This document shows, in pieces, positions 1-39,453 of a stretch of DNA of 39,453 nucleotides. Every line of letters begins with the position of its first letter. The stretch's first letter is position 1. The stretch comes from Desulfuromonadales bacterium (GTDB lineage: Bacteria > Desulfobacterota > Desulfuromonadia > Desulfuromonadales > BM103). The DNA lies in NCBI GenBank assembly GCA_014860225.1, contig JACZKE010000026.1, forward strand, positions 1-39,453, given 5' to 3'. The notes beneath the pieces were generated by a model that ran no database searches, had not been told where the DNA came from, and saw only the letters and a list, made by a program, of their open reading frames with translations. A program made the translations under genes and the position numbers.

Positions 1-1
1 G

Positions 2-139
2 CTGGAAACCGAGGCGATCCGCAGAGCCCTTGAAGTTTATGGCCTCTCCTCCCAGGGGAAGAAAGTCGCCGCCCGGAAATTGGGCATCGGCATCGCCACC
101 CTCTACCGAAAACTTGAGGGAACCAACTTATCAAAATGA
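2..139 (+). CDS. C-terminal end of a sigma-54-type transcriptional activator (Fis/HTH_8 domain), 5' truncated by the window
   Basis: Only the last 45 codons are inside the window, read in frame from base 2 to the TGA at 137-139. They encode a helix-turn-helix typical of the Fis-like C-terminus of NtrC-family activators: an 'ETEAIRRALE' helix, a short turn, then 'KVAARKLGIGIATLYRKL' as the recognition helix pair. The family binds enhancer sites upstream of sigma-54 promoters. The ATPase and sensor domains lie outside, so the signal it senses cannot be told. A terminator follows 60 bp downstream and a candidate -24/-12 promoter lies 170 bp downstream, so this protein may activate the catabolic run that starts at 491. 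That link is inference. Confidence 0.8.
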   Translation: METEAIRRALEVYGLSSQGKKVAARKLGIGIATLYRKLEGTNLSK

Positions 140-199
140 TATAGATTGTTTTTTCAAATCGACCATTCCCCCGCTTCTCTCGTAGAAGTGGCCAAACGG

Positions 200-247
200 A
201 CTCCTATCAAAGTGATATTTATTATCATTGTGATAGGAGTTTTTTTA
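200..247 (+). terminator. Rho-independent terminator after the Fis-type activator
   Basis: A 10-bp perfect stem (ACTCCTATCA at 200-209 with TGATAGGAGT at 231-240) continues inward with a shorter stem. It is followed directly by a T-run at 240-247. It closes the upstream regulator transcript and separates it from the catabolic genes. Confidence 0.85.
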
Positions 248-312
248 TTCCTCTCCCCGTGGAATCCAGAGAGAGAATTACAAAATACTGTTTTAATTAA
301 TGTTTTTCGTCT

Positions 313-328
313 TGGCACAATGGTTGAA
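313..328 (+). promoter_or_regulatory. Candidate sigma-54 (-24/-12) promoter for the catabolic run
   Basis: TTGGCACAATGGTTGA matches the sigma-54 consensus well at -24 (TTGGCAC), with the correct 10-bp gap between GG (314-315) and the -12 element. The -12 element is GTTGA rather than TTGC, so one key base is off. It lies about 165 bp before the aminotransferase start and directly downstream of a Fis-type activator gene, the kind of protein that drives such promoters. The 140-490 gap otherwise holds only the terminator at 200-247. I saw no gene in it. Confidence 0.5.
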
Positions 329-490
329 ATAGTCATATCCATAACAAAGAAAAATCTTGCGCAAACGACAAGTGTCTTTCAGGAATATTGATTCTTCTCA
401 AAAGCCCTCTGGGCACCTATAAATCAAACAATGGTTTGCAGATTTTTATGCATCTCTGCCAAGAGCATTAAAACCAAAGGAGCGTTTACC

Positions 491-1741
491 ATGAGTCATC
501 TCTCACCGCTAATAAAACAGTCAAGCGAACTTTTCGCCGAACGGGGCGAAGGGACCTATCTGTACGATGCTGCAGGAAAAGCCTACCTGGACTTCACATC
601 GGGGATCGGCGTAACCAGCACCGGCCATTGCCATCCCAAGGTCGTCGCGGCCGCGCAAAAACAGGCTGCGACCCTGATCCATGCGCAATACACAACCATC
701 ATGAATCCGCGCCTGGTCGAATTGACTGACAGGCTGTATGCACATCTGCCCGAGCACCTCGACTCGATTGCCTTTGCCAACGCCGGCACCGAATCGGTTG
801 AAGCTTCTTTGCGACTGGCACGGCATGCTACCGGGCGCGCCAATATTATTGCTTTCAGCGGAGGCTTCCACGGCCGGACCATGGCCTCGGCATCGATTAC
901 CACCTCGACTACCAAAATCCGGACCGGCTACCACCCGATGATGGCCGGAGTGGTTATTTCGCCCTTCCCTCATGCTTACCGCTACGGCTGGGACGAAGAG
1001 AAAACTACCGCGTTCTGCCTACGTGAACTGGACCATATTTTCCTGACCCAGACCGCTCCCGAAGATACTGCTGCCATGATTGTGGAGCCGGTCCAAGGTG
1101 AATACGGCTACTACCCGGTTACCAAAGGCTTTATTGAAGGACTGCGGGAGCGCTGTGACCGCTATGGCATTGTGTTGATCTTCGATGAAATCCAGGCCGG
1201 CTTCGGCCGCACCGGCAAGTTCTGGAGCCATCAACACTTTTCAGTAACACCCGATATCCTGATTACGGCCAAGGGGCTGGCCAGCGGATTTCCCATCTCT
1301 GCCATCGCCGCCAGCAAAGGGCTGATGAGCAAAGGCTTGCCGGGCTCGCAAGGTGGCACCTACGGTGCCAATGCGGTGGCATGTGCTGCCGCTCTGGCAA
1401 CCATGGACGTGATTGATGAGGAAGGGTTGGTCGAAAATGCCCGAGAAAGCGGCGCATACCTCAGAGAGCGTCTGCAGTCTCTGCAGAATCAATACCCACA
1501 GATCGACGAGATTCGCGGCATGGGTCTCATGCTGGGGATGGAAATCGTCGACGAGGATGGTGCTCCTTGCGGAGAACGTGCAGCGGATCTGCTCAAAAAC
1601 AGTGAGCGCAACGGCCTGCTGCTGCTGCGATGCGGCACCCATGGTCAGGTAGTGCGCTGGCTGCCGGCGCTCATCGTCACTCGTAAGCAGATTGATGAGG
1701 CGGTCAGTAAATTCGAGCTGGCTCTAGCCGAAGGGGCATGA
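491..1741 (+). CDS. Class III PLP-dependent aminotransferase (GABA/diaminobutyrate aminotransferase type, DoeD candidate)
   Basis: A 416-residue fold-type I aminotransferase. Visible hallmarks are the phosphate-binding 'NAGTESVEASL' near residue 100, 'FDEIQAGFGRTG' with the pyridine-nitrogen Asp at 232, and the PLP Schiff-base lysine in 'LITAKGLASGFP' at 261. The family moves an omega-amino group from GABA, ornithine or 2,4-diaminobutyrate to 2-oxoglutarate. An in-frame start exists at 431, but ATG 491 has a proper AAAGGAG site and matches the usual N-terminus. In ectoine catabolism the DoeD step is done by this family, converting diaminobutyrate to aspartate semialdehyde. The presence of two ectoine-hydrolase-like genes downstream makes that the preferred role. 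GABA or another omega-amino acid as substrate cannot be excluded. The next gene starts 1 bp after the stop. Confidence 0.88.
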   Translation: MSHLSPLIKQSSELFAERGEGTYLYDAAGKAYLDFTSGIGVTSTGHCHPKVVAAAQKQAATLIHAQYTTIMNPRLVELTDRLYAHLPEHLDSIAFANAGTESVEASLRLARHATGRANIIAFSGGFHGRTMASASITTSTTKIRTGYHPMMAGVVISPFPHAYRYGWDEEKTTAFCLRELDHIFLTQTAPEDTAAMIVEPVQGEYGYYPVTKGFIEGLRERCDRYGIVLIFDEIQAGFGRTGKFWSHQHFSVTPDILITAKGLASGFPISAIAASKGLMSKGLPGSQGGTYGANAVACAAALATMDVIDEEGLVENARESGAYLRERLQSLQNQYPQIDEIRGMGLMLGMEIVDEDGAPCGERAADLLKNSERNGLLLLRCGTHGQVVRWLPALIVTRKQIDEAVSKFELALAEGA

Positions 1742-1742
1742 C

Positions 1743-2717
1743 GTGAAAGTGCAAAAAGAAAAGCCAGAAATTCTGTTACTGACGGCCGCGGATGAGAGCG
1801 ACCTTCCCGGACTTGAAGCTCTTGCCGATGAGGCGATCGTTACCTATGCCAGGGATGAAGAATCGTTGCGGGAAGGTCTTTTGCAGGCCGACATCCTGGT
1901 TGTCACCGACTTCCGTACCGAGTTGCTGCGCAAGGTATGGCCAAGCCGGCACCATATCAGCTGGCTTCACGCTACCAGTGCCGGTGTCGATGCGTTGATG
2001 TTCCCTGAACTGGTAGCAAGCGACATTCAAGTGACCAATGCCCGCGGAGTATTTAACCGTGGCATCGCAGAGTATGTGCTTGGCGCCATTCTGTTGTTTG
2101 CAAAAGACACGTTGAATAATATTCGCTATCAACGCGAGCATCAGTGGATGCACCGTGAAACCCGGCTGATGCGCGGCAGTGTCGCCCTGATTGTGGGCGC
2201 CGGATCCATCGGCTGCGAGGTGGCTTCTCTTTTGCGCTGCCTCGGCATGCGGGTTCTCGGTACAGATCTTGTGGCCCGCGAAGATGAGAACTTCGATGAA
2301 GTGCGTGCGAACGACGAGCTGGGCGACCTGTTGCCGGAAGCGGATTACGTCATCATTAATGCACCGCTTACCAGCCAGACCCGTGGGCTTTTCTGCCGGG
2401 ACACATTTTCCCATATGAAATCAACCGCCTGCCTGATCAATGTTGGCCGTGGGCCGGTAGTCTGTACCGATGACCTGGTTGACGCGTTAAAAAACGGTGT
2501 TATTGCCGGGGCAGCGCTTGACGTTTTTGAGACAGAGCCCCTACCCAAAGAGCACCCGCTATGGGATATGTCACAAGTGATGATCTCCGCACACATGTCC
2601 GGCGATTTCGTCGGCTGGCGGCGGGCATTGGGGGTGCAGTTTGTTGAAAATTTCCGTCGTCGGCAAGCTGGGCAGAGCCTGTTTAACCTTGTCAACAAGG
2701 CAATCACAGCATCGTGA
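1743..2717 (+). CDS. D-2-hydroxyacid dehydrogenase family protein (NAD-dependent)
   Basis: A 324-residue member of the D-isomer-specific 2-hydroxyacid dehydrogenase family. It has the Rossmann glycine motif 'VGAGSIGCEVA', the substrate arginine in 'LINVGRGPVV', the catalytic-pair glutamate in 'DVFETEPLP' and the catalytic histidine in 'ISAHMSGD'. It begins with GTG one base after the aminotransferase stop, so the two are translationally coupled. The family reduces 2-oxo acids to D-2-hydroxyacids or the reverse. It is not a standard member of ectoine clusters. Its placement suggests it handles a 2-oxo acid made by transamination or dehydratase/RidA chemistry in this run, but the substrate is unknown. 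Confidence 0.85.
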   Translation: MKVQKEKPEILLLTAADESDLPGLEALADEAIVTYARDEESLREGLLQADILVVTDFRTELLRKVWPSRHHISWLHATSAGVDALMFPELVASDIQVTNARGVFNRGIAEYVLGAILLFAKDTLNNIRYQREHQWMHRETRLMRGSVALIVGAGSIGCEVASLLRCLGMRVLGTDLVAREDENFDEVRANDELGDLLPEADYVIINAPLTSQTRGLFCRDTFSHMKSTACLINVGRGPVVCTDDLVDALKNGVIAGAALDVFETEPLPKEHPLWDMSQVMISAHMSGDFVGWRRALGVQFVENFRRRQAGQSLFNLVNKAITAS

Positions 2718-2785
2718 ACTTAAGCAGCTGACCTGAACAGCACTCAGCAACGCCATGAATTTTAACTACATATAAAGGATTTCTC

Positions 2786-4030
2786 ATGTCAGAACAAAGC
2801 GTTTTCCAAGTTGCCTTGAACACCCTCAATGAAGCCGGTCGCCTGGGGAATATCAACCCTGGTGTTATGGCGATTCTGCAGGCCCCGAAACGTATTTTCC
2901 ATTTTCGTATCCCCCTCAAACGCGACGATGGCTCTCTGGAAGTCTTTCAGGCCTACCGGGTCCATTACTGCGACGCCGTGGGGCCTTTTCGCAACGGCAC
3001 CAGGATCCGGCCCAAGCTCAGCCTCGACGAGGTTCAGGCCCTGGGAATTTTCATGACGATCAAGCACTGTGTCGGGGGTATCCCTGCAGGCGGCGCCAAA
3101 GGCGGCATCAGAGCCGACCTCGGCACGCTCTCTCTCAGCGAGCAGGAGAGGTTAATCAGGGCTTACATCCGCAATCTTCATCCCAAAGGGCCATGGGCTG
3201 ATGTCCCCGGCGCCGACATCGGAACGGGTGAACAGGCAATGGCCTGGATGCTTGACGAATATGAACAGGTAACCGGCGAACACTGCCCTGCAGCAATCAA
3301 TGACAAACCACCAGTTCTCGGTGGCACATTGGGAGGCGAAGAAGCCACAGGGCGCGGCGTATTTATTGTTTTGCAGGCTGCCGCCAAAGATTTCGGGATC
3401 GACCTTGCAGGTGCACCGGTAGCTGTACAAGGCTTCGGCCAGGTCGGGTCTGTTGTTGCCACGCTGCTGCATGAAATCGGCTGCCGGGTTGTCGCGGTCA
3501 GTGATGTCAACGGCGGGATCTACGACGAAGCAGGTCTCGACATTCCTGAGCTTAAAAGCTACCTGGCCACCAAAGGGACGGTACGCGATTTCCCCGGAAG
3601 TAAAAACATAACGAATGAAGAGTTGCTCACAGCCCCGGTAGAGGTCCTTGTTCCAGCAGCGGTTCAAAACGTCATCAACGCCGACAACGCCGCCGGGATC
3701 AAAGCCAGGCTCATCGTTGAAGGGGCCAACGGCCCGGTGACGACTGAAGCCGATACCATACTGACGGCGCAAGGAACAAAGATCGTTCCTGATGTCGTTG
3801 CCAACAGCGGCGGCGCAATCGTCTGCCATTTTGAACGGACCCAGGGGCTTTCCGATGAATACTGGGATCTGGAACGGGTTAATAACTCACTCTACAAACG
3901 CATCATGGCGGCCTACACCAACTCGCGGAACAGAGCCGAAGAAGTAGGAACTGCCTCGATCAGGCTCGGTGCCTGGATTGAAGCATTAAAAAAAATCGAA
4001 CAGGCAATGAAGCTCAGAGGGTGGGTCTAG
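2786..4030 (+). CDS. gdhA: Glu/Leu/Phe/Val dehydrogenase family protein, probably glutamate dehydrogenase
   Basis: A 414-residue enzyme of the hexameric glutamate dehydrogenase class. The N-terminal half carries the catalytic lysine in 'GGIPAGGAKGGI' and the 'PGADIGTG' loop. The C-terminal half has the dinucleotide site 'VQGFGQVGSVVA' and the conserved 'EGANGPVTTEAD'. The start has an AAAGG site 8 bp before ATG. Glutamate dehydrogenase would regenerate 2-oxoglutarate for the aminotransferase two genes upstream and release ammonium with NAD(P)H, which fits growth on a nitrogen-rich compound. Leucine or valine dehydrogenase activity is less likely given the length and motif context. The 122-bp gap after it shows no clear terminator. 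Confidence 0.9.
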   Translation: MSEQSVFQVALNTLNEAGRLGNINPGVMAILQAPKRIFHFRIPLKRDDGSLEVFQAYRVHYCDAVGPFRNGTRIRPKLSLDEVQALGIFMTIKHCVGGIPAGGAKGGIRADLGTLSLSEQERLIRAYIRNLHPKGPWADVPGADIGTGEQAMAWMLDEYEQVTGEHCPAAINDKPPVLGGTLGGEEATGRGVFIVLQAAAKDFGIDLAGAPVAVQGFGQVGSVVATLLHEIGCRVVAVSDVNGGIYDEAGLDIPELKSYLATKGTVRDFPGSKNITNEELLTAPVEVLVPAAVQNVINADNAAGIKARLIVEGANGPVTTEADTILTAQGTKIVPDVVANSGGAIVCHFERTQGLSDEYWDLERVNNSLYKRIMAAYTNSRNRAEEVGTASIRLGAWIEALKKIEQAMKLRGWV

Positions 4031-4152
4031 GCAGACACAAAGTCTCGTACAAGGACCGCCTTTAATCGATTTAATGACCTGAGAATCGAGAGTGACGTGG
4101 CAAAAATGATTTCATCGCATAAACTTTATACCACCGGCGGAGAACAGGACTG

Positions 4153-5325
4153 ATGAACATATTTTCCAAGGCCGAATTCGAACAACGGCTTATGCATACC
4201 AAGGCCTCCATGGAAAAGCATGGCCTTGAAATCCTGCTTCTGGCGGACCCGGCCAACATGAACTACCTGACCGGTTATGATGGCTGGTCCTTTTATACCC
4301 CGCAACTCGTGGCCGTCGTCCTTGATGAAGCAGAACCCTACTGGATTGGTCGCGGCATGGACGCCAACGGGGCCAAGCATACCTGCTACTTGGCAGAGGA
4401 CCATATCATCGGCTACCCGGACAATCTCGTACAGACCGCCGATAACCATCCGATGCGCTTTGTGGCAGATTTCCTGAAAAGACGCCGCTGGGAGCAGCGT
4501 TCGATCGGACTGGAAAAGGATGTCTATTACTTTAATGCCAGATGGCTTGAAGAGTTGCAGCTGGCTCTTCCCAATAAAGATTTTCTGGACTGCAGCCTTT
4601 TGGTGAACTGGGTCCGCAGCATCAAATCGGAAACAGAAATCAAATACATGATGCGGGCAGGAAAAATTGCGGAATTGGCCATGCAGGCTGCCGTTGATAA
4701 TATTTCCCCCGGGGTCAGAGAATGTGATGCCGTCGCCGAAGTCTACCGGGCGCAGATTCGGGGGACCCGTGAGTTCGGGGGAGACTATCCGGCTATCGTG
4801 CCGATGATGCCGACCGGCGAAAAGACCTCTGCTCCACACCTGACATGGACCGACGAACCATACAAAGATGAACAGGCGGTCAACCTTGAGCTCTCAGGCT
4901 GCTGCCACAGATACCACAGCCCCCTGGCGCGGACCGCCTATATCGGCAAAAATCCACCTCGGCAGCTGCAAACTCTGGCCGACAATGTGGTTGATGGTTT
5001 AAATGTTACCCTGGAGTCGATCAAGCCGGGAATCACCTGCGAGGAGGTGGAACTTGTCTGGCGAAAGCATATTGCCAGATTCGGCTTGGAGAAAGAATCC
5101 CGGATCGGCTACTCGCTGGGGCTGAATTACCCTCCGGACTGGGGGGAGCACACCATGAGCCTTCGTCCTGGAGACAGAACGGTTCTGCAACCGAACATGA
5201 CCTTCCATATGATCCTGGGCATGTGGCTCGATGATGGCGGATTTGAATGCAGTGAATCGTTCAGAATCACTGAAACCGGCTACCAGACGTTTGCCGACTT
5301 CCCTCGGAAATTGCTGCAAATCTGA
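4153..5325 (+). CDS. doeA: Ectoine hydrolase family protein (DoeA/EutD, M24 creatinase fold), paralogue 1
   Basis: A 390-residue M24-fold protein. It shows the family's signature stretches 'NMNYLTGYDGWSFY' (residues 36-48), 'GRGMDANGAK' (67-75) and 'GLNYPPDWGEHTMSLRPGD' near the C-terminus, which I recognise from ectoine hydrolases. The metal-ligand Asp pair of classic aminopeptidase P is replaced by 'NLELSG' and 'RYHSPLART', as in DoeA and creatinase, which do not act as ordinary metallopeptidases. Glu246 and His255 sit where the DoeA family keeps its active-site residues. DoeA opens the ectoine ring to N-acetyl-2,4-diaminobutyrate in the cytoplasm. A racemase-fold protein and an M20 deacylase follow, then a TRAP transporter, which supports an ectoine-type pathway. 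Creatinase or a peptidase on another cyclic amidine are the alternatives. Confidence 0.8.
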   Translation: MNIFSKAEFEQRLMHTKASMEKHGLEILLLADPANMNYLTGYDGWSFYTPQLVAVVLDEAEPYWIGRGMDANGAKHTCYLAEDHIIGYPDNLVQTADNHPMRFVADFLKRRRWEQRSIGLEKDVYYFNARWLEELQLALPNKDFLDCSLLVNWVRSIKSETEIKYMMRAGKIAELAMQAAVDNISPGVRECDAVAEVYRAQIRGTREFGGDYPAIVPMMPTGEKTSAPHLTWTDEPYKDEQAVNLELSGCCHRYHSPLARTAYIGKNPPRQLQTLADNVVDGLNVTLESIKPGITCEEVELVWRKHIARFGLEKESRIGYSLGLNYPPDWGEHTMSLRPGDRTVLQPNMTFHMILGMWLDDGGFECSESFRITETGYQTFADFPRKLLQI

Positions 5326-5361
5326 CAGCAGCGGCAGCATCGCCATGGAAGGAGAATGTCC

Positions 5362-6093
5362 ATGTTGTTCCACGCCCAAAAGAATCAGACCTCGTACGGA
5401 GAAGCCGTCGGCATTCTCCTGCTCGACTCAGGCGCCCCGTTTATCCAGGGTGACGTCGGCAATGCCACAACCTACGATTTTCCGGTCAGGTTTAAACGCA
5501 TTGACGGTCTGACCGTTACGCGCATTTTGGCGCACGACCAATCCTTTGTTGAAAAGATGATCGAGGGCGCTTGTGAGCTTGAACGGGAGGGCGTCAAGGC
5601 GATTACCGGGGATTGCGGTTTCATGGCCATTTACCAGAAGGAGGTCAAGCAAGCCGTCGGCATCCCGGTGCTTCTTTCGAGCCTGCTGCAGATCCCCTTT
5701 ATCAAATCCACCATTCCAAACGGCACTAAAGTTGGCATCCTGACCGCCAATTCCAAGGCGCTGACACCCGAGGTTTTCGAGCAGATCGGGATTGCTTCTG
5801 ATGATTCCCTGGTCATTTCCGGCCTGGAAAACTACCGAAACTTCCGCGAAGCAGCGCTCGATGAAACGGGAACGCTCGACAGCGACAAGATACGGACTGA
5901 GGTAGTCGAGGCCGCGAAAGAACTCATCACCCGGAATCAGGGAATCAGATCGATCCTTCTGGAATGCAGTATGCTTCCCCCTTATGCCGCGGATGTTCAA
6001 AAAGCAACGAACCTGCCCGTTTACGACTTCGTAACAATGATTAACTATGCATATTCGGCGATAAAAACCAGGCACTATGCTGACACCATGTGA
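5362..6093 (+). CDS. Asp/Glu racemase superfamily protein (EutA-like candidate)
   Basis: A 243-residue protein of the Asp/Glu/hydantoin racemase superfamily, with the two catalytic cysteine positions visible in 'GDCGFMAIYQ' and 'LLECSMLPPYAADV'. The start at 5362 is chosen over ATG 5356 because the AAGGAG site (5349-5354) is 7 bp from 5362 but only 1 bp from 5356. The family makes or breaks bonds at the alpha-carbon of amino or aryl-malonic acids. EutA of hydroxyectoine clusters belongs to the same broad fold, so a role in epimerising a hydroxyectoine-derived intermediate is possible. Sequence alone does not prove orthology. It lies 36 bp after doeA and 13 bp before the M20 gene. Confidence 0.75.
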   Translation: MLFHAQKNQTSYGEAVGILLLDSGAPFIQGDVGNATTYDFPVRFKRIDGLTVTRILAHDQSFVEKMIEGACELEREGVKAITGDCGFMAIYQKEVKQAVGIPVLLSSLLQIPFIKSTIPNGTKVGILTANSKALTPEVFEQIGIASDDSLVISGLENYRNFREAALDETGTLDSDKIRTEVVEAAKELITRNQGIRSILLECSMLPPYAADVQKATNLPVYDFVTMINYAYSAIKTRHYADTM

Positions 6094-6106
6094 TGGAGTC
6101 CATTCT

Positions 6107-7300
6107 ATGGGTAATATCCGGCAAAGAATTGCGGAACTGAATCAAGAGTTGATCGACCTTAGACGTGATTTCCACATGCACCCCGAACTCGGCTTTCAAG
6201 AGCATCGGACCGCAGCGGTGGTGGAAACCTATCTGAACAACCTGGGGATTCATGCTGAGCGGGTATCGAAAACCGGGGTCGTGGGATTGCTGAAGGGGAC
6301 AAAACCAGGGCCGGTGCTGATGCTGAGGGCCGACATGGATGCCCTGCCGCTGGCCGAAGAGAATGATCTGCCTTACCGATCAAAAAGCACTGGAATCAGC
6401 CATGCCTGTGGTCACGATGCTCATATGGCCATGCTTCTGGTTGCGGCCAGGATATTATCCGAACACCGGGAAGCGCTGGCGGGAACAATCAAGTTCGTTT
6501 TTCAGCCGGATGAGGAGGTTGCCGGTGCGATCCGTATGATCGAGGATGGTATTCTGGAAAATCCCCGGGTGGATGCCGCCGTTGGTATGCACATCTGGTC
6601 GCCGTTGGAATCGGGCAAAATCTCCATCACTCCCGGAGCTGTCATGGCCGGCTTGGACGTATTCAAGATAACCATCCACGGCAAGGGTGGTCATACCGGT
6701 TCTCCGGAGAGTGCTGTCGACCCTATCCTTGCTGCGGCCAACCTCATCCAGACTGTGCAGCTGATCCAGACCCGCGAAATCAGCCATCTGAAGTCTACAA
6801 TCATCATGTTCGGCAAGATCAGCGGCGGCACGAAAAGTAACATCATTCCCGAAAAAGTGGAGCTGGAAGGATCTATTCGTTTTCTTTACGAGGGTGGCCC
6901 CGACAGCGTAGAACGGCCCATCGAAAGATTCCGCAGGGTCGTACAGGGGGTGTGTGAAACCCATCAGTGTACCTGCGACATCGACATACATACTGAAAAC
7001 ATACCCCTCGTAAACGATGACGGGATGGTCCGGCTCGCTAAAAGTACAGCAAAAAAAGTGTTTCATGGTGAGGCAATAGTCCAGGGTAGTTATCTGGCCA
7101 GCGAAGATTTTTCGTTTTATTCCTCCAGAGTTCCTGCCGTTTTCATGTTCCTGGGTACTGGCAATGCAAGCAAGAGAACCAATCTGCCGCATCATAACAG
7201 CTGCTTCAATATCGATGAAGATACTCTCCGATTCGGTGTGGAAATGTATATACGGATTGCAATGGACTACTTCACCAGTGTCGACCAGAGATCGACTTGA
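6107..7300 (+). CDS. M20 family amidohydrolase/deacetylase (DoeB2-like candidate)
   Basis: A 397-residue M20 peptidase/amidohydrolase. It has the metal-binding block 'SHACGHDAHMAMLL', the 'QPDEEVAGAI' catalytic-glutamate region, and a dimerisation domain with 'GKGGHTGSPE'. ATG 6107 is preferred over 6077 because GGAG stands 8 bp upstream and the extra N-terminus is not family-like. Enzymes of this type remove N-acetyl groups from amino acids. In ectoine degradation the product of DoeA, N-acetyl-2,4-diaminobutyrate, must be deacetylated. The usual DoeB is an aspartoacylase-type enzyme that is absent here, and an M20 form (called DoeB2 in some annotations) could do this step. Hippurate or other N-acyl amino acid hydrolysis remains possible. 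Confidence 0.85.
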   Translation: MGNIRQRIAELNQELIDLRRDFHMHPELGFQEHRTAAVVETYLNNLGIHAERVSKTGVVGLLKGTKPGPVLMLRADMDALPLAEENDLPYRSKSTGISHACGHDAHMAMLLVAARILSEHREALAGTIKFVFQPDEEVAGAIRMIEDGILENPRVDAAVGMHIWSPLESGKISITPGAVMAGLDVFKITIHGKGGHTGSPESAVDPILAAANLIQTVQLIQTREISHLKSTIIMFGKISGGTKSNIIPEKVELEGSIRFLYEGGPDSVERPIERFRRVVQGVCETHQCTCDIDIHTENIPLVNDDGMVRLAKSTAKKVFHGEAIVQGSYLASEDFSFYSSRVPAVFMFLGTGNASKRTNLPHHNSCFNIDEDTLRFGVEMYIRIAMDYFTSVDQRST

Positions 7301-7384
7301 ACAGGTGATTACCAGGACGTTGCCTGCTGGGCAGCATCTCTGACAAGCAAACGTTCATAACCCAAACAGAAAAAGGAGAAAGTT

Positions 7385-8434
7385 ATGAAAAAAGTGGTTG
7401 GATTACTGGCTATCTGCATCTTTTTGGTTACTTCCAGCATGGCATTTGCCGGGGGATATACTGGCGGCCCTATCAAAGCGAAACTCGCTTCCGAGGAGAT
7501 TGAAGGTGACTTCATGACCGTCTGGGCCAACAATTTCGCCGACCACATGCGCGAATGGTCCGACGGCAAGATCGATATCGCTGTCTATCCCTATGGCACC
7601 CTGGGTGCCACCGGCGACATCAATGAGCTCGCCCAGCTCGGAGTTGTTGACTTCGTCTTTTCCGATTACGCCTGGATCAGTTCTTTTGTTCCCCAAGCGC
7701 AGGTCTTGACTCTGAACTACCTGTTCCCGACGGAACAAGTTCCGCAGGTACTCGACTGGATGGTCAAAAATGGTGAGTTTATGCCCCTGATGGAAAAAGC
7801 CTTCAACAAAAATGGCCTGGTTCCTCTGTCCGTCATGTTCGAAGGCTGGCAGTGGCTGTCCTCCAAGGACGAAGTGAAATCTCTGGAGGATATGAGCAAG
7901 CTTAAAGTACGCTTAATGAGTTCCAAGCTCCTGGTAGAGACCTATATGGCATACGGTGCCAGCCCTACCCCCATGAGTTACGGAGAGGTCTACAGTGGCC
8001 TGCAGATGGGACTGATCAATGCGCAGGTCAACCCGCTTTTTGCGATCTACAGCATGAAATTTTATGAAGTTCAGAACTATCTGACGCAGCTTCACAGTGA
8101 ACCTTTTATAGGCATTCCCACGGCTAACCAGAAATTTTTCAACAGCCTGACGAAAGATGCTCAGCAGGAAATGCTCAATTTCTGGCGTGAGGCAATCATT
8201 CCAGCCGGCGAATGGATCACGGCAAGAAATGCAAGCGACAAGAAAAAGATTCAACTGGCCAAACCTGAAATCAAGATTCACGAGCTGGACGATGAGACCG
8301 TGAAGCAATTCAAGGCCAGAGCCGAAACCGTTTATCCCAAGTTTGTCGAACTGGGAGGAGATGGTGCTCAGCAGATCCTTGATGCTTTCAGGAAAGATGT
8401 CAACAACGCAAAAAAAGCACTGAATATCAAGTAA
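7385..8434 (+). CDS. dctP: TRAP transporter solute-binding protein DctP family, TeaA-like
   Basis: A 349-residue periplasmic binding protein with a clear Sec signal peptide (MKK, hydrophobic core, cleavage near 'MAFAGG'). It has the DctP substrate arginine in 'KLKVRLMSS' and the family motif 'MSYGEVYSGLQMGLINAQ'. The mature N-terminus contains 'SEEIEGDFMTVWANNF', which from memory resembles the ectoine binder TeaA of Halomonas. One tryptophan of the TeaA pocket region appears replaced by tyrosine ('SYGEVY'), so the ligand may differ. It delivers solute to the DctQM membrane pair encoded next. AAAAAGGAG precedes the start. Confidence 0.92.
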   Translation: MKKVVGLLAICIFLVTSSMAFAGGYTGGPIKAKLASEEIEGDFMTVWANNFADHMREWSDGKIDIAVYPYGTLGATGDINELAQLGVVDFVFSDYAWISSFVPQAQVLTLNYLFPTEQVPQVLDWMVKNGEFMPLMEKAFNKNGLVPLSVMFEGWQWLSSKDEVKSLEDMSKLKVRLMSSKLLVETYMAYGASPTPMSYGEVYSGLQMGLINAQVNPLFAIYSMKFYEVQNYLTQLHSEPFIGIPTANQKFFNSLTKDAQQEMLNFWREAIIPAGEWITARNASDKKKIQLAKPEIKIHELDDETVKQFKARAETVYPKFVELGGDGAQQILDAFRKDVNNAKKALNIK

Positions 8435-8445
8435 AAACGTGACAA

Positions 8446-8476
8446 AGCACTGCGGCAGTCAATCTGCCGCAGTGCT
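8446..8476 (+). terminator. Strong hairpin between dctP and dctQ (attenuator or mRNA stabiliser)
   Basis: A perfect 13-bp GC-rich stem (8446-8458 with 8464-8476) closes a 5-nt loop 12 bp after the dctP stop. Only a short CTTTC follows, so it is a weak intrinsic terminator or a 3' end protector. Such an element would leave more binding-protein mRNA than membrane-subunit mRNA, which fits the higher need for the periplasmic subunit. Confidence 0.8.
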
Positions 8477-8502
8477 CTTTCAAAAAGAGAGGGCTGTGGT
8501 CC

Positions 8503-9087
8503 ATGAATGAAAACGGCAAAGAAAGGAAACAGAAGAGTATCCTCCAACAAATCAATCACTATGTTGGACTGGTTATCAACGGCATGGAAGTTTCCATTCT
8601 GGTCTTTTGCGTCGCAGCCCTTGCCGTGCTGTTGATCGGCAATGTTTTTGCGCGAACGTTTTTCCAGAGCATTTATTTTGCCGAGGAGGTCTCGAAGTTC
8701 CTGGTCATGCTGATGACCTTCGCCGGGGTGAGCTATGGGGTCAGAAAGGCCCGACATATCCGCATGGGAGCCTTTCTGGACGCCATGCCGCCGAAGATGG
8801 AAAAGGTGTTCCTGGTCATCATTTCATTGATCAGCGCCGTGGTCATGGGGATGATGGCGTGGTTCTCCTACAAGTATCTCATGAATGCCATGACCATGGG
8901 CCATATGACGCCTGCCTTGCGGGTCCCTACCTGGACCTTTTATATCATTGTTCCTTTTGGATTCGGGCTGGCCTGTATCCAGTACATCCGTACCATCATC
9001 AAGAACCTCACGGAAAAAGAGCCGTGGCAATCACCGGAGCAGCAGAGTGAATATGAAGACGAGAAGCTGGAAGGGATCCAGCTATGA
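8503..9087 (+). CDS. dctQ: TRAP transporter small membrane subunit DctQ
   Basis: A 194-residue protein with four predicted membrane helices: around residues 25-55, 65-85 ('FLVMLMTFAGVSYGV'), 105-125 and 140-165. The family motif 'SKFLVMLMTFAGVSYGVRKARHI' region is intact. DctQ pairs with DctM to form the Na+- or H+-coupled importer. It ends inside the first codons of dctM with a 4-bp ATGA overlap, so the two are coupled. Charged tails at both ends are normal for the family. Confidence 0.9.
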   Translation: MNENGKERKQKSILQQINHYVGLVINGMEVSILVFCVAALAVLLIGNVFARTFFQSIYFAEEVSKFLVMLMTFAGVSYGVRKARHIRMGAFLDAMPPKMEKVFLVIISLISAVVMGMMAWFSYKYLMNAMTMGHMTPALRVPTWTFYIIVPFGFGLACIQYIRTIIKNLTEKEPWQSPEQQSEYEDEKLEGIQL

Positions 9088-10373
9088 CTTTATTTGCGTC
9101 CACTCTGGTATCGATGCTGCTGTTCGGCTTCCCCTTCATGGTCACCCTGCTGGGTTCATTAATTCTCTACATCTACGTCTACATGCCGGATTTTGCACCG
9201 CGGCTGATGATGACCATGGTGCAGCAGGTGATTACCGGCTTGACCCCGCCTGCCCTGGTGTGCGTACCGATGTTCATTCTGGCAGCCAGCCTGGTGACCT
9301 CAGGTGAATCCGCTGGACGTCTGATCCGCATGATCAAGACTTTTGTCGGCCATCTTCCCGGCGGGCTGCCGATTACCGCCAATGCCAGCTGCACCCTGTT
9401 CGGTGCGGTTTCAGGATCAACCCAGGCAACCGTAGCCGCGATCGGCGGCACCATGCGTCCGATGCTGCTGGAAGCGGGGTATAAAAGTTCCTTCACACTC
9501 GGCTTGATCATCAACGCCAGCGACATTGCTTTCCTGATTCCGCCGAGCATCGGTTTTATTGTCTACGGTGTGGCGACCAGCACATCAATCGGTGCGTTGT
9601 TTCTGGCCGGAATCCTGCCCGGCCTGATGATTCTGGTGATGTTTTCGACCTACTGTTATTTCTACTCGAAAGCGAAGAAAATCAAGTTATTGCCCAAAGC
9701 CAGCCGGGCTGAAAGAATTGCCTCGATCAAGGATGGTTTGCCGGTCATGGGTTTCCCGGTCATCGTGGTCGGCGGTATCTATACCGGAGTTTTAAGCCCG
9801 ACCGAAGCGGCGGCAGCATCGGTTCTTTATGCCCTGTTTGTGGAAATGGTTATTTATAAAAGCCTGCCCCTACGTAAGGTCGTAGATGCATTTTTACAGA
9901 CCGGGGTAATCACCGGTGTAGTTTTTATTCTGGTAGGTGCCGGCCAGGCATTTTCCTGGATGATTGGATTTTTGCAGCTGCCGCAGAAATTTCTGCCTCC
10001 ACTGTTCGGACCTGATCCATCAATGCTTCGCGTAATGCTGATTACAGTCATTGTTTACTTTGTCGCCTGCATGTTCGTTGACCCGATTGTGGCCATTTTT
10101 GTTCTGAGTCCTATTTTTCAACCGTATGTTGTCAGCGCCGGAGTCAATCCTATTTTGCTCGGGACCTTAGTCACCCTCCAATGTGCCATCGGTTCTGCGA
10201 CGCCGCCGTTCGGTTGCGACATCTTTACCGCTCAATTGATATTCCGACGACCTTATCTTGAGGTAATCGGCCATTCGCTACCGTTTCTGCTCATTCTGAT
10301 CCTGGCAACGATTATTTTGATGATGTTTCCGAGTATCGCCCTGTTCATTCCGAACCTGGCCATGGGAAACTAG
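9084..10373 (+). CDS. dctM: TRAP transporter large permease subunit DctM
   Basis: A 429-residue, strongly hydrophobic protein with the DctM landmarks 'CTLFGAVSGSTQATVAAIG' and 'SDIAFLIPPSIGFIVYG' in the first half and 'LSPTEAAAASVLYALF' in the middle. The terminal half repeats the same inverted architecture ('GSATPPFGCDIFTAQL'). Length and spacing are normal for the family. It forms the transport channel for the solute bound by the product at 7385. Its start overlaps the dctQ stop by 4 bp. A universal stress protein gene follows 42 bp downstream, the same order as in the teaABCD locus. Confidence 0.93.
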   Translation: MTLFASTLVSMLLFGFPFMVTLLGSLILYIYVYMPDFAPRLMMTMVQQVITGLTPPALVCVPMFILAASLVTSGESAGRLIRMIKTFVGHLPGGLPITANASCTLFGAVSGSTQATVAAIGGTMRPMLLEAGYKSSFTLGLIINASDIAFLIPPSIGFIVYGVATSTSIGALFLAGILPGLMILVMFSTYCYFYSKAKKIKLLPKASRAERIASIKDGLPVMGFPVIVVGGIYTGVLSPTEAAAASVLYALFVEMVIYKSLPLRKVVDAFLQTGVITGVVFILVGAGQAFSWMIGFLQLPQKFLPPLFGPDPSMLRVMLITVIVYFVACMFVDPIVAIFVLSPIFQPYVVSAGVNPILLGTLVTLQCAIGSATPPFGCDIFTAQLIFRRPYLEVIGHSLPFLLILILATIILMMFPSIALFIPNLAMGN

Positions 10374-10415
10374 TCCACTGCGTAGAACTACTGGAAAAAG
10401 AACCCGGAGATATTT

Positions 10416-10859
10416 ATGGACTATCAAAATGTACTGGTTTTAACCGATTTTTCCAAAGATTCTGATGCTGCGCTCCAGGACGCGGTCAAGTTTGCTGAAA
10501 AATTTGGCTCACAGTTGACCATCTTGCATGTGGTTCAAGATGAAAGCAACCTCAGCTTTATCTTGTCAGATTCCGAATATCGTAATGTAGAGGATAAACT
10601 CGAAAGGCATGCAAAAGACATGTTTGCTGCACTCGAAGAAAAAATCCCCGGATTGAAAGATCTCAATTATAAAACCAAAACACGCAAAGGGATTCCCTAT
10701 ATTAACTGTCTCTATGAGATAGAGAGCGGTCACTACGATCTGGTGTTTGCTGGTTCCCACGGGAGATCTAATTTAAAACACATCTTTGTCGGCAGTACCG
10801 CAGAAAAAATCATGCGGCGATCACCGATCAGTGTTTTTATGACACGTTGCCATTTGTAA
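10416..10859 (+). CDS. Universal stress protein (UspA family, TeaD-like)
   Basis: A 147-residue single-domain UspA protein. The C-terminal ATP-binding motif G-x2-G-x9-G-S/T is present as 'GSHGRSNLKHIFVGST', so this is the nucleotide-binding kind. In Halomonas the usp gene teaD sits right after the ectoine TRAP genes and modulates transporter activity. The same placement here supports both the TRAP grouping and a regulatory role at the membrane. The start has CCGGAG 10 bp upstream. Confidence 0.88.
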   Translation: MDYQNVLVLTDFSKDSDAALQDAVKFAEKFGSQLTILHVVQDESNLSFILSDSEYRNVEDKLERHAKDMFAALEEKIPGLKDLNYKTKTRKGIPYINCLYEIESGHYDLVFAGSHGRSNLKHIFVGSTAEKIMRRSPISVFMTRCHL

Positions 10860-10910
10860 CTGGAATGATTACCAATGATGTTTTCCTCAAGCAATGGAGA
10901 TGCCGATTCA

Positions 10911-11891
10911 ATGGATAAACCAGAAATTTTCCTGCGCGATGTCTTTCTAGCCAGACAACGATGCAGCGGCTTTGCCCAAAAAACTCCACTGCTCCACTCC
11001 AGCGCTTTGAGCGCTTCTACGGGGTATGAAGTCTTTCTCAAGCTGGAGAATCTTCAACAAACCGGTTCATTCAAAATCCGCGGTGCGGCAAACAAGTTGC
11101 TATCTCTCTCTTCGGAAGAACGCCAACGGGGCGTGCTCGCCTTTTCTACCGGCAACCATGGTCGTGCTGTCGCCTATGTCGCAGCACAACTGGGCATTCG
11201 TTCCGTGATCTGCATGTCCCACCGGGTCCCTCGGTACCGGGTGGAAGCGATGGAGGCTCTGGGAGGAGAAGTGGTCCTCTCTGGTCAGAGTCAGGACGAG
11301 GCTTACCTCAAGGCCCTGGAACTGGAGCGAAAAGAAGGTTTGATCATGGTTAAACCCTTTGATGATCCACATGTCATTGCGGGACAGGGAACAATCGGCA
11401 TTGAGATTCTGGAAGACCTCCCCGAGGTGGACAGCCTTCTCATTCCGCTTTCAGGGGGGGGACTGCTTGCCGGAATCGCTCTGGCGATGAAGGCGACCTC
11501 ACCCGCGATCAAAATCGTCGGGGTAGGACTCGAGGTCTCATGCCCCATGCAGGCCAGCCTGCAGGCTGGCCTGCCGGTGGAGATCGAGGAAAAGGACAGT
11601 CTTGGCGATGCTCTCCTGGGAGGGATAGGACTCGATAACTGTTATACTTTCCCTATGGTCAGGGACTTGGTTGACGAGGTCATTCTTGTCTCCGAAAAGG
11701 AAATCGCCGCAGGAATGTTCTACGCATTCGATACTCACCGACAGGTCATTGAAGGCGCTGGCGCAGTCGGTATCGCCGCCCTGCTGGTCGACAAGACTTC
11801 ACACCTGGGTAAGAATCTGGCAGTCGTCGTCAGTGGCGGGAATGTCGATCCAAGACTTTTAGCCGAAATTGCATGGAGAGAGTATGCCTGA
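10911..11891 (+). CDS. eutB: Threonine-dehydratase-like PLP enzyme (EutB-like candidate)
   Basis: A 326-residue fold-type II PLP enzyme. The Schiff-base lysine lies in 'GSFKIRGAANK' (Lys55) and the phosphate loop is 'LSGGGLLAGIALA'. The C-terminal regulatory ACT domain of biosynthetic threonine deaminase is absent, as in catabolic dehydratases and EutB. An upstream ATG at 10875 exists, but ATG 10911 gives the usual short N-terminus ('FLRDVFLARQR') with GGAG upstream. EutB acts on the hydroxylated branch of hydroxyectoine catabolism by removing water. Serine/threonine or hydroxyaspartate dehydratase is the alternative. It overlaps the second doeA by 8 bp, and a RidA gene follows, which fits an enamine-producing enzyme. 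Confidence 0.8.
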   Translation: MDKPEIFLRDVFLARQRCSGFAQKTPLLHSSALSASTGYEVFLKLENLQQTGSFKIRGAANKLLSLSSEERQRGVLAFSTGNHGRAVAYVAAQLGIRSVICMSHRVPRYRVEAMEALGGEVVLSGQSQDEAYLKALELERKEGLIMVKPFDDPHVIAGQGTIGIEILEDLPEVDSLLIPLSGGGLLAGIALAMKATSPAIKIVGVGLEVSCPMQASLQAGLPVEIEEKDSLGDALLGGIGLDNCYTFPMVRDLVDEVILVSEKEIAAGMFYAFDTHRQVIEGAGAVGIAALLVDKTSHLGKNLAVVVSGGNVDPRLLAEIAWREYA

Positions 11892-13077
11892 TTTCAGACC
11901 ACCCCAGCATCTCCCATTCGAACTTGCAGAATATCAGCAACGGCTCAAAAACACCAAAGAGGCTATGGGACGCTCCGGAGTGGAAGCCCTGCTGATCACC
12001 GATCCGGGCAACATGAACTACCTGACCGGCTATGACGGCTGGTCTTTCTATGTCCACCAGGGAGTCCTGATCCTGATCGACCAGGAAGAACCGATTTGGT
12101 TCGGTAGGGCACAGGACAGCAATGGCGCGGTTCTGACCACCTGGCTGGATAAGGAAAACATCTACGGTTACCGCGACAATTATGTGCAATCGAAGCTTTC
12201 CCATCCCATGGAGTTTGCTGCTGACATCCTCAATGAGCGGGGATACGCAAAACGACGTCTTGCCGTGGAGATGGACAGCTACTACTTCACCGGCCGCTGC
12301 CTCGATATGCTGCGCCGTTCGTTGCCTCATGCGACCATCATTGATGGCGACGACATCGTCCGCTGGGTGCGTTGCATAAAATCGGCAAAAGAACTCGATT
12401 ACCTGCGCATGGCCGCCCGCATCACCGAGCAGGTCATGCAGAAAGCGATTGATGGCATCGGGATTGGCGTGCGCGAAGGTGATGTAGCCGGGGAGGTTTA
12501 TAAAGCACAGATCTGCGGAACCGCCGACTTTACCGGCGATTACCCTGCGATCGCACCGATCATGCCCTCAGGCATACGCACATCGACCGCTCATCTGAGC
12601 TGGACTGACAGACGGTATGAACATGGTGATATCGTTCTACTCGAACTGGGTGGAGCCAAACATCATTACAACATGCCCTTGGCCCGCACAGTTATGATCG
12701 GCGAACCACCCAAAGAACTGCAGGACGTCGCCGAGGTCGCCATTGACGGCTTGAACCGGGTTCTGGAGTTTATCCGCCCTGGGGTGACGGCAGAAGAAGT
12801 GGAAGCAAAATGGCGCGAGTCGATCTCAGGAAGCCGTGTGGTCAAGGAATCAAGGGTCGGCTATGCCTTCGGGCTGAATTACCCACCGGACTGGGGCGAA
12901 CACACCATCAGCCTGAGACCCGGCGACAAGACCGTTTTAAAGCCGAACATGACAATCCATTTCATGCCGGGGATCTGGCTCGACACCTTCGGCTTCGAAT
13001 GCACCGAGCCGATCGTATTGACGGAACAGGGCTGCGAAACTTTTATTGATTTTCCACGCAAACTTTTCATCAAATAA
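11884..13077 (+). CDS. Ectoine hydrolase family protein (DoeA/EutD, M24 fold), divergent paralogue 2
   Basis: A 397-residue paralogue of the protein at 4153, sharing 'NMNYLTGYDGWSFY' (43-56) and 'GLNYPPDWGEHT' near the C-terminus. ATG 11884 is chosen because GGAGAG lies 4-5 bp upstream. A TTG at 11869 gives a longer form with no site. Active-site neighbourhood: Glu254 is kept in 'LLELGG', but the 'CCHRYHSPLART' segment of paralogue 1 reads 'AKHHYNMPLART', so the conserved histidine is Asn263. This suggests a changed substrate, for example hydroxyectoine or another cyclic amidine, or altered catalysis. It is translationally coupled to the eutB-like gene, which supports a hydroxylated substrate. 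Confidence 0.8.
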   Translation: MPDFRPPQHLPFELAEYQQRLKNTKEAMGRSGVEALLITDPGNMNYLTGYDGWSFYVHQGVLILIDQEEPIWFGRAQDSNGAVLTTWLDKENIYGYRDNYVQSKLSHPMEFAADILNERGYAKRRLAVEMDSYYFTGRCLDMLRRSLPHATIIDGDDIVRWVRCIKSAKELDYLRMAARITEQVMQKAIDGIGIGVREGDVAGEVYKAQICGTADFTGDYPAIAPIMPSGIRTSTAHLSWTDRRYEHGDIVLLELGGAKHHYNMPLARTVMIGEPPKELQDVAEVAIDGLNRVLEFIRPGVTAEEVEAKWRESISGSRVVKESRVGYAFGLNYPPDWGEHTISLRPGDKTVLKPNMTIHFMPGIWLDTFGFECTEPIVLTEQGCETFIDFPRKLFIK

Positions 13078-13114
13078 AACCATCACTATCCGTTAAGGGA
13101 AAGAGGAGAGCGCC

Positions 13115-13492
13115 ATGAAAAATGAAGTGATTTATTCAGCAAAAGCACCCGAGCCAGGGGCCTATTCCCAAGCCATCAAATATGGCAATCTGGTTTTTGT
13201 TTCCGGTCAGACATCTGACGATCCGGTCACGCATCAACCGATCAAGGACAGTATCGAAGCACAAACCGAACGGATACTGAACCACATCAGATTCATTCTT
13301 GAAGCTGCCGGATCCGGACTCGAAAAGGTCCTGAAATGTAATGTCTATCTTTCTGATTGGGAAGATAAAGAACGGATGAATGCCATCTACAGGAAATTCT
13401 TTCCACACAACCCTCCCGCCAGAATATGCATGGCAGTCAAAGGGTTGGATTCGGGGCTGGATGTCGAGATCGACTGTATCGCCGGGGTTTGA
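13115..13492 (+). CDS. ridA: RidA family enamine/imine deaminase
   Basis: A 125-residue RidA/YjgF/UK114 protein with the motifs 'PEPGAYSQAIKYGNLVFVSGQ' region at the N-terminus, the conserved arginine in 'NPPARICMAVKGLDSGLDVEIDCIA', and a normal length. RidA hydrolyses reactive 2-aminoacrylate-type enamines and imines released by PLP dehydratases to 2-oxo acids plus ammonia. Here it directly follows a dehydratase of that kind (10911), so it likely clears or completes that reaction. AGAGGAG stands 6 bp before ATG. Confidence 0.9.
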   Translation: MKNEVIYSAKAPEPGAYSQAIKYGNLVFVSGQTSDDPVTHQPIKDSIEAQTERILNHIRFILEAAGSGLEKVLKCNVYLSDWEDKERMNAIYRKFFPHNPPARICMAVKGLDSGLDVEIDCIAGV

Positions 13493-13571
13493 TCGATCCA
13501 TGAATATCTTTTTTCGCTCGGTGGTAGCATCCAGGTTCAGATTATGACCGAGATTCTCAGCTTTTCCCTCT

Positions 13572-14480
13572 TTGCAACAGGTAACAAAAAGATTGAACAA
13601 TAGTTTAAATGTGTTCGGGTCACGCCTGGCTGGATTTGGTTTTGCCACAGGCTCGGCATTTGCTTTCGCTTTGCTGAATGTGACAATCCGCTATTGTGGA
13701 CCCTACCTGACTGTCTGGCAAATGGTCTTCGCTCGATCAGTATTCGGCGTAATCGCCATGCTGCTGCTGGCCCGATTCAGTGGCATCAGTCTTTGGGGCA
13801 GAGATCGCAAGACCCTTCTTCTGGCAGGGGTGACCAGCGTCATCAATGTTGTCTGTCTGATGTCGGCCATTCTCTTGCTCCCTCTGTTCGAGGCTCTGGT
13901 ACTGCTTTATCTCTACCCGCTGTTTGCCGCTCTGATTTCGCCGGTGGTAAGCGGCGACCGGCTGTCTAAGGGCGACTGGGGCGGGATTGCTATCGGTCTG
14001 ATCGGAGCAGTTCTGGTACTTTGGCCGGAAGAAGTGGATGCCAGATTGTCCATTGGCCATGTGCTGGGATTGTCGGCGGCCTTCAGTTATGGATTGTCCA
14101 TGACTCTGATTCGCAGGGTCATCAGCATTAACAACCCTCTGGTCCCGTTTTTCTATATCAGTCTTGTCGGTTGTGCCGTTTGCTTTCTGCCGGCATTATG
14201 GCCGGTAACATCAAATGGTCACCTGCCTATCCAGGGCTGGGCCGGGCTGTCTGCGGTCGTCGTGCTTACAGCAATAGCTTATCTCGCCAGCATTAAGGCG
14301 CTTGCTTATCTGCCTTCTCCCCAGGTAGGGGTGATTTCCACATCAGAGGTTGTCTTCTCGGCTATTTTTGGGCTATTGCTATTTAATGAACCTTTAGGAA
14401 ATATGGCATTCACAGGAGGCGCGTTGATCTTGACCGGCGGTCTCTTCCTCAGCATGAAACGACAGCCTTTGCCCAGGTAA
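13572..14480 (+). CDS. EamA/DMT family transporter
   Basis: A 302-residue membrane protein with ten predicted helices in two EamA repeats, the second beginning near residue 155 ('GHVLGLSAAFSYGLSM'). The typical 'SPQVGVISTSEVVFSAIFGLLLFNE' end motif is present. The start is a TTG at 13572. It is the first plausible start and no better ATG is in frame nearby. DMT proteins move metabolites such as amino acids across the inner membrane, often as exporters. Being last in the run, it may export a by-product or exchange amino acids, but the substrate is unknown. The 196 bp downstream, before the convergent gene at 14677, show no clear terminator. Confidence 0.85.
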   Translation: MQQVTKRLNNSLNVFGSRLAGFGFATGSAFAFALLNVTIRYCGPYLTVWQMVFARSVFGVIAMLLLARFSGISLWGRDRKTLLLAGVTSVINVVCLMSAILLLPLFEALVLLYLYPLFAALISPVVSGDRLSKGDWGGIAIGLIGAVLVLWPEEVDARLSIGHVLGLSAAFSYGLSMTLIRRVISINNPLVPFFYISLVGCAVCFLPALWPVTSNGHLPIQGWAGLSAVVVLTAIAYLASIKALAYLPSPQVGVISTSEVVFSAIFGLLLFNEPLGNMAFTGGALILTGGLFLSMKRQPLPR

Positions 14481-14676
14481 ATCAGAACCTCCTCCATATC
14501 TTCAATCCGCTTAAAATACGACTGTTTTCATGCAGTGGGATCTCATCAAGAAGGGGTCGGTCGTCAATAGCGGACACCAAACTCCTATGCTGCGCTTAGC
14601 TTTTTAAAATACTTCCATTCGCAGGCAGCAGGCCATTTATGCAGCTTTTTGCACAAAATCGGCACAGCGCCTCAAT

Positions 14677-14901
14677 TCATCCGCCGCCAAGCAGAGGAAA
14701 GATGGAGAGAGTGTCCCCATCGTTCAAGGCCTGATCCAAAGACGCATGGCGTCCATTAACCAGGACCATACCGAGTTCGTCCTCACTGACACCGACATCG
14801 ACAACCACCTGCCGGCAGCTAACGCCATCAGGATAGTCCCTTTGGTCTTGTTTGAAACGACCGTTTCTGAACGTCGCAAAAAGCTTGACCGTAACCTTCA
14901 T
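14677..14901 (-). CDS. MoaD/ThiS-like small sulfur-carrier protein
   Basis: A 74-residue beta-grasp protein ending in 'FPLLGGG', the Gly-Gly tail that is adenylated and thiocarboxylated in MoaD/ThiS carriers. Start 14901 has GGAGGT 11 bp upstream. A longer reading (to 15048) lies inside the upstream gene and is not favoured. Such carriers are often encoded next to tungsten aldehyde oxidoreductases, where they supply the dithiolene sulfur of the pyranopterin cofactor. Here the gene lies 34 bp after the oxidoreductase domain of the preceding gene, so a dedicated cofactor role is the natural reading. Confidence 0.85.
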   Translation of the reverse strand: MKVTVKLFATFRNGRFKQDQRDYPDGVSCRQVVVDVGVSEDELGMVLVNGRHASLDQALNDGDTLSIFPLLGGG

Positions 14902-14935
14902 GATGCGTCGTGACCTCCGGTGAAACCCTGGTTTT

Positions 14936-17416
14936 TTACACAGGCTCGCCAAAATAAAGGGCCTTTGCCAGCTCTTCATCAGAGATATCGAAACTGGCAG
15001 CGACAGATTCCAGCGACTCTGTATACATGAAATCCGGCAACCGGTCATCCTTCGCGGAAAAACCGGCCCCCTGATTGAACTGCTTCTCCAGGATCAGTGT
15101 CTGCACGCCGAGGCCCATGAGTCGATCAACAGTCCACTCGCCGCCGAACTTGGCCGACATCATATCAACCAGGTGGCCGAGAGCTTCGGGATCCTCACAA
15201 CAGATCCCGGAGAAGATACACAAACCCAGGGAGTCAAAAACGGTCATGACGATCTGCAGATTTCTCGAAAGATCGACCTGACCATCTTTGCAGGTACCGT
15301 CAAGGGAATGGTCGCCGATGGAGTTGCCGGCGGTATGATCGGCGCCCATGGGGCTTGTCGCGTAGGTCACGCCGAGTCCCTTCAGACCTCGGGGATCATA
15401 GGCCGCCATTGCCTGCCCCTTGACCGTGGGAATCCGCTTAACCCCGAGATGGCGGCCGGTGGCTTCGGTTCCGTTGCCAAGAACGCGCCCCAATTCAGTG
15501 CCTGCAACCATTTCCTGAGCAAGACGCAAAGCGCCTTCTGCATCTCCGAATTCGATCAGACCGGCTTCCATACACATGCCGATAGCACAACCAGCATCCA
15601 TGGTATCGACGCCCAGATCGTCACAGAGCTTATCGAGCCTGGCAATCACATCGATGTCGCTGATACCGCAATTGGGTCCAAACAGCCCGATGGTTTCATA
15701 CTCAAACCCCGAGGTCAGGTAATTGCCGTCCTTGTCGTTATAAATTTGGGAACACCTGATCACGCAGCCGCGATGACAGATATGGGACATCTTGCCGCCC
15801 CGCTCGGCCTGCAGCTCGGCGATCCGTTCACCGCTGACTTGCTCGGCGTGCTCCCAGCGGCCCTTGCTGAAATTGTGAGTCGGCAGGATGCCCATCTCGT
15901 TGGTTACGTTGACCAGAAGAGCGGTTCCCAAAGCCGGCAGACCCTGTCCTGAAAAAGGGTGCGCCAGAATGGATTTGCTGAAAGCCTTGTTGGCAGAAAC
16001 GAATTTTGCCCTGTCCTCATACTGCCAATCGGTTTTTTTAACATCCTTGAACACGATAGCCTTCACTCCCTTGGAGCCCATCAGCGCACCAAGGCCACCA
16101 CGGGCGGCTGCCCGTGAAGGGTGGCCCTCAAGATCGGTAAACTGGATCGACGAGTTGAGATAACCCCGTTCGCCGGCCAAGCCGATAGAAGCGATGGAGA
16201 TATCGCTTCCCAACGCTTTCCTCAGTTCTTCGCCCAGCTGGTAGTTGTTCATCCCCAGATAGGGCTGAGCCGGCAAAAAACCGACCCCTGATGCGTCTAT
16301 CACCAGAACAAACCAGTCGTTTGGTTGCGGCTGGCCTTCCAGCACCAGGCCGTGCAGGTCGAGTGCGGCCATTCTTTTCGCCATGGTTCCGCCGGCATTG
16401 GCTTCTTTGATCGTCTTGGTCAGCGGGCTTTTGCCGCCCACGGAAATCCGTCCGGAGCATGGAGCCACCGTATCGGCGAGGAGCCCGGGGCAAACGATAA
16501 GCTTGTTCTCGGGACCCAGGGGATCGGATTTGGCATCCACCTCTTCATGAAGAATCCTGGCGATCAGGCTACGACCTCCGGAGAGCTGCAAACTCCCATC
16601 GACGACTTCACTGCAAGTTGTTTGGCTCGCCATATTAATACGCAACAGTTTTTTCATGTTTCTGCCTTTCATCGTTATTTCCAGGAGACTGTTTATGAGA
16701 TAGTCTCCTAAAAGTGATTTGGAAGGATTTGAACGCTGGAGTTCGAGGGACGGCTTCGCCGACAACCCAGCCCCCATTTCCAGGGCGAAGCCGAGAGTGA
16801 CCCGGGAGCAGGCGAAGGAATTCCCCCACAGGTTGGCCCCTGAAGGCAGCCCCTTCAGATCTCGCGGCCAACCTGAGGCTGCATGCGAATAGGGCTGTCC
16901 CGGATTGACAGTAACCTCTCCCGGCTTCAGGTGATCATCGGCCACGACTCCGGTTACTCCGGGCAATGAGGCCGGCAGCAAGCCCGGTCTTCCTGGATGA
17001 CCGGCCGCCACCAGGACGGATCCAGCCTTTTGAACCGCCTGACAGGCGGCCACGAGGACTTCGGCCCCTGGCCCGGGGGGCATCCCCAGGCTGAGGTTGA
17101 TAATCCTGCACCCCTCGGCGGCTGCTCTCAGCAACGCGCGAGCTACCAGCGAAGGGTAGGAATCCAGAGTCTCGTCAAAGACCCGTACGACGAAAAATTC
17201 CGCCTCGGGCAGACCCTGCCGCAAAATCCCCGCTACGGCCGTGCCATGACCGACGAGGTCGCGAAAATCCTCATCCTCGCGTATCTTGCCTGCATCGTCC
17301 AAGAAAATGCGCATCCCGCTGACGACACCCCTGACATGGGAATGCCATGGGTTCACCCCGGTGTCGATAATACCGATGCGAAAAGATCCGGATTCTGTAT
17401 GAAAAGCCGGCGTCAT
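14936..17416 (-). CDS. In-frame fusion: QhpE subtilisin-like protease plus tungsten aldehyde oxidoreductase
   Basis: One 826-codon frame with two recognisable parts. Residues 1-215 form an S8 protease with Asp18 ('GIIDTGVNP'), His57 ('GHGTAVAGI') and Ser200 ('WGNSFACS'). It has no signal peptide and matches QhpE, the cytoplasmic protease that trims the leader of the amine dehydrogenase gamma subunit. Residues about 250-826 form an aldehyde ferredoxin oxidoreductase. The Fe-S ligands are Cys547, Cys551, Cys555 and Cys733, and 'YDPRGLKGLGVTYATS' is the cofactor-binding signature. No stop lies between the parts. Internal ATGs at 16672 and 16657 could restart the oxidoreductase alone, though neither has a strong ribosome site. 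The start overlaps the ABC transporter stop by 4 bp. Whether a single fused protein is made, a separate oxidoreductase, or both, is open. Confidence 0.85.
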   Translation of the reverse strand: MTPAFHTESGSFRIGIIDTGVNPWHSHVRGVVSGMRIFLDDAGKIREDEDFRDLVGHGTAVAGILRQGLPEAEFFVVRVFDETLDSYPSLVARALLRAAAEGCRIINLSLGMPPGPGAEVLVAACQAVQKAGSVLVAAGHPGRPGLLPASLPGVTGVVADDHLKPGEVTVNPGQPYSHAASGWPRDLKGLPSGANLWGNSFACSRVTLGFALEMGAGLSAKPSLELQRSNPSKSLLGDYLINSLLEITMKGRNMKKLLRINMASQTTCSEVVDGSLQLSGGRSLIARILHEEVDAKSDPLGPENKLIVCPGLLADTVAPCSGRISVGGKSPLTKTIKEANAGGTMAKRMAALDLHGLVLEGQPQPNDWFVLVIDASGVGFLPAQPYLGMNNYQLGEELRKALGSDISIASIGLAGERGYLNSSIQFTDLEGHPSRAAARGGLGALMGSKGVKAIVFKDVKKTDWQYEDRAKFVSANKAFSKSILAHPFSGQGLPALGTALLVNVTNEMGILPTHNFSKGRWEHAEQVSGERIAELQAERGGKMSHICHRGCVIRCSQIYNDKDGNYLTSGFEYETIGLFGPNCGISDIDVIARLDKLCDDLGVDTMDAGCAIGMCMEAGLIEFGDAEGALRLAQEMVAGTELGRVLGNGTEATGRHLGVKRIPTVKGQAMAAYDPRGLKGLGVTYATSPMGADHTAGNSIGDHSLDGTCKDGQVDLSRNLQIVMTVFDSLGLCIFSGICCEDPEALGHLVDMMSAKFGGEWTVDRLMGLGVQTLILEKQFNQGAGFSAKDDRLPDFMYTESLESVAASFDISDEELAKALYFGEPV
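16683..16709. repeat. Inverted repeat at the QhpE/oxidoreductase junction
   Basis: AGGAGACT (16683-16690) and AGTCTCCT (16702-16709) form an 8-bp perfect stem, extendable inward by a few weak pairs. It lies in the linker coding region about 11-37 bp before the possible internal starts of the oxidoreductase. In the mRNA it could influence internal initiation. No T-run follows, so it is not a terminator. Confidence 0.6.
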
Positions 17417-19197
17417 GCCGAGTACCTTTCCGGCGGGTTGGCTGAAATTTTCGGCAATGTTTCGGAGGATGGTTGATTTTCTGCCCCAACGCCTCCGTTT
17501 ATTCCGCCATCCCTTCCCGTTCGCAGTGCGATATTAAGCTCTTTTGCCCCGACCTTCCGCAGCTGACCGTCACGCAAGAGATAAAGATGGTCATAGGAAT
17601 CCAGACCGCCAAGGCGATGCGTAATAGACAGAATGATCCGATCATTGAACGCTGCCCAGAGATTCCGCCTCACCAGAGCCTCTGTCTCTGGATCCAGGGC
17701 CGAGAAGGCTTCGTCCAGAACCAGGATGTCCGGATTCCTCAAGGCAAGGCGGGCCAGCCCGATTCGCTGTCTCTGCCCGTCGGAAAGTGACAACCCGCGG
17801 CCTCCGATGACGGTGTCGTAGCCATCAGGCAAGTCGAGAATGAACGTATGAGCCTCCGCCAGACAGGCCGCGTCGATCATTTCGCTGTGGGTGACCTCCG
17901 GATTGCCGTAGCGCAGGTTCTCCTCCACCGTTGCGTGCAGCAGAAATGGCTCGGCACCGGCATACCCCAGACGTCCGCCTGCCGAAGCGGCGACATTCGG
18001 GCCGAGTTCCTCGCCACCCAGAAGAATTCGGCCTTCCTGGGGAATACGCAAACCGAAGAGGACCTGCACCAGTGTGGATTTGCCGGCACCGGAGGTTCCG
18101 AATATACCCACATTCTCTCCCGGGGCAACTTTCAAATCGAGCTGCCGCAGTACCGGCGGGTTTCCGGGATAGGTAAAGCTGACCTTCTCGACGACCAGTT
18201 CTCCCCCGCCCCTGCTTGCCTCTTTGGTCGCAGCGTCGATAACGACTTCGCCGGCCAGCACCTCGGAGATTCTCGACAGACTCACCTGGGCTTCCTGAAA
18301 GCCACGCACCATCCCCAGCAGCCCCTGCGCCGGCCCGTAAAGCCGCCCCTGGTAAAGGATGAATGCGACGAAGGTTCCCAAGCCGATTTCACCTGATTCC
18401 AGGAACCGCCCGCCGAGCAGATAGATCCAGGCGAGGCTCGCGGTCAAGGCAAGTCCGGGTGTCCCCGAAGCGACCGAATCGAGAACCTGAAATCGCAACA
18501 TCTTGCGAATCATGCCGGCATTCAGCAGAGCGAAGCGTTTTTGTTCCTCTTTTTGTGAGGCGTGCAGACGGATGGCGCGCAAGGCGCTCATGCGTTCCGA
18601 AAGAAAGTGAGACAGATCAGCCATGATCTCACGGAGCCCCCTGGTGCCATTTTCGATTGGCTTGCGAAAGGCGGTGGTAATCACAAGGGCGACGCCGAGG
18701 CCCAGAAAGGACCACAGCGCCATTGGCGTCGAGAGGTTGAGCAAAATCACAGCCGCCACAATCAGGAAAAGAATATTCTGAAAGAAACCGAGGACACCGT
18801 CGACGAGAAGCGCCTGGATTTTCGGAACGTCGGCGCCGAAGCGGTGCAGGAGGTCACCATGGCGAAACCGTTCGAGTGACTCCAGGGGAGAATTCAGACA
18901 GTGAGCAAAGAGCCGCTCCCGGATAGAGACAAGAACATCAGCCGAAAGCCTGGAGTGGACCAGACGCGTCACCGCTCCGAGGATGAGATCGAGTACGGCA
19001 AGAGCAACCAATGCCGCTGCAATCTTTGGAACGATGGCATAGTCCCCTCTTTCAGCGACGGCATCAATAAAGGTTTTGCCGATCAAGGGCGGCGCCAGAG
19101 AGACTGCTCCTCCCGCCAGTCCGAGGAAGAACATGGCTGTGATGAGCCGACCCTTGCCTTTGAGATGCCTTGCGAACAGACCTACCGAAGTCAGCAT
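17413..19197 (-). CDS. qhpF: ABC transporter, fused permease-ATPase (QhpF-like peptide exporter)
   Basis: A 594-residue half-transporter. About six membrane helices fill residues 1-300, followed by an ATPase with Walker A 'GTSGAGKST', signature 'LSLSDGQRQR', Walker B 'ILVLDEAFSALD' and the switch histidine in 'SITHR'. ATG 19197 is chosen over 19263 because AAAGGAGG lies just upstream and the extra N-terminus would run deep into the preceding gene. In known amine dehydrogenase clusters QhpF exports the cross-linked gamma subunit to the periplasm. The gene overlaps the U32 gene by 7 bp and the next gene by 4 bp. Confidence 0.88.
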   Translation of the reverse strand: MLTSVGLFARHLKGKGRLITAMFFLGLAGGAVSLAPPLIGKTFIDAVAERGDYAIVPKIAAALVALAVLDLILGAVTRLVHSRLSADVLVSIRERLFAHCLNSPLESLERFRHGDLLHRFGADVPKIQALLVDGVLGFFQNILFLIVAAVILLNLSTPMALWSFLGLGVALVITTAFRKPIENGTRGLREIMADLSHFLSERMSALRAIRLHASQKEEQKRFALLNAGMIRKMLRFQVLDSVASGTPGLALTASLAWIYLLGGRFLESGEIGLGTFVAFILYQGRLYGPAQGLLGMVRGFQEAQVSLSRISEVLAGEVVIDAATKEASRGGGELVVEKVSFTYPGNPPVLRQLDLKVAPGENVGIFGTSGAGKSTLVQVLFGLRIPQEGRILLGGEELGPNVAASAGGRLGYAGAEPFLLHATVEENLRYGNPEVTHSEMIDAACLAEAHTFILDLPDGYDTVIGGRGLSLSDGQRQRIGLARLALRNPDILVLDEAFSALDPETEALVRRNLWAAFNDRIILSITHRLGGLDSYDHLYLLRDGQLRKVGAKELNIALRTGRDGGINGGVGAENQPSSETLPKISANPPERYSA

Positions 19198-20159
19198 GCC
19201 GCCTCCTTTTGCATCGGACGTTGCCAGACGTCCGGATAATAACAAAGATGCGCGCCCTCGCACATGGGGGCTGCCCCTCGCAGATCGATGACCGCCCGCC
19301 GAATTTCTTCCGGACCGCCTCCTTCATTGGCAACTCTCAAGGCCTGGGCCGCCAGTTCTACGGATTTCTGCTTCCGGGGCAGGGACGCCTCCCGCCCCAC
19401 GACCTTGAAACTGGCGATGCCGATGTGCAGCAAGTGCGGCAAGGCGCAAAGACCACATGGTCCGACGGGATAGCCCTGGCTCGTCTGGCATCCACAATGA
19501 TTCAAAGTCCATTTCCAGAAAGCGTAGCGCTCGAGAATCTCCGGATTCATCCCTTCAGTCCCTTCTCCGTCGCCCAGGCAAAAAGTTCCCACGGCATGTG
19601 TGGTGGCACAAAGGCCTTCCTCAAAAACGCAGCCATCGTTCAGTAAAAAAGCCTCAAACTCCAGACCTGGAACGGTAATCTCTTCGATCTCACCCAGAGT
19701 AAGATGCCTGGGAAGGATGATTCGGGAGACCCCGAGGTCCCGGAAAAAGGTAGCTGAGCCGGAGTTATTGCAGGTGGCAAGGCTGGAGACGTGAATCTTT
19801 GAAGCGGCGCCGTCCCCGGCCAGGGCCAGCATCAGGTCCAGATCGGCCACGATCAGTGCGGAGGCTCCTTTCTCTAATAACAGGGAGCCGAACTCGGCGA
19901 GCAGATCCACCCCTCCGGGCGGGTAATAGGGGGCGTTAAGGGCAACGTAGATCGGTCGACCGCAGGCCAATGCTACAGCCTTCTCAAAGTCGGCAACATC
20001 CGGAATGCCAGCCGACAGGGGCGCGCGGCGGTTCGCCCAGGCCTGGCCGTAAAGCTTCTCCCAATCGGGCGGTGTCAGGCCACAGAAGAATTCTTCGGCA
20101 CCAGCCCTCAGCAAAGGGGCCACCTCTGCTGAATTTTTCAGGGGCGCTAATATCTTCAC
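19191..20159 (-). CDS. U32 family protein, UbiU-like (candidate O2-independent hydroxylase subunit)
   Basis: A 322-residue U32 'peptidase' family protein. It opens with the family's beta-barrel start 'MKILAPLKNSAEVAPLLRAGAEE' region and carries 'GLCALPHLLHIGIASFKVVGR', the conserved C-terminal core. Cysteines at 177 and 184 are 7 apart, as recalled for the first two Fe-S ligands of UbiU. Further cysteines at 194, 222, 224, 235 and 238 can supply the rest. UbiU with UbiV hydroxylates ubiquinone precursors without O2, while other U32 members act on tRNA, rRNA or collagen. Here the gene sits inside the amine dehydrogenase maturation genes, overlapping its partner by 4 bp, so action on the QhpC tryptophan is proposed. 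Confidence 0.78.
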   Translation of the reverse strand: MKILAPLKNSAEVAPLLRAGAEEFFCGLTPPDWEKLYGQAWANRRAPLSAGIPDVADFEKAVALACGRPIYVALNAPYYPPGGVDLLAEFGSLLLEKGASALIVADLDLMLALAGDGAASKIHVSSLATCNNSGSATFFRDLGVSRIILPRHLTLGEIEEITVPGLEFEAFLLNDGCVFEEGLCATTHAVGTFCLGDGEGTEGMNPEILERYAFWKWTLNHCGCQTSQGYPVGPCGLCALPHLLHIGIASFKVVGREASLPRKQKSVELAAQALRVANEGGGPEEIRRAVIDLRGAAPMCEGAHLCYYPDVWQRPMQKEAAC

Positions 20160-21037
20160 GGCATTGGCCTTTCATGGAGAACTATTCTGTCGCAGCGGGA
20201 CAGATGGACAGCGGCCCAGTCTTCGGAGACCTCGTAAAAGAGGGTGTTGCCGGCCCTCCAGAGAGGCACCCTGGTGTCCGACCGTTTCACGGGGAGGCAA
20301 CGCTCCCGGCACAAGGCAGGGCAGCTTTTTCCCAACCCTTTGGAGAAACTGTCTTCAGCATCCATGCTTTCGGCCTTGATCAGGCAGTTTCGCCCTGTAG
20401 CCGCAAAGACATAGGGAAGATGGAGAACCCGCTGGAGAGTGGAGATCTCACTTTTCAGGTAGCTGCCCTCAAGGTCGGGATCGGTTTCGACGCCGGACAC
20501 CCCGAGACACAACAGCAATGAGCGCAGTCTGTCTCCCCGGTCTTGCGTCAGGGCACTTGGGGGCGGCGCCTCATGGGCCAGTCGGGGATCACGGTTGCTC
20601 CGATTGATCAATCGCCCGGCTTTTCGCTTGAGCCTGGGGTAGGATTTTCGAAGCAGACCGAGTATCCCCCAGTCATTGAAGCTCACCGTGGGTGCGTACC
20701 CTCGCCTCTGGAGCTCTGCCAGCAGGCGATCAACGCGTCTGAGGCCCCGGGGAGTTGCGATCGGGGTCATCAGCACAGCTTCGATTTTGGACTCCCGAGC
20801 TAGGCGACAGAAGGATTCGGCCTCAACCGTTGCGGGCAGAAGATCCTCACAGAATTCAGTGCCGAAATAAAGTGCCCGAAGAGTACCCGGAGGAAGATCC
20901 TCCCGCCACTGGAGCGGGCAGATGTCTCTGGGATCGGCAGGGAGCTTGCCGGCGCGCAAAAGACGCAACCCGTATTCCATAGGCAATTCTTTATAAAAGG
21001 CATGGGGCCCGTTCGGACTCAAGCGCAGGCCCCGCAA
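20156..21037 (-). CDS. U32 family protein, UbiV-like partner
   Basis: A 293-residue U32-type protein. Four cysteines match the recalled UbiV layout: Cys63 in 'LYFGTEFC', Cys218 in 'ATGRNC', then Cys239 and Cys243 four apart, with an additional Cys247. 'SFNDWGILGLL' corresponds to the usual 'ND-G' core motif. The start is TTG at 21037, 5 bp after the qhpB stop, and gives the expected short strand before 'LSPNGPHAFY'. ATG 20980 would remove that strand. It is translationally coupled to qhpB and to the UbiU-like gene. A UbiU/UbiV-style Fe-S heterodimer is inferred. Its normal target, ubiquinone, has no genes here. Confidence 0.75.
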   Translation of the reverse strand: MRGLRLSPNGPHAFYKELPMEYGLRLLRAGKLPADPRDICPLQWREDLPPGTLRALYFGTEFCEDLLPATVEAESFCRLARESKIEAVLMTPIATPRGLRRVDRLLAELQRRGYAPTVSFNDWGILGLLRKSYPRLKRKAGRLINRSNRDPRLAHEAPPPSALTQDRGDRLRSLLLCLGVSGVETDPDLEGSYLKSEISTLQRVLHLPYVFAATGRNCLIKAESMDAEDSFSKGLGKSCPALCRERCLPVKRSDTRVPLWRAGNTLFYEVSEDWAAVHLSRCDRIVLHERPMP

Positions 21038-21042
21038 TTTGC

Positions 21043-22062
21043 TCAGATTGTCAACCTGACCATGGACATGCCGTCTGTCTCCATCTGGATAACCTTAAGG
21101 AGCTTCAAGGTCTCGGCATCGAAGACGGAGATGGTCGAACCGCCCCCCCCCGTGTAGACCTTCTTGCCGTCGCTGCTGACCATGATGGAGAAGTTGGTCC
21201 CTTCGTTGATAACGGTTTGGTCGGTAATTGTTTTGCTCTCAGCGTCGAGCTTGTACAGCTCATCCATGCTGCCGTAGATCTTGGAACGGTCCGGAGAGTA
21301 AATGAAACTGTAGACCATAGGCACGCCTCCCTTGACCATACTTTCCTTTATCTCGCCGTTATGGGTGTTGATTTCCAACATGCCGCACCCTTCCATAGTG
21401 TAATAGGGAGAGTTGAAGTAACCGTCGTTTTCATAGGTGTAATGCCAGAGGGGGAAGATGTTCATCCCTCTGTCGTACATGGAATGGATACCGGCAATCT
21501 TCATCTGCTGACCGGAGACGTCGATCTTGTAGAGGTCCTGGCCGATGGCATAAACTTCTTTGCCGCCATTGATCAGCAAGAGCTGGTAGATACCTCTGGG
21601 AACCTCGATGCTGCGTAGGATCTTCCCGCTGTCAAGATCGATCTGGGCGAGCATGGGCGCAGCAATTTCCACCTCCCCATCCACTGTGCGGCGACCCACC
21701 AGATTGGCAAAGATGGTTTTACCGTCGCCTGCCGATGTTATGCCGAACTCGAGCCGCTCCCAGCCGTCCTTTCCTTTACTGATATCGAGCGTTTTCAGCA
21801 GTTTCAGCTTTTCCGTATCTACGACATGCAGGTAACGGCGGCTTGCCGTGACCACCATCCGCTTATCGCCCGGCAAGACGGTATAGCCGCGGGTCCATCC
21901 CTTGAGCGGGACATTGCCTGTAACCGCGTCGGTCTCCCCATCGATTACTTCAAGGACGTCGTAACCCAGGACAAAAATCTGATCTTTGGCCTGGGCCACC
22001 CCCGCTGGCACCAGAAGACACAACATTAAAGCTGTCAAAGGAAAGTATTTTAAGTATTTCAT
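21043..22062 (-). CDS. qhpB: Quinohemoprotein amine dehydrogenase beta subunit (seven-bladed propeller)
   Basis: A 339-residue periplasmic protein with a Sec signal peptide ('LMLCLLVPAGVAQAKD' end). It has repeated WD/YVTN-like beta-propeller units such as 'IFVLGYDVLEVIDGETDAV' and 'KVYTGGGGSTISVFDAE'. QhpB forms the platform that encloses the gamma subunit and the CTQ site in the heterotrimer. Its place right after qhpC and the length near the family's usual size support the call. A generic propeller protein would be the alternative if the neighbours were different. Confidence 0.87.
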   Translation of the reverse strand: MKYLKYFPLTALMLCLLVPAGVAQAKDQIFVLGYDVLEVIDGETDAVTGNVPLKGWTRGYTVLPGDKRMVVTASRRYLHVVDTEKLKLLKTLDISKGKDGWERLEFGITSAGDGKTIFANLVGRRTVDGEVEIAAPMLAQIDLDSGKILRSIEVPRGIYQLLLINGGKEVYAIGQDLYKIDVSGQQMKIAGIHSMYDRGMNIFPLWHYTYENDGYFNSPYYTMEGCGMLEINTHNGEIKESMVKGGVPMVYSFIYSPDRSKIYGSMDELYKLDAESKTITDQTVINEGTNFSIMVSSDGKKVYTGGGGSTISVFDAETLKLLKVIQMETDGMSMVRLTI

Positions 22063-22109
22063 GTATTGCTCCTATTCACAAAAGTGGTCATTGATATCAG
22101 CGGACACCC

Positions 22110-22448
22110 TCAGTCGTATTTGATCGTACGCCAGTCCCGGGCCATATTCGTACACACTTCGTGGTAGTCAGGGTTATTGGTGAGACCGTCAGGGGTCTGG
22201 GCCGGCCACCAGCAGTCACCCGAACAACCCATGAAATCACGCACGGATGCCTGGCAGTTGCCGATCGGATGGGTGCCACGGGGGTTGGTTTCCCAGCCGG
22301 TATCGAAAATCGTCGTACAACCAACCGGCATCTGTAATTCGGTACCACTTTCCAGAAGGGCTGCGACCGCTTTATTTTCCCCTTCGGCCAGCGCCTCGAT
22401 AGCCTCGGCTTTCTTATTCAAGGCCTTTATCATCAGTTTTTTTTCCAT
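22110..22448 (-). CDS. qhpC: Quinohemoprotein amine dehydrogenase gamma subunit precursor (CTQ peptide)
   Basis: A 112-residue peptide without a signal sequence. The leader (about residues 1-40) is helical and charged. The core holds every cross-link partner with the family spacing: Cys44-Glu53, Cys65-Asp71 and Cys79-Asp87 for thioethers, and Cys75 with Trp81 for the cysteine tryptophylquinone. 'GCSGDCWWPAQ' is diagnostic. Cys99 is an extra cysteine that I do not recall from the Paracoccus subunit. ATG 22448 is used because AAGGGA precedes it, and a longer reading to 22571 would overlap qhpD. QhpD installs the thioethers, the S8 protease removes the leader, and the ABC protein exports the product. 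Confidence 0.95.
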   Translation of the reverse strand: MEKKLMIKALNKKAEAIEALAEGENKAVAALLESGTELQMPVGCTTIFDTGWETNPRGTHPIGNCQASVRDFMGCSGDCWWPAQTPDGLTNNPDYHEVCTNMARDWRTIKYD

Positions 22449-22503
22449 CCTCGTTCCCTTTCGCTTATGAATTAGCGTCAACAAGATAAATACAGTCGTC
22501 GAA

Positions 22504-23895
22504 TCAGCAACCTGTTCTTTTCTCAAACTGTGCGAGCAGTTTGTCGGCCCCGGCATGACGCAGATCGGCATAGAGTTCTATGCCCATCTGAAGCCAGCGC
22601 AGGATGAAGTTACAGCTGCTCCCCGGAGGTATCCCCAGGGTGTTCTCCCTGAGATGGTTTTCATAATGACAGCCGCCGGAGCAGAGAGTTCTGGCCCAGC
22701 ACCTTTCGCACATTTTGTCCTTTCCTGCTGTCACATGGTCCAAACAGGAGCGGATTTTTTCCGGATCGGGTCCGGTCTCCAGATTGCCCACCTCGAAGCC
22801 TTTCTCACCCGCCAGTCGATGGCAGAGGTAGAATTCTCCCCCGGCATCGACGGCCAGGTAGCCAAATCCCGCCCCGCAGGCGACAGCCTTGGTCTGCCCC
22901 ATATGCAGACGTCCGAGAAGCTCAATGAGATTGGCAAAAGGAAGGATCCTGCCTTCCCGGGCCACTCTGGAGAAGCGGCGGGCCATGGCGGCGAAACTTT
23001 GCAGCAACACCTCCTCCTGATCCTGGTCGGGGAGCAGGGCTTTACTGATGGGACTCGCTGGGGCAATACCTACTTCATGAAAGCCGAGCGCCATCAGGTG
23101 ATCGAAGACTTCTTCACATCGTGACCATTGATCAGGGGTCAAAGTGACCCGGGCCGCAACCGCAGCAGTGTGGTTGTCGAGGAGCCCCCTAACCTGGGAC
23201 AGGACCTTCGAGTAGCTTCCCTTTCCCGAGGCATAGGGCCGATTGGCATCATGCAGGTCGGGAGGACCGTCAAGACTGACAGAAACGACGACCCTGTGAT
23301 CCCGGAAAAAACTTACGATTTCAGCATTGAGCAGGGTGCCGTTGGTAGTCAACGACACCAGAAGCCTTTTGCCTGCAGCCGAGGCTAATGTCTCCGCCTC
23401 CTCCACGGCTGCTTTTATTGCCGGCATATTGAGCAGCGGCTCGCCACCGAAGAGGACCAGGGTCAGGTCCTTGAGATCTCCCGATTCTCTGACCAGGTAG
23501 CGGGCGGCTTCGCGTGCTGTCTCCGAGTCCAGAAGGCGTGCCTGCCCTCCGTAGGCGCCGCCCTCTGCGTAACAGTAGGTGCAACGTAGATTGCAGTCCT
23601 GAGCCACTTCCAGCACCATGGTACTCATGGGAAATTCCTCCGGGTCGAACCGGACGGGAGGCCACTTTTTTGCGGAGCCCGCGGGTTTCAGCAGGAGGAT
23701 ATCCCGCAACCCTTCCAGTACGTCACGGTCGGATTCGGAGGCTTTACTCAAATCTACCGTGGGCTCTGAAACCCAGCGGCTGATCACCTCCTGCACAGAC
23801 GAGTCGACAAGAAACAGACTCGCCTGATCGACCCCGTAGAGAATCGCCCCATCTTTCGCTTGAAAGATGCTATGGTCGGCCCACTCGTGTTTCAT
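22504..23895 (-). CDS. qhpD: Radical SAM/SPASM thioether-forming maturase for the gamma subunit
   Basis: A 463-residue radical SAM enzyme. The SAM cluster is bound by Cys101, Cys105 and Cys108 ('CNLRCTYC'), with 'LFGGEPLLN' as the SAM-contact strand. A C-terminal SPASM domain contains 'CERCWARTLCSGGC' and further cysteines for auxiliary clusters. QhpD makes Cys-to-Asp/Glu thioether bonds in QhpC. An N-terminal segment of about 90 residues probably acts as the peptide-recognition part. It starts 2 bp after the qhpA stop and precedes qhpC by 55 bp, the order known from other qhp loci. Confidence 0.93.
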   Translation of the reverse strand: MKHEWADHSIFQAKDGAILYGVDQASLFLVDSSVQEVISRWVSEPTVDLSKASESDRDVLEGLRDILLLKPAGSAKKWPPVRFDPEEFPMSTMVLEVAQDCNLRCTYCYAEGGAYGGQARLLDSETAREAARYLVRESGDLKDLTLVLFGGEPLLNMPAIKAAVEEAETLASAAGKRLLVSLTTNGTLLNAEIVSFFRDHRVVVSVSLDGPPDLHDANRPYASGKGSYSKVLSQVRGLLDNHTAAVAARVTLTPDQWSRCEEVFDHLMALGFHEVGIAPASPISKALLPDQDQEEVLLQSFAAMARRFSRVAREGRILPFANLIELLGRLHMGQTKAVACGAGFGYLAVDAGGEFYLCHRLAGEKGFEVGNLETGPDPEKIRSCLDHVTAGKDKMCERCWARTLCSGGCHYENHLRENTLGIPPGSSCNFILRWLQMGIELYADLRHAGADKLLAQFEKRTGC

Positions 23896-23897
23896 GA

Positions 23898-25430
23898 TTA
23901 TTTGACCCTCGGAACGTAATCAGGCGGAACGACTGCCAACATGGCCTCCGCAGTGTACTGATGACCTGCTCTTTCGTATTCCGCTGAGACGTTTACCAGG
24001 CCGGTCCCTTCCGTTTTGTACTCCCTGGTCATGATCTGCCCATAGTCGCTGGTGGGAATGTAGGTTCCGTTCTTGGCGATAGCCCCGAGCCAGGCCAGAT
24101 CGTCGTCATTTTCCCGCGTGACAAATTCGCTCAGCTTGAAGCTGGCGGGAACCGCTCCGAGAATCAGGTCGTCGGCAGCATAGGCGACAGCCTCGAACTG
24201 AACCCCTTCGGCCGGAAAGTGAATTCCGCCGTATACCCGGGCGCGCCCCAGCTCCGGAGTGATCTTGATGTGATCAATCCGGTCGGCCAGTGTCACGGGT
24301 AGCGTATTGAGGTTTTTCACCGTGAGGCTTGCCTGAACAGCGCCTTTACCCTGATAAGCAACCTTTGCGACAATGGTTTCTCCGTCGCGCCTGGCTTCCA
24401 GGACTTTGACGTTGCCGCCGGTGAAATCAAGGTCTCCGGCCTTGATTTCCGGAAGCTTTACCCCTTCCAGGGTCAGAGTCGTGGTCTCTCCGGCCAGAAG
24501 ATAGGATGGGGTCACCTTGAGGATCCTGGCCGGGCCGTCCGCGGGGTACCAGGTGCTCGTTGAGGTGCGGAAATCGGGGGCCGGGAAATGATGCTGCCCC
24601 TTAATGATCCCATCCGCGAATGAGTAGGCGCCCAGGGTCACGAAGTTGTTGTGGCGGGTTTCGGTGCGCAGGGCGTGTCCGCCGTACAAGACAGCTTCAC
24701 CCTGGAAGTGCTCGCTGGTGCCGTCATCGTAGCTCAATGCCCCCGCAACGGTATAGGAACCACTCTGGCCAGCCTTGATCGAAGCGTGACCGCGGTAGTT
24801 GCCCTTGCCGGGCTCATTGCCCAGAACAATCCAGGAGCCGGCAGGGTTAGCCTGGGGCGTCACCCACGGCTTGTCGTAGGGAAGACTTTTGGCCAGGCTT
24901 GCCAGAATCGCAGCAGATTCCTCATACCACTTCATTTCACGCATCTGGCCGTCAATCGCCGGATCCATGTAGTAGTGAAAATCGCGGACCTTCGCCCAGG
25001 CCGACTCGGTCATGCGGTAGGATTTGATTTTTCCGGCGCTGTGGCATCTGACGCAGGTGGCAAAGAATTGTCCCTCCTGTTCGCCCTGAGGTATCTCCAC
25101 CGTCTGCGGGTTGTTGTACAGGTTGAGGTAAGAGACCTTGTCCAATTCCTCGGGCGAGAGGATCTGCGTCTCACAGATCTCTTTCAGGAGAACGTCCCTC
25201 TCGCTTGCATTCAGATCCATATCGTATAGTCGAGCCATGCGATCGATGATGACCCCCCATTCATCGGGAGTGGCACGGATCTCCTCAACCCGGGAGATCT
25301 TTCCATCTTTAGGCTCGTGACATCCGGTACATTTTCCCCAGGTCAATGAATCCTTGCTGAAAGCCATCGCCCCATCGGCCAGCACCCCCATCGACAGTAA
25401 CAACGTCATCAGCGTAATCAACTTTTTCAT
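23898..25430 (-). CDS. qhpA: Quinohemoprotein amine dehydrogenase alpha subunit (diheme cytochrome c)
   Basis: A 510-residue periplasmic protein with a signal peptide ('LLLSMGVLADGAMAF'). It has two heme-c motifs, CTGCH at 34-38 and CVRCH at 126-130, followed by beta-rich domains of the amine dehydrogenase alpha subunit. It carries electrons from the CTQ cofactor of QhpC to periplasmic cytochromes. The enzyme oxidises primary amines to aldehydes plus ammonia. It is the first qhp gene, with AAAGGAGG 9 bp upstream and a 94-bp gap from the RND gene that shows no convincing terminator, so read-through from upstream is possible. Confidence 0.93.
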   Translation of the reverse strand: MKKLITLMTLLLSMGVLADGAMAFSKDSLTWGKCTGCHEPKDGKISRVEEIRATPDEWGVIIDRMARLYDMDLNASERDVLLKEICETQILSPEELDKVSYLNLYNNPQTVEIPQGEQEGQFFATCVRCHSAGKIKSYRMTESAWAKVRDFHYYMDPAIDGQMREMKWYEESAAILASLAKSLPYDKPWVTPQANPAGSWIVLGNEPGKGNYRGHASIKAGQSGSYTVAGALSYDDGTSEHFQGEAVLYGGHALRTETRHNNFVTLGAYSFADGIIKGQHHFPAPDFRTSTSTWYPADGPARILKVTPSYLLAGETTTLTLEGVKLPEIKAGDLDFTGGNVKVLEARRDGETIVAKVAYQGKGAVQASLTVKNLNTLPVTLADRIDHIKITPELGRARVYGGIHFPAEGVQFEAVAYAADDLILGAVPASFKLSEFVTRENDDDLAWLGAIAKNGTYIPTSDYGQIMTREYKTEGTGLVNVSAEYERAGHQYTAEAMLAVVPPDYVPRVK

Positions 25431-25524
25431 AAGCTTTATCCTCCTTTATTTAGATCGTTATCTCAATCTGTAAGCGATGAAATTCGTAGCCAGCAAAGCC
25501 TTGCCAAGCTTCTCGACTTCGGCA

Positions 25525-27852
25525 TTATTTACTCCCAACTCTCAAAACGTTGGCCAGTGCAGGCAAAAGCAAAAGTGCGCCCAGCATGTTCCAGAGGAAC
25601 ATGAAGGTGAGCAGTATCCCCATATCTGCCTGGAACTTGATTGGCGAGAAGTACCAGGTGGCAACCCCCACCGCCAAGGTGATTCCTGTGAAAAAAACGG
25701 CCTTTCCGGTGGTCTTCAGCGTCTCAACGTAGGCGAGCTCCAGCGAGTGCCCTTCGGCAATAAAAGAGGACAAGCGGCTGTATATATAGATGCCGTAGTC
25801 AACCCCGACCCCGACACCAAGGGCAATTACGGGAAGTGTTGCCACCTTCACACCGATACCAAGCATCGCCATCAGACCGTTCGCCAGAACCGAGGTGAGC
25901 GCCAGTGGCAGGATTATGCAGAGTACGGCCTTTAGCGATCTGAAGGTAATGAACACCATGAGTACCACTACGCCGTAGATGTAGAGCAGGATCTTGAACT
26001 GCGCAGCAGTTATGACTTCGTTGGTTGCCGCTTCAAAAGCTGCGTTACCGCTACCTAAACGAAACCAAATGTCTGCGTCATCATTGTCGACAGCAAACGC
26101 GCGCACCTCTGTGGTAACTCTCTGCAAGGTGGCCTGTTTGTGGTCGGCCAATTGCAGATCAATCTGTTGCATATTACATTCGAGACTATTCGTGTTCATT
26201 GCGTACCCGGTCATGGCAATAGCTCGGGCCAGAACCCTCTCATCGCGTGGCAACGCCCAAAATTTTGGATTCCCTTCGTTGCCGAAGAAGCGACTATCCT
26301 TGGCGACCGAGACAGGCGAGGCAACTGACTGCACCCCTTCGGTGTTTTGCAGACTCCAACCGAGGCGGTCGATCAGATCCATCACCTTGAAGCTCTCGCA
26401 ACCACCCTTAGGGGTTCCGACAAAGATGCTCATCAGATCAGTAGAGGTGGAAAAAGTGCTGGTGATAAAGGTATTGTCAATATTGTAGGCCGAATCGGCA
26501 CGCAGCTCGGGAGCCCCTTTATCGAGGTCACCGATCTTCAGATCCTTGCCGCCGATTAAACCGATGACCAACAAACCGACCGCCGCCACGAGCGCCAGTC
26601 GTGCCATTTTGGCCTGTGCGAAGCAGGCGATGCCATCCCATAGCGCCGATTTATCGGTAAGTTTGCTCTGTGCATGCTCGACGCTACTTTGCGAGATGCC
26701 CACATAGCTCATGATGATCGGCAGCAGCACCAGATTGGTAAAGATGATAACTGCGACGCCGACAGAGGCGACCATCGCCAGATCTTTAATCGCGCCAATA
26801 TCGATGATAAAGAGCATGGCAAAGCCGATACCATCGCTCAAAAGCGCCACCAGGCCAGGTTTGTGCAGATGGTGGAAGGCTCGTTTTGCGGCCACAAGTC
26901 GGGTTTCACCATTACCGACTTCGTGGGCGATCACATTAATAACCTGAACAGCGTGGCTTACCGCGATGGCGAAAATCAAAAACGGCACCAGCACGGAAAA
27001 AATCCCAAGCCCATTGCCCATCAGGTTGAGCACGCCTAATTGCCACACCACGGCAATGATCGAGCAGGCGAGGGGAACAACAGTCGCCTTGTATCCTCGT
27101 GAATATTGATAGAGCAGCAGCGTCGTAATAAGAATTGCGGCAAGGAAGAAAAGACCGATTTTGCCAAAACCACTTACCAGGTCAGCAACCTTTTTGACGT
27201 CACCGATAATATGCAGAGTAACACCTTGATCGCTGTATCTGGCCCGAACCTCCTCCAACTTTGCAGCAAACGCATCCAACTCAAGTGGCTGGCGCGTCTT
27301 GGGACTTATCGGCAGGACTGAGAAGTCGATCATCGAGGCTTTGAAGTCCTCTGAGACGTAGCTGCCCACGATTCCGGCGCGAAAAGCGTTAACCTTGATC
27401 TCTGCCATCGATTCAGGAGTGTCGGTAAACTTATTGTTTTCGATCACCCGTCCGCTGCTAAAACCTTCAGGGGTTATTGCAAACCAGAGCATCCCCGGAG
27501 CCCAAAGAGAATTGAGGCTGCCCGTGTCGACCCCCTCCAGGAGAGATAGCTCATCGCTTATCTTCTGCAGGGTCAGCAGATATTTGTAGTCAAAGATCGT
27601 GTCGCCATCGGTGCGCTCCACCGCCACGCGCACGACGCTTGATCCGCCAACTTGTTCGGAGCCGAGAAACTCACGCGCATTTTGTACGAACTCGTGGCTT
27701 CCCGGAATCAGCCTTTCAAGCCGCGTGTCAGGACGCACCAGAAAAGCTTGATATGCGAAAAAAAGGGTCACAATAACACTCAGGCCGAGTATCAAACCCC
27801 TGTTTTTAAAGATGGCATTTTCATACCATTTGAACTTTATTAGACTATTCAT
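25525..27852 (-). CDS. RND superfamily (MMPL-type) transporter
   Basis: A 775-residue transporter with twelve predicted membrane helices in two halves: a first helix near residue 20, a cluster at about 225-395, one near 415, and a second cluster at about 625-770. Two large periplasmic loops lie between. The 'GVGVDYGIYIYSRL' motif in the second half is the usual RND/MMPL signature. Proteins of this kind move lipids or hydrophobic compounds. The gene belongs with the YCF48, DUF1329 and DUF1302 genes that precede it, a combination found in many Proteobacteria. Export or envelope lipid transport is likely, but the cargo is unknown. Confidence 0.87.
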   Translation of the reverse strand: MNSLIKFKWYENAIFKNRGLILGLSVIVTLFFAYQAFLVRPDTRLERLIPGSHEFVQNAREFLGSEQVGGSSVVRVAVERTDGDTIFDYKYLLTLQKISDELSLLEGVDTGSLNSLWAPGMLWFAITPEGFSSGRVIENNKFTDTPESMAEIKVNAFRAGIVGSYVSEDFKASMIDFSVLPISPKTRQPLELDAFAAKLEEVRARYSDQGVTLHIIGDVKKVADLVSGFGKIGLFFLAAILITTLLLYQYSRGYKATVVPLACSIIAVVWQLGVLNLMGNGLGIFSVLVPFLIFAIAVSHAVQVINVIAHEVGNGETRLVAAKRAFHHLHKPGLVALLSDGIGFAMLFIIDIGAIKDLAMVASVGVAVIIFTNLVLLPIIMSYVGISQSSVEHAQSKLTDKSALWDGIACFAQAKMARLALVAAVGLLVIGLIGGKDLKIGDLDKGAPELRADSAYNIDNTFITSTFSTSTDLMSIFVGTPKGGCESFKVMDLIDRLGWSLQNTEGVQSVASPVSVAKDSRFFGNEGNPKFWALPRDERVLARAIAMTGYAMNTNSLECNMQQIDLQLADHKQATLQRVTTEVRAFAVDNDDADIWFRLGSGNAAFEAATNEVITAAQFKILLYIYGVVVLMVFITFRSLKAVLCIILPLALTSVLANGLMAMLGIGVKVATLPVIALGVGVGVDYGIYIYSRLSSFIAEGHSLELAYVETLKTTGKAVFFTGITLAVGVATWYFSPIKFQADMGILLTFMFLWNMLGALLLLPALANVLRVGSK

Positions 27853-27877
27853 TATCTAAACCTTTTCGCTCCTCAGA

Positions 27878-28888
27878 TCACTGGACCGCTTGGGGGGTCG
27901 CTACGGCCAGGGGGCCTCCAAAGCCAACCAGAATCAACCTGTTTTCACTCACAGGCAGCACCGCACTCAAAGGCAGCCCACTCTCATTGGGCTGGTAGTC
28001 AACCTCTTCAAGCATCCTGTCAATGCGCAGCAACATACCCTCATGACCCACGATCACGGCTGCGCCATCAAGCAGCCAAGCCCCTCCCAAAAGACCTGCG
28101 AGAGTTTCAGTCTCCAGTTTCGTCCATGTCTCAGCACTGTCACTGCTCACCCAGATGATGCCACCAGGTCCAAAGGCTATAACACGGTCGCTGCCATCTT
28201 CTCCTCTACGGGCTATGACACCTGGAAAACTGCCGACGTGGTCAGTTTGTATTGGAACGAAACTTTCACCTCTATCTGTGGATTTAAAGACAAGACCCTG
28301 CTCCGAGCCGATGTAGAGGACTCCATCCGCCGAGGTTGTGATATTAAAAAGGTGCCAATCATCGAGATTATCAACGTGTTCGGACCAATCGTTCCAGGTG
28401 ACACCGCCATCGGTAGTTTTAAACATCTTGTTGAAGACACCAACGACAAATCCCTCGTTTTCACTCAAGAAAACCACATCAAGCAGTGGCCCGCGCATGT
28501 CGGCATCGCGATCGTCAAACTGGCGCGTCCAGCTATTACCGCCGTCTGTGGTGTGTACGATCACCGCATCTTCGCCCACGGCCCAGCCCAGCTTGTCATT
28601 AATAAAGGCAACTGCGTTTAGTTGGCTGCGCGTCGCCACAGCAGCCTGTGTCCAGCTCTCGCCATTATCGTCCGAGTAGAGTACATGGCCGCGCTCGCCG
28701 ACCACCACCAGGCGATCACCGGCCTTGGCAATGTCCAGGGCTAGCGAAGACCTTGCTGAATCCACCTTTACGGCCTTCATCTCAATAACGTCTTTGTATG
28801 CAGCTTGTGTTGCAAAAGGGCTGAAAAGTGTAATTAGCGCAACCAGGATCACGCTAAACCAATGACTTTTTCTTTCTGTCGCTTCCAT
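27878..28888 (-). CDS. YCF48-like beta-propeller protein
   Basis: A 336-residue exported protein. ATG 28888 has AAAGGA 6 bp upstream and starts a signal peptide ('SVILVALITLFSPFATQA'). The longer reading to 28954 would lack that site. Repeats of the type 'YSDDNGESWTQA', 'HTTDGGNSWTRQ' and 'KTTDGGVTWNDW' are the BNR/YCF48 propeller blades. In photosynthetic organisms Ycf48 helps assemble photosystem II. In Proteobacteria such proteins accompany RND transporters as probable periplasmic partners. It is encoded 25 bp ahead of the RND gene and after the terminator at 28952-28995. Confidence 0.85.
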   Translation of the reverse strand: MEATERKSHWFSVILVALITLFSPFATQAAYKDVIEMKAVKVDSARSSLALDIAKAGDRLVVVGERGHVLYSDDNGESWTQAAVATRSQLNAVAFINDKLGWAVGEDAVIVHTTDGGNSWTRQFDDRDADMRGPLLDVVFLSENEGFVVGVFNKMFKTTDGGVTWNDWSEHVDNLDDWHLFNITTSADGVLYIGSEQGLVFKSTDRGESFVPIQTDHVGSFPGVIARRGEDGSDRVIAFGPGGIIWVSSDSAETWTKLETETLAGLLGGAWLLDGAAVIVGHEGMLLRIDRMLEEVDYQPNESGLPLSAVLPVSENRLILVGFGGPLAVATPQAVQ

Positions 28889-28951
28889 CTGATTTCCTTT
28901 AACTTCATCAACCATATGTCGCACCCAAATTTTACTGTCCATCAGCCCTGA

Positions 28952-28995
28952 CAAAAAGCACCCTGGATCCGTTATGAAACGGAACCAGGGTGCTT
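28952..28995 (-). terminator. Rho-independent terminator after the DUF1329 gene
   Basis: Read on the minus strand, an 11-bp stem (AAGCACCCTGG paired with CCAGGGTGCTT) encloses a second 6-bp stem and ends in a T-run. It begins about 20 bp after the DUF1329 stop. It should reduce transcription into the YCF48, RND and qhp genes. Confidence 0.88.
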
Positions 28996-29014
28996 AATTA
29001 TGGCTTTTTATCTG

Positions 29015-30373
29015 TTAACGACCACGTCTTCTAAGCGCTGCCGGAGTGAAGTAAGTGTCTGGTTGCGGCTCTGTGGTGTAGCTGGCTGACTTCTTCATGC
29101 CATTCGGGGCATAAATTGTGTAACTGGCAGATTTTTTGAGATCATAATGAGCGACAAAGCCACCGCCGAACATTGGCACTTCAGCTGCGGTAAGCGGGTA
29201 ATAGTAGCCTACACGCCACAGGTTGCCGCTATTATCATACTTGTCTGTCACCAGAATCGTCCAGGAATCCTCATCAATGTAGAAGACACGTTTGGCATAG
29301 ACATGCCGCTGTCCCTCGGCAACGGTCGCTTCAACCACCCAGACCCGGTGCAACTCGTAGCGAATCAGATCGGAGTTGAGCATCCAGTCGCCCCAGTCTT
29401 CCTCGAGGGAGCGTTCATTGGAGTTGACTTTGTTGTTGTTGTAAGGGACGTAAAACTCTTTTTTGCCGACGATTTTGAAATCATAACGCTCTGGCGAGCC
29501 GCTATAAAGGTCATAGTCATCGATCACGTTTTCAGGACGATCTGGGGTATCGAAGTCAAGGTCTGGCAAGCGGCGAACACGGCGCTCGGCGGGATCATAG
29601 AGCCAGGCTTTGCGGGGGACTTTAGCTGGATCAATGTTGTCTATAACCAGCAGACCTTCGCCTGCGTCGCGGGAAGGAGTAAGCGTGGTAGAGGAGTACT
29701 TGTAGAGGGTACCCTCTTGCTTTTCGGCGTCGCTAGCATTGGCATCGAAGTAAGGATAAATAACTTGATTGTCTAAGGTCGTAAGCAGGTCGGCGGCACC
29801 CTTGTACATGGTGTTTTCCGAAAAAACCATATTGCGGGTATAACCCTGGAAGCGCAGCATATGGTTCCAGATGACCTCATTACCATTTTGCGGGATGGGG
29901 AAGGGGATTGTGGCGTGGGCACCGGTGACGCCATTGCCGTCTGCATTCAGCGTAACGTCGGTGGCGGCCTTTTTAATGTTGTCATAATACCACTGGGGGA
30001 AACCGGCACTGCGTCGCGTCGGGTAGACATGCATTCTGAATTCATCCGGGTACGCCGCGAGCATCGCCTTGGATGCTTCCGGGATCTTATCGGCGTATTG
30101 GGCCATATTCTCTTTGGTTATCGTGAACAGCTCTTTATCGCCTGCATAGGGGTCGGGACGAGCGTCACCCTCTTTCCAGCCAGGAAAAGGCGTGGTATAC
30201 CCTCCCTCCCAGGCCGGGATCGTGCCGTCGGCATTACCTGCCTTTTCGGCACCCATCGGGGTGAGATCTTTGCCCAGGCGGGCGGCCTCTTCGGCCGACA
30301 CAGCAGCCGACGCAAAGCCCGCGACAGCTAGAACCGCCAGACAGCTTATCGTTGCAATCGTCTTTTTCATCAT
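29015..30373 (-). CDS. DUF1329 family protein (LolB-like outer envelope protein)
   Basis: A 452-residue exported protein with a signal peptide ('CLAVLAVAGFASAAVSAEE'). It has the family stretches 'LGKDLTPMGAEKAGNADGTIP' region and 'YPYFDANASDAEKQEG', and the end 'YTTEPQPDTYFTPAALRRRGR'. Its fold is thought to be LolB-like, binding a lipid or hydrophobic ligand in the periplasm. AAGGAG precedes the ATG. The gene lies 46 bp after the DUF1302 gene, its usual partner. The function is not established. A role in moving hydrophobic compounds with the RND transporter is inferred from context. Confidence 0.87.
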   Translation of the reverse strand: MMKKTIATISCLAVLAVAGFASAAVSAEEAARLGKDLTPMGAEKAGNADGTIPAWEGGYTTPFPGWKEGDARPDPYAGDKELFTITKENMAQYADKIPEASKAMLAAYPDEFRMHVYPTRRSAGFPQWYYDNIKKAATDVTLNADGNGVTGAHATIPFPIPQNGNEVIWNHMLRFQGYTRNMVFSENTMYKGAADLLTTLDNQVIYPYFDANASDAEKQEGTLYKYSSTTLTPSRDAGEGLLVIDNIDPAKVPRKAWLYDPAERRVRRLPDLDFDTPDRPENVIDDYDLYSGSPERYDFKIVGKKEFYVPYNNNKVNSNERSLEEDWGDWMLNSDLIRYELHRVWVVEATVAEGQRHVYAKRVFYIDEDSWTILVTDKYDNSGNLWRVGYYYPLTAAEVPMFGGGFVAHYDLKKSASYTIYAPNGMKKSASYTTEPQPDTYFTPAALRRRGR

Positions 30374-30419
30374 TCTTCGAACTCCTTATATCTAAAGGTC
30401 ATAACAGCTCTGATTCGAT

Positions 30420-32054
30420 TTAGAATTTGTAGTTGACGTTGAAGTTGACCGTGTTCTGAACTTCGTAATTACTGTCATTGTAATCAGTACGGGCGTAACT
30501 TATGCCGGTCTCCCAATCGTTATGGATAACGGAGCTGAGTCCTACTGAGCTGAGCAAACGCCCCTCGGAGAAATTGCCCGTCAAGTGGGAGTTGCCGTAA
30601 AAATCATACTGTGCAAAGAGGGCCAGGGTGACGTCGACGGCCGGCAGAACTGACTGCCAGGTCGCATCCCATTCAGCGGCAATGCCCCAGGCAGTAGTCG
30701 ATACTTCTTCATCAGAGTCGAGAACCTCGTAGACTCCATCGCCCCTGTCAGCCGCGGCATCATGGTCGGCCAACATGGGCTGTAAGTCCGACATAGGGCC
30801 GTCATAATCCATAATATCAACGCCAAGCTGGATGAATGCAAACTGGGAATCGATTCCACCGATAAAGGCATTACCGAGCCAGAAACCGTGCACCGAAGCA
30901 TTCCAGGTGTCAGCTTCTGTCCAGTACTGGCCATCGTCGTTAAGACCAATACCGTTGGGGCCGCCAAAAATGACGGTGCTGATCCTGCGGTCTGGACGAT
31001 AAGAAAGCTCGCTGTTTATCGTCCAACCACCAAAAGCCGAAAAAGCTGTAGACATGCTGATGCCGAACATATCCTGGTCTTCAGCATAGGTTACGAAAAG
31101 ATTGCCGTTATCCAGGTCAAACCCGACCGACGGCATGGCATCGTTGTAACGGGAATAGTAGATGCCGTATTCAGAGTTACCGATATAGCTTCTGGCGGAA
31201 ATACCCCACTGGTTGCTTTCATCGATATCCTCTTCGCGATCTTCAAAGCCAAAAGCTCCCCCTGTCCAGGCTAAAGTCTCCTTTTCCGCACCGGGTGAGG
31301 CGAGGATATCGTCACCGTAGAAGGTGCCGGTACCCGGAAACATGTTTTTCTCCCACTCCCACTGCCAATAGGCGTCGAGTGAAATATTTTCGGTTGCAGC
31401 AAGTTGTGCGCGAACGGCGCCCAACCCAATGTAGGCTTCCTTCAGTTCCGAACCGGGAAGAACCAGATTGTTGATGTTAAATGGAACTTGCACGGAGACA
31501 CCTTCCATAAAGACCAGCCCTTCACCCCAATTGATGACCTGCCGACCGACCCGGAGGTCCAGCGCATCATCCAAAAAGGTGCCGTAGGCATAAGCGTCCA
31601 GCAGATTGAAGACCCGACCTGAGGCGTCCACGGCTTCATCGCTCCAGTTATCCTTGATGCCGTCGTGGTCATAGTCGTAATTACGCTGCCTATCCATCAT
31701 CTCAGTGTCGTAGGCGAAACTCGCCGTCGACTTAAACCCATAATCCTTGTAAGCAAGGTCCAGCTCAGCCAGAACTTTCCAAACCTGCATGACGATACCT
31801 TTGCCCCGGAAGGTTTCATCACTCTTATAGTTGGGCGCATCGAAGTGTTTTTCGTTGATACCATTGATCGTGTTGCCGTCTTCTGTGCTGTAGGCGGCTC
31901 CGTAGCCAAGGGTGATGTCCAGACCGCCCTCCAGCTCTCCAGCCGAGAAGGTAAATGCCATTACCGGGGTAGTGAAGAAGAGAGCAATACCCGCAAGAAC
32001 GACACAGGTTTTGCCGGACCATGAAAATTTCATTTTACATTTCGTGATGCTCAT
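30420..32054 (-). CDS. DUF1302 family outer-membrane beta-barrel protein
   Basis: A 544-residue protein with a signal peptide ('VVLAGIALFFTTPVMAF'). It has many alternating-hydrophobic strands and a C-terminal 'NFNVNYKF' with the terminal phenylalanine expected of outer-membrane barrels. ATG 32054 is chosen, since AAGGAG lies 6 bp upstream. A TTG at 32057 is the only earlier option. DUF1302 barrels occur with DUF1329 proteins and RND transporters. They are suspected of passing hydrophobic substrates or lipids through the outer membrane. It is the first gene of its minus-strand run, downstream of the inverted-repeat region at 32250-32705. Confidence 0.87.
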   Translation of the reverse strand: MSITKCKMKFSWSGKTCVVLAGIALFFTTPVMAFTFSAGELEGGLDITLGYGAAYSTEDGNTINGINEKHFDAPNYKSDETFRGKGIVMQVWKVLAELDLAYKDYGFKSTASFAYDTEMMDRQRNYDYDHDGIKDNWSDEAVDASGRVFNLLDAYAYGTFLDDALDLRVGRQVINWGEGLVFMEGVSVQVPFNINNLVLPGSELKEAYIGLGAVRAQLAATENISLDAYWQWEWEKNMFPGTGTFYGDDILASPGAEKETLAWTGGAFGFEDREEDIDESNQWGISARSYIGNSEYGIYYSRYNDAMPSVGFDLDNGNLFVTYAEDQDMFGISMSTAFSAFGGWTINSELSYRPDRRISTVIFGGPNGIGLNDDGQYWTEADTWNASVHGFWLGNAFIGGIDSQFAFIQLGVDIMDYDGPMSDLQPMLADHDAAADRGDGVYEVLDSDEEVSTTAWGIAAEWDATWQSVLPAVDVTLALFAQYDFYGNSHLTGNFSEGRLLSSVGLSSVIHNDWETGISYARTDYNDSNYEVQNTVNFNVNYKF

Positions 32055-32249
32055 CAATATCTCCTTGTTTTGAAATGTTCATCTTATGAAAACTACGGCT
32101 TTCTTTAAATTCTCCTTTTCTTTAAATGCTAACCACATTTCCATCTGCAAAAAATCACTTATCAAAAGTCAAAACCTCTAGAGCATAATGAGCAACCGGT
32201 CTGGCTACAAATGAGTGGAAGGCTAACGGATCCTATTCAGTGACAAATC

Positions 32250-32262
32250 GGACATAAGTGTC
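32250..32262. promoter_or_regulatory. Weaker candidate activator site upstream of the DUF1302 gene
   Basis: GGAC-ATAAGT-GTCA is an imperfect copy of the GAGAC-N6-GTCTC repeat seen at 32484, 32518 and 32690. It lies about 195 bp before the DUF1302 start codon. The 32055-32703 gap contains these repeats and no gene I can support. I found no convincing -24/-12 promoter in it. Confidence 0.4.
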
Positions 32263-32483
32263 AGAGATACAGGTACATTGATTCATCCTTCACATCTTCT
32301 AAGATTAAAATGAGAAGAAGCAGTCGCATGCACATATATCAAACATTGTTCCATTTAAACAATAAATTTTAGACAGACTAACATGGAAAGCCACAACAGC
32401 TTGTTTTCAAAGCAATATAATAATAGTTAAATTAAAACAATGTTGTATTTTTTAAAAAATAGTACCAGGTTTAATCTCAAAAT

Positions 32484-32533
32484 GAGACAATCATGTCTCG
32501 TTTTGGGACAATCAAGTGAGACATTAATGTCCA
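32484..32533. promoter_or_regulatory. Tandem inverted repeats, probable activator-binding sites
   Basis: A perfect GAGAC-AATCAT-GTCTC (32484-32499) and a near-perfect GAGAC-ATTAAT-GTCCA (32518-32533) flank a partial copy GGGACAATCAA (32505-32515). Sites of this shape and repetition are typical enhancer sites for NtrC-type regulators. Such a regulator is encoded just to the right (32704-34095). The likely target is the DUF1302 gene, 430 bp downstream on the minus strand. Confidence 0.6.
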
Positions 32534-32689
32534 GGTGGAAGGGGGAAGTGATGAGCAACTGCGTTCAACGCGGCGGCGCCAGGGAGAGGCAACAACTATA
32601 CCGTCTCAAACGCAGCTATACGTTAAGAGGTACACGCTAAGATGGTCGTCACCCACAAGGATTAGAATTGGCTAAAAGTCACGGAATCA

Positions 32690-32705
32690 GAGACTATTAT
32701 GTCTC
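32690..32705. promoter_or_regulatory. Perfect inverted repeat overlapping the response-regulator stop codon
   Basis: GAGAC-TATTAT-GTCTC has the same arms and spacing as the site at 32484-32499. It overlaps the end of the response-regulator gene. It may be a further enhancer site. The arms could also fold as a short hairpin at the end of that mRNA. Confidence 0.5.
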
Positions 32706-34095
32706 AGGTCCGCCGATACAGAGAAGGATCAAAGTCCAACTTCTGGAAAAGCCGGTGGAGATGGCGACGATTAAGGCCGGCGTGTTCAGCCACCCTGGAT
32801 ACATTGCCATGGTAGTAGATCATCAGCTTCTGAAAATATTCAAAACCTGCCTCATCCAGCAGCTCTTCCTTAAGATCGGCATAGGTACCTAAAGGCAAAC
32901 TCGAAACAGTTTCAGTATGCAAATGAAGAGGGAGGTGAGACACGTCAAGGTCCCGGGGATTATGGAACGTCATCACTTGCTCAAGCAAGTGGACTAGCTC
33001 TCGAACGTTTCCGGGCCAAGGGTAATGCTGGAGAATCTTCATCGCTTCGGCAGTTATTCCTCGGACCTTACGATTCAGTTTTCGATTTAACCGTTCGATA
33101 TAATGACGCACCAGCAACGGAACATCCTCCGAACGTTCCCGCAGAGGAGGAACGGGAATTTCGATCACCTTGAGCCGGTAGAAGAGGTCTTCCCGAAACC
33201 CCCCGCCTTTAACCTCTTGTTCGAGGTTCCGATTGGTCGCCGCCACGATCCGAGCTTCGGTGCTTCGCTGGCGCGTCTCTCCCACACGCGTAAACGTTTT
33301 TTCCTGCAGAATCCGCAACAACTTTTTCTGAAGTACTTGAGGAATTTCGCCTATCTCATCGAGAAAAACAGTGCCATCATCAGCCGCCTCAAAATATCCT
33401 GCCCTCTCTCGATGTGCGCCAGTAAAGGATCCTTTGACATGACCGAACAGTTCGCTCTCCAACAGAGTGTCTGGAATGGAGGCGCAGTCCACCGTGACAA
33501 AGGGTTTTGCCTGCCGCCCTCCCGAAGCATGTACAGCCCGGGCGACCAACTCTTTACCTGTTCCGCTTTCACCGGTTATCAAGACCGTTGAATCTGTTTG
33601 CGCGACAGCCGATACAGCTTCAAGCATTTTGTGGATTGCGGCGCTTTCCCCAACAATTCCTTCGAACTCCCCTTTGCGACCAGTGGTTTCTGCCAGCAAA
33701 CGGTAACGGCGTCTTTGCCCACGATGATCCAGCGCCTTTTGTAGGGTCAATTCAATTTTGGTCAGGTCGAAGGGCTTCTCCAAAAAACCATAGGCCCCTT
33801 CGCGCACCGCCTGGACTGCAGTCTCTATGGTGCCGTGTGCGGTAAGGATCAGGGCAGGCAATTCGGGCTGTGCCTGAAGGGCTCGCCGTAATAACTCCAT
33901 TCCATCCATCCCCGGCATCTTGAGATCAAAGATCGCGGCATCCGGATCCCAGGAGCGGATACGGGCCAAACCCTGCAAGGGTACGCACTCGCCAAGGGCT
34001 TCATAGCCCATCAGTTCCAAAGCCTGGAGGAGGGCTTCGAGCAGTCCCAGGTCATCATCGACGACCAAAATTCGAGGACGTAAAGCAGTGGTCAT
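32704..34095 (-). CDS. Sigma-54-dependent response regulator (NtrC family)
   Basis: A 463-residue three-domain regulator. The receiver domain (1-120) has the acidic pair in 'VVDDD', the phosphoacceptor Asp57 in 'IFDLKMPGMDG' and a conserved lysine in 'FLEKPF'. The AAA+ domain (about 145-380) has Walker A 'GESGTGKE', 'GSFTGA' as a variant of the sigma-54-contacting GAFTGA loop, Walker B 'GTVFLDEIGE', and the arginine region 'FREDLFYRL'. A C-terminal helix-turn-helix ends near 'LNRRHLHRLFQKL'. Its start overlaps the kinase stop by 4 bp. It probably binds the GAGAC-N6-GTCTC sites nearby and activates the DUF1302 run. The signal is unknown. Confidence 0.92.
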   Translation of the reverse strand: MTTALRPRILVVDDDLGLLEALLQALELMGYEALGECVPLQGLARIRSWDPDAAIFDLKMPGMDGMELLRRALQAQPELPALILTAHGTIETAVQAVREGAYGFLEKPFDLTKIELTLQKALDHRGQRRRYRLLAETTGRKGEFEGIVGESAAIHKMLEAVSAVAQTDSTVLITGESGTGKELVARAVHASGGRQAKPFVTVDCASIPDTLLESELFGHVKGSFTGAHRERAGYFEAADDGTVFLDEIGEIPQVLQKKLLRILQEKTFTRVGETRQRSTEARIVAATNRNLEQEVKGGGFREDLFYRLKVIEIPVPPLRERSEDVPLLVRHYIERLNRKLNRKVRGITAEAMKILQHYPWPGNVRELVHLLEQVMTFHNPRDLDVSHLPLHLHTETVSSLPLGTYADLKEELLDEAGFEYFQKLMIYYHGNVSRVAEHAGLNRRHLHRLFQKLDFDPSLYRRT

Positions 34096-36227
34096 TGTTC
34101 CATTCCTACAGGAAACTCAACGCGAAACCGACACCCTTTAGGACTCAAGTTCTGAACCTCGATCTTGCCCTGGTGCCCATCAACGATACTGCTTACAACA
34201 GAAAGTCCAAGACCTGTCCCCTTTCCGACCTCCTTGGTGGTAAAAAACGGATCGAAGATATGGGGCATAATCTCTTCTGCAATTCCTGGGCCTTCGTCTT
34301 CCACTTCAAGAACAAAAGAGGGTTCCCTTCCCTCAATGAAGACGAACCGAGTACGAACCCGAATCTCACCCCCCTCACTCTGGGCGGCGATTGAGTTACC
34401 TAAAAGGTTCCATAACACCTGCTTAAAACCTGATCGGTCAAGACAACACTCCAGTGATTTTTCATTGAGATACAAACGCAACTCCACTCCCTGAGCATGT
34501 GCTTCATGTCTAGCCATTTCAACTATATCTCTCACCAGAACATGCGGATCTACTCTGTTTTTGACAAAGTTTTGCAGCCTGGAGAGATCCAGAAGATTAC
34601 GCAGTTTTATCTGAATTCTGTTAATCTCCCCCATTACCTTCTGTAGATTGGCGGAAGCCTCACCAGGTAAATCCGAACGTCGCAGCAACATCTGGGTGTA
34701 GGTAGAGATGGTCGCCAAGGGGTTGTTGACCTCATGAGCCACCCCAGCGGCCAGACGCCCCACAGCTGTTAGTTTTCGCCCCCTTGCCACCTCGGCATGG
34801 GCTTTCTCAAGCTCAATTTTTTTCAATTGAAGGCTCTCTGCCATAGAGTTGAGAGCCTTGCCAAGCTCTCCGAATTCGGCCTCCTCTTCACGCACCCGAT
34901 GAGAGAGGTTACCGCTGCCAAACTCGCTAATCCCGCCTAGCAGAGTGCGTAACCCGCGAGACTGGTGGGCCACCACGACATACCCGAGGCTACCCATCGC
35001 AAGTATGGAAAAAATCAGGATGTGAAGGAAATTGCCCCGGATTCGCTCGGTCTCTGCAAAGATTGCCTGAGCTTTCTCGTTTACTGGACCAAGCAGCTCA
35101 TCTTCCGGGACCAGCAGAAAAAGCCGCCATCCTAAAGCCTCTACTTCGGCATATCCCACAAATGCTCTAAAGCCATCGGTCTCAATGAAATCTACGCTTA
35201 CTTTATTCTCTTTTGGCCGCGCCATAGCCTTACCTGCTTCCGAGAGTTCCTCAAGAACAAGATCCTGCCCGTAAGCAGGAAGTTCAGGGTTCAGTCCAAG
35301 AGTGGCCAGAGGAAGGTTTTCTGAGGCCGCAATAATTTCGTCACTCGACAGGAGCAGCGAACTGGAACCAGCGCCCAGGCGGACCTGACTTATCTCCTGG
35401 AGCAGAGCCTCTACAGTTATATCAACCGCGACAGTGGCCACGTGCTCTCCGTTGACAAAGACCGGCGATAAGCAGGAGATCATACTATGCTGCGTCAAAG
35501 GGTCGATATAGACAGGGGTAAAGACCTCGGTTCGCGTAGGGTTGTGAATAGGATCTGAGAGATAGTAGAAGGGCCAGGAGGTAATTCCAGGGTAGCGGGG
35601 AAGACGCTTGAAGTCGCGCCATGGGTAGGTGCGAGAGAATAGGTCCCTGTGGATGAACCAGCTGAGAACCACTTTCGGTTCCAACGCCACCAGAGGTTTC
35701 AGAATAATGTCCAGACTCTCGGTTGCCTCGATCAATGAATCAAGGGAGGGACGGTATCCCGGGATGGCCGGATTTGAGTTCTTCCAGTCGAAATCCTCCA
35801 ATATTGGGATCAGTGAATCTAAAGATGGAAGCTGCCTGGGAACAAACAAACTCGAGTTCCCATCGTCGGCAGGGTTGGTATAATCGCCCTCGGCATCCAA
35901 GTGATAACGGCTACCGTTCCTGTATAAAAAATGAGCTGGATTTTCTAATACAGACTGGGACAATAAACCAAGCAGGTGGACCTGATCCTTTATGTTGGAA
36001 AATTCAGTAGAGATTGCTTCCGCTTTTACAGCCAGATGGCTTTTTAGGAAATCAACCTGTGAAGTGACCAGCGCACTCCGGACCTCTTGGAGGGAGACAT
36101 CCTTGATTGTGCGCAGATGGCTGAAGGTAAGATTGGCTATCACTCCGATAGGCACCAGAAAAAGAATCATGGCGCAGATAAAGAGTTTAAAGATCAGCCG
36201 TTTTTTTCTCCAGGATTCTATGACCAT
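34092..36227 (-). CDS. Membrane sensor histidine kinase (Cache sensor, HAMP, HisKA, HATPase)
   Basis: A 711-residue kinase. A first membrane helix ('[19 protein letters not shown]') precedes a large periplasmic region of about 350 residues that looks like a double Cache sensor. A second helix ('[17 protein letters not shown]') and a HAMP linker follow. The phosphoacceptor histidine is in '[19 protein letters not shown]', and the ATPase has '[12 protein letters not shown]', 'DEGPGI' and '[12 protein letters not shown]'. It is coupled to the response regulator by a 4-bp overlap. Cache sensors bind small molecules such as amines, amino acids or carboxylates, so an amine or aromatic acid signal is conceivable but unproven. 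Confidence 0.92.
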
Positions 36228-36556
36228 AAAACCGCGCCCTTAACGCAGTGCAAACACGCACAGATACAAATCGAAGATCGCCAACCCGTGTCTGCACGAA
36301 ATTGCATTAATCATTGGACACTTCGCTGGCGGGTGTCAAGCGGGTTGACGGTGCATTAAAATATGAGACAGCAGAGGACATGCACGTCATGCTCCACCTG
36401 TAATCAGCGGAAACTCTCTCGGGACCCGCCTTTCCCGAAAGACGCAAGCCCTCCTCAGTCGCAAAGATTAAATCGGCACAATCTTACCCGACAGCGTCAT
36501 GCCAGGAGCGCAGGCAAAGCAATAATATTCTCACGAAAAACTACGTTCTATTTATC

Positions 36557-36586
36557 TTGACACACAAAACAGTATTGCGGTACCTT
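36557..36586 (+). promoter_or_regulatory. Candidate sigma-70-type promoter for the bamBC-like genes
   Basis: TTGACA (36557-36562), an 18-bp spacer and TACCTT (36581-36586) form a good -35 and a weak -10 element. It would give a leader of about 170 nt ahead of the ATG at 36761. The 36228-36760 gap otherwise holds the structured leader below and a partial GAGAC-like repeat near 36365-36389. I see no gene in it. Confidence 0.45.
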
Positions 36587-36594
36587 TTTACACA

Positions 36595-36628
36595 CATCCC
36601 CTTCTTGGGACCAGATGGTCCAGGGATG
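36595..36628 (+). ncRNA. Structured 5' leader hairpin ahead of the bamB-like gene
   Basis: CATCCC (36595-36600) pairs with GGGATG (36623-36628). Inside, GGACC and GGTCC close an AGAT tetraloop, with a 7-8 nt asymmetric bulge on the left side. The element begins just after the candidate promoter, so it would be at the very 5' end of the transcript. It may stabilise the mRNA or act as a sensing leader. No known riboswitch class is recognised. Confidence 0.45.
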
Positions 36629-36760
36629 ATCGCAGCAAAAACAGCGTTCCCCGACCAATCCGGAGGAACGGTTGACTCATAGCTGTTTCGCGCTTCCAAG
36701 GCCCGGTGACTTTCAAATCTGCGGGCGAAAAGTCCAACAAAATCCAGAAGAGGTACGAGC

Positions 36761-38770
36761 ATGAGGTACGCAGAGACAGGGTTCAATTTAGAGATTGATT
36801 TATCCCGGGGGAATATCGAGAAGGTTGCTACGGATCCCGCAGACACCGAGCTTTATCTCGGCGGACTGGGAACCAATACCAAGATCCTGTGGGACAGAGT
36901 CTCCCCTGAGGTCGAGCCTTTTTCTCCCGACAATCTCCTGATCTTCGGCACCGGTCTTTTATGTGGCACACCGGCGACCGGTTGTAATCGTACCATTATC
37001 TCCACCATTTCTCCCCAGACCCAGCTAATGGCATTTTCGATGATGGGCGGATTCTGGGCACCGGAACTGAAGTATGCCGGTTATGACAAAGTGGTGCTGC
37101 GCGGCAAATCCTCCAGCCTCGTTTACCTGTGGATCAACGACGACAAGGTGGAAATTCGTGATGCCGAGCATTTGCGTGGCAAAGGTGCCATTGAAACCGC
37201 GGAACTGATCAAGCAGGAATTGAAGGAGCCGAAAGCCCAGGTAGCCGCTATCGGCATGGCCGGTGAAAACCGGGTCTATTATGCTTCCATTGAACAGGGC
37301 AGGTCCAGTGCCAGCCGTGGCGGCATCGGCGCTGTGATGGGGGACAAAGGCGTAAAGGCGATCGTTGTTCGCGGCACCAAGGATATCAACATTGCCCAGC
37401 CGGCTGAATTCATTGGCCTGTGCGGCGAGGTGCTGGACTATATAAAACACCGGGAAAGCAATCCAGTCCCCGGGGTCATGCCCATTTTAGCCGGACTTGG
37501 TTCTCCGCAAGAGATGAAAGTCCACGATGAGAAGTGGCATACCGAGAATTTCATGTGGGGGAACTCCCGAACCCGCAGAAAAGATTTCTGGAATGATGAG
37601 ATCGCAAAGGAATGGACCGAGACGCTGGAAAAGGCCCGGACCCGGTTGGTCAGTTGTTTTAATTGCCCGATGGAATGCGGAGCGACCATCTCCATGCCGG
37701 GCCTTCCTACCTACATGATGAAATGTTTCACCAAGCTGACCTACACCATGGGAGCCTATTCAGATTTGGATTTCGGCTTACGGATCGCCCAGAAAGCCAC
37801 CGAGTATGGAGTTGACGGATTCTCCACTCCGCAAGTCATGGCCTTTGCCCTCGAACTTCTGGATAACGGTATTTTGACGGACAAAGACTTTCCCGAAATG
37901 CCGGAAAACAACGAAGGCAGGTTTTACTATCTGCTTGACAAGATTGTCCGGCGGGAAGGGATCGGCGATGTTCTGGCTAATGGCACCTATTGGGCAGCCA
38001 AAGAGATCGGCAACGGTGCAGACGCCTATGCACATAACAACATCAAAAAGACCGAGCAGTTGCCCCTGAAGCTGTCCATGTTGAATCCTGTTTATTTCCT
38101 CATGTATGCGACCGGCGAAAAGATGAACATAACCCAGATTGAAGGACAGTTCCCGCAGGCGCCGTTTGCAACAAAAGAGGAAAGAGAAGCTTTTGTAGCA
38201 GACTGGATCCAGGTCCCTGATGAAAAATTCAAGCAAATTCTGCTGGACTGGGAATTCCGCGGCGAGAATTCAAACCCCTACTACCCAACGATTGAAATGT
38301 CGTGTGACATTGTCGACTGGCAAGAGACGATGCATTACATCGATGACGCTCTCGGCCAATGTGCCGGGCTGTCATCATTCCCCCTGAAACCGCCGTATCA
38401 TATTCACAATTACCCGAAATTTATTTCGGCAGGGGCCGGGATCGAGATGGACCAGGTCAAACTCACGCAAGCGGCCAGGCGCTACCGGACCCTGGTTAGG
38501 GCCGTCAATATAAGCAGAGGCATGCGGCGCAAGGACGAAAAGCCGCCTGAGAACCATTGGAAGAAAAGATTTCCCGAACTTGAAGAGCAGCTCCTGGATG
38601 CGTATTACAAACTGAAGGGGTGGAATAACGATGGTATTCCGACCAAAGAGTCCTTACATGAATTGGGCTTGGATTACGTGAGCGAAGTTTTTGTCGCGAG
38701 GGGTATCTTGACGGACGGCGAAGATATGCCTGGTGAAGATGAAGCATTAGCGGTAACCGAAAGCAATTAG
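36761..38770 (+). CDS. bamB: Tungsten-dependent oxidoreductase, BamB-like (class II benzoyl-CoA reductase active-site subunit family)
   Basis: A 669-residue aldehyde ferredoxin oxidoreductase family protein. It starts 'MRYAETGFNLEIDLSRGNIE', which I recognise as BamB-like, and continues with 'GLLCGTPATGCNRT' and 'SASRGGIGAVMGDKG' in the pterin-binding part. Fe-S ligands are in 'SCFNCPMECGA', and the last cysteine probably in 'LGQCAGLSSF'. BamB reduces benzoyl-CoA to the dienoyl-CoA in strict anaerobes, using tungstopterin and a bifurcating partner complex. The bamC-like gene and a third Fe-S gene follow, as in Geobacter. Some AOR paralogues with the same partners act on other substrates, so the benzoyl-CoA role needs the genes beyond the edge. 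GAGG lies 8 bp before ATG. Confidence 0.85.
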   Translation: MRYAETGFNLEIDLSRGNIEKVATDPADTELYLGGLGTNTKILWDRVSPEVEPFSPDNLLIFGTGLLCGTPATGCNRTIISTISPQTQLMAFSMMGGFWAPELKYAGYDKVVLRGKSSSLVYLWINDDKVEIRDAEHLRGKGAIETAELIKQELKEPKAQVAAIGMAGENRVYYASIEQGRSSASRGGIGAVMGDKGVKAIVVRGTKDINIAQPAEFIGLCGEVLDYIKHRESNPVPGVMPILAGLGSPQEMKVHDEKWHTENFMWGNSRTRRKDFWNDEIAKEWTETLEKARTRLVSCFNCPMECGATISMPGLPTYMMKCFTKLTYTMGAYSDLDFGLRIAQKATEYGVDGFSTPQVMAFALELLDNGILTDKDFPEMPENNEGRFYYLLDKIVRREGIGDVLANGTYWAAKEIGNGADAYAHNNIKKTEQLPLKLSMLNPVYFLMYATGEKMNITQIEGQFPQAPFATKEEREAFVADWIQVPDEKFKQILLDWEFRGENSNPYYPTIEMSCDIVDWQETMHYIDDALGQCAGLSSFPLKPPYHIHNYPKFISAGAGIEMDQVKLTQAARRYRTLVRAVNISRGMRRKDEKPPENHWKKRFPELEEQLLDAYYKLKGWNNDGIPTKESLHELGLDYVSEVFVARGILTDGEDMPGEDEALAVTESN

Positions 38771-38789
38771 AGCGTGGAGGGCGTGAACC

Positions 38790-39335
38790 TTGAAGATCAA
38801 CAAGAGAACCAAAACCATTAAAACCATCAAGATTGACATTGACAAATGCAACGGTTGCCGGGCCTGTGAGGTTATCTGTTCTTCCTTTCACGCTGCGCCG
38901 AAATACAGCAGCAACAATCCGGCGAGATCGCGTATCCGCGTGATTCGTGAGCCGATCAGAGACGTCTATGTCCCTGTTTACGCGGGAGACTATGTCGTCG
39001 CCGAATGTGCGGGCAGAGACAAATACACCATTGACGGCAAAGAATACGACGAATGTTCTTTTTGCCGGGCGTCCTGTCCATCCAGAGATCTGTTCAAGGA
39101 GCCTGATTCCGGCCTGCCGCTCAAATGCGACATGTGTGAAGGCGAAGACGAGCCCTTGTGTGTCAAGTGGTGCATGGTTGATGCCCTGACCGTCGAAGAG
39201 CGGCAAGAAGCAGTCGGAGAAGCTGAAGAGGTTCGCGACGAAATCGAGATCGGCATAGGCCTGGAATCACTGGTCAACCGGTTTGGTATCGATAAGGTCG
39301 TTGATCTGGTCGCACAGCTTTCCAAAACCAAATAG
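38790..39335 (+). CDS. bamC: BamC-like ferredoxin subunit with multiple 4Fe-4S clusters
   Basis: A 181-residue Fe-S electron-transfer protein. Cysteine groups are 'CNGCRACEVIC' near the N-terminus, 'CSFCRASC' in the middle, and 'CDMCEGEDEPLCVKWC' further on. They are enough for three or four 4Fe-4S clusters in the HycB/DmsB style. The start is TTG at 38790, with GGAGG 9 bp upstream, 19 bp after the bamB stop. It is expected to pass electrons to the tungsten subunit. The length and order match bamC of the Geobacter bam cluster. The C-terminal 'VNRFGIDKVVDLVAQLSK' tail is typical for the subunit. Confidence 0.85.
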   Translation: MKINKRTKTIKTIKIDIDKCNGCRACEVICSSFHAAPKYSSNNPARSRIRVIREPIRDVYVPVYAGDYVVAECAGRDKYTIDGKEYDECSFCRASCPSRDLFKEPDSGLPLKCDMCEGEDEPLCVKWCMVDALTVEERQEAVGEAEEVRDEIEIGIGLESLVNRFGIDKVVDLVAQLSKTK

Positions 39336-39356
39336 AACGACAGGACAGGTGATAGC

Positions 39357-39453
39357 GTGGAAACCTTAGCTCCCGAAAAAGAGATTATCGAGGTCATCAA
39401 GGAAAACGGCGGCGACTCGTTCAAGTACTGTTATCAGTGCGGGCTCTGCGATG
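39357..39453 (+). CDS. Start of a Fe-S/heterodisulfide-reductase-like protein (BamD-like), cut by the window end
   Basis: Only 32 codons are visible, from a GTG at 39357. They begin a helix-rich stretch and reach 'CYQCGLC', the first half of a 4Fe-4S motif. This fits an HdrC/BamD-type subunit, the third gene of a bam cluster. CAGGACAGG lies upstream of the start. The frame is open to the edge and the rest lies outside. Confidence 0.65.
   Translation, partial: METLAPEKEIIEVIKENGGDSFKYCYQCGLCD

Follow-up and report, generated by a model that had tools for sequence, protein, structure and literature searches.

A UbiU/UbiV-like U32 protein pair as a candidate replacement for QhpG in the cysteine tryptophylquinone gene cluster of an anaerobe

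The known route to cysteine tryptophylquinone (CTQ), the protein-derived quinone of quinohemoprotein amine dehydrogenase (QHNDH), uses two oxygen atoms from O2, which raises the question of how this cofactor arises in an anaerobic denitrifier; a pair of U32 genes in the locus described here provides a concrete, testable answer. A paper from 2019 credits QHNDHs, in its title, with initiating the anaerobic degradation of amines in A. aromaticum EbN1. The abstract of Schmitt 2019 (J Bacteriol) is said to describe CTQ maturation without a need for O2, and that work may already discuss the step considered here. QhpG, as described in the available text of PMC7876137, draws both oxygens from O2, and qhp clusters without QhpG therefore need another oxygen source. 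UbiUV, according to the available part of PMC10470549, acts on aromatic rings as an O2-independent hydroxylase and does so even in the presence of air. Based on sequence comparisons, we propose that the pair, which we call U32A and U32B, forms an iron-sulfur hydroxylase of two subunits and takes over the part of QhpG in CTQ formation, a reading to which we assign a probability of roughly 0.78. By analogy with the action of UbiUV on ubiquinone precursors, the target of the pair is most likely Trp81 of QhpC, which would be hydroxylated without O2.

The window, that is, the whole 39,453-nucleotide stretch of Desulfuromonadales DNA that was analyzed, contains the following features at this locus.

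14677..15048, minus strand: MoaD/ThiS-like small protein (Pfam ThiS, 5e-8)
14936..17416, minus strand: qhpE, subtilisin-like protease (residues 13-215), and aldehyde ferredoxin oxidoreductase (residues 256-804) in a single frame (NCBIfam QH_SP, 1e-36, below cut-off; Pfam AFOR_N and AFOR_C)
17413..19263, minus strand: qhpF, ABC transporter, presumed QhpC exporter (Pfam ABC_membrane and ABC_tran)
19191..20159, minus strand: U32B, UbiU-like subunit, 322 aa (Pfam Peptidase_U32, hhalign, conserved cysteines)
20156..20980, minus strand: U32A, UbiV-like subunit, 274 aa (hhalign, AlphaFold2 fold, four cysteines at 44, 199, 220 and 224)
21043..22062, minus strand: qhpB, beta subunit of QHNDH (NCBIfam QH_beta, 2e-27, below cut-off)
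22110..22571, minus strand: qhpC, gamma subunit precursor (NCBIfam QH_gamma, 116 bits against a cut-off of 50)
22504..23895, minus strand: qhpD, radical SAM maturase for the thioether cross-links of QhpC (NCBIfam TIGR03906, 3.7e-103, below cut-off)
23898..25430, minus strand: qhpA, diheme alpha subunit of QHNDH (NCBIfam QH_alpha, 5.5e-75, 252.8 bits against a cut-off of 274.35)

The cluster qualifies as a QHNDH cluster in that its QhpC carries the Cys and Trp from which CTQ forms and its radical SAM protein QhpD has TIGR03906 as the best named family. QhpA, QhpB, QhpD and QhpE each have their own family model as the top match, yet below its cut-off, while QhpC scores above; the qhpA product also matches Pfam Dehyd-heme_bind and Qn_am_d_aII, Qn_am_d_aIII and Qn_am_d_aIV. 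NCBIfam and Pfam see qhpF as a generic ABC exporter, and its relatives are similarly placed in other qhp clusters. The MoaD/ThiS-like protein perhaps plays a role in the cofactor of the aldehyde oxidoreductase. The coordinates agree with the preliminary description of this DNA, which had placed two adjoining, overlapping U32 genes between qhpB and qhpF, and the end of U32A and the start of U32B overlap by 4 bases. The open frame of U32A spans 20156-21037, but its start is likely the ATG at 20980, which matches the start in relatives, rather than the TTG at 21037. The start of qhpC is likely codon 42 of the 22110..22571 frame, and Cys75 and Trp81 are numbered from there; these two CTQ-forming residues are conserved in 67/67 sequences, from U32-type and QhpG-type clusters alike.

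The two proteins differ in how readily their U32 relationship is recognized. U32B matches Pfam Peptidase_U32 (PF01136) above the cut-off (5.2e-26), and in profile comparisons with hhalign its best match is UbiU (2e-34), with UbiV at 5e-7. No Pfam or NCBIfam match at E 0.01 was obtained for U32A, including the UbiV model NF047965 (cut-off, 275 bits), nor did any of five U32A relatives match Pfam, and the U32 label of this gene hence rests on hhalign and on the AlphaFold2 model. Against a profile of seven UbiV sequences, U32A gave a probability of 92% and an E value of 5.6e-7, compared with 8e-4 for UbiU; since U32A matches U32B at 6.5e-7, its likeness to the UbiV profile is no better than that to its partner, and the comparison with E. 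coli UbiV alone was not significant (3%). The AlphaFold2 model of U32A (pLDDT, 91) has a single PDB match below 1e-3, the U32 protein 5d88. A Foldseek search with the U32B model returned 46 matches below 1e-3, and the 50 matches listed are other folds, mostly barrels, with 5d88 absent from among them. Membership in the U32 superfamily (PF01136 or the U32 fold) is indicated by Pfam for U32B and by the predicted fold for U32A, which is a UbiV-like member of moderate likeness. The term "UbiU/UbiV-like" used in the preliminary description is apt for the likeness seen with hhalign but not for family membership, as the UbiU and UbiV cut-offs are not reached (U32B scores 50.3 bits against the UbiU model NF047963, whose cut-off is 440).

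The cysteine positions named earlier for a UbiU-like protein (177 and 184) and a UbiV-like protein (63, 218, 239 and 243) stood up to alignment. In U32A, the latter correspond to Cys44, Cys199, Cys220 and Cys224 when numbered from the ATG rather than the TTG, and these are present in 83, 85, 85 and 85 of 85 rows, respectively. They conform to the CXnC...CX3C layout of UbiV, although the middle two cysteines are spaced by 20 rather than the 12 of E. coli. Both Cys177 and Cys184 of U32B occur in 86/86 rows, the count for Cys177 being biased because 80 of the alignment rows were found through two peptide patterns, one of which includes this residue; the rows also contain duplicated genomes (L025/L049 and L026/L055). 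Other conserved U32B cysteines are at positions 26 (85/86), 194, 235 and 238 (86/86 each) and 300 and 306 (84/86 each). Of the four Fe-S cysteines of E. coli UbiU, C169, C176 and C232 align with C177, C184 and C238 of U32B; the fourth, C193, has no aligned cysteine in U32B, with C194 and C222 close by.

If the pair replaces QhpG, the two should seldom be found together. No QhpG of the known type was detected in the window's genome with one QhpG query (E 1e-3) or with an eight-sequence profile (E 1e-20), and the top FAD_binding_3 match is FixC-like, with 40.8 bits against the QhpG model (NF049967; cut-off, 240). A second, known-type qhpG elsewhere in this genome was rejected on these empty searches and on that score; the preliminary description had named a qhpG homologue needed for CTQ elsewhere in the genome as contrary to its claim. 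The same description had expected qhpG and U32 pairs to exclude each other. Among 15 unselected QhpC-positive genomes, a set that leaves out G000 and the search center G298, 8 contain U32B only, 7 QhpG only, none both and none neither (Fisher p 1.6e-4, uncorrected for kinship), a mutual replacement that is confounded with phylum, as 7/8 of the U32-only genomes belong to the phylum of the window and 7/7 of the QhpG-only genomes to that of G298. The exclusion is not absolute, because QhpG is present too in 17 of the 73 genomes with U32B and QhpC that were searched. Where the pair lies directly upstream of qhpF, the gene order of the window, QhpG was found in 0/32 genomes. Ten plasmid qhp clusters, which we chose from among 566 records matching QhpD, comprise nine with a QhpG above the NCBIfam cut-off and a tenth with a divergent QhpG, and the U32 pair is absent from the stretch fetched for each of them. 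In genome G077 (estimated contamination, 8%), the block qhpD-U32A-U32B-qhpF-qhpE lies apart from the structural genes qhpA, qhpC and qhpB. This linkage and the division of the unselected genomes support the replacement of O2-dependent QhpG by the U32 pair.

U32A lies just upstream of U32B on the same strand in 79 of 80 U32B relatives, the 80th starting at a contig edge, and chance pairing was rejected on this count. A qhp gene is found within the fetched stretch at 63 of these 80 loci, and U32B is present in 16/17 genomes of Aromatoleum, the genus of G298. The preliminary description had expected U32 pairs in anaerobes. The bacteria that appear to carry the pair are varied and include relatives of known anaerobes, but also genera that are not known as strict anaerobes, such as Herminiimonas and Glaciimonas. 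Among 297 genomes of the window's phylum, a strong U32B match (at least 381 bits) occurs in 9, namely, in 8/8 with QhpC and in 1/289 others. The ninth, QhpC-less match comes from a fragmented assembly, where it lies on a contig of 3.1 kb.

This near confinement to QhpC-positive genomes (8/9) speaks against the view that the pair acts on a general substrate, such as a lipid quinone, RNA or another peptide, and that its linkage to qhp genes stems only from common anaerobic growth. Such a view would be in line with the 17/80 loci at which the fetched stretch lacks qhp genes, but 15 of the 25 carrier genomes whose locus lacks QhpC encode it elsewhere. The remainder are 7 Firmicutes and 3 proteobacterial MAGs; one of these MAGs matches QH_alpha with 259 bits, a score that, like the window's own, is below the cut-off of 274. 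The 7 Firmicutes genomes carry the pair without qhp neighbors, without QhpC and without QH_alpha above the cut-off; a QH_alpha search of ten genomes at E values of up to 10 yielded nothing above background in the Firmicutes, and inspection by eye found nothing common to the Firmicutes loci but the pair. Two genomes of family f38 from the window's phylum (G133 and G034) likewise have the pair without qhp neighbors and without QhpC, and relatives can therefore have another substrate. In the tree, however, the pairs from Firmicutes are grouped in a separate clade, and for the pair studied here we regard a general substrate as quite improbable. Whether these pairs fall within the qhp-linked ones is uncertain (81% SH-aLRT, root not tested), and the U32B tree, rooted on UbiU, comes with a long-branch warning. 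We consider it possible, albeit doubtful, that U32A-U32B represents a new, widespread U32 branch that hydroxylates protein residues without O2, with QhpC as its first recognizable target and with the Firmicutes and f38 pairs building other protein-derived cofactors or modified peptides.

Gene linkage points to QHNDH maturation and not to a particular step, and the pair might thus act on the QhpC leader, aid QhpD or form the Cys-Trp bond while an unrecognized enzyme encoded elsewhere carries out the hydroxylation. According to the available text of PMC7876137, QhpG itself has a second role in promoting cross-linking by QhpD. Moreover, a divergent QhpG-like flavoprotein at Novosphingobium locus L114, with 60 bits against the cut-off of 240 and no Pfam match, illustrates that enzymes of the hydroxylation step can escape searches, and a flavoprotein of this divergent type may exist elsewhere in the window's genome. 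Nevertheless, searches of the window found no flavoprotein like QhpG or L114, those of the 80 U32 loci found none of the L114 type, and complete U32 clusters keep qhpD, qhpE and qhpF, so that the missing step is that of QhpG. The U32 relatives characterized in the sources available to us are hydroxylases, and we judge action at another step to be unlikely. The family name Peptidase_U32 would suit true peptidases that process QhpC, an idea that we deem highly improbable and reject, as the subtilisin-like QhpE is already present in the cluster; in addition, the cysteines are arranged much as in the Fe-S proteins UbiU and UbiV (described in the available part of PMC6747719).

In the course that we favor, with the pair as the hydroxylase, QhpD would act first and introduce the thioether cross-links into QhpC. 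The cross-linked QhpC would then be bound by a putative U32A-U32B heterodimer, perhaps on QhpD as in the case of QhpG, and two oxygen atoms would be added to the Trp81 indole ring in an O2-independent manner, both the site and the number of hydroxylations being predicted. The pair would contain Fe-S clusters, in likeness to UbiU-UbiV, in which each subunit has a [4Fe-4S] cluster, and prephenate or another organic compound may serve as the oxygen donor, in keeping with proposals for UbiUV and the RNA-modifying U32 enzymes. QhpE would cut off the leader and QhpF would export the chain; formation of the bond between Cys75 and Trp81 and of the quinone would proceed as in aerobes.

If this holds true, a protein-derived quinone would be made by a route that is independent of O2, and the pair would be, to our knowledge and within the open PMC literature, the first U32 hydroxylase with a protein substrate; searches of that literature found no paper joining tryptophylquinone and U32. 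QhpC would also provide a soluble substrate for the study of the poorly understood U32 chemistry.

Compared with the known cluster qhpABCDEFG(R), qhpA, qhpD, qhpC, qhpB, qhpF and qhpE are all found here, whereas the U32 pair stands in place of qhpG and an aldehyde ferredoxin oxidoreductase is in frame with qhpE. QhpG, a flavin-dependent peptidyl-tryptophan dihydroxylase (PDB 7ctq), shares with the pair the cluster type, the proposed step and the target residue but is, according to the available text of PMC7876137, an unrelated flavoprotein that requires O2. TrhP and RlhA have the U32 family in common with the pair, but their substrates are RNA; their hydroxylation is described as prephenate dependent in the available parts of PMC11574389, PMC10470549 and PMC6599085. 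Four other U32 proteins from Pseudomonadota genomes fall outside the U32B clade. Like UbiU-UbiV, the O2-independent ubiquinone hydroxylase of Proteobacteria, U32A-U32B is an adjoining two-gene pair of U32 relationship, and the four-Cys layout of UbiV is retained in U32A. The qhp-linked pair nevertheless falls into separate clades of the tree, its gene order is reversed, with the UbiV-like gene first, no SCP2 partner (UbiT) was seen among the ten cluster proteins scanned, U32B has more conserved cysteines than UbiU, and the proposed substrate is a protein. As far as the available sources go, both pairs would be stand-ins for O2-dependent flavin monooxygenases, and the relation of UbiIHF to UbiUV in ubiquinone formation would thus be paralleled by that of QhpG to the U32 pair in the formation of a protein cofactor.

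On the minus strand of the window, two U32-family genes, U32A and U32B, lie within a cluster for a quinohemoprotein amine dehydrogenase (QHNDH) in the order mmpL, qhpA, qhpD, qhpC, qhpB, U32A, U32B, qhpF, a frame joining qhpE to an aldehyde ferredoxin oxidoreductase, and a MoaD-like gene.

25525-27852, minus strand: mmpL, first in the order, before qhpA
20156-20980, minus strand: U32A (likely start, the ATG at 20980)
19191-20159, minus strand: U32B
14936-17416, minus strand: single unbroken frame of 826 codons, qhpE protease plus aldehyde ferredoxin oxidoreductase

The pair is real and widespread, and the genomic evidence that it replaces the O2-dependent flavoprotein QhpG is strong; its predicted function is most likely the QhpG step carried out without O2. 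With the model NF037958, QhpC was found in 8 of 297 genomes of the window's phylum, in 7 of 398 from the phylum that includes G298 (an Aromatoleum genome, the search centre) and, over the cut-off, in 4 of 349 from the order of G298, two of them already counted. The 17 genomes with QhpC over the cut-off were searched for U32B and, with an eight-sequence profile, for QhpG. QhpG was counted from 131 bits, the lowest two matches being fragments from a single genome in which two contigs each hold one; matches below this threshold reached at most 94 bits, and genomes G308 (94) and G310 (84), with no better match than these, were scored as lacking QhpG though under E 1e-20. U32B scores among QhpC-positive genomes were either at least 381 or at most 185 bits. 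All nine genomes without QhpG (G000, G021, G077, G176, G200, G223, G244, G296 and G1009) had U32B, and U32B was absent from seven of the eight with QhpG (G298, G381, G385, G469, G498, G627, G647 and G992), G298 having both. G1038 was excluded, its QhpC match being under the cut-off and carrying a stop; its best U32B match was 95 bits.

Without G298 and G000, the table reads 8 U32B only, 0 both, 0 neither and 7 QhpG only (Fisher p 1.6e-4, genomes treated as unrelated). The window's phylum supplies seven of the eight U32-only genomes, and the phylum of G298 every one of the seven with QhpG only; the split follows phylum, and kinship therefore accounts for part of the pattern, with G1009, U32-only yet from the order of G298, as a helpful exception. 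The preliminary description, which had the pair hydroxylating Trp81 of QhpC without O2, proposed a survey for mutual exclusion with qhpG. Exclusion held in these 15 unselected genomes but not more widely: among 80 QhpC-positive genomes searched for QhpG, 73 had U32B, and 17 of these also had QhpG. Co-occurrence differed with gene order: QhpG was present in 0 of 32 genomes whose pair immediately precedes qhpF, the order of the window, and in 17 of the other 41. QhpG lay inside the locus itself in 7 of 80 U32 loci (the best 80 of 94 relatives). Among the 63 genomes picked via U32B, 49 have record titles that mark them as MAGs, for which failure to find a gene carries little weight; genomes without QhpG and not so titled include Geobacter argillaceus, Azoarcus Aa7, Herminiimonas CN, Motiliproteus SC1-56 and Aromatoleum toluvorans, evansii, anaerobium and toluclasticum. 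Eleven genomes stand outside the 80-genome count (seven Firmicutes, G304, G318, G319 and that of locus L052). In the genus to which G298 belongs, U32B exceeded 440 bits in 16 of 17 genomes.

A scan of GTDB genomes, using a five-sequence U32B alignment via two peptide patterns, retained the best 80 of 94 relatives. Carriers among these 80 include Geobacter, Desulfuromonadales, Aromatoleum, Azoarcus, Thauera, Motiliproteus, Terasakiella, Herminiimonas, Glaciimonas and Desulfosporosinus. U32A lay upstream on the same strand in 79 of the 80 loci, the other (L046) beginning at a contig edge, and within 60 bases of U32B in 76 of the 79. At least one qhp gene was present in the fetched stretch in 63 of the 80 and at least four in 53, with the order A-D-C-B-U32A-U32B-F-E in 20 loci and A-D-C-B-F-E-U32A-U32B in 22. 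Seventeen loci had no qhp neighbours, 7 of them from Firmicutes. QhpC was encoded elsewhere in 15 of the 25 genomes without qhpC in the locus; the remaining 10 were 7 Firmicutes and 3 proteobacterial MAGs, one with a QH_alpha match just under the cut-off. Pairs without qhp neighbours were seen in Firmicutes (L079, L083, L088, L093, L094, L098 and L105) and in two genomes of family f38 without QhpC (L222, 12744-14571; L232, 12526-14507), and we read these as acting on some other substrate. The U32B of G176 (L026, 6985-7758, minus strand) is short, with an in-frame stop (258 codons including the stop), reflecting either a decayed gene or an assembly error.

Conversely, nine of those 297 genomes from the window's phylum gave a strong U32B match (at least 381 bits): the eight QhpC-positive genomes and G001, a fragmented assembly in which the pair lies on a contig of 3.1 kb. 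Second-tier matches (140-261 bits at E 1e-30 in the 297 genomes) form a separate U32B branch; the loci inspected mostly lacked U32A, and none had a qhp cluster beside the gene. Lone U32B-like genes, with no U32A in the fetched stretch, occur in L223, L224, L225, L226, L227, L228, L229, L230 and L231, and the tree places them outside the qhp-linked groups. In G077 (estimated contamination, 8%), contig C131 carries one block, qhpD-U32A-U32B-qhpF-qhpE, and qhpA, C and B are on C123 and, incomplete, on C49; the pair therefore goes with maturation and not with the dehydrogenase.

QhpC Cys75, Cys79 and Trp81 (numbered from the likely start) were present in 67 of 67 sequences, three of them from QhpG-type plasmid clusters, and Trp80 in 66. 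By spacing they match Cys37, Cys41, Trp43 and Trp42 of the Pseudomonas putida subunit, in which Trp43 gains 32 Da through QhpG, with O2 as the source of both oxygen atoms (PMC7876137). As a QhpG control, ten plasmid-borne qhp clusters were hand-picked out of 566 records that matched QhpD. Nine (Paracoccus, Leisingera, Cupriavidus and Pseudomonas) encode a protein that exceeds the NCBIfam cut-off for QhpG. In the tenth, Novosphingobium L114, the place between qhpB and qhpF that the U32 pair fills in the window is taken, at 11619-12908 on the plus strand, by a flavoprotein that resembles QhpG but is divergent, scoring 60 bits and matching nothing in Pfam. No U32 pair was found within the fetched stretches of these ten clusters, nor an L114-type flavoprotein in the window or the 80 U32 loci (best 80 of 94 relatives). 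Public records name the QhpG genes at L251 4918-6171 and L254 6066-7424 pilus assembly protein CpaD and tryptophan 7-halogenase.

Aldehyde ferredoxin oxidoreductases of this kind are usually O2 sensitive. Their genes lay near the pair in 10 of 80 loci (best 80 of 94 relatives), as would be expected for anaerobic amine oxidation, and QHNDHs reportedly start anaerobic amine degradation in A. aromaticum EbN1, by the title of a 2019 paper. Among the relatives inspected, qhpE and the oxidoreductase are separate frames, in either order. Upstream of qhpA (25525-32057, minus strand) are MMPL transporter, Ycf48-like, DUF1329 and DUF1302 genes, relatives of which recur close to the pair elsewhere (L034, L056, L057, L090 and L099 among other loci). 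A Sigma-54 response regulator and sensor kinase (32704-36227, minus strand), with close relatives flanking the qhp cluster in L023, L025, L027, L032, L037 and L039, are perhaps regulators of the cluster.

In profile comparisons by hhalign (seven sequences each for UbiU and UbiV), U32B matched UbiU at E 2e-34 and UbiV at 5e-7, and U32A matched UbiV at 5.6e-7, UbiU at 8e-4 and U32B at 6.5e-7. By these values, U32B is without doubt UbiU-like in sequence, and U32A is equally near U32B and UbiV and nearer UbiV than UbiU. U32B matched Pfam Peptidase_U32 (5.2e-26) and scored 50 bits against NCBIfam UbiU (cut-off, 440); no Pfam or NCBIfam family matched U32A at E 0.01. AlphaFold2 models from 46-row alignments had pLDDT values of 91.0 (U32A) and 87.1 (U32B). 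The sole PDB match of the U32A model under 1e-3 was a U32 protein, 5d88, and the matches listed for U32B were other folds, mostly barrels. A 73-row tree, unrooted and drawn by midpoint, put U32A and UbiV on one side of a branch (support, 92) and all U32B-like proteins in one group (100) that excludes UbiU and four further U32 proteins.

No paper treating tryptophylquinone and U32 together was found in a search of open-access PMC papers. UbiUV is an O2-independent hydroxylase of ubiquinone precursors that works in this way also when air is present (PMC10470549); prephenate is the proposed oxygen donor (PMC11574389). In E. coli, [4Fe-4S] clusters are ligated by UbiV C39, C180, C193 and C197 and by UbiU C169, C176, C193 and C232 (PMC6747719). 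The four UbiV cysteines have clear counterparts in U32A, where Cys44 is present in 83 of 85 alignment rows and Cys199, Cys220 and Cys224 in all 85. Three of the four UbiU cysteines align in U32B, where Cys177, Cys184, Cys194, Cys235 and Cys238 are present in 86 of 86 rows (the Cys177 count being biased because this residue sits in a peptide pattern used for the search), Cys26 in 85 and Cys300 and Cys306 in 84 each; two genomes are counted twice in these rows. We infer that the conserved U32B cysteines would suffice for more than one predicted cluster. Finally, the presence of both QhpG and the pair in one genome has a parallel in bacteria that retain UbiIHF alongside UbiUV.
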